Assembly: GCA_950295325.1 (NCBI GenBank)
Contig: OX485805.1
Coordinates: 29,499,501-29,563,500, forward strand
DNA length: 64,000 nucleotides
DNA from: Polytrichum commune
Lineage: Eukaryota > Streptophyta > Polytrichopsida > Polytrichales > Polytrichaceae
Reading direction: 5' to 3'
The notes under the pieces were generated by a model. That model made no database searches, was not told the DNA's origin, and worked only from the letters and a program-made list of their open reading frames with translations. A program made the position numbers and the translations under genes. How positions within the stretch are numbered: the first letter of the stretch is position 1; the number at the start of each line of letters is the position of its first letter. This document shows positions 1-64,000 of this stretch, piece by piece.

Positions 1-3000
1 GTGAGCATGGTAATTATGAAATCTCATCCTCAGGGCGCCATCCTCGCTATGGGGAGAGCACAAGCCATGAGGTTATGTCAGGACGTCGCGGGTATGGTAA
101 TGGAGGGGAGTATGTTGCTGTACGCGAGAACACAACTGCAAACGGCCGTCGGCTTGATGCGAGTGTATCGACAAGCGGGAGCTTGTACAGCAGCAGTGGC
201 AGCGATACCGTGAGCCACAGCTACAATACTGCGACTGACCTGGGTTCGTCGGATGCAACAATGCTTCATGATTTCTCGAGCCATAATGAGGATCCTGGCC
301 CGAGTGAGAGGTGGAACAACGGCCCTGTCCCCAGCTTGTCCGTAAGTGCGCGGGCAATTGGTGCGCTTCTGAGGCATTCGGGATTGGTTTTTCGGGAGGA
401 GAATTCAAGCTTACCAGGTCCTTTGGTTGGGTTATCAAGGTCAAGTGCAGAGGATAGTGGTGGTGCTGGATTCTCTGGTAGAGCAGGTGGCCACAATACT
501 GGTCCGGCCAATTCCTCACCATCGCAGGATACATCTGGGTCGGGGAGAATTCGGGGACAAACTGGTACTCAAAGTGGGAGTCTAGCAGAAGGAATAAGTA
601 GGGCAGATGGTGTTCTGCAGGGAGGTAGCCAGATACTGGGTGGGCTTAAGCAGCGGTTATTGTCTTTCATCTTGCAGGGCATAAAGGATGATAACACAAG
701 TCCCGCCACGGTATGTTATCAATCTCAAATCACTGTTTTGTTTTATCTTTCTATTCACTTTTGAGTCATTGAATTGATTATTATCTTTCTTAAATAGTAA
801 TCAATGAGAATGCAACTGATGTTATCATATCAAAGACCATTTTGATTCTTGAAACAAGAGGTATCTACTCTTGACAACTAGAAGGTTTTCAATGAAAATT
901 TTCTATTTGAAATTTTCTATCTGATCGATATCAATAATGCTTGGTTATGCAACAATTTGAGATCAGAGGATACGATCAGTCTATAACCGAGTCATAACCG
1001 GTTGATAACTGGTAATGGTATGTATAAACGGCCAACACTGATATGTGCCCCTCTCATGTTACGGAGCTGCTATGAAGGCAGCTATTCTTTTCACTGGACA
1101 TGCTCACTGGAAGAGCTACTGATTTCTTAGTGAGGATTCTATTGACGCATTAGGCTCAATCAACTCACACAAAATTCTGAATTCGTATTGAATCCAACTT
1201 CTTTTTGTATGTCATGAAAGCAGAAAGCTCAACAGCTCAAGCGTTTCTATTACCATTTCCAGCACTATGTGGATTTGGTGATGTGGAAGGTGGGTGAGAC
1301 CAATTCACTCGTGGTGATTCTCTAGTGCATGCTGTAGGAGCTGTGGAGTTATATGTGAACCTTATTTTCAATATGAAGTTAAATAGCTGGCAATACTTGT
1401 AGCATTTTAGGGAAACGGCTGAGGGTTCAGGAAGCTGATAAGTTTGTTTGATTTGACAGGTACAATTTCTGGATCGGTATCATATACTCATCAAATTTGG
1501 GAGTGTTGATGGCGTGGTGAGTATATTGCTCTGAATGGTACCAGGTTTATGGATTTTTTTTTTGTGCCTCGTAAATGTTTAGGAGTAATTTAAGCACCTT
1601 ATAAACTGTAAGTGCTAATGGGAATAGCTACTTTGGTTATGCAGGTATTGAGGAACTCTGAAGCCTCACATCAAACAGCATTTTTGGCAATCTATAACCT
1701 GGAGACTACCCAAATCCTGGGTTTTTATCAGGTACAAAAATTATTGCTCAAGCAAGCGTAGTTTTCTGAGAGTTCTGTTGGATGTGCACTTTCGTACTTG
1801 GTTTTTTTTTTATATGATCTTAGTTCCCTCACCTTTAATTTTTATTCTCAGTGCAACTTCTCCCTAAGTCAAATTTCTTGTCTCCACAGAATTCATCTGA
1901 GGAGTTGCTGCAGTTAGTAGAGCGTCACTGTGATCACTTCAGAGTGGCCCCACAGTATCCATTGTACATGAATTTCATTTCTAGCTTTGCAAACAACTCC
2001 TACACCCGGGAGCAGTTACGTAAGCAAAAAGTTGCCTGCGTCAGCAGCAAAGGTAGCTACAGTCAGGTATATTTATCATTCATGATATTGTAAGGTAGAT
2101 GTGCCTTATTTGATTATTATTTTTTGCTACTGTGTACAAGTTGGACTCGCAAGGTTGAAACTTCTGTGTGTTTGTAAATGTATGTGAAGAAGTCAGAACA
2201 ATCTTGGATAGTTTGGAGCTAATGTTGATTCTTTTATGAATAATCAAAATCCACTAACAGTGAGCTGTAAGAAGGCCAGATGTGTCCCCTCAATTATGTT
2301 GATTGTTGTACCTAGAATGGCTAACAGGTTTTGAGCGGTAGTTAAATCCAATCTAAATACATGTCTTTCTGCTGTCTATTCTTAGATCTGCACCTAACCA
2401 ACCTCCACTTAAATATAGGTGTCTGAGAAAGATAAGTAACCGAGTTGGGCCTGCTTACCTGAGTGCTAACCTGGCTCGCCACCTAGAAATAGTTGCCTAC
2501 TCTACTGGAATTAAACAGTGTGCAAGGTCAGAAAAGAAGTGCAGAAGGAAAAGAGTAATCATTGATTCTTTGTGTTATTTAATCCACAACATTTACAATG
2601 AATGAGCCAACCAAATTTGGTATACAACATTCAATAACAGTTGTTATTGGTTGCATATTATTTTGAAGCAATTTTTAAACTAATACAACTTTGTGTGCAT
2701 TTTTGTGCATCCAGGTAGTGAAGAGGACACTAGCTGCGCTGCCTTATAATTCCCAATCTCAGAGCCCATCAGCATACTTCGACCAGTACCTCTTCCACTA
2801 TGATGAGAAGGTACAAAGGTCGAGTTTGTAATCTACCTATATAATCTATCACAGTATTCTGTGGATCTTTCTGCGTTTTTTTACAATGTGATAATGTAAT
2901 TTTGTTTGTTGTACAGCTAATATCATCTACCGATCGCCACAAACCCTGCATGGAGCATCCTATCAAATTTATTTCCAGACGGCGGCCCAACACTCTCAAA

Positions 3001-3763
3001 TTCAAAATTAATCCTGGTACATGGGCCCTTCAAAATGAAACCTTGGTTTAGTTGCAAGGTTTTTCTGTAGTGTCATTTTGTGAGGTGATGCCAAAATGTT
3101 GCATGGATGTGGAAAAGGAGTTTCTGTCTGCTCTTACAAGGTTTGTGTATCTTGGAAAATCTGTTCGACCCAGTTGTATATTACATAACGTAGACGTGGA
3201 AATTGGGTACTTTTCTCTCTCCATCTACTTCTTATAGGATATGAAACACACAATTTAGTGCAAGATGATCAGGCAATCCAAATCGTGCCCATAGGCATTT
3301 GCCTCAATTTTTGGAGCTCATATGAATATCTTAATCATTATCAAAGTGCAGATTCTTGTGCTCATTAAGTGATCGTATAGGTCCCCCTAAACATGTTGAC
3401 TATTGAGCTTAGAATGGTTAGCTTATTTTGAGCACATAGTCCAATCTCTTTTAAACACACGTCTTCTTTGTGTCCATTTTTAGATCCATACCCAACTACA
3501 TACCACTCAAATAATAGGTGTCGAGACTGTTGTGTTGGAAATGGGCACATCTACCTTATGTTATCAAGTAGTTGAAATGGGACCTGTGGCCTTACCATCT
3601 TCTCTCTGTGAATGGTGTCTATGCAGGCTTGGAGCTTGGTTCAAATGATGGGCACATTAAACGTGTAGCATCCTTTTTGTTCCATCCCATTTTCCCCTTC
3701 GCCATCTCTGTTCAGCAGTCATTCATGCAAACCACCATTGTGAACTTCCACTTTAGACGATGA
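1..3763 (+). CDS. DET1: DET1 (de-etiolated 1) light-signalling repressor, 3' part of gene
   Basis: DET1 is a nuclear protein that, with COP10 and DDB1, forms the CDD complex linked to CUL4 ubiquitin ligase and represses light-induced development. Exons read from the sequence: <3-710, 1224-1289, 1460-1516, 1645-1731, 1890-2066, 2715-2810, 2917-3016 and 3627-3763. All introns have GT/AG borders; phases are 0 except the last, which is phase 1. Diagnostic blocks in order are KQRLLSF, FYYHFQHYVDLVMWK, IKFGSVDG, YNLETTQILGFYQNS, SQSPSAYFDQYLFHYDEK, HPIKFISRRRPNTLKFKI, and the C-terminus FLFHPIFPFAIS...FHFRR followed by TGA at 3761. The gene is cut by the left window edge: the first visible exon is open from base 3, so the ATG at 75 is probably internal. 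That exon carries at least 190 Ser/Gly-rich residues before KQRLLSF, far longer than the same region of Arabidopsis DET1 as I remember it. Identification is very secure. Confidence 0.95.
2290..2455 (-). repeat. Dispersed repeat, family C, in DET1 intron
   Basis: This stretch shares an ordered set of motifs with 3385-3545, 44716-44880, 45150-45400, 48170-48290, 55795-55960, 59930-60060 and 61010-61195: CCAATCT..AAA, then ACATGTCTT, then TTAGATC, then CACTC/CACTTAAATATAGGTG. It lies inside the DET1 intron between the exons ending at 2066 and starting at 2715. The complete form at 45150-45400 is a fold-back, so the family is probably a non-autonomous DNA element. No coding sequence is present. 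Confidence 0.5.
3240..3545 (-). repeat. Dispersed repeat, family C (longer copy) in last DET1 intron
   Basis: The right half (3385-3545) matches the family C motifs. The left half (3250-3390, with TTAGTGCAAG, CATTATCAAAGTG and TATAGGTCCCCC) matches 38640-38790 inside the first intron of the second aquaporin gene. Two unrelated genes therefore carry the same intronic insertion, which points to a mobile repeat and not conserved regulation. Confidence 0.5.
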
Positions 3764-4724
3764 GAATGTGTTTGCATACCTTTCCTATATGTAAAGAGTT
3801 TTCAGGAAAAAAAACCACTTTGCAGGACATAATTATGGATACACTTGACATTGTTAGGAGCCGCATGAACATCCTGTGAGTGTTGGTGTGGCATGGCTTT
3901 TTTCTTCCTTGTTTACTTGCCCACCAAGTGACTTGGAACCATTCCATCCAGTTGATGATTGAGAGGAAGATTTCCGAACATTTTATTTTGCAAGATAGAT
4001 AGATAATTCAACTCTAAAACAGCGTTCTCTTATACAGTGCTCGTAAAACATTTTTTGAGATGGGTAGGTAAGTAGACTCGTTCTCCCTTAATCATGGGAC
4101 ATGAATTCTGGAGAAAGTGCTGGGGCTATTGGGTATATTAGTAGAGAATGGAGTCCTGGTGGGATTTTATGTGGTTCGGAGGCACTGTGCTGTAATTACC
4201 CCAAAATTTTCTTTGGAATCTCTTTGTATTGAGACAAGTATGACTCTATGTTGATGAAACAGAATTTGGTGCTCTGCAGTGGCCATCTACTTATCCAAAT
4301 GTACATATTTGATAGACCTAAAATATTTGCAAATATCATAAAGAATATAGTGCAGAGGACTTTGTCATGCTGCCTGCCAACCCTAAGTACTAGAGAGTGA
4401 GATTACTTTATCAATGAACAATTACTAACAATGGTACTCATTGTAGCCATACATATGATGTACAAAACACAGTAACCAACATGCATTCTTAATTACTGTA
4501 AACCAGATTGCAAATGTAAGTAACAATTGTGGTCCAAATTTGGCTCAAGTGTAGGTTGTGAGAAGATTTGCAAGCCACATCTTCGACATATTTGACAAGA
4601 AGTGAAGACAAGTGAAGCCCAAGAGAAGACAAGAGAATAGTCAAACTTGGATTTTTTTCTCTTTCAAAACTACCCTTTTTTAGGCATATATTAAAAAAAA
4701 AACACATTCACTTTTCGGTGCGTA
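3764..4724. other. Intergenic, DET1 3' flank
   Basis: This is A/T-rich sequence downstream of the DET1 stop. It presumably includes the 3' UTR. I see no open frame with recognisable similarity and no clear repeat border. Confidence 0.5.
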
Positions 4725-4884
4725 GCCATCTTCTTGGTCCACATTCGGTTGACATCTAGTGAGGGGCCCGAGGCTTTCAAAATTGGGTCAAAATTGGGTC
4801 AATTTTTTTAAGAAGTCGGACCATTGAAAAAGGCCCTCTTCCATGATCCGACTTCATGGTCCATAGTGTAAACCAACCCTTAGT
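4725..4884 (+). mobile_element. Truncated TIR element related to the 6320 element
   Basis: The motifs TTGGTCCACATTCGGTT, CTAGTGAGGGGCCC and ACTTCATGGTCCATAGTGTAAACC appear in the same order as in the right third of the complete element at 6320-6751. Only the right end is kept, and the left terminal repeat is missing. It is a dead fragment of that family. Confidence 0.65.
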
Positions 4885-6319
4885 GTCACTTACTATTTGA
4901 AATTATGCAATGCAATAACTTCTTTTTAAAGACTCCAGTCTTACTTTCAAAGGTTGTATAGGTTGTTCACACATTAAAGAACATGAATGACTTTGCTTTG
5001 ACATGTAGTGGCATATGACATTTTATGTCACTATGGTAACTTTTCTAATGACACTTCTTATGGATATGTTTGCAAATACTGTCAACCCAACTCACTTTTA
5101 GTTCATCTACTTTTGGTACATTTTGCATCCTCACATTCATGTCACAAAAAATAGTGGCGAATAATTGAAATTTGGATGAAAGATTAGATCATAAATAATA
5201 ATAATATAATGAAAATAATTGTAACATTGCAAATTTATGATGCCCAAATTCTTTTACAAGCAATGACAAATCATTTTAGGTTTCCGTTTAGTGTTGGCGA
5301 CACTACACAAGCGGTTTACAATTAGGAATGAGCAAGACAAATAGAGTTGATAACTCTTGAAACAAGATATAGTGTAGTTGTTGCTATAATTTGAATTGTA
5401 ATTATTTATGGAGCTCTTCACATTAAGGACCTCAAATGGAACAAGGGCTGCAAACTCCCATGTCATCAATTTTGGTGATCATTTCTTCAATACCAAGAGG
5501 AAAACAAGTGGGAGAGTCTCTTCCTCGGATGGGGGCCAATCGATCATCATCCAATTTTGTTTCAACGGTCAAGATCATCCGAGGAATGTGCACATAGCCT
5601 AATAGGCACATACGCTAATTTCCGACGTGTTGGCTTCTTTAGTCAACCCTCTTGCTAAGTTTAGTATGTGTCTAGCTCCTACATTAGCCCAACTCCCCCA
5701 AGTTCTCCTCTTTTGAAATTGGGTTTTGACACTAGATGCTTGAATGAGCTCTTAATAGTAAAGTTGTCCAAAGAGAGATGAGACTTGCCAAGTTCGATTT
5801 CTCATTAAATGTTGTTGTATATAAACGTATTGTTATCCTAAAAAGCTCCCTAAGTTCATTTTCATATTATGATGAATTTGTCATTTAACATCAATGATTG
5901 GAGTATTTTAGTGGATAGAGAAACTTATCCACTCTTTCTCCCATTGTTGGCACGTTTTAGGCAACAAAGATAAACAACAACAAAACAATAATTTATTTTC
6001 CCGCTATTATTGTGAGAATCTTGTACCCACATGCTCCCGAAACGGTTCTTATACTATAGATAGGGCTTTCACGTGAGTGGTGCATTGGAATAAAAGAATC
6101 ATAAACACCTCTTGATAATAACTTCAATAACAAGGTGAATTCTTAAGGAAGACGAATGAGAGTAAACAATATGGCCCTCTCTCACGTTGTGCGGCTTGCA
6201 AAAAAAAGTTTCTTTTTCTTTCTTTCTTCCTAAGAGCAAACAATATTTCCACATCTTTAAGGTGACTCCTATGGTCCATTGAAGCTTCTCTTAGTTAAAA
6301 ATTTCAACATGAGAACCAA
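4885..6319. other. Intergenic, A/T-rich, no gene seen
   Basis: The first about 150 bases resemble the short family D repeat (TAGTGTCACTTACTATTTG). The remainder has only short open frames, including a CTTTCTTT-rich tract near 6215-6230. I recognise no protein in either strand. Confidence 0.4.
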
Positions 6320-6751
6320 GGGGCGGTTTACACTATGGACCATGAAGTCGTCCCACGGCCGTCAAAGCGATGTGATTGGACGTTGAAGTCGTCCCGGGAC
6401 GACTTGGGTTTACACCAAGGAAAAAATGGCAGAGTGACCACGGAGGTTGAGGTCCACAAAATATTATTTTTTAAGCCTACTCTATCCACTGCCATGGTCC
6501 AACGGGTTTTCCGTTGGGACAAGCAAAAGAGGTGGTCCGGGAAAAAGAGCAAGGGCCCATGTCAGAAAAATGCCGTTTTAAGCCTTTTTGGTGCATGGTC
6601 ATTCTTCATGGTCCACATTCGGTTTACACCTAGTGAAGGGCCCATGAACCATGAAAACTAATATTTTAGTAACTCGGACCATGGAAGTCGTCCCACGCAA
6701 AACATGCCTCTTACGTGGGACGACTTCATGGTCCATAGTGTAAACCGCCCC
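6320..6751. mobile_element. Harbinger-like MITE with perfect 38-bp inverted ends
   Basis: The left end starts GGGGCGGTTTACACTATGGA. The reverse complement of the right end is identical for 38 bases. Length is 432 bp. Flanking trinucleotides are CAA (left) and TAA (right), consistent with an original TAA target duplication with one change. The 3-bp TWA-type duplication and G/C-rich termini fit PIF/Harbinger-derived MITEs. It has no transposase, so it would need one in trans. Confidence 0.85.
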
Positions 6752-7540
6752 TAAGTTGTACTATCTTAATTTTCAAAGGTCCAAGGAACTTCCACGAGTA
6801 TTTTTGAATACGTTTTGGGTACCTAACACCGACACATTTAATATATTTTAAACCAAATGTTGCCAACTAGGACCTTTTCTAAATGAAGACATTCTATCTA
6901 GTACAGTCTCCCAATCATTTTATATACACACGTCTTGCATGAATATTGGTTTCTAGAATATGAATACATATGAATAGTACACTAGTGTTTCTTCTTCTTC
7001 TTCTTCTTCTATATGTACTTTCTTTGAGCACCATTATTACAACTTATACTATTTTCTCTTGGTTCTTGTGATGTGTGTTGCTCAACATACGTTCAAGCCC
7101 ATCATTAATGTTATTTTGTTCCGAATTGTTATATGAGTTTGTGAAATGTGTGAGCTCAAAATTGTGAAACGGAATGCCTCCGTACCACAAGGATATATAT
7201 ATATATATATATGAATGTTATTTTTAGGTCAACTTCCATTTATATTAAGATATCATTTTGGGGAATTGGCTTGAAAGATCATTGAACCATTTTTTTAATC
7301 TTAAATTAGTTTACTTTTCAAAAAGCACCTCAACGGTGAAGGATAACTCAATAAGAAGGTGGTACGCCCCTCGTGCAAATTATGTCTTGCCTCTATAGTA
7401 CACCTTACCAATAAGTGAGTGTGGACATGTGGAGTCTAGAGTGAATGTGGACCCACTAAGGCATCTCCTTGTGGTTTACAAGTACAATTTCATTTGTAAC
7501 TTGTAAATGCAAACTCCAACTTGCTTTTAGTGCAAAATTG
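6752..7540. other. Intergenic with simple repeats
   Basis: Contains a CTT microsatellite (about 6988-7010) and a TA run (about 7194-7212). No gene is recognised. The right end leads into the decayed gypsy element. Confidence 0.5.
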
Positions 7541-9140
7541 TTTAGAGGAAATTGTGGTGCCGGATGCGCTAAGTAGACGGGAAGAGTTCCAAGCAATGAG
7601 AACCATCCAAACCTTGTGGCTAATGTTTACCGGTGAAGGAATCTTGTGATGCAAGATACGGGAGGGGTACATTAAGTACCCCGAAGCACAAAAGAGTTAG
7701 GCGAGCTTCACAAGAGCAAGGTGCTTGAAGAGGTCAAGTTGGTGGACAGATTGTTCAAGTATAAGCAAAGTTGGGTGTATGTGCCACAAGGCAAGTTGAC
7801 GCTATCGGTTTTGAAGGAAGAATATGATAGTTACATTGCCGGCCATAAAAGAAAAAGAATAAAGCACCATAGAATGGTGTCAAGGAGGTACCATTGGCAG
7901 TGCATAAAGGAGGATATAGCTCACTTTGTGAAGGCTTGGATGAAGTGTCAAGTGAACCGAACCTCTTACCAAAAGCAAAGCGGCTTCTTGCAACCGTTGC
8001 TTATCCCGCCGGAGCCATGACAGAGTATGTGCATGGACTTGATCACAAGTTTGCCGGAGTCACAAGAGTATGATGCCATTTTGTTGGTGGTAGAGCGGTT
8101 TTGCCAAGTTGGCACACATGGTGCCGATTGTGGGAACCGCAACCGCGATGGAGACCACATAGCCTTTCCTCAAAGGATGGTTGAAGCACCACGAGTTGCC
8201 AAGAGTGATTGTGTTGGATCAAGATCCAAAGTTCACAAGTGCATTTTGGAGGCACTTCTCTAGGGAGGTCGGAATGAAACTAAGGTTTAGCACGTCCTTT
8301 CATTCCCAAACGGATAAGAAAACGGAGTATGTGAATGGAGTGTTGAAGCAATACTTGAGGAACTTGGTGGGGGCGGACTATGTGGGTCGAGCGGAATTTA
8401 ATTGCAATGTAGCCATGCACTTGGCGACCAAGGGGTGGTCTTTCGTGGTGGCTTTATGGAGTGGATGCGCTCCAACCTACTAACCTAGCTCTCGAGGGAG
8501 CACATTGAACACTAGAGTTCAACCAAGATGGTGAGGACTTGGCCAAGAGGCGTGAATAAGTCTTGGAGATGACCAAATTGTTGGTGGAGAAAGCCCAAAC
8601 GTGCTACAAAGAGCAAGTCAATGCCGCAAGACACGAAGTGGAGAATGAGGTGGGCCAAAAGGTGTTGTGAAATGTGAACAACTTTTTATGGCCGGAAGGC
8701 CCCACTCCAAAGTTCATGCCCAAAATTCGAGCTCCTTTTCTCATTGTGGAATGAGTGTTCAAGGACATGTATAAGTTGGAATTACCGCCCGAGATCAAAG
8801 TGCATCCGACATTCCATGTCTCATTACTAAAGCCATTTAAGGAAAACACCTTGTGGCCCGATTGCAAGCAAGTGATTAGGCCACCTTTTGACCTTGTGGA
8901 GGTCATTTGGAACATGAGGTAAGAGGGCATCCTCAAGTGTAGGAAGCCAAAGTGATTTTTTTTTTTAATTTAATTTAATTTTTACAAAGGAGGACTTGGT
9001 GAAATGGTGAGGATACCATAAGAAAGAAGCCGCTTGGGTAGCGACAAGAGACATGATGAATGTCAAGGAATTGGTGAAGCACTTTGAAGAAACTAAGGCT
9101 ACACATTCCAATAAAAAGAAGCGTAGGCATTGATGAGGAT
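7541..9140 (+). pseudogene. Decayed Ty3/gypsy chromovirus pol (RNase H end, integrase, chromodomain)
   Basis: Pieces of a gypsy polyprotein follow in the correct order. The RNase H terminus is VVPDALSRR (about 7551). The integrase zinc-binding segment (7721-8020) holds AGH, then W.KCQ, then GFLQPLLIP. The integrase core has MDLITSLPES (8029), VIVLDQDPKFTS (about 8205) and a DKKTEYVNGVLKQYLRN block supplying the glutamate (about 8315). The C-terminal segment has LELPPEIKVHPTFHVSLLKP (about 8777). A chromodomain-like end (about 8995-9120) reads DLVKW...GYHKKEAAWV. At least one frameshift (between 8100 and 8180) and several stops interrupt it. Gag, protease and most of reverse transcriptase are missing upstream, so it is 5'-truncated and inactive. 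Confidence 0.85.
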
Positions 9141-10775
9141 ATCAATCTTCTTTAGTGGGGGAGAGATGCTAGTAGCACACCTAGCTTCGAGGCAATGCCG
9201 TCCACAACATGTACTTGTTCTTTGGCTTAAGGCAATAAAATTCAACTTTAGTGGTACAAAGAGAAAAGTATGAGATGAGGTCCTAGTCTTAAACTTGTGC
9301 TTGGTTAGTGGAAGAGGGGGAATAGACGTGCCAAACTAGGTTGGGTAAGCTGAGTAATTGGGGCCATGGCTAGGAGGGGCCTTGGATAAAACCAAGAAAC
9401 TTCTTAGCTGTGGGCTTGTCTGGGTGGGGGCAAGGTGATGGCACGTGCTCATAAAAGTGCTACCCGTGAGCTAATGAGAGTTGGCGCATGGGAGTCATGA
9501 ACCCATGTCTCGAAAGAGCAAAGTGGGAACCGAATCGGGCGGGACTTGGCATCACCCCCGTGCGATCGAGGCGTGGCTTAACAATGGAAAGCCATCTCGG
9601 AGTTGCAACCGAGACAACTTAGTGAAAGCGTTAAGGTCCGGCCTAGATGTGTCATGTTAGGCTAGTGGAGCCTAACGGGGGAGGCCCCAAAGGAGGGGCA
9701 ACCCAAGAGAGTCCCAAAGTAGGTAGGTCTAGTGTAGGTTAGGTCCTTGGACGAGAGATCCAAGGTTGCTAACGGACCACCTAGGAACGACACCTTTGGG
9801 ACTATGCCAAATTTGAAGATGCATTGTGGGGGTTGCGCCCTAAGGTAAACACAATGCCGTACCATAGAGGATGGCAACTTGAGAATTGGTGTGCCGACTA
9901 CGAATATAGTCGATGAGGGCATCGATTCCGTTTGGTGGGGGTGAGTGTCGCTCACCTCTCCATGAGGAGTGCCCGAAACACCATGGGCACAAGGGGGACC
10001 CCGGAGTGACATTCGGGACTTATAACGCCGTTGGTGAGAGGGTCCAAGTGATCCTAGTGTGGGTGAGGGCCCCGGACGTTGGGAATGCCTCCCACCCATG
10101 GAGACTAGGAGGCATGAAGGTAAGGCCATGAGCTATGCGTAGCTTATGGTGTGTAGATTCTAGAATGCTCAAGAACACCTCAATCGGAGGTGTGAGCTAG
10201 GAGTTATGATCATTTGAGTGGGGCGTTGTCCTGGGACAATGCCCTGGTACAACAGTGGCCTGGAAGTGGCTTCCGGGGGCTGTTGCTGGGGGCTTCTAGG
10301 CCCAACGGCTAAGGGAAAATGTCTACTTGGCCCAACTCTTGGTACATAGACAAAAGGTTTCTCAACGGTAGGGTAGGCCCCCCGCCTAGAGTCCTAGAGG
10401 CTTATATGGGTGAGGTGGTATGGCCTCACCCACTCGAGGCCGAACGACACGGCCTCCATGGGCATTGGCTCAATGTGAGGGCATAGTTGCCTAGTATGGT
10501 TCGGGTTGTTATGGTGTTGCTCCGGCAGCACGATGATCAATATAAGACTTGACTTCCATGAATGAAAGTCCACATCTAAGAATTAGTTACCGATTAAGTA
10601 GTGAGCCCTGAAAGCAAAGTAGGAGGGTTGGTTCCTCTCTTATGAACTATAAGGTCCGGGGTAGGAGGAGCTAACCATTAGCATGGCAGAATGCGAAGGG
10701 TTAGCGCTTGTAACCTTTGCTAGAAATGAAAATTGGCAAGATTGTTAAGGGGGCTAGCAAGGGTTGCGACACGTG
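9141..10775. other. Likely 3' non-coding/LTR remnant of the gypsy element
   Basis: A purine-rich tract (GTGGGGGAGAGA, about 9157) followed by TGCTAGTAGC could be a polypurine tract and the start of a 3' LTR. No second copy of this sequence exists in the window, so the LTR cannot be confirmed. The G/C-richer 9400-10700 stretch has no recognisable coding content. Confidence 0.35.
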
Positions 10776-11375
10776 TTGACTTTAGTGTTTGTTTCATTTC
10801 TATACTACATTGAGGACATTCGAGTGCCAAAGGGCTTACATTAGCTCTTTGAAGTATTCTGGAATTATTTTGCATCTACCCGGATCCTTTAGGTGTTGAC
10901 TTGAATGTTTGCTTCATTCTTACACTAGTTTGAAGACATTTCAGTGCCAAAGGGCTTAGACTAGCTCTTTGAAGTATTTTGGAGTGATATTGTATCTTAC
11001 CCGATCGTTTAGGTACTGCTTTAAGTGTTTGCCTCATTCCTATACTAGTTTGGGGGCATTTGAATGCCAAAGGACTTAGATTTGCTCTTTGAAGTGTTGA
11101 GGAGTGATATTGCATCTAATCGGATCACAAATGTGCTGACTTGAGAGATGACAACGTTCCTTGAGTGCTTAAAGGTCTTTAGAGCTTTAAGAAGCTTAGT
11201 TTAGCGCTCTTGAAGGCTTATGAGTGATATAGCATCTTATAGGAGTAATAAGATGCTGACTTGTAAGATTACAACATTCCTTGAGTATTTTGAGGTTTTT
11301 TAGGTTCCAAGGAGCTTAGTTGTGTTCCTTGAAGATTTTGAGTTGCTTTGCACCAACTTGAAGAGTGAAGGTGTT
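10776..11375. repeat. Five tandem 120-bp units
   Basis: Units start at 10776, 10896, 11016, 11136 and 11256, an exact 120-bp period. Shared landmarks per unit are (T/C)TGACTTGA, TGCCAAAGGGCTTAG, CTCTTTGAAG and GAGTGATATTGCATCT. The first three units are closest to each other; the last two have drifted. The array ends just before the copia gag start. Confidence 0.85.
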
Positions 11376-11481
11376 GATTTGAATGTGGAATGACCTTGAA
11401 TGAGTAGTTTGAGTTAATTCCACATAGTTTGGTAAGCTTGGGGTGCATTGAGTGAATGAAAGCTTGCATTCAAGTCACAAA

Positions 11482-14400
11482 ATGGTTTTTAGTGAGGGCG
11501 ATGGACACATCACGTTCGACAAGTTCGGCCGCAACAAATTCAATCTTTATAAGTTCAAGTTGGAGATAATGATGTTCACCAAAGATCTTTGGGAGATCGT
11601 GGAGGGTTTGGAGTTGCCGCCACTGTTCACGGCGAGCGACAAGGTTAAGAAGGTGTACGAATGGTGATGCAAAAAAAATTTGCCATCATTGCCATGAGTT
11701 TGGCGGACAAGGAAATGACGCATATCAAAGGGTGTAAATGACCGGTAGAAGCATGGAAGACCTTGTGCAACATTCACGAGACCAAAAACTTGTCCAACAT
11801 CTTGTTCGTAAGGCGCAAGTTCTTTACTATCAAGATGGACGAAGGCGCCGACATCCTCGACCATATCAACAAGGTAAAATCCTTCGCGGACAAACTCACG
11901 TGCTTGGAGGTGCCCATGAAAGACGATGATGTATTCATGACCTCGTTGGATAGCTTATCACCCTCGTTTAACCATTTGATCACCACATTGGAGACGCAAC
12001 CATTTTTGGAACTCACGTTGGACTTCATCACCGCACGCCTCATGTACGAGGTGTCCAAGAGGAAGGAGAATGAGCCTCGAGGAGGTGATGTGGCCATGTT
12101 GTCACCCCAACCTCGAGCGTTCGACAACAACGAACGACACCCCGAGGTGCTACAATTGTGGTAAGTTGGGCCACATTGCTCGCAATTGTCAAAACAAACG
12201 CAAAGTGAATGCAAAAATTACAAGTTTGAGCGATGATATTGCATTTATCTTGAGAGATGAAACATCTAACACCGCCGCCACTAGATGGATTGTTGATTCG
12301 GGGGCCTTGCAACACATGACACAACATAAGTATTTTTTTGACACTTACGAACCCGTCTTGGGTCGCAAAGTGCTTATGGGTGATAACGGCATTGTAGAGG
12401 CCGTAGACAAAGGCTCTATACTAGTAGAAACACGTGTGAAAGGTCGTGTGCGGAGCATTAGAATGCATGACATGCTTCATGTGCCAAAAATGCATTCAAA
12501 CTTGCTTTCGGTGAGCAAACTCATTTCGAGGGGTTTGAAGGTGCATTTCAACTCGTTGGGATGCGTGGTGAGGGCAAACAATGGGGAGATGTTGGCCGTT
12601 GTATAGTTGGAATATAATTTGTACCAATTGAACACGAATGTGATGAATGGGGCCGAAACGAGTTCTTTGGCGCGTTCCGATGGGAACTCGTATTATTTGG
12701 AATTTGGCACAAGAGGTTGGGGCATCTTAACGTGAATAGCGTGAAAATGCTTCAAAGCATGGTGAGCGGGATGGACGTGGGAGCGGGGAAAGGTGATGCG
12801 CATTCATTCGCATGCGAAGGATGTGTGAAGGGCAAACAAGCGAGGCAATCATTACTGACGGATGGAGATACCCGCGCCACGAAGATCTTGGAGCTCGTGC
12901 ATTCCAATGTATGCGGGCCGATAAAAATCATGTCCATTGGAGGCGCAAGGTATTTTCTCACATTCATTGACGATTTTTTGCATAAGATTCGGATGTATGT
13001 GCTTAAGGCCAAAAGCGAGGTATTGGCAAGGCTTAAAGAGTGGAAAACCTTGGTGGAGAGGCAATTGGAGCACGTAATGAAGGTTCTTAGGACGGACAAT
13101 GGTGGGGAACATGTGTCAAAGGTATTTGATGATTTTTTGAGCAAACATGGCATTGCATGGCAAACCTCATTACCTTACACGCCGCAACAAAATGGAGTGG
13201 CGGAATGATCGAACCGAACCATTGTGGAGATGGCGCGATTCATGCCCAACGCCTCGGCCATGAATTTTGGGCGGAAGCGGTGTGCAATGCGGTGTACATG
13301 CGCAACCGGTGTCCAACCAAGGCCGTGGATGGTAAGACACCCGAGGAGGTGTGCAGCGGGAGGATGCCGCACATCTCCCACATGCGCGTTTTTGGTTATG
13401 TGGCTTATACGAAGGTGCCGGATCAAAGGCAAACGAAGTTGGACGCGAATGACGTCAAGTGTTTATTTTTCAGATTTTATGAAGGCACCAAGGCGTATCA
13501 ACTCATTTGCTTGAAGACGAAGAAAATCATCAAGAGTCCAGACGTGGTGTTTTTCGAAGACAAAACAGATTTGAAGGATTGTCCAAGTGGGAGAGTTGAG
13601 GAAGTACCCGTGGTCAAGGTGGACATATCTCCAAATCGGACGTGGAGGACTTGGACGCGAGCGGCAACGTCTCGGAGCAAGACGAAGAGCACGACATCGA
13701 GGAGGATGCGGAGACCAACATACCGGCTGCAAAATCCACTCGTAATGGAGAGACATCGAAACTTAACCATGGTAAGAAAACCGCAACCAAACCACTTCCA
13801 CCACTGCAATATGGCAATGAAACCATGGGCAATTCTAGATACCCGGATAGGCCACGCAAACTGCTTGGGGAATGATTGAAGAGCCACTTTCCGAAACCCC
13901 AAGACAAAAAACATTCAAACATGACAATCGTTGGGGAACCTAAAAACTTGAGAAAGGTAATTGAATCGAGTGATGCAAGCGAGTGGGAGTTGGCTATGTA
14001 GAGGAATATGAATATCTTATAGCCAACAGCACGTGGGAGTTAACTCCATTGTCTAAGGGCCGCAAGGCCGTAAAGTGTAAGTGGGTGTTTCACACGAAGA
14101 AAGATACGAGAGGCGTGATAGTGCGTTTTATAGCAAGGTTGGTGGCCAAAGGGTTCTCGCAAGTGGAAGGTATAGTTTTTGGCGAAACATTTGCACCCGT
14201 GGCCAAATTCAACACCATACGAGCCATCCTCGCAATCGGGGCCGAAATGGGATTGGAGATGTATCAAATGGACGTCAAGACGGCATTCTTGAACAGCGAA
14301 TTGGACGTGGTCATCTACATGGAACAACTGGAGGGGTTTGTACAAAAGGGTCGGGAACATCTCGTATGCAAGTTGAAGAAATCGCTCTACGGATTGAAGC

Positions 14401-15513
14401 AATCCGGACGAGCATGGTACGAGTGCATTCATATATTCTTTGTGAATAGAGGCTTTATGAGGAGCTATGCGGACCATTTGTTGTATGTTCTACAAACGTG
14501 CGACTACATTGTGATTGTAACTATATATGTAGACGACCTCATTATCTTGGCAAGTAATGTGGACATGATCAACGAGTTGAAGTCAAGCCTCGAGTGCGAA
14601 TTCGAGATGAATGACCTTGGCGAGTTGCATTTCTTCCTTGGAGTTCATTTCGAGAGGGACATGAGGATACACACATTACCATGCATCAACAAAGCTACAT
14701 CGAAATCATTTTGGAGCGATTCGGCATGGGTGATTGCAAGCCCATCGCAACCCCGTTCGACACCAAAACCTCATTGGCAAAGCTTTCGGAGGAGGAGTAC
14801 AAAGAGCATTTACACGAAATGAAAGATATTCCGTATCAAGGAACGGTGGGGTCGTTGATGTACGCAACGGTGGCCACAAGACCGGACCTCGCATTTGTGG
14901 TAATCGTGGTAAGCCGATTTATGTCGAAACCAGGTCCGATGCATTGGATGGCCATCAAACGAATCATGCGGTATTTGAAGGGCACTTTAGATATGAGGTT
15001 GTGTATTGACGGCCAACATATCGGCATAAAAGGTTATTCCGATGCGGTGATGTGGAAAACCGTAGTTCCACCTTGGAATACATTTTCTTTGTTGGAGAGG
15101 GGCTTGTTTTGTGGAATAGCAAACGGCAACAAACAGTGACACAATCTACAATAGAGGCGGAGTACATGGCCATGAACCGATGCACGAGGAAGGCCATTTG
15201 ACTTAGGTAGCTAATGAAAGACATAGGTTGTGTACAAGAGGAGGCGACGACTATGATGTGTGACAACCAAGGTTCTATGACACTCGCCAAGAACCCCACC
15301 AACTATGATAGGTCGAAACATATAGATGTGCAACATCATTTTTTTAGAGAAAATATTAAAAACAAAATTATAGAGTTAGAATGTTGTCCAACACAATATA
15401 CGATAGCAGATATTCTAACAAAGACATTAGCGAGAGATAGGCATGAGTTGTTAAGTGAAACAATGAGGTTGGAGTACAATGTCATCTCGCAAAGTGAGAG
15501 TATTGGAAGATAA
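11482..15513 (+). pseudogene. Decayed Ty1/copia gag-pol polyprotein
   Basis: Gag starts at ATG 11482 (FDKFGRNKFNLYKFKLEIMM) and shifts frame near 11670 and 12150. Next come the CCHC knuckle CYNCGKLGHIARNC (about 12150), protease WIVDSGALQHMT (about 12285) and the GAG-pre-integrase segment from about 12700 (WHKRLGHLN). The integrase has FIDDF, RTDNGGEH and PYTPQQNGVAE, then a stop at 13206-13208. Reverse transcriptase (13983-14680) has AFLNSELDVVIYM, KKSLYGLKQSGRAWY and the catalytic YVDD (about 14527). RNase H (14681-15513) has VGSLMYATVATRPDLA, STIEAEYMA, NPTNYDRSKHIDV and ADILTKTL. The domain order PR-INT-RT-RH is diagnostic of copia. Multiple stops and frameshifts make it inactive. No 5' LTR is visible upstream; the 120-bp array sits there instead. 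Confidence 0.92.
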
Positions 15514-15720
15514 TGTTAGGTTGCATTGGTGACATTGTCCCATATGGGTTGTCAACGCTGGTCCTTACCCATACATATAAATAAAGGCATAAAGGGAGAA
15601 GCTAATCACTCTCTCCATTGTATGCAATCCTTATATATTGTGTTCTACCTTCCTATGATGGTCTCTTTGCTTTCTTCTCTCATTTCCCGATAATTCCTAT
15701 ATAATGATGGGTAATCTTCT
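15514..15720 (+). repeat. Probable copia 3' LTR (start only)
   Basis: Directly after the polyprotein, TGTTAGGTTGCATTGG begins a stretch with a core-promoter-like TATAAATAAA (about 15578), as expected of an LTR. No upstream partner copy was found, so the right border is unknown. Confidence 0.45.
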
Positions 15721-16490
15721 TGCAGTCTTGTACTTCATCTAGTTGTTTTTAAAGCTCAACCGGTTCATTTGTAATTAACAGGCAGCTCACAAAATCTATA
15801 AATTCCAATCCACATGACACCGGAACTCAAATCTAATTTTGAAATTTGAAATGATAGATTCATGATTCACAATTGTCTCATCTACACCAGTATCACCTAT
15901 TAGTGTGGTTCACCAGTTGGAATTACGTGCTACTAAAAAATTCTACCAAAAATATCATTGTCTACCAATAATTATCTCAATTAGTGTGTGTTATTATTTG
16001 GAGTTACGCAATGCCACAACTATCCAACAAGAATGTGATATTCTACCAAAAAAATTCATTTATGTTTTGTAATGTCCAAAAAACCTATTAAACTTTTGTT
16101 AGTAAAAATTGAACTATTGAGTACGATTTATGCCAAGTAAGTATTAGTTCTCATCATGTCATTATGGTTGTGGGCATGTCACGCAATAAACGGGGGAACT
16201 GATTGCTAGTTACAGATAAACTAGTTGCATTTGAGAAATAACCGGCTGAAGTTAAAGACTTTAAGAAATCACCCATCACTTTAGACGAATGTATGGAATA
16301 AACCTCAAATCGGTAAAGAAAAACCGAAAATCCGAAATCACAACATCTCCATAGAAGGATTAAGTAATCCCCTCTTGGTGTCATTCCCATGACACAATCC
16401 GTTAGTGCTGTGATTGCGTTTTGCTTGGTGTCATGCACCATGACTGCGTTCCACTTCATGTTATCCCGCGGTGTTCCGCTACCCCCTTTC
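15721..16490. other. Intergenic with a partial family D repeat
   Basis: About 15973-16145 resembles one side of the family D inverted-repeat element seen complete at 59634-59837 (CAATTAGTGTGTGTTATTAT, then AATGTCCAAA, then AACTTTTGTTA). A 123-codon minus-strand frame at 16154-16525 has no recognisable motif and I do not call it. Confidence 0.4.
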
Positions 16491-16834
16491 CTTAGGGTTG
16501 TTTCACACAGGCTCCAAAGTCCCAACTTGTGAACCTCAAGTAATCACTGAAATATGGTTAAATATCATTAAAGTCGGATCTCGATTATTTTATGCAAAAA
16601 TATTTTTAAGACTTGTGTCAAGTGTCAAGTCTAGCTTTTTGCTTGACCCAACTCGCAACACAAGTCCCAAACCTCACCTCCCAAAAAAATCACCATGTAG
16701 GCATCCATGTCATAGTTGGGACTTAGGACTTGGGACCCGTGTGAAGTGGTAAGTCCCAACTTCCATGCTCTCAACGGTTGAGATTGCATGGATTGACCTC
16801 ATGTGACTTGGGGCCCCGTGTGAACCGGCCCCTT
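16491..16834. mobile_element. Possible degenerate MITE
   Basis: The left end (AGGGTTGTTTCACACAGG) and the reverse complement of the right end (GGGGCCGGTTCACACGGGG) are imperfect inverted repeats similar in style to the GGGCCACTTCACAC family. A target duplication cannot be read. Treat as tentative. Confidence 0.35.
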
Positions 16835-16904
16835 CCTAGTGGTTCGAAGAACCCTTCCATGTTTTCTTTATTTAGACAGTCGCAGGGGTTAAGAATGCAT
16901 ATAA

Positions 16905-17229
16905 GGCCCAAACCACACGGGAGGAACGGCAATGAGTTGGATGAATAGCATTGGTTCAAATGAGCAAGTGGTTGCCACATGAGAGGAAGTATGGGGAGTG
17001 GCAACAATGACTTTTTAGCTTCGGATTTTGCTTTGGATCTTGCTTCGGGATCTACTTGGCAATAAAGTAGAGTGACATGGCACAATAAATGTGGTTCGCA
17101 ACTACTGGGCACTAGTGCCCGGAAGTTCACAATATAAGGAGAAAACGAGGAAAAAGAGACTTTTCTTGGGCAAGGTGCCATGTTGGAGGAAGTTGTGAAA
17201 CTTCCTCTGCCTCTCGTGTGGCAAGGGCC
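16905..17229. mobile_element. Harbinger-like MITE, GGCCCAAACCACAC family, copy 1
   Basis: The left end is GGCCCAAACCACACGGGAGG. The right end, reverse complemented, begins GGCCCTTGCCACACGAGAGG. The TAA target duplication is direct: 16902-16904 and 17230-17232. Length is 325 bp. A second, almost identical copy is at 59254-59580. Confidence 0.8.
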
Positions 17230-17906
17230 TAAATTCAGAAGCAAAAACCTTGCTGCAGGGACAAATAATGCTGCCCTGTTGGCCCTCCCATTCAACTTTG
17301 CTGGAGCTGATCAACAACGTGGATCACGGGCCCGCACATTGATGGATGCAAAAGCCAAGGATGAAGACGAAGTGATTAATTACTCAAAGAAATCGATTGA
17401 TGGTCTTGAGACACACACGCGTGCATGGGAAATGCACGGGGGAGTCACTCAAGTGGAGGCCACACATGCCCAAAACCCGGAGGTTTGGACCAAAAATCGT
17501 TTTGGACATGGGGCCACACTACATGTGCAAAATGAGCCGCCATTTTCGTTAGTTTAGTGACATTCCACCTCAAAGATGACTGGTTTACGGAAAAGATTGA
17601 AATATCAATTTTCAACATCTAGACCCGATCTTGCAATTTTTATTGGATCCCAAAATGATGGGTTGTGTTTTCTTCCCATCTTTTTTCAAGAGTTGGCAGT
17701 CTGGTGGGAAGACAGACCTCCCTTCCCAGTTGCCAGTTCTATGAAGAATCAACCTCTTATTTAGTTCCTGGTATTCTAGGAAGGTGACGTTAGTGGGAGA
17801 AACCGGCAGTTTCATTGCATGTATGGTCCCCCCTTCAATCTTGTTCATCCTTGAAGCAATTTACGTGCACATTTATCTTCAAACTTCATTTCACGATTAG
17901 AATCAG
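17230..17906. other. Intergenic, no gene recognised
   Basis: An open frame extending out of the MITE to 17557 has no family motif. I see nothing else of note before the tandem array begins. Confidence 0.4.
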
Positions 17907-18422
17907 AATTTGGAACATTTCCTTCAAGGGTTATTCCCACCTCGACACAATAAACTTCATGTATAAGAGGAATCTGCAGTGCCACAGTGGAAGACATTTC
18001 TCACTTTTCATGTTCCCGCACTCGAACAAATCAACTCATGATTTCAAAGTCTTGGACTTGCAGATTCAATGGGGAACCCACATGAACCAAACTATATCCT
18101 TAGCTTATGTGCACGTTACGCTAAAAGCACACTTGTCTGTTAAGCAGAGTTCCCTTCACAATTATCAGGACGATTTGGAGTTTCTTTATTGAGACTTTAT
18201 TTGTTTATTATTTTTATTTGTTTATTTGTTTTGATTATTTTATTTTCTAAATTCTTTTTAAGGATTTGGAGTGTTTCGTTTAAGGAGAAGGGGTCACATT
18301 CCCATGACCTGATCAACGTAAGAAACTTAATTTATAAGAGGCTTCTACACTGCCGCAGAGGAGGACACTCTTACTTTTCACTTCCCCTCACATGCAAATT
18401 TAAAGCTACACTCGAACTGATC
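17907..18422. repeat. Tandem array of roughly 330-bp units, left part
   Basis: Landmarks recur in order: GATTTGGAGT, GAGGCG/GAGGAC, AACAAATCAAC, CATGATTTC, ACTTGCAGAT, AACCAAACTATATCC, and ATGTGCAC followed by TTCCCTTCACAAT. One unit runs about 17907-18173. The next starts at 18174, contains an A/T-rich filler (18188-18255), and is interrupted at 18422 by the LTR element. It resumes at 23105, is interrupted again by the LINE, and resumes at 26276. Confidence 0.7.
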
Positions 18423-18970
18423 TGTCGTGTAAATACCGATCGTGTGTCACTGCAGCTCAAGTACCAACCACCACTAACAAACAACACTAAAATATAGCAA
18501 GGTCACACATGAACAACACATCTCGACAAAGAAGGAAGATAGTAGAACACTCATAAGAGTTCTAAATCTCTTTTCAAATGCACATAATTAGTCAAACTAT
18601 CTCTCATTCCACCAAGGGAGAATCCAAGAGTGTAAGTAGATGGAGAAGAACTCAAGATTTATTGCAAATCATGCAATCTACACCTCACACAAGCTCTCTC
18701 CACACACTAACTTACAAGACTTGACTTGGCAAGAATGCCAAGCCAAGGAGGAGGCTTCTTACTTAGGAGCCTCACTTTCCAAAACTAAGGTTCATCCATC
18801 CAACTCTAAATGGATGAAGCCCACGGGATAAGGTGCGGCCGCCGACGCCGCATACCGTGACAGCTGTTGTGTAAATACCGATCGTGTGTCACTGCAGCTC
18901 GAGTACCAACCACTACTAACAAACAACACTAAAACATAGCAAGGTCACACATGAACAACACATCTCGACA
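18423..18970. repeat. Left terminal repeat block A-B-A'
   Basis: A (18423-18528) and A' (18865-18970) are 106-bp near-identical copies, starting TGTCG or TGTTG and ending CTCGACA. Between them, B (18531-18862) is near-identical to B' (22772-23104) at the other end of the element. Read on the minus strand, B contains AATAAA followed by a C/T-rich tail, as expected of an R-U5 region. A' directly follows the purine tract. The LTR is most simply A plus B, with an extra A copy here and the A part lost at the other end. Confidence 0.7.
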
Positions 18971-19289
18971 TGCCCCCCTTAGTTGACTATGGAGTCCCGC
19001 CAAGCAGCTAGGACCAACGCCAATCTAATGGTATGGATAATGAAGGATTGCTCCGCAACCAACTAGCGTGGCGAACGTCATCCCAAGAAACTGTAGGCTG
19101 GGTGCAATGTGAGCCCCATCCTTAATCGCCTCTGATGGTTGGCCATCGGATTCCACAGAATTAATTTCACCGCCTCATGTCGATTGGGTATCTAAGCCAT
19201 AACTTCCCATCTTCCATTTGGGCAGGCACAATATAATGAAAACCACACATGATCATTAAGTACGATTGGTGGGAGCACCAAGTACCGAA

Positions 19290-20287
19290 GATCCTTAACA
19301 TTGAGGACAACTCCACTGTCCAGATGGTAGAGAAGTCAAGGGTGGCCTCAAGCATGCCATGTGCCAACCACGTTGACACTGATTACACAAGAGCATAGTA
19401 GCCACCCCTTTCTTCTCTCCACACACAAAACATGGAAGACCCTCTGGCACGATGGCCAGTTCAGGATGAACTGTACCCTCAATGGGTAGATGACATGGGG
19501 CACAGTTTTTGGAATGCTCGCGACATTCCCTGCCATCCTTGTCTTCCAACAACAACAAACCACTCGGCAACACCTCCTTCACCCGAAGGATAATGCGCCC
19601 CGCCCTGACATCCAATGTCGTAGGCGCCTCATGTTGAAGATAAACAAAATCCCCTTGCCGAAATTTCTGCAATTGAGGTCAATAAGCACCACTGCGAATG
19701 CGTGCATAACGCAATGTGTCACGGTGTTGAGCAATGGACAAATTCTCCATGGCCATAGGCATGGCTCTATGGAAGAATTGAGCCCGCTCCTGCAAACACT
19801 CTGCCCAAATGTTTGGGTCATCCAAGTCCACAACAAGAGTTAACTATTCCCGAATAGAACTCGGGAGAATAGGCTCACGTCCATACAATAACTGATACGG
19901 GCTGTAGGATGCCAAAGAGGCTTGCCTACTAAATCGATAGCCCATAGCAATTTAAGGCAACATGAGGTCCCAATCCCGGTGGCTTCCCTGAAGTAATCCA
20001 TACTTCCTCAAACCATGCTTGGTTGTCTGAACAACCCGTTCAGCCAAGCCATCTGCCTCCGGATGATCCCGAGAGGTGGTACGGTGATCTATGAGCACCC
20101 CAGTGCACAACTCCTTAAAAGCACCAATGAACTCCCTCCCTTGGTCCGTCAACACCTCAGCCGGTGCTCCAAAACGTGTTAACACACGATCCAAAAAGGC
20201 GGCCGCGGCCAACTCTGCAGAGTTTTGGGGTAGAGCAACAAGCTCAATCCATTTGCTAAAATGCTCCACCATCATGCAATGCCACAA
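19290..20287 (-). pseudogene. Integrase core and C-terminus with PHD finger
   Basis: The integrase part begins HFSKWIELVALP and has LTDQGREFIGAF and EADGLAERVVQTTKHGLRKY, which supply the second Asp and the Glu of the DDE triad. It continues through YQLLYGREPILP and KFRQGDFVYLQHEAPTTLDV (integrase C-terminal barrel). It ends in a C4HC3 PHD finger (about 19293-19430): CFVCGEKKG, then LLCNQCQRGWHMACLRPP, then WSCPQC. PHD fingers usually read histone tails, so this one may guide integration as chromodomains do in chromoviruses. The integrase zinc-binding domain and first catalytic Asp are missing. In-frame stops near 19842 and 19951 show decay. Confidence 0.88.
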
Positions 20288-20290
20288 CTA

Positions 20291-21181
20291 TCATAGAGAC
20301 AACCACTGGTTATCACGATGCCTTTGCAATGAAAGGCATAAAACAACAGTCCATACTATGGTATGAAGATCCATGGCTTGGCCCAACACGAAGCGTCGTT
20401 GGCCCTTAGAAAGGTCGGGATCTGCGGTGGTGCCAGTGCGGAATCCTATAGCACGCTCCTGTTCGTCAGCCATTGGTTCGGTGTGGGTTTTGGTGTGAAC
20501 ATCCCACACCATACCTGGCCCCCGATCGCGAAAAGCGAATGACTGTGGAAATGTCATAAATGTGGGAAAGGCCCGCTGTGGTGCCCTTACTTTATTGACC
20601 AATGCCAACGGGGGTAAATCATCTCGAACAACCGGCAAAGAAGTCCGGTTTGGATCCAAGATGTCATTCACCTTTTGATCAAAAGGTGGAGGCACTGCAA
20701 AAAATGTTGCAGCTAAAGTAGATGACGGTGTGAGGTTGGTCCAAATCCACTAAGGCTGGTGGCCATAAAAACCAATGCTCGCGGCATCCACAAAAATGGG
20801 ATCTCCAAGGTGTTGACGAACATAATGATCGCCTTCCAATACCTTGTCCCGAGAGTTTCTCAACAAAGATACATTCTAAAAAATATACCCTGGAGGGGAA
20901 GGTTGGTGGAAAAACCACCACTGCATGAGGCGGATGAGGTCCCAAAATAGACTAGTCCTGGGATCCTCTAGTCCTCCGCCTGCTCCAGCACGTGAATGGC
21001 CCTGGCATGGCCATCCCGCAATCACCATATCCACTGGATCCAATTGTCGTAAGTCGGCCTCACTGATGAGTGTGACATCACGAGGGAGATGTGAAAAACA
21101 TCCATTAATGGCAGTCGGGTGTAACTGCTGAGGATACAATACCATCAACTGGTGAACATGGTGGCTGAGCGACACTTGCGG
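20291..21181 (-). pseudogene. C5-cytosine DNA methyltransferase domain of the retroelement
   Basis: One minus-strand frame runs from about 21181 to 20291 with only two stops (20876-20878 and 20750-20752) and no frameshift. Motif IV is GWPCQGHSRAG with the catalytic Cys, followed by GLEDPRTSLFWDLIRLMQ. Motif VI should read ENV, but the Glu codon is a TAG stop, leaving stop-NV. Next come GDHYVRQHLGDPIFVDAAS and WIWTNL. The C-terminal lobe has LPPLALVNKV, FAFRDRGPGMVW, EQERAIGFRTGTT (motif IX-like) and QRRFVLGQAMDL (motif X-like). The N-terminal cofactor-binding motif I was not found; the frame meets the inverted gag block at about 21180. The family transfers methyl groups to cytosine C5. Confidence 0.88.
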
Positions 21182-22771
21182 AAGCTTTCACCATTGTTGA
21201 GCAGTGTGATCGTGCCTTGTGTCAGCACGACGCCACTGACTTGGTGTCCATACTAATGGATTCTAGCAAATCCCGGAAGGTTCCGGTTGCGGCTGCGAGG
21301 TTGGCGGAGGCAGAGGTGGACAAGACCTTGCATTGTTGGTCTTGTGGGCAGGTGGGCCATGCTAAGAATGATTGTCCTTCGAAGCAAAGGCAAGCCCAGA
21401 CCGTCACTACTTCGAAGCGGAATCCATTTGTTCCCGCTAAGGGCTCGGCGAAGGGGGCGGGTAAACAATTATCCAAACAGTTGAAGTGTTCCCATTGTGG
21501 GCGGAACAATCATGCGGTAGAGAACTGCTTCGGTCTCCATCCAGAGAAACGTTCTTATTCCGAACGGGAAAAAGACGTTGGAGGCAAAAATTGGTGTCTT
21601 GGAGAAGAGGTTCAAAACTTTGGCGTCATCTAGCCAAATTTTGGACTCACCCTCTACCTCTGGCACTAAGGCTAGTTCATCCACTCCAGATTATTTTATG
21701 TTCGGAGCTTAAGGATAGGTGGTGAGTTCCGTGGCGGTGACACATGCTCAAACTGTGTCACGAGGCGCGCCTCCGACCAAAGGGGAGTCTGTGGACAGCT
21801 TACGTGCTGGGGACAATGGTCCCGCGGATCAGATTGGCCAGGCACGTCTGCCATTGTCTTTTGGTTTGGTTGATGTTGCCCAATCTATTAGTGCTTGTCA
21901 TTTGAGCTTGGAGGCTTCGAATCCGGCGACCGATGTGGTGCACACTTTGTAATCTAAAGTGTTGCACACTCTTTTGTTCACAGTAATGGAGTGGTCATCA
22001 TCGGATGTCCAACCCGCTAAGGTTTTTCCACCTAGCAGGTAGGATTTTGGAGGGCAAGGCATCCCCGCCTTCTTTGACTGTAGCTCAAGCCACCGCGGAC
22101 CTTCCTACCACGGAAAATTCGGAAGAAGCGGCCAAACGGCGAGCGAGGCTTGCGGCTGAGGCCATTGCATCTTTTAACGCACACACCTTAGATGGCCAAG
22201 ATCCAACCTCATCTTATGATTCACCAGCCTCTGTAGGCGCCGCTTACCTTTCAAATGTAGCTGCTCGACCTGCTTGCGAGCGTCGAGGCATTCGACCTGG
22301 CGTTGTACGGATGGTGAATGATTCTGGCATTTTGATGGTCAGTCGGGCTGGTGACAACCCTATTCGAGTTGCTCCACAGTGTGTGATGATGGATTCAGGA
22401 GCACAACCTGTTATGATCGGCAAAAAATTGGCGTAGGCATTGCAGTTGACAACCGACGACTTGGCTTCATGCCCATTTACCATCGTCACATCTATTGGCC
22501 ACGTGGAGCGGGCCACTGGTTATATTTGGGAGCCATTACAGCTTCGCTTCCAAGTGAAACTTGGAGATTCACCTGCACCTCTTCTTCTCATGTGTGTGGT
22601 GACGGATGCGACCAACTATGACATTTTAGTTGGTCAGCAAGCACTTTACCCCCTCGGTTTTGGTTTGGACAACTGGACTGAGGAGGCTTGGATCCGACCA
22701 GGTTGGTCAGCTGGAGACGGCCGTAGGGAACTTATTCCTGTGGCCTTTGCAGCTGCATTCTTGCCAAGTGA
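21178..22771 (+). pseudogene. Gag zinc knuckles and retroviral-type aspartic protease
   Basis: The plus strand encodes a gag end with two zinc knuckles, CWSCGQVGHAKNDC (about 21336) and CSHCGRNNHAVENC (about 21487). After several frame changes comes a protease: MDSGAQPVMIGKKLA (about 22387) with the DSG active site, a stop at 22434-22436, then YDILVGQQALYPLGFG (about 22617). The coding part runs straight into terminal repeat B' at 22772. Orientation is opposite to the methyltransferase and integrase, implying an internal inversion. The element may originally have been ordered gag, protease, methyltransferase, reverse transcriptase, integrase, PHD (inference). Confidence 0.82.
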
Positions 22772-23104
22772 GAAGGAAGAGAGTAGAACACTCATAAGAG
22801 CTCTAAATCCCTCTTCAAATGCTCACAATTAGTCAAACTATCTCTCACTCTACCAAGGGAGAATCCAAGAGTGTAAGTAGATGGAGAAGAACTCAAGATT
22901 TATTGCAAAATCATGCAATCTACACCTCACACAAGCTCTCTCCACACACTAACTCACAAGACTTGACTTGGCAAAAATGCCAAGCCAAGGAGGAGGCTCC
23001 TCACTTAGGAGCCTCACTTTCCAAAACTAAGGTTCATCCATCCAACTCTAAATGGATGAAGCCCAAGGGATAAGGTGCGGCCGCCGACGCCGCATACCGT
23101 GACA
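22772..23104. repeat. Right terminal repeat B'
   Basis: A 333-bp copy of the B segment at 18531-18862 in the same orientation, with only scattered differences. It ends GTGACA next to the GATC duplication. Part A is absent here. Confidence 0.8.
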
Positions 23105-23131
23105 GATCAATTATGATCTTAAAGTGTCGGG

Positions 23132-26100
23132 GCTCAACAACCTTTCTCATTACTCTCTCTGTAGATGGAGGAAGATGGGAAGAAAGATCCGCCTAGGAAA
23201 AATGATGGAACGTCGTAGAAAGAGATGGCGGAGCCCTGCCGCTCCGAGATCTGAACCTCAACAGGGTTGTCCTGAGATTTGAATACGATTGTGAAGTGAA
23301 CACGGATCCTAACGCACAGGAGAGTGAACAAGGTAGGTAGGAGTAGACACGAAGCCAAGAATCGTGAGGCTCTATAGCAAGATTCAATAAGATTAGAGGT
23401 GAACAACAATGGAAATGTAGATCAGAGAATAGTAAACTTGAGAAGGGATGGCTGCAGGAAGATAATGTGATCTAGTGTTGGTCGCACTAAAGCAAGGCAA
23501 GTGGTAAGAAGAAGAGCGTGAACCTCAAGATCCAATTACTATTGCAAAGGCCACAAGGTGGGAAGGGTAAATCGAGAATCAAAGTTACAGAACAGAGCAA
23601 ACGGAAGGCGCCAAGTGATTGAGGATCGTTGACTCAAGGAGGGGGATGGAGACGTTTGCGGCCAAGGTTTGTTATGGATACGTGCAACGTTTTGATCCAA
23701 TGATGGAAGAGGAAGGAAGCTGGATTGCGGGAGTGGAGAAGAAACACGACGTGGAGATGGAAGATGCGATCTTGGAAGGATTGGCGGAAGCAAGTCAGTA
23801 GAGCGGAGGAGGAGATGTCAACCCCTTTAAAGGTCATAATGGTGAGATCCTCCCATTAGATCTGGAAAGGAGCTTTAGTGGTTTCTTAAATTCTTAGTAA
23901 GAAAGGACGCCATTAAATTTTAAATCAATACGGAAAAGTTGCTTGTATGTATTGAGTGTTTGAAAGATCAGCTCCTTATAGGCAAGTTTGTTGGCCCCAA
24001 GCCGCCACCACAAACGATGAGAATGTGGATCCAAGCTCTTAACCAAGAACTGAGAGATTTATCCAAACTATTAGGCACCCCCTTTGGGCTAAACCTCAAT
24101 ATTCACGACGTAGATAGCTTTCTATACAGGAAAATTGCGAAGAATCTAGATTATTGGAGTAGCATGAAGCTTTCTCTTGCCAGGCGGGCGGTAATTTGTA
24201 ATCAGGTGCAACTCTCCACTCTGTGGTTCTTCATCACGGTCTGGGGAGGGTCAAATAAAATTTTGAAGAAGATTAGGGGCGCAATCCGTAATTACATGTG
24301 GTCCGGGAAGGAACAACTTACGCGTACGATAGTAAGTTGGAGAGAATGTTGTCTAAAGAAGAAATATGGAGGCCTTGGGTTAGTGGATCCCCATGCGGCC
24401 AAAACTAGCCTACTATGGAAATGGATAGTTAGGGCCATGGAACCCGGTGAATCAAATCTCCAACTTATGCTTAGATAGAGGTTAGCCAGGTTCAATCCAC
24501 AAAGAGGAAGAAGTTGGGGGGTAAGCCTCGATTGGTTTACAAATAAACAACACCAAGGCTTTCTGGGATCAAAGATATGGAGCCACATTAGCAAAGCGTG
24601 GAAGGTCATGGTTAAAGGACTTTATCAAATTCCCCCTCGCACTAGAATGGAATTACTGCACTCTAATATATGGTGGTCCGATGGGGTAGAACTTTTAACT
24701 AAAGGATTCACATACGCTAAAGGGCTCCACCTTTACCGCCAAGGCATCCAATGTGTAGACGACATATGGGATAGTAATGTACAAGAATTTATTACATGGG
24801 ATAGAGCGCGTGAGAAATTTAAACTTTCGCCTGCGGAGGAGGGGGACTGGAAAGAGGTGATGGAGAAGATTGCAAGACAATGGCGACACCTGCTAGAGGT
24901 TGATTCAGACACTACCTACCGTGGAAAGTGGATTGGTTTTTATGTGAACATGGAAGTAGACCTGGCCTTTGTGTTATGTAGTGACACCGATTTTGCAACA
25001 CCATGCATGCAATGGCATAATCTCACATTGCCTATCCTAGTACAATGTTTCACGGTTGGCACCCACTCGCGGTGTTTAAGTGTGTGGAAACATCCTCTAG
25101 GTGAGATGGCAGGGTTTTTTCATGAGGTCAAGGTCATTAACACCAATAGAGGACCTAAAAAGGAAGGAGAGAAAGAGAAAGAAGAAGTGATGTTCTTCTA
25201 TGGTAAAGTGGCCTCCCACTGTTGGGATCTAGATAGGTGGAGGTGGATTGATGAAGTTCACTTCTTGGACTATTAATAATACTAAGGACAGTAGGGAGTC
25301 CATAATTAATAAGAACCCGGGTACAACCCGGGCGGCAGAAAAATGGCAGGGTTACCTCCTGGGCAATTACAGGTTCTACTAGTCACTAGTCTGGGATCCG
25401 CTTCGAGCAGGGAAAGAGGCCGCCTTTATGTGGTCAATTTGGCACAAAGCCATGGCAGTGAATGAGTGGAGGGCCCGCATTGCTCCGGCATCAATTTCCA
25501 AACAATGTGTCTTTTGCCTTCCTAACACTAGTGAGTCGGTCGAACATAAGTTTTGGGACTGCATCCAAGCACGGAGAGCATGAAGATGGGGTACCTTCAT
25601 TATGCATGAATTGTGTGGGGGTTAGGTTTGGCAACTATGATTGTTTTAATTGGAAGCAAGCTTTGTTTGGGGAAAGGATCCCCAAAAAATACGGCAAAAA
25701 GATCAAAATCTGGCACCTCCTTAGAGGTATTACTTTGTGGACCATTTGGATCGAGAGGAACGACAAAGTGTTCAACCATGAACAATGGCATGAGTCCAAG
25801 GTCAAACATCGGATTTGGGACGAATTGATCATCTATGCCAATGCGGCTTGGAACTGGGTTGTGGAACAAATCAAAATCAATAGATTTGCGACGGAGGCTA
25901 TGCTGCAGGGTTCCGACAAAACGTGGGGGCCTAGGAATGTGTTATGTAGAAGGCACAATTTGTTCATTGAGTGGAATCGGAAAAGGCAACTTAGATAGGG
26001 GTCAAGCTTGTGCTTGTGGGTGGTACTTGGGGGTTTGGGGTTGTCCTTGACCAGTGGGGTGGGGGAGGTCCTTGGCTTGGTGGGTGTGGGGGTTGTCCAT

Positions 26101-26269
26101 GATGGTGATCGGGTCTTTTGCTTTTTACGTGGTGGTGTTTCGTGCCCGAGGGGTCCCGCCTCCCCTCGGTGAGGGCGTGTTTTCTTTTCTCTTGGTATGA
26201 ATTTTTTGGCGTTGGCTTGTTTGGCCTTCTGTCTCAAAAAAGAAAAAAAAGAAAAAAAGAAGAAGAAGA
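23132..26269 (+). mobile_element. 5'-truncated LINE (non-LTR retrotransposon)
   Basis: It ends in an A-rich tail (about 26235-26269) after CTTCTGTCTC. A short duplication GTCGGG flanks it (23126-23131 and 26270-26275), and removing it rejoins the host tandem unit. The same 3' end occurs again at 29317-29369, which confirms the tail. The first 800 bases carry no identifiable domain, so there is also an internal deletion or an unrelated 5' piece. Confidence 0.8.
23939..25998 (+). pseudogene. LINE reverse transcriptase thumb and zinc-binding C-terminus
   Basis: Residues such as LGTPFGLN, KLSLARRAVICNQVQLSTL, IRNYMWSG and KKKYGGLGLVDPHAAKTSLL match the part of plant LINE reverse transcriptases that follows the catalytic core. 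A stop at 24476 breaks the frame. Further down (about 25420-25585) a zf-RVT-like segment has FMWSIWHKAMAVNEW and CVFC...SVEHKFWDC. The end is an ITLWTIWIERNDKVFN block (about 25730) finishing at 25998. The catalytic FADD-type motif, endonuclease and ORF1 are absent, so this copy is dead. Confidence 0.85.
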
Positions 26270-26275
26270 GTCGGG

Positions 26276-27060
26276 TAGACTTGCACATTTGGCAAACAGG
26301 AACCAAAATACTGTATATCCTGACATTATGTGCACATTTAGCTAACAGCACAATATTTTTTTAGCTGAATTCCCTTTCACAATAAGGAAGATTTGGACTC
26401 GAGTGTTTTCTACAAGGAAAAGCCTGGATCACATTGGGGTCACACTTGCACCTTTAAAACAACAAAATCAACGCCGTAAGAGGAATATGTATTACTAGTA
26501 CAGAGGAATATATTTGTATTTCTCATTTTATCGCAGAGGCGAAATTGCAAACGAACAAATCAACACACCTTTTCCAAATGTCAGACTTGCAGGTTTGGGA
26601 ATTTCCCGCAGGAAACAAAACATATTCGGCTTTGACATATTTTACTCTCCATAGAGGAAGATAGACAAGTGCTACATATGTTGCTGTTACTTCACAGCAG
26701 GAATCTGTAAAGATCGTCCCTGTGAAATGAGGATTTGGAGTGCTTACTTGAACTAGGGCAAGGTGTCGCATTTCCACCTCAGAATAACAAAATCCATCAA
26801 AGCATCATTTGTGCCAGAGGACGAAATTTTCAAGTTTCCTTTCCTAAGATCTATCAGAGGCGAACTTTGTTGCAATTGAACAAATCAACACATGATTTCG
26901 AACGTTACACTTGCAGATTTTTGAATCCCCACAAGTAACAAAACTTATCCTTTGACATAATACCATCCATAAAATTACACAGAGCCGGAAATTAACGGGC
27001 CGTGCTCATAGTATTGCTGCTCGCTTCGCAGGAATCTGGAGCACAGATCCCCTTGTGCTT
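26276..27060. repeat. Tandem array of roughly 330-bp units, right part
   Basis: After the LINE the interrupted unit resumes (ACTTGCACATTTGG, ATGTGCACATTTAGC, TTCCCTTTCACAAT). Two more units follow, starting GATTTGGA at about 26391 and 26730. Each contains AACAAATCAACACA and ends near GCAGGAATCTG. No coding content is evident. Confidence 0.65.
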
Positions 27061-27464
27061 TATTATCCACAATACTGATATTTAATACTCACGGAGAGAG
27101 TCCTACTCCCAGAGCGTGCAGAGAAGACTTGGTAATATAGTATTGATGGACTTGATTCCGTCCGAAACGTGGACACAATTTTACCCAATTCGGCACATGT
27201 GCTGGACATTCGCTGTTCTGGAATAAATAATTCCAGACAAATATTTGGCTAAATTCCTAGAATTAGCTCGCATGAGGGGCATGCAGCATCACAAGCAGTG
27301 TTCAAGATTGAAGTCTTCAATGCCCTTCAAACGCGATTTGGCCCTTCAAAATATACCTCTCTCAAAACAGCCCTTCAAAATGCAACCCCAAACTCAAAAT
27401 GAAAACTTCACTTGACGTCTTCAAAATGTTTACACCCGTCAACACTGTAGCGCTACAGTGACGA

Positions 27465-27552
27465 GGAGGTCGCTACAGTGACAACCTCAACACCTAGCAA
27501 ATGATTCATTCAACATCGATCTGACTTGGAATTCAACTTTTTAGGTCTTGCA
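27465..27552 (+). repeat. 88-bp direct repeat, copy 1 (inside hAT)
   Basis: Starts GGAGGTCGCTACAGTGACAA and ends CTTTTTAGGTCTTGCAA. It is near-identical to 27820-27907. The two copies bracket the captured gene fragment. Confidence 0.85.
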
Positions 27553-27691
27553 AAAGATTGGAATCCAACCCTTTCTTTGGTAAGCATTGAGTCAGTGTTG
27601 TAGTGTGATGTGATTCAATCAATGTGAAATCAGTGCTGATTTGGGTCTACAAATTTAAAGGTTTGTGATGTAATTCACAGGCTAATCACGA

Positions 27692-27824
27692 ATGAATGTT
27701 TTTTGTGGGGTGAAGGCCAGCACACTGGTAGTGGTGGAGCATGATGGTGGGGTTCTGAAAGGATCATCAATTAGTGCAATTGCAGCTGCGAGTGCATTAG
27801 GGGAAGGAAGCACAGTCGTGGAGG
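27692..27824 (+). pseudogene. Captured exon fragment of electron-transfer flavoprotein alpha (ETFA)
   Basis: The frame ASTLVVVEHDGGVLKGSSIS, then AIAAASALGEGSTVVE, matches the N-terminal part of mature ETF-alpha (STL.L.EH..G..K..S.S.....A..LGE). ETF-alpha is a mitochondrial electron carrier subunit. Only about 40 codons are present, with no start, transit peptide or rest of the gene. A stop lies just upstream in frame (27683-27685). It sits between two 88-bp direct repeats inside the hAT element, so it is best read as a transduplicated gene piece, not a functional gene. Confidence 0.75.
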
Positions 27825-27907
27825 TCGCTACAGTGACAACCTCAACACCTAGCAAATGATTCATTCAACATCGATCTGACTTGGAATTCAACTTTTTAGG
27901 TATTGCA
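27820..27907 (+). repeat. 88-bp direct repeat, copy 2 (inside hAT)
   Basis: Second copy, differing at about one base (TATTGCAA in place of TCTTGCAA). It lies 355 bp from copy 1 and directly precedes the transposase frame. Confidence 0.85.
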
Positions 27908-27924
27908 ACGATGAATTTCCGTGC

Positions 27925-29067
27925 TTGGGATTTATTGATCGGGTGGCCAATAAGGTGTACGAGTGGTTGGGTAAATCAGTAATTCGTCGTGGAATTTTGG
28001 AGAAATTATTGCTTGCATTCCGTGAAGAGTCTCGTGCAACTTTACAGATCCATTCGGTGAGATGGTTATCCCGTGGCTTGGTCATGGAGAGATTGGTATT
28101 TTGTATGCCTGCAATTTTAGAAATTTGGGAGGTTGAAGAACCCACATGGTACAAGGATCTAACTTCTCTTCAGTTCCAATTTTTCATTCACATGCTAGCT
28201 GATATATTATCAGAGTTGAATAAGGTCAATCGCAAGTTTCAATTTGATCTTGTAGATATCACTAGCATAGCTTCTACGATTGATGTAACAATCAGCTTGT
28301 TTCGTAGACACTATCTGGGTGTAAGTTTTGGCCTGACAACCAAACACCTAGGGAAGTTTCTCCGCGAGATGGTACCCAATGGGCAAATATTGTATGTTGA
28401 TAGTTTTGGGTGTGAAAAAATGCATATCTTGCATTATGATTCCATGCCCGAGTGTGACGTAGGAGGCTCATTGGAGGCATGCATCATGTTGGGGAGGCAG
28501 TATGTGCAGAAGATCATCGATTCACTCAATGATCGATTTCCTGACTCGTCCATTTTCAATGCGGCCCGGCTTTTTAGCCCGAAGCACTATCCCGTAGATG
28601 AATTGGACAGAGGGACATTAACGGAACAATGGTTGAACCGGTTGGTGACACATTTCCGTTGGAGCGATGACCTTGTTAATCAATGCAATGCGGAATTGCT
28701 AGAATTCGTGGAGATGTTATGTTCCGTTTGTGAACGCCGAAGTATGCAAGAAGCTTGGGTTTTTTGTGGCAATGACCGGGAGTTCATGATTAATTGGCCA
28801 ACTATGATGTCGCTATGGCAAGCCATACTTGTGATCCCAACTAGCACTGTTGTTTGTGAGCGTGGTTTTTCAAAGCAAAATTGGGTTAAGAGTGAAAGGA
28901 GAACTAGACTCAACCTTGACACACTAGATGCTTTAATGAGGGTTAGTCTAAATGGGTTAGGAGTTGAATTCATGGATTGGGATAGTATTTTTGAATCTTG
29001 GAAAATTGGCACAAGAACCAACAAGCGTAGGGCATTATCACTAGAAGAGGTGGAGTTAGATGGTTGA
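27925..29067 (+). pseudogene. hAT transposase, C-terminal region
   Basis: An uninterrupted 380-codon frame. HSVRWLSRGLVMERL (about residues 42-57) is the segment typical of zinc-finger-862-like hAT transposases. The C-terminal dimerisation domain is clear: WQAILVIPTSTVVCERGFS, then QNWVKSERRTRLNLDTLDAL, then MRVSL. The N-terminal BED zinc finger and the first part of the RNase H-like catalytic fold are missing; their place is taken by the ETFA fragment and repeats. The frame is intact but the protein would lack DNA-binding and catalytic parts, so it is probably inactive. The start used is only the first in-frame Met; the frame has no clear upstream exon. Confidence 0.85.
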
Positions 29068-29292
29068 TTCTTAATTCTTCACATTGTATTGGAAGCATGC
29101 ACCATATAAATCATGCATAAGTTTAATATGAGTTTTTTATATTTTATTTCTATATTACTGAATTGACGTCTTGAATTTGAACTAGCCCTTCAACCGAAGG
29201 GCTCAAATTTTAGAGCCCTTCAAAATGAAACTCATATGAGGGCTTCAATCTTGAACACTGATCACAAGGACCCTGTCACAACACCACATCTA

Positions 29293-29369
29293 TGGGTGCG
29301 TTTTCCCTTTGGTTTCAATTCATTTGGCGTTGGCCCGGTTGGCCTTCTGTCTCAAAAAAAAAAAAAAAA
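29293..29369 (+). mobile_element. 77-bp LINE tail with 15-bp target duplication
   Basis: The stretch ends TTTGGCGTTGGC...GTTGGCCTTCTGTCTC plus a run of A, matching the 3' end of the LINE at 26200-26250. ACAACACCACATCTA is duplicated at 29278-29292 and 29370-29384. This is a textbook product of target-primed reverse transcription that aborted after copying under 80 bases. Confidence 0.9.
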
Positions 29370-29384
29370 ACAACACCACATCTA

Positions 29385-29579
29385 GAAAAGGGGTAGATAT
29401 TCCACTACCATCTATAATCCTGCTAGATTTTAGACAGAGGTTTCAGTTAATTAACGTTATAATGTAGTAGGTAAAAGTCACGCACTTGGTACTGCTAGCT
29501 GCTGTTTACTAAAATGATTAGAGCCAAACTGGGTCACCGGTGGTTGGTATTGGGTCAACCTGCTAGAATATGTGTCAGT
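29385..29579. other. Short spacer
   Basis: Nothing recognisable. Confidence 0.4.
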
Positions 29580-31400
29580 GTTGAGTATAAGTTGCAGCAA
29601 CTCTTGAAGGGCTAACCTATCCATCATCACTGCATGAGTTGCGTGAGCGATCGATCGATCGATTGAGCTATCGATTGAGCTATCGATCGAGGCTTATAAG
29701 TTGCATTGTATAATTTGTGTGCAGGCAGGCGTTGCGTTCACTTGATTCTGTTTTCACCTGATCTTTCGGTTTTTATCTCACTCACTTCAAGAGAACAAGC
29801 TCTGATTGATTCGTGGAGTTTGATCATCCGGTGGGATGCACAAGTGTTGATCAGGGTGATTTGGTTTGGTATAGAGCACCCTAACCTGCTGCATGTAGGC
29901 TTGTAGCTAGCCGGCTGCGAAGGATCAGCTTGTTTTGAAGGTATTAGTTTACTTAATATGCAAAGATTGAAAGCGTTTTCTTGTTTTGTTTGCAATTGAT
30001 TAAGGGTATCGAGGTTAAATGATCGATCTCAGAGAGTTGATGATATCCTCGGGGTAGGTGGTTAGCTAGCTGCAACTCTAGTGTTCCCCTTCAGAGCAGT
30101 TGCTGTTTCGAATCACTTGTAGAAATGATGATTTTTCTGAAATTATGCTTTGAAGTTTGTCATATCACAAAGAACAGAAATTGATGCTCTGGAAAGAGGG
30201 CCGCATTGAGAGGAAGCCTGCATTGAAAATGTAACCATGCATTATGCATTACAAATAGGCTTGCACTTCAAAGTCGTTCTTATGAAAACTAGTTAGATAC
30301 AGTAATTTTTGTGTTAAAGCGCAATTTATAATTTGTACTTCTAAGAACAGTTATAAAATTTCTTCGAATGCATAGTCTCCAATGAGGTGTTTTTTTAGGA
30401 GCTCAAATTAATCAGGTTGTAAACACGCTGACCCCTGCCGCGAGTGCTACAAATAGATGCCAGATAATTCTGAAAGAGACGATAATTAATTCGCTGGGTA
30501 TACTATTGATGAAAGCTAGGTTGATTCGTCACAGAGCGAGGCACCTAATTGTGCGCTTAATTTAGTTGTCTCAGATTTTTGCAGCTCGGTCACTTGTATG
30601 ATATAACAAACTTCGAAATATTCGTGGAGTTGACCTATGTATGGACTGCCAAGTTTATGCTGTAGTGGCAAGTGGTCGATGATCATCAGAGTGAAATATT
30701 CGAAGCACCCTGCATGGACGTAGGCTAGGCTACGATGGCTAAGTATAAGAACACTTTCGTCACATTAACCCATCTTCAAAGTCATTATGTTTGTCATTGA
30801 TCAAGGAGAGATACTTAGGTTTCTCAGAGTAGTCGATTTATTCACTGCACCTCTTGCGGAAGGGTTAACTCATCATAGTGGCGTCAGCGATCTTCGAGAT
30901 AATTCAGAGGCGCGTTCACTACTTTTTATAATTTGCCTCTTAGCCTCTTTTCGCAGCTCACTCACTAATTTTCTGAAACAAGCTGCTTCGATCATTGATT
31001 CATGGAGTTGTTCATTATTTATATATATACTGCAAGTGTCGATCAGTTTGAATATTTCGCCAAATATCACTATGTTTCAAACTTCAAAGGCTATAAATCA
31101 TTATGGTTGTAATTAATCCAGGGTAGGCTAGGTTTCTTAGTGAGTCGATCGATCCATTCACTGTAACTCTTGAAGTTGGGTTAATTATAGCATCACATAC
31201 AATTATGCCACAATCATCCATCGAGCTGAGGCTCCTTGTGCCTTTGACTTCGTTGCCTAGTCGTCTCAAACTCTCGCAGGTTTTGATACATTCGTGGTGT
31301 TGATCGAGTATCTGCACTAGTACTGCATATATCAAGTGTCGATGATCAGGGTGAAGTGATTCAAATTAGCGCCCTGCATGCATGTAAAAGGCTACAGCCT
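29580..31400. repeat. Degenerate repeats upstream of first NIP gene
   Basis: Related phrases recur at about 29607, 30850 and 31166 (AACTCTTGAAGGGCTAAC-like) and at about 29809, 30615, 30996 and 31287 (ATTCGTGGAGTTGA-like). The latter are followed by GATCA.GGTGAA and CACCCTGCATG. They imply several degenerate units of a few hundred bases. A GATC-rich microsatellite (GCGATCGATCGATCGATT) is at about 29649. This stretch would include the promoter of the downstream aquaporin; no promoter element is claimed. Confidence 0.5.
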
Positions 31401-31564
31401 ACGAATTAGCATCAGAAACCCATATTTAATCATTTGTTGACCACGAATCAAAATTACCCTGCATTTTCAATTCAAAGACTGAACATCATCTTGTTTGTCA
31501 TTGATGATCAAGGGAACTCGGCAGGGAGAGGGTTTCTCACAGGGACCAGAATCTAAACTGCAAG

Positions 31565-34173
31565 ATGACAGACATCCAAATTCAGATGCCAGGCATGTTG
31601 CCACGCTCCTCCCTCAAGAACTACAACAACGGCAACACAGGTCACGACGATGCGGGAAGATCAACTTCCCAGGACGACCTAATCGAGCCAACATCCTCAT
31701 CTTCAGCCTGCGATTCCGCAGGAGGGTGGTACGAGACCTTGAGGCCGCGAATCTCCCTCCTGCAGAAGGCGGCGGCCGAGCTAATCAGCACATTCATCCT
31801 GGTGTTCGCGGGGTGCGGGGCCATCATGGTGGATGCACATCGGGGCGGGGTGGTCACGCATGTTGGTATTTCCGTCACGTTCGGGCTCGTGGTGGCGGCC
31901 ATGATTTACACCGTGGGCCACATCTCGGGAGCTCACATGAACCCCGCGGTCACCATCGCGTTCGCGCTCACCAAGCACTTCCCGTGGCCCCAGGTGCCTG
32001 TGTATGTGGCGGCCCAGTGCGCGGGGGGGATCGCGGCGTCGTTCGCGCTCGACTTGATCTTGCATCCCGCGGCGTTCGAGGGCGCGACATTGCCGTCGGG
32101 AAGCGACGCGCAGTCGCTGGTGCTGGAGATCATCATCACCTTCGTTCTCATGTTCGTCATCTCCGCCGTCACCACCGACAAACGAGCGGTGCGTGGTTTC
32201 TTCCTAATACTACCCTTCTCATCTATTCAAAATTGGCTTCATTCATTCATTTACTATTAATTTATTGCACTAAGAGCATCACCACCCATCCTACAAAATG
32301 CAGGGTGGATCATCCTCACAATAAGTTCAAGTCACCCGGTTTGCAAGCCGGGTGACCCACCCATGACTTGTATACAAGGTGATAAAACAAGGAAGAAACA
32401 AAAGCAAGATGAATCTCATTGGCACCTTGGAAATTGGAGAGGAATATGGAGTTTGTCCTTTGTTGTTTAGGGGGCTCCCTTTTTGTTTTGGGGCCGGAGC
32501 TCCGACTTGCAAAATGACCCCAATTTGCAAGCCAACCTCAACTTCCAAGCTGGCCCTACCAACAAATCATCCATTTTGCAGGATGGGTGGGGCACTTTTG
32601 CAAGCCGCCTCTCACAATATAAGTTCAAGTCATCCGTTTTTCAGGATGGGTGGTGATGCTCTAAGAGAGAAAACTTGTCCATTCCAATCATCTGTTAGAA
32701 CTTGTCTGTTGTAACTTATGGTGAGAAAATGCACAAATTAAATAAACTTAATTGGCCACCGGAGGTTTTGGGTTGCGAACCACAATCAAAAACCTTTGGT
32801 TGGCAACTGATTTTATTTATTTTATGCATTTTCTCATCATAAGTTACAACGGACAAGGTGCAGTAAATAATTGGAATGACATGATTGGAATCTAGTCCTA
32901 ATACGAAACGATAGGCATTCTCGAGCATAAACCTTTTTGGATATTTTTTGGAACATGTGTGCATTATAATTGTTATAACCGGTTGCTTCCAACAACTCTT
33001 GTGGGTTCTTTTGTCCATGAAGAGGACATTTCTTTTGTAGCTATATTTTACGTCCATGAGTAGACTTGTTATATCCGGTAATGGGCAAGAGTTGATAAAT
33101 GTCTCTAAGTTGCTCTTGCAAGTTGATCATCCACTCTCCTCTCGTATGTTATGTAGTGCATTATAGGCATGGTACCATATGATGGGTTACAATGCAATGC
33201 ATTCCCTACCCTTTTGTGTCCACACATTTGACTCCATAGAGTGAGCATAAATTAACAAAGGGAAGGTTTCCCACTCCACATAGAAATTAGTCCAATGGAT
33301 CAACTTGGGAGTTGTCTCCTCCCGTTAGCCATTGCTATTCGCACAATTTTGATTTTCAAGTTTGAGAATCATTTTGCTTGAGATTAGAAGATTATAGGAG
33401 GTCAAAGCAAAGATCCTCTTTCTCTTGAATTATCACATAAACCTTCCCAATCATGTTAACTAGATACTGAAACTAGAACAGCATTTATATTATGGGCACA
33501 CAAGGGAGCCCCTAATAGGTCAGGATGCTCAATTGACCTTAGGAGTTGTTTGTGCCATTGCTTGCAGTGCGGTGAATTGGCAGGAATCGCCATCGGCTCG
33601 ACGATTGCCTTGAATGTCTTGGTGGCCAAGTGAGTACTGTGACTTTCTATAATTTGGCACTATGAGTATTTTATGAAGACTATGAATCCACTTAAAATTT
33701 ATAGCATTTTTTTTGGAGTTGAAAATATGTGCATAGTGTGTGTGGATGGCGATCCTTGCTTCATAAAACAAGTACAAAATTTACCATTCCAATCCGAACA
33801 GAAATGGTATCATTGGGTTCCTTCGCTCTTTCCAAGCATGTTGCTCCTCCTCGTTGTGTTGTAACAAATCATCAATTCATTAGAAGCATGAGTTGTTGCC
33901 ACCAAGAATATGGTGCATTTGAAGTTTGCAGTCAGTAAATTTTGTGGATCACTGAATGTTTGCAACCATGGCAGGCCGATTTCCGGAGCGTCGATGAACC
34001 CCGCAAGGTCTATCGGTCCAGCAATTGCATCCTCAAATTACCGCGCCCTGTGGGTGTACATCCTCGGTCCAATTGTCGGTGCGGCCGCCGGAGGGTTAGG
34101 CTACCATCTCATTCGCCTCCCAGCGAAGGACATGGCCTGTAATCAAAAACCTGCCAAGAGCTTCCGCCGTTGA
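31565..34173 (+). CDS. NIP-type aquaporin (Nodulin26-like intrinsic protein), copy 1
   Basis: A membrane channel of the MIP family; NIPs pass glycerol, metalloids, ammonia or water depending on their filter. Three exons: 31565-32188 (ATG context [10 protein letters not shown]), 33568-33629 and 33975-34173, with clean GT/AG borders and phases 0 and 2. Exon 1 has a soluble N-terminus of about 67 residues, then transmembrane segments from [20 protein letters not shown]. The first half-helix box is [20 protein letters not shown]. Exon 2 encodes [19 protein letters not shown]. Exon 3 has the second box [16 protein letters not shown], whose Arg is the conserved filter Arg. Phe stands where nodulin-26 has the filter Trp (TFGL versus TWGL), by my alignment. 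The C-terminus ends KSFRR, a NIP-like Ser/Arg tail. Length is about 294 residues. The large first intron holds a MITE. Confidence 0.93.
32274..32661. mobile_element. MITE inside NIP intron 1
   Basis: The left end is GAGCATCACCACCCATCCT and the right end is AGGATGGGTGGTGATGCTC, a perfect inverted pair. The TAA target duplication is at 32271-32273 and 32662-32664. Length is 388 bp. It lies wholly in the intron and leaves the exons intact. Confidence 0.88.
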
Positions 34174-35174
34174 GTTGATTTAGGCATCCTCTGCATCATC
34201 CAATGCCAACAAATTGAATCACTGCGGTTGAACTGGACACTATAACCTCATCGACATAGCCCTAATTCAGCTCAGGCAACGGTGATGGGCGCTCTGTACG
34301 TAGAATGTCGGTTCCTGTCAGAAACTGCAAGGATTCGGGGAAGGATTAAGTTATATAATGAGATCCTGGCGGATTTGTACATTCATAAACCGTAAACCCT
34401 TGTGCTATCTGTGAACATAGATTGAAAGTGGAGGCTACGAAATTGATGCAAAGGAGGATGATGACCATAACAAGTGCGATACATCACTTTTTTCTATCCC
34501 AAGGTCAAATGTACATGGTTGTTAGTAGTAAACCTAATGCTCCGAGTTATTTGAAGATAGAGAGTCGTAATAGTAGTGGTGCTTGGACTTGGAATTCTTG
34601 CGACCAGTTTTTCCTCCCCTGGCCGCCAGCGGAGAAATGAGGATGCTCAGAGTTGGAAGGATGATGATCAATGATGACTTTCCTCACCTCGTCGACAGGG
34701 GAGTTGGTGTAATTGACTCAATTTGTGAGACACTCATTTGTAATAAAAATTTCGCGGAGTTGAAGATTGCTCTTCGCACATAAATACCTGTTCTACAAGA
34801 TTGAGTTTCCAGTGATGCGGAGTTGCAATGATACTTGGGTAATCCTAAGAGTTCATGAGTCCATTTGGGGAAGGAAAGAAATGAAACAAAGAATAACATT
34901 TAGGTTGTTTTATGTTTTACCCACCAGTCCAATACTGTGTCCGGGGAGATTTTCCTAGTGTTTCCAAGTCTAACTGGTTAAATGTTGTGATCTTTCGGGT
35001 GCCCTTCATTTTATTGAGGTATATTCCATAGATTCCTCTAAAAGGATCCCTAATTTTCCTGAAGTCTTGAACTTCAAATGGTTCTTTGTCACACTCAACC
35101 GGCTCATCTGTAACTAGCGGTTAGTTCTCCCTGTTCATAGGTCCAATACAATCCTAACAGAGGCGTGGTGAGTC
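34174..35174. other. NIP copy 1 downstream region
   Basis: About 34240-34500 (with ATTGAAAGTGGAGGCT and GATGCAAAGGAGGATGATGA) resembles 40010-40290 downstream of the second NIP gene, so the tandem duplication includes 3' flanking sequence. No other gene is recognised. Confidence 0.55.
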
Positions 35175-35177
35175 TTA

Positions 35178-35676
35178 GGGTCACTTCACACACGAGCCAA
35201 GAGCCGTGACCATGAAATTGTGGGAGTCCAAAAGAAAGTGTCCAAAGGCCGTCCCAAGACATCTCCAAAATCATGTAGTGTGGTCATGACCCTCAAGTGT
35301 AGTGTGAAGTCATATGTGGCCGGGCCCTCAACCAAATGCTATTTCAATGAGTTTCTATTCATGCGGGTCCTCACACATGATAAAAATAGAATAAATCAAC
35401 GGTTGTGAGCGTTCGGAATGCCATGGTCTCCCGGTTTTGTGTTAAGCCTACCTCCAAGAGGTGGTTTTTGAAAATAGTCCAAGTGACCATGAAACATGAT
35501 TCATTCGATGCCATGTAGGAACCCATGTACACTCTACATCCATTTTGCATTCACATACTCCATTGGTCCCATAAGCGTAGTGTGAAACTTACTTGGACTA
35601 GCTTTGCCTTTTCCACCAATGGGAGTGCTTAAAGTGTAATGGTCATGGGCTCTCAATCTCATGTGTGAAGTGGCCC
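35178..35676. mobile_element. Harbinger-like MITE, GGGCCACTTCACAC family, copy a
   Basis: The left end is GGGTCACTTCACACACGAG. The right end, reverse complemented, is GGGCCACTTCACACATGAG. The TTA target duplication is at 35175-35177 and 35677-35679. Length is 499 bp. It shares internal blocks such as AAATCATGTAGTGTGGTCA with the copies at 56084 and 60354. Confidence 0.85.
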
Positions 35677-37918
35677 TTATTAGGCTTATGTAATATTAAG
35701 ATCCATTTGGACATGCTACATTGATGGGCTTATGTTTGAACTTTTAAACATAGGTAGATTAAACAATGAGAGCAAAATGTAGATGGGTGAGTTTACACTA
35801 GGGTCGATGACCAAAGAAACTCCTGAAATGAGCGATCAAATTGATCAAGAGTAAAGATTTGGACCCCAAGGATTTTACATCAGAGTTTAGGGTCAAATAT
35901 ATGAAAAAATGAAGTGGCGATAAAGTGTCATCACTTTCCTATCAAATCTCGACAATCCCCTTCAAGAATATACTCCTAGCTTGAAATGCCAATCCTCAAG
36001 TTTGGTTCCAATCTTCAGTTCAAGAGTATGGTCTATTCAAGGGGTGTTTGAAGGGGTTTTCAACCTCACGTTTCTTGGACCCAAACCCTAAAATAAGCTT
36101 GCCCTAAGTATATGATATACTGAAGGTTGATTGTTCACTAGCAACATAGATAGTGACTGATTCAAAGTGAAGCTAGGAATGCATTGGAGTGAGATAGACA
36201 TGGAAAACAAAGATAGCACACAATTCATAATTGGTCATTCATCCAATCTAATATAAAGATCATTGAAACGTGTCACAATTTTTCTTTCATGGAGACATCA
36301 TCCATAATACCTAGATTTTGTCCATGAGTGAAGTAATCGGTCATGTTTCATAACGAGCTCGAGCGACAAGTAGGTGGATGACTTCCCTCTTTTGTGGGGC
36401 TCTTGTGGTTATTTAGTCCAAAGATGGTGATAAATAGGTTGAGAGTGTAGGGTTGGGAATGTGATATAAGGTAGAGCGTGCTATATCCAACGCCCCACCC
36501 AAGAGCAACACCTATAAATGCCTCCTAATCTTGTACCCAGAACACGCCTTAAAATATTTAAATGTCTCCGACGCAAAGTGGAGGTGGATTTGGGTGAAAA
36601 ATATGGTGGTTGTGGGAAAATGCAAGGTTGGTTTTGGGCGAAAGTGGGATTGGATTTGAGCAAGCATCGGAACATAGCTAGGGGTGGCTCACTTATAAGT
36701 ATTTATTAAGATCCCACATGTAAAACTTATAAGAACTCAATTTCTTATTGAGTAGAAAGTTGGTTTTAGTGTGGGGGTGGTTTTGGGCAAAAGGTGGGGG
36801 CGGTTTTGAGAGAAAACGGGGTTTGTTTTGGTTGAGTAATGGGGGCATTTTGGGCGAGTGCCGAAACAGTTTTGGGAACCGTTTGCAATGAAAATAGTGG
36901 GAATCTAGGGACAAATTTAGGAAACTAGGATAAGTGATTTCAAAATTTTATAATATCTCCATATGATGTGCAATTATTTATTTATTTTGTTTCTACTATG
37001 TCTAAGCCAATTTGCTAAGCCAATCATACCATACCACTAATCCCAACGAACTACCAAAAAAGGCTAAATAGCTTAAAGTGCTGGTTAAAGCTCCCTCTAC
37101 CTTAGTGTTACAGAATTATAGAGTAACATGCAGGGCGTTGAGGGAGCTCAGGAGAGATTACTTGCATACAAATACAATCAAATGGAAGCTTGAAGATGAT
37201 CACGAAATTATAACAAAAGGCCATGTGGAAATTATTTATTATCAACGACAAATATGAACTTCCCAATAGGGTGATCCCACATGTCTACTGCTCATAGGTA
37301 CAGTTGATGACAATCTGTTAAATCAGAACACACATTTAAGTGCATGTGACCCCATCAACTGTGACATGTTGTTTACTGATTCGGGTATATTAAGCCAATG
37401 GTGTGTACACAAAGTAAATAACAAATAATATAACACCAGAAATGTGATCTTGTTACCTTGTAAAAAATCCAATGTTTACTGAAGTGAAAAGAAATGCGCC
37501 AAACTTTAAGGTTTAAAGTAAAGGTAAAAGTAGAAGTACAATTAAAGTAAAAGTAAAAGTAAAAGTAAAACCAAAGCATAAACAGAACCTTCAATGAATA
37601 AAGTAAAAGTAAAGTTGGAAACCTAGCTACTATATAAAGGCGACCATTGTTATATGTTGGTAAACCTTTTGTATTTTCCTGAACAGAATCCCATATCATT
37701 AACCCACCAATATCATTGCTAAAAGCGTTGAGAGAAATCAACGCCCTCATTGTTATTTGTATCAAGACCCAGAGTTTTTTGATTACTTTGTAATTTGAAG
37801 ACTAAACATCATCGTGTTTGCCATTAATAAAGAGAAGGCAAGGGTTGTCGGTTTGAAGTTTGTCACAAAGTTCAGAATCATCACTGCAACAACCAACGAT
37901 CGACACAGAATAACACAA
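35677..37918. other. Upstream region of second NIP gene
   Basis: No gene is recognised. Around 36760-36840 a G-rich run repeats GGTTTTGGGC-like words. About 37510-37610 is an AAAGT-rich simple repeat. Close to the gene, AAACATCATCGTGTTTGCCA (about 37803) resembles 31480-31500 upstream of the first NIP gene, so 5' flanking sequence was duplicated as well. Confidence 0.5.
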
Positions 37919-39639
37919 ATGGCAGACATCCGAATTCAGATGCCGGCCGTGCCTCCCGCTCCTCCCTCGGGAACAAAGTGGGAAGATTATCTCGTACCCA
38001 TGATGACCCAATTGAGCCGAATTCTTCAGCAGATCACCCCGCAGGGTCGTCGTACGAGACCCGAAGACCTTGGATCGCTCCGCTGAAGAAGGCAATGGCC
38101 GAGCTGATCAGCACATTCATCCTGGTGTTCGCGGGGTGCGGGGCCATCATGGTGGACACACTGCGAGGCGGGGTGGTCACACATGTTGGTGTTGCCCTCA
38201 CGTTCGGGCTCGTGGTGGCGGCCATGATTTACACCGTGGGCCACATCTCGGGAGCTCACATGAACCCCGCGGTCACCATCGCGTCCGCGCTCACCAAGCA
38301 CTTCCCGTGGCACCAGGTGCCTATGTATGTGGCGGCCCAGTGCGCGGGGGCGGTCGCGGCATCGTTCGTGCTCGGCTTGATCTTGCCTCCGGCGGCCTTC
38401 TTGGGCGCGACGTTGCCGTCGGGAAGCGACGTGCAGTCGCTGGTGCTGGAGATCATCATCACCTTCATTCTCATGTTCGTCGTCTCCGCAGTCACCACCG
38501 ACACACAGTCGGTACGTGATCGCCTCCTCCTTAATTATACCCTTTTCATCGAAACTTGATTAAAAGGTACCACTAAGGTAGATGACTTTTGAATGGTCAC
38601 TTTTTCCGACGAGCCCACTTGTCCTAGGATATGAAACACGCAGTTAGTGCAAGGTGATAAGCAAATTCAAGTCGAGACCGTCGCCACTTTCCTCACAATT
38701 CCTGGAGCCCTGAAGAACATCTTCGTCATTATCAAAGTGAAGGTTCTCGTGCTCATCAAATTGGTCATATACTGTAGGTCCCCCACCCAAGACATGAGTT
38801 TAAGAAAGATTGGACTACATGTTAAGAAATCGTTGATTATTCGAGGCTCAGATGGTCAACGTAATTGTTCAAGAAGAAACTCAAAAAAATCTTCACTTTG
38901 GTAATGAATGTAAAGATATTCATACGAGCCATGTAATCATATTCATGAAAACATTTGGTGTGAAAACCATTTGGTGACTAGCGCCATTTGAAAACCCCCA
39001 TTTGAAAACCTCGGTCCCCCCTTGAGTAGGTTCATTGGACTTATGTGTTGTTTTGGTCTGCTTTGCAGCACGGCAAATTGGCAGGAATCGCTGTTGGCTC
39101 CACGATTGCACTAAATGTCATGATGGCCAAGTAAGTTCCATAACCGTAACTTGCATTTGGACAAACATTCCGATCAATGCATGCATGTGCTGTACGAGAT
39201 GATTAGCAACTCCAAATTGTGCATGTAGTCATTTGCCTCATACTTCTTGTTGATCCCAGAAATCATGTTGACTATTGAACTTAGAATGGAAAACCGGAGG
39301 ATGTCAACATGTAACCGGTTGGACATGCAAACACTAGGATGTCAACCGGTTATGTCCAAAAATCTCCCCGATCACTGATCTACGTTAAGTAACTCTCTAA
39401 TCATTGAGTATTGGCATGTTTGCACCCGTGGCAGGCCAATTTCCGGAGCATCAATGAACCCCGCAAGGTCGATCGGCCCAGCAATGGTGTCCCTGAACTA
39501 CCATGCCCTGTGGGTGTATATTGTCGGTCCAATTCTGGGTGCTGCAGCCGGAGCATTAAGCTACAGTCTCATCCGCCTCCCAGAGGAAGAAGGCTCCGCC
39601 TGTGACCAAAAACCTGCCAACAGAGAGCCCGGTTGCTGA
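37919..39639 (+). CDS. NIP-type aquaporin, copy 2 (N-terminal reading-frame break)
   Basis: Tandem paralogue of the gene at 31565. Exons end at 38511, then 39069-39130 and 39435-39639, with the same splice positions and phases as copy 1. The channel body is intact: [39 protein letters not shown], then [20 protein letters not shown] and the end REPGC. The conserved start ATG at 37919 (MADIRIQMP) is in a different frame from the channel: its frame stops at 38086. The channel frame is open from before 37978 with no ATG before 38095 (MAELIST). So either a small indel truncated the soluble N-terminus, or translation starts at 38095, or there is a sequence error. The C-terminal tail differs from copy 1 and lacks the KSFRR end. 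Function is uncertain. Confidence 0.85.
38636..38790 (-). repeat. Family C related repeat in NIP copy 2 intron 1
   Basis: AGTTAGTGCAAGGTGAT, CATTATCAAAGTGAAGG and GTAGGTCCCCC match 3250-3390 in the last DET1 intron. The copy is partial. Confidence 0.45.
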
Positions 39640-40963
39640 TCATAGTGCAGTGTAACAAAAGTTAGAATTCTCCAACTCAGATGACACGTCATCAGTTTGT
39701 CCGCCTAGGACGTTACCTCAGCTACATGTCAGGACAACCTCCCTGTACAAGGTGATTAACTGATTTCCAAAGACTTCTCTGAGAACCTTCCGTCAAAACT
39801 CCCGGCTCTTCTCAGCAGTTCGCCACGACACTATATAGGGACATTATAGCTGTTAGTTTTACAAGACAGAGTTAGTGTGCTTTATAGTAGATAGGTAGCA
39901 GGCATCAATTCATGTATATGCATACAGACAATTGTGAATAAAAGATCTACGCATTTACTGTCAGTCACTTGTGCACACTTGGAGAGATTATGCTTGCATA
40001 AACCTATATGTTCAACAGTTGAATTGGACATAACCTCGAATCAGGTGACGGTAATGGGTACTCTGCAAATCTTGGCTCCTGTCAGAAACTGCAAGGATCC
40101 ATAGAAGGATTAAGTTGTTGTTAAAACATAGACACAAATGAGAAGCATGGAAGGAGACTTGTATGTATATATAAAACCTAACCTCTAAACCCTTTACCCT
40201 AATATAATAGACATACATTGAAAGCAGAGGCTCCAAAATTGGTACAAAGGATGATGGTGACTGTAAGTAGTGCCATACAATGTTATCTCCATACCATGGT
40301 TAATTGGGTAGGGCTGGGAATAATCAAATACTATATCATGTTTATTCTCTCTTATCAACAGATGCAGCTTGATAAACTTGGGTGAAGCATGGTCATTGAT
40401 ATTATTAGAACATAGCGGCTAGTAAAAGTTGAACAATGTTATGAAAACATATGTTTATGCCCAATAAATAAAAAAACCAATATGAAAATCAAACTCCTCG
40501 CGATAAGGCACATGCCAAGGCCAAAATTCTTTTATCTTGGCCCACTAGTCTTAGTTTCAAAACCGACGTTTTCGAATGTGTGTGGCCTCCACATGAGTCC
40601 CCCCTCCGGTCTATGAGGGGTAGGAAAACATACATACATGCATGGACACATACATACGTGTATCGTATATCGTATATCGTATGTACATGTACATCATACA
40701 CACACATATATATATATATATCATACATACATACATACATACATACACGTGCGCATCATCATTATTCTCACTCGCAATTCTTTTGTGCCAGGTTAGCATC
40801 TGTGTTTTGTGGGTTAAGTATGGTGAGTTCACATCTGTGTTGTGGATTTTCAGCAATTTGATTTCCGAAAGAAAACTCCGATTGCAGATTCGACAAGAAG
40901 GAAGGGTGAAGAGAAGTGTGTCGGAGAGTGAGTGAGGGCGGAACTGCTAGTTGTTTTGGGGTG
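39640..40963. other. Intergenic with microsatellite
   Basis: The 3' flank of NIP copy 2 (similar to that of copy 1 at about 40010-40290) is followed by a CATA/TACA microsatellite at about 40625-40750. The right end is the 5' flank and probable leader of the next gene. No other coding feature was seen. Confidence 0.5.
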
Positions 40964-43588
40964 ATGGCGGCGATGGCTGGAATCAAACCTGACAAGTACT
41001 CCGCTGTGGTGCTCGGAGGCACCTTCGACCGCCTTCACGCAGGTCACCATATCCTATTGAAGGTACGTGAAAATTTGGAAGCAGGCTTTGTTTAATTTCG
41101 TGTAAGCAAGTGCAGGGTTCTATATCGCAAGAACAGGACCAAGAGCCTCCTAATCGTAGGCACTGGAATTTTCGTCCTATACGATTCTCCTCAATTCAGT
41201 GCTCTCCTTTTTCAAATCGCCCACAAAATTCTGTATCCTCGTTTCTACGAAGTGCAATTTCACGAGATTGAGGTTACCTCGAAGTGATGTTAGCAGGTTG
41301 CATAAACTCTCTCGACTACTCTTGAAAGTAGGTTTACTCCCATTAAGAAGAATTTGCGTATGTATTTCTGTAAATCCATCATCCCCGCCATCGACCTTCC
41401 ATGCAAAAAAATTGGGATCCTCGATTTAGAGACTGGAACAAAAAGAATGCTCGGGAGGATATCTTTCTTTGTATGATTTCAGGGCGCAAGGGAGTGAGCT
41501 AGAGGGAGGGAAGCAAGCAATCGGCTCGAGTAGATAAAAGTTATTGCAGCACGATGGGAAATTTTTAGGTTTGCGGTGACTTATCAAGATTGCTCAAAAA
41601 TGCAAGATGTATGTTACCATTTGCGATAAGAATTTGTTGTTTCTGAAAATTTCTTTAGTTCTAAGTACATGATGCTTGCAGGCAGCGGCAGAATTAGCAA
41701 GGGAGAGGGTGGTGGTGGGTATCAGCACTGGCATCATGCTGGCCAACAAAGAGGTGTGCTCATTTTCTTCTTTCTTGGTTTTAGGATTTTTTGGTTGTTA
41801 GAACACTAGAAATCTGCAGGATATTTGGAGTTTTTGGATTGACCTTGCAATCTGAGGGTTGGAGGGGCTTTAGGAGCAAGTTCATCCACCCTCAGGCTGC
41901 AAGCTGAATGACCATCACCAGACTAACTCTATGGTACTGGCTAAACAGTGAAAATACATGGCTACTAAAGGATCGGTCTGCACAAAAGGTTGTTCAGATT
42001 GCAAATCTCAAGCAGTAACTACACTAAACATCTGATTTAGTGTGGCCCACACTATTCATCATGAACCCACACTCAGTGCCTTGCAATCATTGGGTGGCAA
42101 CTATGTAGAGAGGGTGTCATATGACACTTGGTGCTACATGACAAGTCACAAAGACGAAGACCACTCTAATAACATGACACACCAATTTTAATTCTACACT
42201 AAATCAGATTTTAGTGTAGTCACTGGCATCCACTAGAGTACTGCTGGTGCAGTACTTTGTGTCCGACATTAGGGTTCAACGTGTGACCCAGTTGAAGCTA
42301 GATATTGACTGTTGCAGAATGCACCTGATAAGCTTCAGTTTTTTTTGTTAGCAGTGGATCTTTGTAGAAGGTCCTGCACAGGTCACTTCGCACTTGAAAG
42401 AACCGAGGCCGAGATAGTGAAGAGCAATGTATGGAGATTCTACCACCAGCCAATGTATCCTGAAAGGCTACTGTGTTTCGGAAATGGCAGCGACATTCTT
42501 AGATTTCTCTATATTGCATAGGAAGAGACACCGAGTCCATACAATTAGCGGGTTTATGATCGTCATAATCCTGTTTCTTCGATTGAGGCTAAAAATTGGA
42601 CTGTTGTTGTTGTCACCCCAGTTTGCAGACTTGATTGAACCTCTGGATGTGAGGAGGCAAGCAGTAGAGGATTTCATTAAGGTTTGCTACTCATATCCTT
42701 ATTTACTTCTACATCACTGTTTTATGGATGACTGATTTAGTGAAGGAGCTGGATCCTTTTTTATGCATCGGTAATCTGCAGGTGATAAATTGACTTACGT
42801 GCAATTTAGCATACCCAAGTGCTTTTACCCAAAATAATCTGATTCTCAAGGGGTGTTTTGAGAAAATATTGAGAAAGGTGGGTTTGCTCTTTGGGGGTGG
42901 ATGATGGAGAGTGGATTCTGGTGCAGGGCAGTCAGTAAAGCCAGGACTGGAGGTGCAAACTGAGCCTATCACAGACCCTTATGGGCCATCTATCGTAGAT
43001 GCGGGGCTTGAAGCTATTGTTGTAAGGTTAGCATCAGACTAATTCAACCTTTAGTTAATGTTACAATCAACATTCATTCACCTCATAATTCAACCTTTTA
43101 GGATTTTCTATGATAAAATATAGAAACAAAAAGGTTAAATTTGCAACCCTGCCTGTGGTGGGAATTGGTCCAATGTTGTTGCAGTTTGATGTGAAATCAG
43201 TATTTGTATATGACTTTATAAGTTTATAGGTTTATAATGACGGCCACTTCCAGCATCTCCTAGCAGTGGATGCATGTTGATAATCTAATGAATTGTTTTC
43301 TTTTAGTATCCAGTATTGAAAAATGGTTTGTTGATTTGAGAATAGCACGGAGACCATAAAGGGAGGAGAAGCGGTGAACAAGAAGAGGGCTGAACGGGGT
43401 CTCTCACACCTGCAGGTAGGGAGCTTTGTCCCCAAAAAAATTCTGCCCCTGGTTAAGTGCACAGTTTCAGAACCTTGTTGCAACATAATTAGAAATGATC
43501 TGGCAGATTTTAATGACAGATTGCATGTGGTTCGGTGGTACAGGTGGAGGTAGTAGACCTGATCATTGAAGATGGGTGTACCGAGAAG
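40964..43588 (+). CDS. Phosphopantetheine adenylyltransferase (CoA biosynthesis), last exon not found
   Basis: It transfers AMP from ATP to 4'-phosphopantetheine, giving dephospho-CoA, the fourth step of CoA synthesis; in plants it is a small separate enzyme (COAD). Exons: 40964-41062, 41682-41753, 42622-42681, 42932-43026, 43346-43415 and 43544-43588. All borders are GT/AG and the frame is continuous. Exon 1 gives [19 protein letters not shown] with the nucleotidyltransferase HxGH motif. Next are [57 protein letters not shown] and [13 protein letters not shown], all landmarks of plant enzymes. Visible coding is 147 residues. The family's C-terminal ISSS-type exon was not convincingly found downstream; ISSRNARKR at about 44140 is only a weak candidate. 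The gene may be incomplete. Confidence 0.88.
42006..42224. mobile_element. MITE, ACTACACTAAA family, in intron 2 of the adenylyltransferase gene
   Basis: The left end ACTACACTAAACATCTGATT and the right end AATCAGATTTTAGTGTAGT are inverted. About 219 bp. Its inner sequence (GTCATATGACAC, TAATAACATGACACACCAAT) is related in inverted orientation to 51640-51838. A target duplication is not clear. Confidence 0.65.
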
Positions 43589-45639
43589 GTAAGTTCCACC
43601 CAATTGAGAGAGCGTGCGTCTAAACTGATGCGACCGGAAACATAACACTGTTATCAAACTCCTCAGGGTAAAGCTTTTCCACTGAAGAATATGCAACAGA
43701 ACTTGTTATAATGCAATACATTGCGCAACAAGTTAACCTGTGGCCAGGTGTAAATACTCAAGGCCTAGTGGATTCTCTCCTCAAATGCCAATCTCAACCA
43801 GAGCCAACAGAGGTGGAACTTTGTGTCGTTGAAGGATATACTGTAATCTCTCTGTTGCACATCTTGGAGTGTGTACATACTTTATGAGTCCCTCCAAGTG
43901 TATTAGTAGCAGCACAAGAGAACTTATTGTTTTGTCACTGCAAATATATCTGATCAACCACATGTAATTAAACTTTTGCATTTGTGAAAAGCCTGTGCTG
44001 GTGAGAAGAGTCTTGCATGCATCCTGAGTAGAAAGGGATCAGGCTGTGGAACTGCTTCTCCTTGTTGGATGGATACTTGTAGAGTTTCTGTTGGGGTGGT
44101 TGGTCTGTATATGGAAAGGTTCTTTTATGAACTGTGAAATGTTTATTTCAAGTAGAAATGCTAGGAAGAGGATGGTCATTCACTATTCTGCATCCCACAA
44201 TTTAAAGATATTTGTCATCTATTTTCCTTTGTGTGCACAGAGGTCCTGGCGCTTCAATGTTACAGATTTTAGAGATAAATCTTTACAGGGTTGTGAAGAA
44301 GCTTGAGTTTGCATTTCTGTATGTATTCACTTTGATGTCATTGCAGCTCTGCAAATTCCAATCAGTGATCACTTATCACAACTGTTCTGCTTCTCCAATA
44401 CAACAGATGTCTTATACAGAAGCTCTTAAATGGACTTAAGCCCCCTCTCGATTTGACCCTAACTAAAACTCGTCATATTTGCTAATAAGTCTGAACCACT
44501 TTTTCAAAGTGCAAGTTCATACTGGTAGTGCGATGAACTGGTTCCCAAGCCTTGCAGATTTTAGTGTAATGGCTCTTCCCACATGACAAGGGTTTTATCC
44601 CAAGCAGCTGCCACATCATCAAAATATCTTTGCAGAGTGCATGCAATCTCATATGCTTGTAGCGAAAACTTCTATCCCCTCATGTAGACAAGCTGAATAT
44701 GCTTACTTATCTTAATTGGACACGTATAGTTGAGTGGTATGTGGTTAGGTGTGACTCCAGGAATGGTTACCAAAAAGGCATGTCTCTAAAAGATATTGAA
44801 CTACGTGCTCAAAATATGATAATCAATCTAAGCTCATTAGTCAACATGATTGATGGGACTTATATGACCATTCATTGAACATGAGCATCTTCACTTTCAT
44901 AAATGATTAAGGTATTTACATGAGCTTCAAAAATGATGGGGTAAGTGGTTGTGGCCTCAAGTTGGATTTGCTAACCATCTCATATGAATCACGTGTATCA
45001 TATTCTAGGAGAAGGGGGCTAATCATAATAAGTAACCATTTAAGACCCATCTACCTCACATAACCTTGCCTAGGAATTATTGCATAGTTTGCCCTTGAAT
45101 TAACCACTATGTATTTTATTCCAACATAACAATGATATGAATACCTATCTTTGAGTGGTAGGTGGTTAGCTGTGGATCTAAAAACGGACAACAAATAGAC
45201 ATGTGTTAAAAAGATATTGTTCATGTGATGGCCCCTTAGTTATGTGACTAATGAGGATAGAATGGTTAAGAAATTTTGAACACGTAATCCAATCTCTTTA
45301 AAACATGTCTTTATGATGTCCATTCTGAGATCCTCAAATAACCACACACCACTCAAATGTAGGTCATCAAATAACTTAGTGACCAAATAAAGCCCATTTA
45401 CCTCTCCTTTATCTCAGGTGTAATATTGGGCTGTCATTGATAGCAAACAACATGGCGAGGGCAACTTTATATAAAAATTCAAGTATTACGGTGTGGGCCA
45501 ATGGGTATCAAGGGTAGTCATTAAGCTACTACTACAGAAGAACCTTGGGGGAGGGAGGGAAATCTTTTAGTAGCTATAGGGTTGGCATTTGCTTGTGCTA
45601 AAACCAAGTATTAAATGTTGCCACATGGACATCCACCTA
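43589..45639. other. Intergenic, with family C repeats
   Basis: No further exon is recognised with confidence. Family C copies lie at about 44716-44880 (plus sense) and 45150-45400. The latter is a fold-back: GAGTGGTAGGTGGTTAG at its left end pairs with ACACACCACTCAAATGTAGG at its right end, showing the inverted-repeat nature of the family. Confidence 0.5.
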
Positions 45640-45739
45640 GGATTGGCAAGCATTGTTAGTGGTGGGTTGGAATACAAACTAAGTAAACGCTCCTTCTGGC
45701 TTAAAACCCTTTGTTTAAGATCAAGTGGGGAAGGGCCTT
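45640..45739. repeat. About 100-bp direct repeat, left copy
   Basis: GGATTGGCAAGCATTGTTAG to GATCAAGTGG..AGGGCCT, almost identical to 46681-46780. The two flank a retroelement tail and may be a long target-site duplication. Confidence 0.75.
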
Positions 45740-46680
45740 ATAATAAATAAAATAAAAGTAACGTCGGGGTTTGGTTTGTACACCGACGTGAATGGGAGCC
45801 TATTCCTCTATATCCTATGTTCATGTTTGACCAAGTGGCACCGTAAGAGTACTTCGTCCCTCACGGGAGGTGGGCTCCATTAGTTTCCGAGAAAACACAA
45901 TACCTAGTATCTAGTGGGAGTATACAGGGGTGTAAGGGGGTCTACGGGGGGTTGTTTGTTGTCTAGCTTCCTTTTGTTTAGTATTAGGTCTGTGAGGTAT
46001 TTGATGGCAATTTGGTGTAGATGTTTCATAAGTGTTTTGATCTCATTTTTGGGTATTTTTTGTTTTTCTAAGTCTTTAATTGGTTGTTTGTGAATAGCCC
46101 CTCTAACACTTGTTGTGATGGTGATGAGAGGGTTGACTTGCCAACCGGCTGTTCTAAGTGTGTGTATGAGTGGGTTGTATTTAGCGGCTTTCTCACTGTG
46201 TGTGGTATTTGGGAATTTGTCATGGCGGGAGGTGAATTCAATGAATTGTAAGGTATTTGATGGGGTTGGCATTAGGGGGGGGGGGGGTTGGCTATCTGTG
46301 GGGGCGCCAAGTACGCATAGTATGTCTGGTCTAAGTCTCGCTAGGCATGTGCATGGTATAGTGGGACATGTGCATTGGAGTAGCCATTGTGGAACTGTAT
46401 TGTCTTGTGAACTAGAATTTTGGTTGCCTGCATTTATGAGTGTGTAGTATCTCGTGTGTTTATTTGATTGGAGCGTATGTGCGATTTGGTGGATTGCTTT
46501 ATTATGGCGTGCTATACTTAGTCCCTTTATGTGTGGATTTGAACATGTAGAGAGTAAGTGTAGCCATGTGTCTATGGTATTATTGGGGCATATCAAAATT
46601 TTAGAGTTTGTGTGATTTGGGCGTCTATAATCCTGGGGTTCTTCCAAAATTGGTTGGAAAATTTGTGGTTGATTTGGTAA
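45740..46680 (-). mobile_element. Short non-LTR retroelement insertion
   Basis: The segment lies between two roughly 100-bp direct repeats. Its minus-strand 3' end is T/A-rich (reads TTTTATTTTATTTATTA next to the left repeat). It contains one open frame with a retroelement-type endonuclease region. The layout fits a 5'-truncated element with a long target duplication; a segmental duplication is the alternative. Confidence 0.6.
45904..46647 (-). pseudogene. C-terminal zinc finger and restriction-like endonuclease region of a retroelement
   Basis: A 247-codon frame without internal stops. Residues 20-49 hold CP....DT..H....C followed by ARHN, like the zinc-finger segment preceding the endonuclease in elements with a restriction-like endonuclease. 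The second Cys of the finger is replaced by Asn. RPDIL (106-110), FIEFTSRHD (135-143) and SEKAAKY (151-157) fit the PD-(D/E)XK-type order: Asp, then an acidic residue on a strand, then Lys. The rest (AGWQVNPLITITTSVRGAIH and the helical tail) matches the usual end of such proteins. Reverse transcriptase is not present. Family assignment rests on motif order and is moderately secure. Confidence 0.6.
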
Positions 46681-46780
46681 GGATTGGCAAGCATTGTTAG
46701 TGGTGGGTTGGAATACAAAGTAAGTAAAACTCTCCTTCTGGCTTAAAACCCTCTGTTTAAGATCAAGTGGAGAAAGGCCT
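46681..46780. repeat. About 100-bp direct repeat, right copy
   Basis: Second copy of the repeat at 45640-45739, with a few substitutions and one-base gaps. Confidence 0.75.
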
Positions 46781-46789
46781 TTAAATATT

Positions 46790-49121
46790 GTAAGTGTTGT
46801 AAGTAATACTTACAATATCTACTATGTTTTAGAGGGGGGTTGGAATAGGCTTGGGAGTAGGCTCCATGAGAATTGGTTTGAACCAATAGGAGGTGATGTT
46901 TTAGTGATTTGAAGTTGTAAAGGTGGTAGTCTAGGGAGATGGGAGGTAGTAATAGCCTTGAGAGTGGAGTGCAAAGAGATGTCTTCAACCAATGGGAAGC
47001 TATGCTTGAAAGGTTGGGAGTTGCAACACCCTAGTTAGAGTGAAGATAATTGGACCTTCAAAGTCTTCCATGCATTCGGTGTTACATGCACCTTCCCCAC
47101 CCCTTGCAATCTTGCACATTTGCATATACCTATCTATAAACCTAGCCGCAATTGGAGTTCATCTCTACTTATCTTCCAATAAATGTCACAAAACCCACCT
47201 TTTTGTAGTTCAATTATCAGCCTTATAGAATTATTGCTCAAATTGTTATTGGTCCATTGCATAAAAGTTCAATCTTCATGTCTTGTTTCCACCATCATAT
47301 TCCAGTAAATAGATTCATGAGAGTAAGACTTCTTCAAAAGCTTGATTGGTGTATCGTGAACATTGGTTGGTATAATTACAAAAAAGACAACTCGTTAAGA
47401 AAAATGAAATGAAAAATTGAAGACACCAAACACATTTTGACTGCAATATGATTGGTTTATTTATTTATTTATATTTTTAATCATGTCTACCCCTTAACAA
47501 TATGCAACACAAATAATTTCTCTTTATATATTTTATGTACAGAAAACAAGGTTTCCACACAATAATGTGTGTACGTTGTTATATTTGATACAGTAACATA
47601 TTCATATATAAATATATGAAACAAGCTTCCAAAACCCCTTGTCTCATCTGGGACCCCTTACATACATAAATACCTCTAAGGTACTAAGGCCTTAAAGTAA
47701 CACCTTCCTTTCGGTGACACCTATTTTTAATCCTTAAGCCGTCAACAAGTGAGTGCCATTGAGCAAGTCAATGTTAAAATCAACTAATCATATGCGGCAT
47801 TAAGTATGAAATAGCACCACTTTGCCCATTCATAATAGCGGTGTAAGAAGGATGCAAAAACACTTTTAGAAGAGCACCAGCTTTGACCAATCACAATGGC
47901 TAATCACGGATCTATCCGCTCAACGAGGTGGTGTAAGGTATGTGGGTGTTATTTGGTTCCTTTTTCATGTTCTCCAACTTCTACTGATTACATTTACACA
48001 ACAAAACTTGTGTTGCATTAGAAAATCTACAATGGAACATCTACAAAATCTGGATTGAAAATTAGACCTCCCTTACTTTAGTTATGGTTATTGAAAGTGC
48101 ATGTTTGTTGATTTCTTAATTGAATACATGGATCCTCCCAATTGTATTCATTATCAAGTGTAGAGTAGTTATTAATATTTGAAGAGATAGTCCAATCTCT
48201 TTTAAACATGTGTATGTATGATGTTTGCTCTTTGATCCACACTAAACCAGATACCAATCAAATCTAGGGGTCCAATTAAGAAAAGTAACCACATAACACC
48301 CGCATACCTTAAGAAATGATTCACAAAAGAGGCATAGCACCTTCATTTAACAGAAGATCCTTACCTACAATAAAGTTGATGTTATAGTGATCCTCACTCA
48401 GCAATCCAAACATCAATAGATGCCCTAGTAAAGAGTAAAAGGCTCTTTCTTTAAATTGACTTTGCAAAATTCTTAGGTTGCATATGAATTTAATATTAAT
48501 ATTAATATTAATTTCTGTAGACTCTGTATCGATTCGCTAATTTATTTTTATTTAAAAAAAATCCAAGCTACTTAACCTTCCTGAAATAGAAAAAGTTTCT
48601 TAAAGTGTTGCTTTAAGGCCTCAGTACCTTACATATCGCTGCATTTCGGAATTTGTAAATTTGACGCAATCGGTGGCTTCAGTAAATTTGTCAATTCTTT
48701 CTTGAGGAGAGGAGAGGAGAGGAGAGGGTGCGATGCTTTATCCCCAAGTGGATATGGTGGCCCTGCAACCGGATTCTCATTCATCTCTGAAACTTGGAAA
48801 GAAGGTCCTGGTAAGTTAGGCCTTCAAATTTCTCCCTGTTCCTCACGTCGGACCGATTACGATCCCATTTGCAGACATCTCATCTCTCTTGTTGCAGTGC
48901 TGCTGCTAATCCACGCGCTCCACCATGCTCTCCTGGTAAGATAGCTTCACCAATTTTGCGCAACAACAGAAGAGGAATGTGCAATATGTTTGAGTTTGTG
49001 ATTGGATTGTGGAATTCTGGGGCTCACACAAGGTTGCAACCAATCACTTACCTTGAAGTGGAGGCGAAATAATGTGAGGAAGAGGAAAAGAAAAAGGGAG
49101 GGATTCTTTGTACCCTTATGA
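46790..49121. other. Intergenic, no gene recognised
   Basis: A/T-rich. A partial family C repeat is at about 48170-48290 and a TTAATA run at about 48490-48512. A GAGAGGAGAG tract (about 48703-48727) precedes the next gene and could lie in its leader or in an upstream exon. Confidence 0.45.
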
Positions 49122-52100
49122 CGGAGGTTTTGGGTGTGGTGGAATGGCAGGGCACGGCATCCCAGTGTATTGGGTGGGAGCGCCCTTGTGGGAAGCAGCA
49201 GCAGCGGCAGCAATAGCAGTGAGGTATTGGGGGAGAGAGTGCAGGTCGCGGGAACCTCAAGTGGGGTGCCACTAAGACGTCGGGAATGGATGCCACCTGC
49301 GAAATGCAGCGTTGATTCTACTTCTTCAGGTTTGTTTGTTTCTTTCTTTCTTCACTCGCCTTTTCATTCAATTTGTGCGTTGTACCCTATAGTAGTCTCA
49401 AGGATAAGCTCTCTTGAGCCTCCCATGCGGGTCAATTCAGCTTCATTTTTGTGCAAGAGGGAGGGATGTCCTGTCCTTTTCCCATCGCCATATGCAAGCA
49501 TTTGTCAGTGTTGCCATTAAATTTTTCCCTGAAATTTTCCCAGGAGAATTTTTATCTTAACTTACCGCCATGGCTTCCACCTTACATCCGCTGGAAAAAG
49601 GCGAGGTGGAAAGTAGAAAGGATAAGCTCTCCTGAGCCTCCCATGCGGGGAAATTCAGATTGTCCTGTCCTCTCTCCTCTTCCCCATCGTCACATGCCCT
49701 TCGCAAGCACTTGTCAATGCCGCCATTAAGTTTTTCAAAAATTTCCGTTACATGTCCTTCTTCATTTACTGCCATGGCTTCCAACTTACATCCGCTGGGC
49801 GATGTGGAAAGTGTCAAGGAGAAGCTCTCTTGCGAGAGCGCGGTTGCTCGTAATTCAGTTCTCTTTTTTTCTCATTCTGATGGCTTATTGGGTGGATGTC
49901 TTCTCTCCTCTTCCCCATAGCCACATGCCCTACGCATTTTGTCAATGTCGCCATTACGTTTTCTGATCATTTTGAGTACATTTTTTTCTTCACTTACCGC
50001 TATGGATTCCAACTTACATCCGCCGGGAAAAAAGGCTAGGTGGAAAGAGAATTTTCCTTCCTTCGGGGTTTAGGGTTTTGGATTTTATCCGCCAAGAAAT
50101 ACTCAGGTAGCTGATTGATTTCTGAGGATATCCAGGCGCTCAAATTCCAGACACATTGTTCGACTATAGGTGCAGGCAATGACAAAGCTGTACACTTTTG
50201 CATGTAATCCATGTGGTCCAGAATCCAACAAGAATGCTAAGGCGGGGGGCTTCTCGTGGGCTTTGCACTGTAGAAAGCATGGTTTTCCGTCTTTTGTTTC
50301 AGAAGATTTTCTGAATTACTCTGAAAGATGATGAGTTGAGTCAATGAGCAACCTAAACTCAGTTTTACTTGGTTGTATCTATTCTAGCATCAATAGGAGG
50401 TCAAGTATTCGTCCTGGAAGACAATTCTTGTAACATCCATGTCACCATGGTCACGACACCCTCCCTGTGATCATCCTAAAGAGGACTTCACAATTCCTTG
50501 ATATTGTTAGGATACGCGTATTTGAGGATATTTTTTATTTCGATATCATTCATGTCTATATACCATGCAAGAGACTTCATACCTAGATAAAATCACCCTA
50601 AGCATCAATCTGGTATCAGGCTGGTACTGACCCAACCAATAACTCGGGTATACAAAGATTCTCTCATTTAGTGATAACCACAAAGTATCGATATTTGTGT
50701 GGTGTTACAATTCTGATACAGGTCGAGTAGGTTCTTGGATACCATTATTGATATTGTGTATCAATACCATGCTTTCACCTCTATACTGATCTAACATTGG
50801 TCATAACCAATTTTGAACTGGTATCAACTTCTTTTTTTTATACCACCCGGGTATTAAGATTATACAATATTTTTATATTAAACGGTATTTGAGGATATGC
50901 TTGTTTACCATACACGTCTATGTACCATGGAAGAACCTTCAAACCTAAGTATAATTACTCTAAGTACGAAATTGGTATTAGACTGGTATTGACCCAACTA
51001 GTTACTCGGGCACAAAGATTTTCTCATTTCATGATACCCACCAAGTATTGATATTTGGTTGGTGTTACAACTTTAATAGCAATTGGGAGGCTCTTTAATA
51101 CCACTATTGAGATCGTGTATTGGTTTGGGCTTGCAGATCCTTTGCTAGTAAGGGCAGCCAGGAAAGAGAAAGTTGAGCGGCCCCCAGCATGGATGATGAG
51201 GCAGGCAGGCCGGTATATGGCATCCTACCGCAAATTGACAGAGAAGCATCCATCATTCCGGGAGAGGTCTGAGAACACAGACTTGATAGTGGAGATTTCA
51301 TTGCAACCATGGAAGGCATTTAGGCCAGACGGTGTGATCATATTCTCAGATATTCTGACACCCCTTCCCGCGATTGGTATCCCGTTCGAGATTGATGAAT
51401 CCAAGGGCCCCATCCTGGACACTCCTATCAGATCAGAGGAAGGTCTCAAAGCACTGCACAGTATCGATCTCGAGAAAGTCGACTTTGTTGGAGAGTCTTT
51501 GAGCATTTTGCGACAGGAGGTATATATGGTCCTCAAGTACGATTGCAAATTTTTATATAATATAGGGCCTGTCTTGGGCTTGAATGTATCCATAGTCTTG
51601 AGAATTGCAAAATAGTGAGAAACTAATTTGACCTACATGTCTCGACTATACAAACTAAACATCTGACTTATTGTGGCATTAAAATTGGTGTGCCATGTTA
51701 ATTAGAGTGGTCTTCGTGAGTTGTCATGTAGCACCAAGCGTCATATGACACCCTCTCTAGCCAAGTGATTGTAAGACAATTATTGTGGGTCGATGATGAA
51801 TAGAGCGGACCACACTAAATCAGATGTTTGACATACTAGTACCGGGTTAGGATTGAACTTTTTTTATTTCATTATGGTGATTTATCTGGTTGCCACTACT
51901 GTGATTTTTATATATGCTTATACTGGAAGCGAGGAATGAATCATTTAGACTCTTTGGATCAGGTTGGAGATGGAGCAGCAGTGCTTGGATTTGTAGGCTC
52001 ACCATGGACCTTAGCAACTTACATTGTGGAAGGTGCAACCACCCGAACTTACACAAAGATCAAAAGTATGACACATTTGCAACCCGAGTTGCTGAAATCC

Positions 52101-54005
52101 ATCCTATCCCACCTGGCAAATGAGATTGCAGAATATGTGATTTTCCAAGTCAAAGCCGGTGCACAATGTATTCAGATATTTGATTCCTGGGGCGGCCAGC
52201 TTCCACCACACCAGTGGGATCAATGGTCAAAACCTTACATCCAGCAGGTATCCACTTAATCCATGGGAATGTCTTACTATTTTGCAATATTCCTTTGCAT
52301 GTCATGGCAATCATCTCTGAGTTTGCGTCCAAGTGCACAAGTTTGAATCAATACTGTTTGGAAGAGTCTACAGGCACAGCATCACCAAATGCCCTCTTTA
52401 GCAGTGTTGACTGGTATCACCTTTTTGGATACCACTCGGGTATATATAATGAGGATTTGACAATTTTCTGATCTTGTTAGGATACAGTGTATTTGACGAT
52501 ATTTTTTCTTTTGATACCATTCAAGTCTATATACCATGCAGGAACCTTCAGACCTAGATAAATTTACCGCAGTATCAGTATGGTATGTGGCTGGTATTGA
52601 CACAAATAACTACACAGAGAATTCCCTTATCTAGTGATACACACTAAGCATCAATATGTGACTGGTGTTACAATTTGATACCGGTTGGGTAGGTTCTTTG
52701 ATATCATAAGTGTGATACTGTGCATCCACTTATTTAGCAGTCCAACATTGGTCTTGTGCCTCGATGTGGCACCTTGATTCTTACGAATTTATGGTTTTTT
52801 GTGTTTCTGTAAGCAGCTTGTGGCGAAAGTGAGACAAGGATGTCCGGGGGTGCCTTTGGTGCTTTATGCAAATGGAAATGGTGGATTGCTTGAGAGGATG
52901 GCAACGCTTGACGTTGATGTAATAGGACTTGATTGGACAATAGATATGGCCGATGGTCGCAAGCGACTGGGAGATTCCATAGCTGTTCAAGGCAATGTTG
53001 ACCCTGCAGTTCTTTTCGCTCCTTTGCCTGCAATTACTGAAGCCGTTGAGAGGTAATCCTTTGCCATACATATGAAATTGACAATATAAGTATTGAAGCA
53101 AGGTATAAGTTGCATGTGTTCCGATGTACCTATTACTCTCAACACCTTTTTTTGTGAGGTCTTTGAGATGCATTTGTTGTTGTTTTACTTCTGACTTCTA
53201 AATTCGACTTAGAGAAGCCATATTTAAAGTTCACATTACACTATGGCCAAGGACCGTGACCATGAAATTGTGAGGGCCCTTGATACTCATCCAAAGGCCA
53301 TACCATGGAAATTTGAAAAGGAAATTTGTGTCATCATGGGCGTCAAGTGTAGTATAAAGAAATGCGTGACCGGACTCTCAACTGAATGCTATTCAGTCCC
53401 ATCCTACTCATGTGGGGCCTTCTATACAATAAATTATACAAAATTGAGTGTTGTGAGATTTTGAAGTGTCATGGTCTTCGGGTTTTGTGGTAGACTCACC
53501 TTTTTGAGGTGGTATTGACACAAAATTCGGTAGAACATGAAACATCATCCATTGCATGCCATATAGGACTCCATGTAGGTTTGTTCATCCATTCAAAATT
53601 CCTTGGTTCCTTAGACCTTCAAGCTCTAGCGTACAGTGAAGTAAGTCGGCGTCAGCATTTTCCACCAATGAGAGATTCTAAATTATAATGGTCACAGGCC
53701 CTCAAGCTCTAGTGTAAAGTGCTCCTACTAAGTAGGCATTTATTTCTGTCACGGTTTTCAATGAAGGTGTAAATTGCTCTTTGCCAACCTTTCATATCAA
53801 TAAAGTGGCTCACTGATGAAGCTGGTGTTTGTTTGTCTGCAGCGTGGTGCGAAAGGCTGGAAACCAAGGTCATATTCTCAACTTGGGACACGGTGTTCTT
53901 GTGGGTACCCCAGAACCAAGTGTAGCTCACTTCTTTGACACCGCACGTAGCCTCAGTTACAATACTGAAGCTACACCTCAATTGGCAACCTCTGCTCTCT
54001 CATAA
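49122..54005 (+). CDS. HEME: Uroporphyrinogen III decarboxylase, plastid type
   Basis: It removes four acetate carboxyls from uroporphyrinogen III to give coproporphyrinogen III in haem and chlorophyll synthesis. Exons: about 49122-49329 (5' end unresolved), 51137-51519, 51963-52247, 52817-53052 and 53843-54005 (stop TAA at 54003). Borders are GT/AG with phases 1, 0, 0 and 2. Landmarks: [20 protein letters not shown], the substrate-binding [34 protein letters not shown] with the catalytic Asp, [62 protein letters not shown], and HILNLGHG with [11 protein letters not shown]. Exon 1 is Ser/Gly-rich like a transit peptide, but its frame has no ATG before 49290, so an upstream exon is likely or the start is at 49290. 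The sequence [17 protein letters not shown] and the rest look closer to cyanobacterial enzymes than Arabidopsis HEME1/2 do (inference). Confidence 0.93.
49401..50050. repeat. Three tandem units of roughly 210 bp in HEME intron 1
   Basis: Units begin at about 49401, 49619 and 49816 with GATAAGCTCTC(T/C)TGAGCC or a variant. Each contains CACTTGTCAATGCCGCCATTA- and TTACCGCCATGGCTTCCA-like blocks, then CTTACATCCGC(T/C)GGG and a GGTGGAAAG end. Short Met-initiated frames inside them are shadows of the repeat. Confidence 0.75.
50505..50800. repeat. GGTATC-rich intron repeat, copy 1
   Basis: Contains GTATTTGAGGATATTTTTTA, CATTCATGTCTATATACCAT, GGTATCAGGCTGGTACTGAC, ACTCGGGTATACAAAGATTC and TGGTGTTACAA. 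The same order recurs at 50878-51115 and 52480-52730. Confidence 0.75.
50878..51115. repeat. GGTATC-rich intron repeat, copy 2
   Basis: GTATTTGAGGATATGCTTGT, CACGTCTATGTACCATGG, TTAGACTGGTATTGACCCAA and ATATTTGGTTGGTGTTACAA follow in the order of copy 1. It ends just before the 3' splice site of HEME intron 1. Confidence 0.75.
51640..51838. mobile_element. MITE, ACTACACTAAA family, in HEME intron 2
   Basis: AAACTAAACATCTGACTTAT at the left and CACACTAAATCAGATGTTTG at the right are inverted. Inner motifs GTGTGCCATGTTAATTAGAG and GTCATATGACACCCTCTCT match the element at 42006-42224 in the opposite sense. Confidence 0.6.
52480..52730. repeat. GGTATC-rich intron repeat, copy 3 (HEME intron 3)
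   Basis: GTATTTGACGATATTTTTTC, CATTCAAGTCTATATACCAT, GGCTGGTATTGACACAAAT and GACTGGTGTTACAATTTGAT match copies 1 and 2, but in a different intron of the same gene. Confidence 0.7.
53228..53724. mobile_element. Degenerate MITE, GGGCCACTTCACAC family, copy b, in HEME intron 4
   Basis: GGCCAAGGACCGTGACCATG at the left and CTAGTGTAAAGTGCTCC at the right correspond to the ends of the family. Internal blocks such as AAATGCTATT- and GGGTTTTGTGGTAGACTCACC-like match copies at 35178 and 56084. Target duplication is lost; borders are approximate. Confidence 0.6.
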
Positions 54006-54611
54006 GCTTACATCATCACAATTTTACTTGCTACAGTGGTAGGTAGGCGAGGTAGGATTCCCACTTTGAAATGCATGTGCAGACCCCGATTTCAGGTATA
54101 CTCAAAAAGCCACACATCGCAATGTCAGTAATTAGAGTGTGGTGATGGTTGCCAATGACAGAATTGATTTACTTGAATAGTTGGTATTGTTTAGGTATTG
54201 AGGTGATCAAGGCTTAAGAGTTGACATTAAAGAGCATTGACATCAATTTAACGTGATTCTCTTCTCGCATCGTGTCTTTCAGTGCTATCCAATTATCTTT
54301 CACCACGATGCACGTCCTTCCGAACAATGCTGCTGGATAGATCATGTTAAATAGTAGTTTACTAGAACCATGGATGCGATTGGTCTTGGCATGTCCTCAT
54401 GTACGTGTGTGTGTGTGTGTGCGACAGTGTGCTCACGCGTTTTGTCTTGAGATTGCTGTTGGCTCTAACTCACATGATTTGTGAATGATGAAGATTTGTA
54501 TAGCATTTTGGGGAACCTTTACAAGGAGCCGGTTGCCAATTATTCCTTAACTCTCCCTAGTTACTGCACCACTTTCTACAATTTTACTGTGCTAATATAG
54601 ACTTATTAGGC
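54006..54611. other. HEME 3' flank
   Basis: Presumed 3' UTR and spacer. A GT microsatellite lies at about 54403-54420. No gene was seen. Confidence 0.5.
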
Positions 54612-54960
54612 AACTACACTAAATAGTCTTATTAGTGTGGGTAGAAAATTAGCTTGGAAATAATTAACGTGGGTAACTCTAATTGTGTAGTTGGGGTGGA
54701 AATAATGTGGGTCCAAGAGCCCAGACCCTCCCCTCAATCTTCCTTGAGATTCCTGATCAAGTTACATAAAATTAAAGGGTATTTTACATCAAATGTAGCA
54801 TAAAATAAAATATGCACCCACAGCAATTTCCTAGAAAAGCAATTAATGTGGCTTAACCTTATTTCACACTTATTTTGAACTCAAGGCTTAGTGTGGGTTG
54901 GAAACTAATGCGGGCTTTAGAGAATTATTGTGACCCACACTAATAGGACTGTCGAGTACT
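54612..54960. mobile_element. MITE, ACTACACTAAA family
   Basis: The left end ACTACACTAAATAGTCTTAT plus TAGTGTGGG, and the right end CCCACACTAATAGGACTGTC, are inverted. About 349 bp. It is related to the longer element at 57899-58697. Confidence 0.65.
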
Positions 54961-56080
54961 ACAGGATAGGTATTGGTGTTAGCCACCCTCATTATGGAGT
55001 GTAACAAAGTGGATGTTGTTGACACAATATTGTTGTTGTATATGTGTGATGTGCTAGGTTCCATGTAAATGGGACCAACCTAACAAAATTTAACTAGATA
55101 TTCATGTTATAAACAATAGAATTATGTGATATTTAAGTCAAATTTCAATTGGAAGATAAGGCATGAGGGAGCTACAAACATTTATGTCACTGCACCCCAT
55201 GTCAATAGCTTCTAATACCTTAGAGCATCCCCACCAACTCCGCAATCAAGCTTGCCAAAGCTATCCAATTTCTAGGAGGTGGTGCATGTCAATTTTTAAA
55301 TTTTTAAATATAAAATAATAATTGAATTTGTTTTTTTTTAAAAAAAAAAAATCAATTGTTGGTATGCTTCAATTCAGTAATAGAGCATGTACTTTATGGA
55401 CCCAAACCCACTGTTCAGTGCATTAAAACTGAGTTTGTCCCACCCTCTACCATATATTGTATGCAATAGACACTTCAAAATCCCATGTCATAGTGGCGGT
55501 GCCTATTTCTTATTGGCTTATGGTCCATAATAGTAGACGTGTGCTCATCCTCTCTTGGGCCTTGGGTATCAACCCAAAGCAGTCTCCAACATCGATTCAC
55601 CACTAGAAATGTTTTATTCATTTCTTGCCTAGCAATTTGGTGTATTTGTTGGGCATGCTCTTACAAACCTCCAATTGGCTATCATCCCAAGTTCATGAAG
55701 AGGTTTTTGGAATTTGGCAAGCAATGTCCACAAGCAGTGTACAAACTATCATCTTTGAAGGTAAACTAAGTGTGCCTAATTTATTTACTTATCTTAAATG
55801 AACACATGTATTTGAGTGTTATGTGGTTAGATATGGATCTAACATCATACACTATAAACACGTGTGTGTAAAAAAGATTGGAGGACATGCTCAAAATTTG
55901 GTAACTAATCTACGTTTAATAATCAACATAATTGCAAGGACCTATATGATCAATTAAGAAGAAAATACCAATCCATATAATAACACTTGGATTTTGATAT
56001 TCCGTTTGATAATGAATCAGATATTCATGTGAACCCCAACAATTATCAAGATAAGCTCTACGGCCTCGATTTGGCTTTCC
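54961..56080. other. Intergenic with family C copy
   Basis: Contains GAGCATCCCCACCAACTCC at 55223, resembling the terminal repeat of the MITE in NIP intron 1 but without a partner. A poly-T/poly-A junction lies at about 55330-55350. A plus-sense family C copy lies at about 55795-55960 (ATTTGAGTGTTATGTGGTTA). No gene was recognised. Confidence 0.45.
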
Positions 56081-56083
56081 TAA

Positions 56084-56564
56084 GGGCCACTTCACACACG
56101 AGACTGAGAGCCCGTGACCATTACACTTCAAGCACTCCCATTGGTGGAAAGTTTGCTTCACACTATGCTTGAGGGACCAACGGAGTATGTGAATGCAAGA
56201 TGGATGTAAAGTCTACATGGATTCCTACATGGCATCGAATGGATCATGTTTCAAGGTCACTTGGATTATTTTCAAAAACCACCTCTTGAAGGTGGGTGTA
56301 ATACAAAACCGGGAGACCATGGCACTCCGAACATTCACAACCATTGATTTATTCTATTTTATCATGTGTGAGGATCCGCATAAAGAGAAATTCATTGAAA
56401 TAGCATTTGGTTGAGGACCCGGTCACATATGACTTCACACTACACTTGAGGATCCGTGACCACACTACATGATTTTGGAGGTGTCTTGGGACAGCCGTGG
56501 ACACTTTTTTTGGGGCTCTCACAATTTCATAGTCAAGGCTCTTGGCTCATGTGTGAAGTGGCCT
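56084..56564. mobile_element. Harbinger-like MITE, GGGCCACTTCACAC family, copy c
   Basis: The left end is GGGCCACTTCACACACGAG. The right end, reverse complemented, is AGGCCACTTCACACATGAG. The TAA target duplication is at 56081-56083 and 56565-56567. Length is 481 bp. Confidence 0.82.
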
Positions 56565-57076
56565 TAATACTAATTGCATGTCTAATATCATAAGAGAAGT
56601 GCGCTAATAAAACAAACCCAATCATTTAAGGCCTGTATTCTTTAGTGGCATCTTGCTTCATCTTATACTTATACCACAAATAAAAATGTTCATGGTTGCA
56701 TGTGGGAATTGTCATCACACTCAATCACCACCATGCAAGTCCCATGGCATTAGCTGTGTGTCATTGAAGCGATTGCTAATCTAGAACAATGGAAATTTTG
56801 TGATTCTCAAGTGAACAAGGCTTACACCAAATATGATATTTAGCATCACTTACTATTGGGAGTTACACACAGCTATAACTTTTTTATTCTTAATATATGT
56901 TTCCAAAAAGTAAAGATGTTAATGTTCTATAATATTCATATGACAATTTGATCTTTTGTTGATAAAAATTGAGATATATGATCAATAGTTAAAGCATAGC
57001 GTAATTTCAAATAATAAGTCATACTAATACCATGAACAATGTAGTGTTTTGGGACTTGTCTACTAACAACTACTAA
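56565..57076. other. Spacer with partial family D repeat
   Basis: About 56845-57025 resembles one side of family D (TAGCATCACTTACTATTG, TGTTGATAAAAATTGAG). No gene was seen. Confidence 0.4.
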
Positions 57077-57681
57077 GGGCCACTTCACACATGAGCCAAG
57101 AGCCGTGACCTTGTAATGGTGAGGACCCTTGACTCTCATCCAAAGGCCGTACCATGGGTGTTTGGAAAGCCGTTTTATGTAGTCACGGGCCCTCAAGCAT
57201 ATTGTGAAGTAAGAATGGACCACATTGCAGGACTATTGCATATTTTGTTGGCGGAAAGAGGGGAGGATTTGGTTTATATAATATGTCTCAAATTCTATCA
57301 ATTTGAGAGAATTACTTGGTGGTGTTTGTTTGTCCTAGAATATATCCTAGAATTTGTTATGGAATCTACCTTGCAATTTGTCCTACAATTTGTCTTAAAA
57401 TATGTCATGCTGGGGAAAAAAATTTAAAATATTATGGTCTCCCGGAATTTGCTTCAAGCCCACCTCTTGGAGGTGGACCTAACAAAAATTCCGGGAGACC
57501 ATGAAACCTTATCCATAGTCCGCCATGTAGGACTCCATTTAGATTTTTCATCCATGAAGTCTTCTTTGGGCCTGTAGGTCTTCACCTTCGTGTGTGAAGT
57601 GACAGTCTCCGCCCTTGCCACCAATGAGAGCTCTTAGATTGCCATGGTCACGGGCTTTCAATCTTGTGTGTGAAGTGGCCC
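57077..57681. mobile_element. Harbinger-like MITE, GGGCCACTTCACAC family, copy d
   Basis: The left end is GGGCCACTTCACACATGAG. The right end, reverse complemented, is GGGCCACTTCACACACAAG. The TAA target duplication is at 57074-57076 and 57682-57684. Length is 605 bp, the longest copy; it contains a TTTGTCCTA/TTTGTC-rich run (about 57330-57400). Confidence 0.85.
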
Positions 57682-57898
57682 TAACCCTATATCACACACC
57701 CCTCCCCAGCCCCCCGCCTCCCAACTAGGCACACCTATTGGAAGGTAGGCAATATATCTTATCTTGTATAAAAGGAGAATACTTAAGCAACATCATACTA
57801 ATGGGCATCATTCACATCGGTTTCAAACTTAAATGTCAATCATTTTCTTTTCATTTGGAACTCATATGTTGGTAGCATTGGTTAGTGTCACCAACCTT

Positions 57899-58697
57899 AC
57901 AACTACACTAAATAAGTAGTGTGTCTCCATGTTGATTAGTCGTGTTGGCCAATGTGGATTTTTGCAATGGAGGAATTAGCCCATTGGTTGTTGGGGGGGG
58001 GGGCAAATGTTTGTTGGCTATTGTCAAGATTTGCCTAGGTCGACAAGTGGCAGCGCAGGTGACAACCACAAATGAAACATAGTGGTGGCAGGATGTACAG
58101 GTGGTAGGTCCATGTGGTCCCTCGTTATTGAAGGTGGTGACAATGGCAACCTATATATGTAGTAGAAATTTTGGTATTCTTGCATAAATGTCCTTATATG
58201 TGAGAGGTTAGCAATAGGATCAAGTGTACTAGAGGCCTTTGAATATATTATGTTTTTGTAGCTAAGCACCAACCATATGTAGATCTAATGTGTCCATTTT
58301 TTGTGCTTGATTTTTGTGTGCTTTGGGGACAAGTTGTTGATATATTAAACAAACAACCATTAAAATGTACTATAGTCCATAGTCCTAGTAGTGTAGGCCA
58401 CAATAATTCTAGAACCCCCATTAATTTGCAAGCCATGTTAAATCTCTAGTTTTATATCAGTTTGGGCCACATCTTTTTTTTAAATGTAGGAGACTGATGT
58501 GGGTAAATATTTTATTTTATGTTATTTTCATCCTTGAACTAGTGCTCAAACATGTTGGTTGGAAGTCTCCTGAAGACTTAGGGGAAGAGTCAAGTTTCTA
58601 GCCGCATTATTTGCAGTTGGCCTAGACAATTAGTGTAACCCACATTAATTGACTCTAGATTCATTTTCCACCCAAGCATTAGGACTATTTAGTGTAC
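57899..58697. mobile_element. Long TIR element, ACTACACTAAA family
   Basis: ACTACACTAAATAAGTAGTG at the left and GGACTATTTAGTGTACAT at the right are inverted and related to the 54612 element. About 800 bp. No transposase was seen inside; a G-run lies at about 57991. Confidence 0.5.
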
Positions 58698-59253
58698 ATG
58701 AAGAATATTAATAAATATACTTCGATGCATGATGACACCAACCTTACACAAGTGCCTACCAAAAATCTATACACAACGGAGGATGTGATGATGGTGGTGG
58801 TTGTGGTGGTGGTCAATGAACAAGAAGAAACTGAAAGATCACAACATGTAAACGATTGGCCTTGGAAAATCACTAGGATCTCAACCAACTCTGCTCAAAA
58901 ATCTCCCCAGACATTGGTGGTGGTCACCCCACCGTTCCCCACCCTTTTTGCCTAAAATATAAATAAATTATTCAAAGAAAATGATCACATGCCAAAGATT
59001 CCCCCCCCCCCCCCCCCAAAACAAACAAACATGTGAGAGAAGACAATGTGGAAAGGTGGGGGACTACAATTGCAAAGGTGGGAATGGTGAGGGGAACCAA
59101 GGGAGGTGGCAGGCATGGTATGGACCTAAGGGAGGGGGGGGGGGGGGAGTTATGTGGTGGGTCATAGGGGTGCATATGGCAAGTACACACAAGCATGGGG
59201 AGCATATGCTTGCATGGGCTTATGGGGTTGGTTGACATGGGATATCACTCTGA
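58698..59253. other. Spacer with homopolymer runs
   Basis: A GTGGTG-rich stretch (58785-58812), a C run (about 58999-59017) and a G run (about 59131-59147) are present. Open frames here follow the low-complexity sequence and are not called. Confidence 0.5.
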
Positions 59254-59580
59254 GGCCCAAACCACACGGGAGGAACGGCAATGAGTTGGATGAATAGCAT
59301 TGGTTCAAATGAGCAAGTGGTTGCCACATGAGAGGAAGTATGGGGAGTGGCAACAATGACTTTTTAGCTTCGGATTTTGCTTTGGATCTTGCTTCGGGAT
59401 CTACTTGGCAATAAAGTAGAGTGACATGGCATAATAAATGTAGTTCGCAACTACCGGGGACAAGTGCCCGGAAGTCCCACAATATAAGGAGAAAAATGAG
59501 GAAAAGGAGACTTTTCTTGGGCAAGGTGCCACGTTGGAGGAAGTTGTGAAACTTCCGGTGCCTCTCGTGTGGGAAGGGCC
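59254..59580. mobile_element. Harbinger-like MITE, GGCCCAAACCACAC family, copy 2
   Basis: Nearly identical to 16905-17229 along its whole length (327 bp). Flanking triplets are TGA (59251-59253) and TCA (59581-59583), so there is no perfect target duplication. The high identity suggests recent spread. Confidence 0.82.
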
Positions 59581-59633
59581 TCATATGCACGGGTGCAACA
59601 TACCAGGACAACATGGGTCCAAACTACATTGAA

Positions 59634-59837
59634 TATCCCAAGTAGTGTGTGTTACTATTCATACTTACATGGTGCTCTGTTCTATTTAATGAGGATGTAA
59701 TGTTTTATCAAGGAAATTCATTAATATTCTATTATGTCCAAACAACTTGTTGAACTTTCATTAATAAATATCGAACTCATGAGTAAGACGTTATTACACT
59801 ATGTAACTTTGAATAATAACACGCACTAATTGGGATA
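59634..59837. repeat. Family D inverted-repeat element
   Basis: TATCCCAAGTAGTGTGTGTTACTATTC-like left end, reversed at the right as AACACGCACTAATTGGGATA. About 204 bp, non-coding. A relative is at 61405-61605, with partial copies elsewhere. Confidence 0.65.
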
Positions 59838-59929
59838 CTCAATGTAGTAGTCTACATAATGTATGTGGGCCTTATGTTGTCACTATTCTTAGTTGGACGT
59901 AACAAACATTCTAGTCACCTATATTTGAG

Positions 59930-60353
59930 TGGTACATGGCAAGGCTCGTTACAGTAGTTGGAAATTGAACACCAAAAAAAACATGTGTAACAATGAGAGT
60001 AGACTACGTGCTCAAAATATAGACACCACTCTAGGTTCAACAATTAATACTCTTTAAGAGATATGTGATTTCTAAAACCTAGGATAGTAATCATGTTCTT
60101 CATAAAATTCCTCAACAAGGTGACATTGTTTTGTTGATCCGAAGTTTTTTTAATAATTTTTGGACATTTTTGGGCATAAATTAAAAGAAAATCAATTGCA
60201 AGAAGTAGTTGATCCAAACATTTAACATCTTATATGTGAATCCCAAGCGGACATTCACACATATTCAATATGATATTGTTAATTCGAGACAAATGGAAAG
60301 ATCTTCATGAAAGGTGTACATACCCATGGCTCCGGTCAGAACTGGACATCTCA
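59930..60353. other. Family C copy and spacer
   Basis: About 59930-60060 carries the family C order (ATTTGAGTGGTACATGGCAA, ACATGTGTAACAATGAGAG, GTGCTCAAAATATAGACACC). The rest is A/T-rich without a gene. Confidence 0.45.
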
Positions 60354-60851
60354 GGGCCACTTCACACACGAGACTGAGAGACCGTGACCATTACACTTCA
60401 AGCACACTCATTGGTGGAAAAGGCGGAGCCGGTCCAAGTTCACTTCACACTACACTTGAGGGGCCAACGGAGTATGTGAATGCAAGATGGATGTAAAGTC
60501 TACGTGGATTCCTACATGGCATCAAATGGATCATGTTTCATGTTCACTTGGACTATTTTCAAAAACCGCCTCTCAGAGGTAGGCTTAACATAAAACCGGT
60601 AGACCATGGCACTCCAAACGTTCACAATTGTTGTTTTATTTTATTTTATCATGTGTGAGGACCCGCATGAATAAAAATACATTGAAATAGCATTTGGTTG
60701 AGGTCCCAGTCACATATGACTTCACACTACATTTGAGGATCCGTGACCACACTACATGATTTTGGAGGTGTCTTGGGACAACCGTGGATACTTTCTTTTG
60801 GGCTCTCACAATTTCATAGTCACGGCCCTTGGCTCATGTGTGAAGTGGCCC
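60354..60851. mobile_element. Harbinger-like MITE, GGGCCACTTCACAC family, copy e
   Basis: The left end is GGGCCACTTCACACACGAG. The right end, reverse complemented, is GGGCCACTTCACACATGAG. The TCA target duplication is at 60351-60353 and 60852-60854. Length is 498 bp. It is very similar to copy c at 56084. Confidence 0.85.
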
Positions 60852-61009
60852 TCATGTGGTTCCCATCAAGAGAAATGTCATGGTCCCAATCTTGTGCAAC
60901 AATTAATATTGTTTGTGGAATCCAAATTAAAATTGCCCACAATAGGGCCACGTACCTTGTTTTTGCCCTCAAAAGGATGTCATGTGTGCATGCCTTATTT
61001 GGTCCTTCA

Positions 61010-61195
61010 TTTTGATTGGACACCTGTATTTGAGTGGTGTGTGGTTTTAGGTTACAGCTAAGAACGAACACCAAGTGACACATTTGTGTTATTAACCTAC
61101 ATGCACAAAATTCATCAACCATTCTAGACTCATAGCCAACAAAACCGGGGGGGACCCACGTACTATTCATATAAAGAATTAGCACACATGCACTT
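61010..61195 (+). repeat. Family C repeat copy
   Basis: GACACCTGTATTTGAGTGGT, GTGTGGTTTTAGGTTACAG and CACAAAATTCATCAACCATTC follow the family order. Non-coding. Confidence 0.5.
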
Positions 61196-61404
61196 TTAAT
61201 AACCATAACTAAATCAAGAAACGTCCAATTTCTACTCGATGCTTCATCATGTAACTGCTAATGTAACACAAGTTCCGGTGCATAAATCTCTTCAATAGAA
61301 GTGGTAGAATACAAAAAACCCACCAAATGTACCCACATACCCTACCAATGAAACTTCTCAAACATACCTAAATTCAAATCTTGAAGAGTTCTCACTTCAC
61401 TTAT

Positions 61405-61605
61405 TATCCCAATTAGTGCGTGTTACTGTTCATAGTAAGAAAAAGCAAGAACGTCTTACTCAAAAGTTCAGTTTCTACTAACGAAAGCTCAATAGGTTGT
61501 TCGGACACTATAGAACATAAACGACATTTCTCGGTAAGATGCTTCATTCTCAATAAATAGTCATAGAACTGCGTGACTCCACATCGTAACACACACTAAT
61601 TAGGT
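61405..61605. repeat. Family D inverted-repeat element
   Basis: TATCCCAATTAGTGCGTGTT at the left, with its inverted counterpart AACACACACTAATTAGG at the right. About 200 bp. Confidence 0.65.
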
Positions 61606-61971
61606 CAACCGGTGTACAAGTGTGGGGACTTTATCGAGTTTCAAAATACGGAGTTTGAAAGGCTTGAATGTGTTCATTAGGACACTATAATTGGGATAGA
61701 AGAAAGAAGCGGTTGCATGATCTGAGCTGGCTTTTGGATAAGATGGCAGTCGACTGCATTGGTTTTCGCTTGCTAACTAGACAAGAACAATACTTGAAAC
61801 TGAACGCATGGCGGGCCACCTCTCTTTAATTTTTGCATCTGCGTTCACACCGCACATCTGGCTCTTCTGGAATTAATTAGAGGCAGTGGCACAATCGGAA
61901 ATAGTGTGGATGTTCTAATTGAGTCGTCAACCCTTTCTTTGGGCGGTGCATGCGAAAAGGAGGAGTACTAA
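61606..61971. other. Spacer
   Basis: No gene or repeat border was recognised. Confidence 0.4.
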
Positions 61972-62480
61972 GGGCCGCTTTACACCTAGAGGCCGGGCCA
62001 ATTTCCCTTGAGGCCGATTGCACAAAATTTCAGCCTTTTTTGGGTTGGAGGCCGGCCTCTACTACACATTATAATAAGATTATACCGGGGGCCAATTTTC
62101 CCATATGTAAAGGCCCTCAGGCCAAGAAGCCAAGCTGATTCAAAAAAATTAGCCTAATCCAACGGATGTAGCATAATCTAAGATAGAGCCTTTAGATTGT
62201 GGCCAATGGATCTAGTTCACTTTAAAAAATTATACTTTATTTAAGAAGATTTTTTTAGTGGAATATGACATTGGCCTTCCATTTTGGGTGCACCCAATTC
62301 AACGAGCTCGGGCCGTGTCATAACATACATTTTTTAATTTAAAAAATCATACCACCAAATCGGCCCGGCCTCTAGATGTAAAGGGGTTGGGGCCGATTTG
62401 AGCCTTTTGACCAATCACAAACGAGGATTTCAAGCCTCTTACACAACGAATTGGCCCGGCCTCTAAGTGTAAAGCGGCCC
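61972..62480. mobile_element. Harbinger-like MITE with GGGCCGCTTTACAC ends
   Basis: The left end GGGCCGCTTTACACCTAGAG continues GCCGGGCCAATT. The right end reverse complement matches 31 of the first 32 bases. The TAA target duplication is at 61969-61971 and 62481-62483. Length is 509 bp. An internal GGCCCGGCCTCTAGATGTAAAG (about 62362) is a further copy of the terminal repeat, suggesting a nested or rearranged element. Confidence 0.85.
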
Positions 62481-62909
62481 TAAGTTAGCACCTGACTGAA
62501 TCGTCGCTTTTTTATTGCACCTTGAGAATTTAGCATAAAATAAACTCGACCTTTTCTGCCCATTCTATTTATAATATTACTGAATTTCCATCCTGAGGGG
62601 GACCGGTCACCGGAGAACACATGCCATGGCCAAGGGCTCGAAAATGAGAGAGAATTATCGTAAGGTAGGAAAACCGAAAACGGGTTGTGGTTGTTTCATC
62701 TCAAAACGAAAACTTCTCGAAGGCCCTGTTAAAATCCAATGAAGACCATCACTTAGTTCAAATCCACGTTTTTAAGGACCAAACGACATATCTAAAAAAT
62801 TAGGACAAACGACATTAAAGAAATGAAGAGGCTAACATACAAACGATGATCAAGTCCTCAGCTTACTAATAACGGGCTAATAATATTGATCCGGAGGCAC
62901 TGAAACTAA
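62481..62909. other. Spacer between two MITEs
   Basis: Nothing recognised. Confidence 0.4.
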
Positions 62910-63283
62910 GGGCCGGTTTACACTACGGTGGAGAAGTCCACCGGTCATGAAAAAAAGGGTGTTTCTCAATTGTGATTGGTCGAAAATGCAACTCTTGACC
63001 GGTGGGTGTTTACACTAGGTGAAGAAAACAATGGTGGTGAACTTTTCTCATGGATGATAAAATGACATGGCCGCCTACATGGCGGCACTTTTTGGAGTTG
63101 GGCTTCTCCGGAGGAGGAGTTTCTTGTCCGGCCTCAAGAGGCCGGAGAAGCCCAACTCAATAAAAATATTTTATTGCCTTTAATTCTTCTCCGGCACATC
63201 CACCATTTGCCTCATATAACCATGTCTTGGCCAAGCATTCTTGACCGACCGGAGGCCTTCTCCACCGTAGTGTAAACCGGCCC
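62910..63283. mobile_element. Harbinger-like MITE with GGGCCGGTTTACAC ends
   Basis: A perfect 27-bp inverted terminal repeat starting GGGCCGGTTTACACTACGG. The TAA target duplication is at 62907-62909 and 63284-63286. Length is 374 bp. An inner GGCTTCTCCGG / CCGGAGAAGCC inverted pair (about 63102-63152) adds a hairpin. Confidence 0.88.
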
Positions 63284-64000
63284 TAAGAGGATTCCAGGAG
63301 AGGGTGTCAACCAAAACAAAACATGTTCTATAGATCTTACACAAGAAGAAAAAGAGGTTGAGTCGTGAGAATGAGAGAGGATACTACCATATTCCAAGGA
63401 GCAATTGAAAACCACACATAGTTGGTTCAACATCATCCAACATTGTTTCCAACATAGTTCCAAACGATTGTGATCAAAGAGTATGTGGCAACAATGGTAG
63501 AGATTTACGGAACCACTCTAGAAAGGCACCATTTCCTCACACACATGGATCACATAATTCTATTGTGTGATCCATGTGTCACAACTCTTGCATTGCCCGA
63601 GCATCAAACCTAAGATCATGAGGACAAAATCTCTTCATGGGAGGGGTAAATGTTAGATGCAATTTAGCAAACCTTAGGATGAAAGAGAGGGAGTGTAAAG
63701 CAAAGGGAGGACGCTCAAGCAACAACATCAAGAACAATACCAAGGGAAAATAACTGTGAACCACAACGGCGGGATACAACTGTAATGGAGAGGAGCGTCT
63801 GGGAACATACAAGAGGAACTACACTGAGCCACCAAAGACGGGGTATCTTGCACATAGAAGGGGGAATCATGTATTTCAACAGCCATGAGAGGTAAAAGAA
63901 GTCGGGTATCAATGACGCAATAAGTAAGTATCATCCGGCCATTGAGAGGGTAATTAATCCGAGTACCACGAGGGTATTAAGGGGCCCTACCAAGCCATTA
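63284..64000. other. Right-edge region, no gene recognised
   Basis: Short minus-strand frames exist but carry no recognisable motif. A 15-base inverted pair, CACATGGATCACATA / TGTGTGATCCATGTG, lies at about 63541-63577. Nothing else is supportable. Confidence 0.4.

Follow-up and report, generated by a model that had tools for sequence, protein, structure and literature searches.

The closest published relative of the element described here is KnitGypsy-Dnmt3 from Klebsormidium nitens, which is compared by its description only and combines gypsy coding domains, a DNMT3-related methyltransferase (MTase) within the coding region that is under purifying selection, and DIRS-type repeats (PMC5890265). 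SymbioDIRS-Dnmt3 from Symbiodinium, in the same description, likewise carries a DNMT3 MTase between A-coding-B-A-B repeats, together with a tyrosine recombinase (PMC5890265). Proteins of green-algal and metagenomic origin combine an MTase and a PHD-bearing integrase in one polyprotein, with the MTase located between RNase H and integrase (hereafter, RT-RH-MTase-INT-PHD type). Chromoviruses bear a chromatin reader at the integrase C-terminus, a chromodomain that is thought to play a tethering role. Among the matches listed in a search of the open-licence literature (most subscription papers and bioRxiv lie outside it), none dealt with gypsy elements of the MTase-PHD kind in a land plant.

We analyzed a 64,000-nt stretch of the Polytrichum commune genome (hereafter, the window). 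Profile searches identified a fragment of a C5-cytosine MTase (PF00145, 43.5 bits), an integrase core (PF00665, 39.6 bits), and a PHD finger (PF00628, 42.6 bits) on the minus strand of positions 18423–23104, in agreement with an earlier note that was made from the sequence alone. Graded jointly with the mechanism proposed below, the likely reading is that this segment is a defunct copy, with an internal deletion and an inversion, of a Ty3/gypsy-type family that is present in many copies and encodes a DNMT3-like MTase and a PHD-bearing integrase. Gypsy coding domains, a DNMT3-type MTase, and DIRS-like repeats place the family with elements of the KnitGypsy-Dnmt3 kind as described (PMC5890265), from which it differs in its host, in the position of the MTase in ORF1 between the protease and a UAG-CARYYA stop, in its documented 4-bp target duplications, and in the PHD finger of the integrase ('PHD' occurs zero times in the main text of PMC5890265). 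Unlike SymbioDIRS-Dnmt3, it has a DDE integrase and target duplications, and its MTase does not occupy the position seen in the RT-RH-MTase-INT-PHD type. Compared to chromoviruses, the family has a PHD finger in place of the chromodomain, an additional MTase, and split repeats; ORF2 of a related circular contig (L001) had a PHD finger and no chromodomain match at E 0.01.

The borders of the window copy are marked by 4-bp target duplicates, GATC, at 18419–18422 and 23105–23108. Read on the minus strand, the element starts with repeat A1 (22771–23104, beginning TGTCACG) and ends with repeat B2 (18423–18528, ending CACGACA), and its terminal repeats follow the order A1-interior-B1-A2-B2, with B1 at 18865–18970 and A2 at 18529–18862 (both minus strand). 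B1 and B2 are 96% identical (5 of 106 bases differ) and A1 and A2 95.8% identical (13 of 333 aligned bases differ, with two gap columns). The B1|A2 junction at 18860–18867 is the palindrome ACAGCTGT, which is identical in all nine own-genome copies examined and in L001. A purine tract, AACTAAGGGGGGCA (18971–18984, minus strand), lies directly before B1, and a G-rich tract also ends at B1 in nine of nine own-genome copies. The purine tract, the 96% alike repeats, and the GATC duplicates are real. An Rfam search of the window returned no match.

From 21187 down to 19295, the minus strand reads as a single frame with seven internal stops and zero frameshifts. Within this frame lie the integrase core (20060–20281; profile positions 26–102 of 102), the N-terminal part of which is missing, and, at the C-terminal end of the integrase, the C4HC3 PHD finger (19298–19432). 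The core is 84% identical to that of L001 over 236 aa and lacks both the zinc finger and the first catalytic D. A deletion joint at 20274–20295 (minus strand), with two adjacent stops at 20293 and 20290, marks the loss of RT, RNase H, and the integrase N-terminus, about 2.4 kb in comparison with the own-genome copies L037 and L038. Upstream of this joint lies the MTase (20295–21175, minus strand), with part of motif I missing and internal stops at 20878 and 20752. CpG deamination found no support as the origin of the stops: by reading, only one of seven (TGA at 19681) resembles a CGA to TGA change, and the CpG ratio of the MTase-INT-PHD part (0.587) equals the window mean (0.585).

The remaining interior (21154–22756, plus strand) is an inverted block with 87% DNA identity to the reverse strand of L037 4386–5986. 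It encodes the C-terminal part of gag with zinc knuckles (one CCHC knuckle above the Pfam cut-off, a second seen by eye) and most of the protease, which scores 19.9 bits, below the Pfam cut-off of 28.2, but shares 76–83% identity with the proteases of PR-MTase relatives. Compared to the own-genome copies L037–L040, which match the window pieces at 87–93% DNA identity, the gag-PR block is inverted in the window only. The inversion joint (21154–21175) falls where some 17 nt of near-identical sequence overlap, so that strand switching or end-joining in the window copy suffices to explain it. An ancestral head-to-head gene order, suggested by the plus-strand gag-PR, was rejected, given this mapping and given that the genes of L001 and of the own-genome copies L025/L026 are all on one strand.

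The host genome (408 Mb in seven large sequences) contains 123 scored matches to PF00145, 18 of them within open frames of at least 1356 aa. We studied 12 two-part copies, 10 of which were picked for long frames, and the rates given here are hence not those of all copies. The 10 long-frame copies share the gene order gag-PR-MTase-TAG-RT-RH-INT-PHD; the order gag-PR-MTase-RT-INT-PHD that the earlier note had expected thus exists in these copies, whereas in the window gag-PR is inverted and RT deleted. ORF1 encodes Gag-protease-MTase and closes in TAG-CARYYA, and the same frame continues as RT-RNase H-integrase-PHD. The TAG-CARYYA sequence was found in 10 of 10 long-frame copies, as well as in L043, L044, L048, and L001. 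Beyond the TAG, eight of the ten copies keep an open frame as far as the stretch extends and two have later stops; one of the ten has no 3' frame. The type I readthrough motif is defined as UAG-CARYYA (PMC5382211), and with the continuing frame the long-frame copies fit this definition, so that readthrough is predicted from their sequences. Using models built for this analysis, RT, RH, INT, and PHD were found in all nine own-genome copies scanned, and ORF2 of L001 contains PF00078, PF17917, PF17919, PF17921, and PF00665. A single retroelement family that joins a C5-MTase with a PHD-finger integrase, as had been proposed, is present in this genome, and its intact relatives pair a predicted DNA-methylating enzyme with a predicted histone-reading finger. 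The conditions under which the earlier note would have been refuted did not hold, as PF00145 matches the segment and further copies in the genome have their MTase between protease and RT.

The PF00145 match of the window (cut-off 22) covers 20921–21085 on the minus strand, and the frame runs on to motif IX/X-like residues near 20350; relatives align across about 280 aa, with identities of up to 71%. Motif order in the L001 MTase is canonical and not permuted (I, IV, VI, VIII, IX/X). The best solved match to the MTase profile was DNMT3A (66.8 bits), and DNMT3 structures occupied the best 50 matches listed for the MTase structure model. By profile and model, the element MTase is DNMT3-like, and its activity is predicted. 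The MTase and the other coding domains of long-frame copies are mostly under purifying selection: three pairs of copies gave MTase dN/dS values of 0.17, 0.11, and 0.11, and the fourth (0.67) has very few changes (pS 0.03). In the L037/L039 pair, pS was 0.21 for the MTase and 0.03 for INT. The phylogenetic tree places the window MTase among PR-MTase proteins, together with members of its own subfamily, and the RT-RH-MTase-INT-PHD type forms a separate MTase clade (32 rows, support 100/99). A possible single origin of the 66 retroelement MTases against the remainder received a support of 79, which neither establishes nor rejects it. A phage or bacterial origin was rejected, since 13 IMG/VR loci split from the retroelement MTases plus DNMT3A (SH-aLRT 99); IMG/VR scans, one of them with an INT-PHD alignment, found no relative.

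These features suggest a mechanism in which most ribosomes would stop at the TAG, such that the MTase would be produced as abundantly as Gag and co-packaged with it, with readthrough yielding smaller amounts of RT and integrase. The packaged enzyme may then methylate new element DNA de novo, and perhaps the target as well. The anatomy may be right and the role of the MTase another one: the enzyme could act on the target-site chromatin of the host or on RNA, or it could be a structural component of Gag, and purifying selection would then reflect that role. RNA methylation is among the MTase roles considered by de Mendoza et al. 2018, and the KnitGypsy-Dnmt3 enzyme gave no methylation in yeast, a result deemed inconclusive by its authors (PMC5890265). 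The MTase also diverges faster than INT-PHD (60% vs 84% amino acid identity between the window and L001). However, both the profile and the structure model are nearest to DNMT3 DNA methyltransferases and not to DNMT2, and the P-C-Q and E-N motifs show no or almost no variation across an alignment of 28 sequences. We regard a role other than self-methylation as a serious possibility, if somewhat on the improbable side. Because the host genome holds many copies, including long-frame ones with terminal repeats that are 94.6–100% alike, use of DNA methylation by the element for itself can be tested in a living plant.

The class assignment of the family combines features of two groups. The RT-RNase H-integrase order and the gypsy-type RT_RNaseH of L001 and the own-genome copies (incomplete in the window) are those of Ty3/gypsy elements, which have two identical LTRs; here, 10 of 12 own-genome copies have split direct repeats, A1-interior-B1-A2-B2, and in the other two, split repeats were not found in the stretch examined. 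This repeat order is shared with DIRS/Ngaro elements, from which the family differs by its rve/DDE integrase in place of a tyrosine recombinase and by its 4-bp duplications. The earlier note had taken the element for an LTR retrotransposon, a classification that gives way to DIRS-like repeats. In its favor, an LTR consisting of B-A would follow the purine tract that ends directly at B1, and the B-GC-A unit of circular L001 is what such an LTR would also give; the ends of the window copy would then have been permuted by an odd insertion. All 10 split-repeat copies, however, carry A1 at one terminus and B1-A2-B2 at the opposite one, and each, like the window copy, is flanked by an exact 4-bp target duplication; in the ten own-genome copies, the duplications adjoin the start of A and the end of B rather than the start of B and the end of A. 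None of the 12 copies examined has B-A at both ends with duplications there, and we consider the plain LTR explanation very unlikely.

Under the split-repeat anatomy, DNA bounded by the A-start and the B-end would be inserted by a DDE integrase rather than a tyrosine recombinase. Such DIRS-like ends, combined with target duplications of the integrase type, call for a replication route outside the usual LTR and DIRS schemes. The PHD finger may tether the integrase to a given state of the histone H3 tail, by analogy with chromoviruses. In the window, the PHD match (cut-off 24) has intact C4HC3 spacing by reading, and all eight zinc ligands are invariant in 17 aligned proteins. Naming a histone target of this finger would be a guess; several of its nearest solved relatives presumably read unmodified H3K4. 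The INT-PHD structure model (pLDDT 64.7) was left unused. A wider scenario is tentative and, taken whole, rather doubtful: a green-lineage group, from algae to land plants, would combine DIRS-type split repeats with a DDE integrase that uses the ends defined by ACAGCTGT, possibly via opening of a closed circle there, would express DNMT3 at Gag level by UAG readthrough, and would insert pre-methylated copies steered by the PHD finger.

In the window, the MTase stretch adjoins an integrase core without RT next to an inverted gag-PR block, which might suggest a fragment of a host gene that was captured, or a separate gene beside an integrase relic by chance. Intact own-genome copies already refute this virtually negligible explanation: in the long-frame copies, in L001, and in PR-MTase proteins from elsewhere, protease and RT flank the MTase, and the window MTase is 89% DNA-identical to L037 and L039 and clearly distinct from the host DRM gene.

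Relatives of the family were found in Marchantia, green algae, and many metagenomes. The Marchantia polymorpha protein MARPO_0008s0049 is a gag-PR-MTase protein, and the family is thus present in at least one land plant. Apart from the element copies, the host genome contains, in addition to its DRM gene, which marks a streptophyte, two MIP genes that look NIP-type by reading. These genes and the 408-Mb genome of seven large sequences fit a land plant, although charophytes also possess DRM.

The element at 18423–23104 of the window carries a single minus-strand reading frame from 21187 to 19295 (seven internal stops, no frameshifts), in which matches to a C5-cytosine methyltransferase (MTase; PF00145, 43.5 bits), an integrase core (PF00665, 39.6 bits), and a PHD finger (PF00628, 42.6 bits) follow one another in the order claimed by the earlier note. 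The reported purine tract before repeat part B1 and the GATC flanking the element on either side were also present. The plus strand carries, at 21169–22832, part of gag including zinc knuckles, together with a retroviral-type protease (PR; weak score in the profile search). The element has terminal repeats as claimed, but these do not form a plain LTR pair: the plus-strand series X-Y-X'-...-Y' reads on the minus strand as A1-interior-B1-A2-B2, the split direct repeats of DIRS-like elements.

A protein search with the window MTase returned 15 relatives, five of which (P0005, P0006, P0010, P0014, and P0015) have a protease upstream of the MTase in the same protein; the plus-strand protease of the window matches P0010 at 83% and P0015 at 76%. 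The complete order occurs in one frame in contig CADCWO010000201.1 (L001), which encodes gag-PR-MTase, TAG, and RT-RNase H (RH)-INT-PHD. The proposed order gag-PR-MTase-RT-INT-PHD holds for L001 and for long-frame copies in the host genome, and not for the window copy, in which gag-PR is inverted and RT is deleted. L001 was binned in a cyanobacterial MAG and, by content, is probably a eukaryotic contaminant; 127 bases are repeated at both contig ends. P0003, a eukaryote-type retroelement protein labelled Candidatus Obscuribacterales, probably also reflects contamination and misnaming.

Pieces of the window copy are 87–93% identical (DNA) to the own-genome copies L037/L038 and L039/L040. Judged against these two, the window copy has lost the 5' UTR and gag N-terminus, the end of PR together with the motif I part of the MTase, and ca. 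2.4 kb containing RT, RNase H, and the integrase N-terminus, and its gag-PR block has been inverted. Within the window copy, mismatches number 13 over 333 bases between A1 and A2 and 5 over 106 between B1 and B2, whereas A1/A2 identity is 94.6–100% in nine long-frame copies (at least 99.3% in eight). The window copy is therefore an older, dead element.

In the host assembly (64 contigs totalling 407.8 Mb, of which seven measure 42–78 Mb), a PF00145 profile search gave at least 123 scored matches among 352 candidates, 18 of them inside frames of at least 1356 aa. Not every match is an element, because one (C2:4703606) is a host DRM gene with permuted motif order; element identity was inspected for the fetched loci, and the copies examined were mostly picked for long frames. 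All 20 fetched loci (19 places, as L021 and L044 coincide) matched the MTase model. A tree of 19 fetched loci (L015, too short, was left out) resolved two subfamilies, and the window grouped with L017, L018, L019, L021/L044, L037, L039, and L043. The last of these (C3:29563401–29573400), a same-subfamily copy with a broken frame, has its MTase match starting about 5.8 kb to the right of the window end. Seven small contigs (first 3 kb; L052, L053, L055, L056, L057, L059, and L060) have a GC content of 58–69%, compared to 42% in the window, and are perhaps foreign contigs in the assembly.

Termini were compared using two-part stretches from 12 copies (10 picked for plus strand and long ORF1, and two further). 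In ten copies the 5' part contains A1 and the 3' part contains B1-A2-B2; this arrangement was absent from the fetched stretches of L023/L024 and L046/L047. An exact 4-bp duplication adjoins TGTCACG and CACGACA in all ten split-repeat copies (11 of 11 with the window GATC). Nine duplications (GAAG, TTAT, TAGC, CATC, ATTG, ACTT, TGTC, GATG, and GAAG) were read from alignments, with BLAST edges a few bases off in some rows; the tenth is TCAT. In 9 of 9 copies examined, ACAGCTGT lies within the B|A junction, and a tract rich in G runs up to B1. The B1/B2 pair was also seen in the single fetched stretches of L043 and L044.

ORF1 ends with TAG followed by CARYYA (CAATCA, CAACCA, or CAATTA) in all ten long-frame copies, and this context is common to L043 (CAATTA), L044, L048, and L001. 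The frame past the TAG is open to the stretch end in eight of the ten (L023 and L033 have later stops), and nine have an RT-to-PHD frame of 898–947 aa, with none in L030. UAG-CARYYA corresponds to the type I readthrough signal of tobamoviruses (PMC5382211). The MTase would be made at the Gag level, and RT and integrase at the Pol level. No protein with PR-MTase-RT in one predicted frame occurred among 163 proteins and pieces (matches listed).

Among solved structures, the MTase profile (28 sequences) matched DNMT3A best (66.8 bits), followed by DNMT3C (60.9), DNMT3B (58.1), HaeIII (42.2), and a DRM (38.7 bits). For the modelled L001 MTase (pLDDT 85.2), all 50 structure matches listed were DNMT3 structures; among these, target-normalised TM was about 0.8 against isolated DNMT3 catalytic domains and query-normalised TM was 0.52–0.58. 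In four intact-frame pairs, dN/dS (Nei-Gojobori) was 0.17, 0.11, 0.11, and 0.67 for the MTase (the fourth with very few changes) and 0.31, 0.03, 0.02, and 0.15 for the integrase; cross-subfamily pairs are near silent-site saturation (pS ~0.7). The window and L001 share 60% amino acid identity in the MTase and 84% in INT-PHD, and by this measure the MTase diverges faster. Silent divergence between L037/L038 and L039/L040 is 0.21 in the MTase, 0.03 in the integrase, and 0.08 in PR and RT, from which MTase exchange between lineages may be suggested.

The PHD finger lies at the integrase C-terminus, and all eight zinc ligands are invariant across 17 aligned proteins. Among solved structures, it matches PHF12, CHD4, ATXR5, and the demethylase Lid best, and several of these proteins read unmodified H3K4.

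Domain architectures were compared in 163 sequences (158 database matches, two L001 pieces, and three window pieces; the integrase search contributed the best 120 of 395 matches). Among these listed matches were 34 INT-PHD, 31 RT-RH-INT-PHD, 25 PR-MT, 24 MT-INT-PHD, and 18 RT-RH-MT-INT-PHD forms, with the remaining 31 in smaller classes (one without any of the domains). MTase position tracks the MTase tree. The RT-RH-MT-INT type with its truncated forms makes up one clade (32 rows, support 100/99). A second clade holds the PR-MT type and, with it, the window (support 96/67 for 31 rows when Marchantia is counted, 100/98 for 28 rows), and three proteins with the MTase ahead of RT fall outside both. 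The MTase thus sits in either the protease-RT or the RNase H-integrase interval, each placement in a different clade, and either one relocation or two captures would account for this. Marchantia polymorpha P0035 is gag-PR-MTase, Haematococcus P0041 is INT-PHD, and Volvox P0078 is MT-INT-PHD.

The closest published element, KnitGypsy-Dnmt3 of Klebsormidium nitens, is described in sections of de Mendoza et al. 2018 (PMC5890265) as having gypsy domains and DIRS-like repeats, and the Polytrichum commune family is of the same kind. Compared to that description, the moss family differs in host, PHD finger, readthrough stop, and documented target duplications; the difference would shrink if KnitGypsy-Dnmt3 turned out to share the PHD finger and the stop. 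The same sections report no methylation by its enzyme in yeast, a result called inconclusive there. Parts of a 2025 survey (PMC12344493) place DNMT3 in streptophyte retrotransposons, citing the 2018 work as source, and limit DRM to streptophytes. The host DRM gene and the two MIP genes of the window fit a land plant, the most likely host type.

Elsewhere in the window, 31508–32257 and 37831–38556 hold a pair of MIP (aquaporin) genes that read as NIP-type; their stretches 31760–32195 and 38083–38518 are 92% identical, and they are probably tandem host genes. A uroporphyrinogen decarboxylase exon (PF01208, 132.9 bits) at 51052–51612 has repeated stretches close by (e.g., 50477–50762 and 52447–52726, 78%). 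Copia-type remains (RVT_2, 218.6 bits) occur at 11980–14822, and 27880–29064 contains the remnant of a hAT transposase (PF05699, 28.5 bits). A repeat of about 500 bp is present in three copies (35171–35679, 56080–56571, and 60350–60852; 87–88% alike), one of them opposite in orientation to the pair matched.
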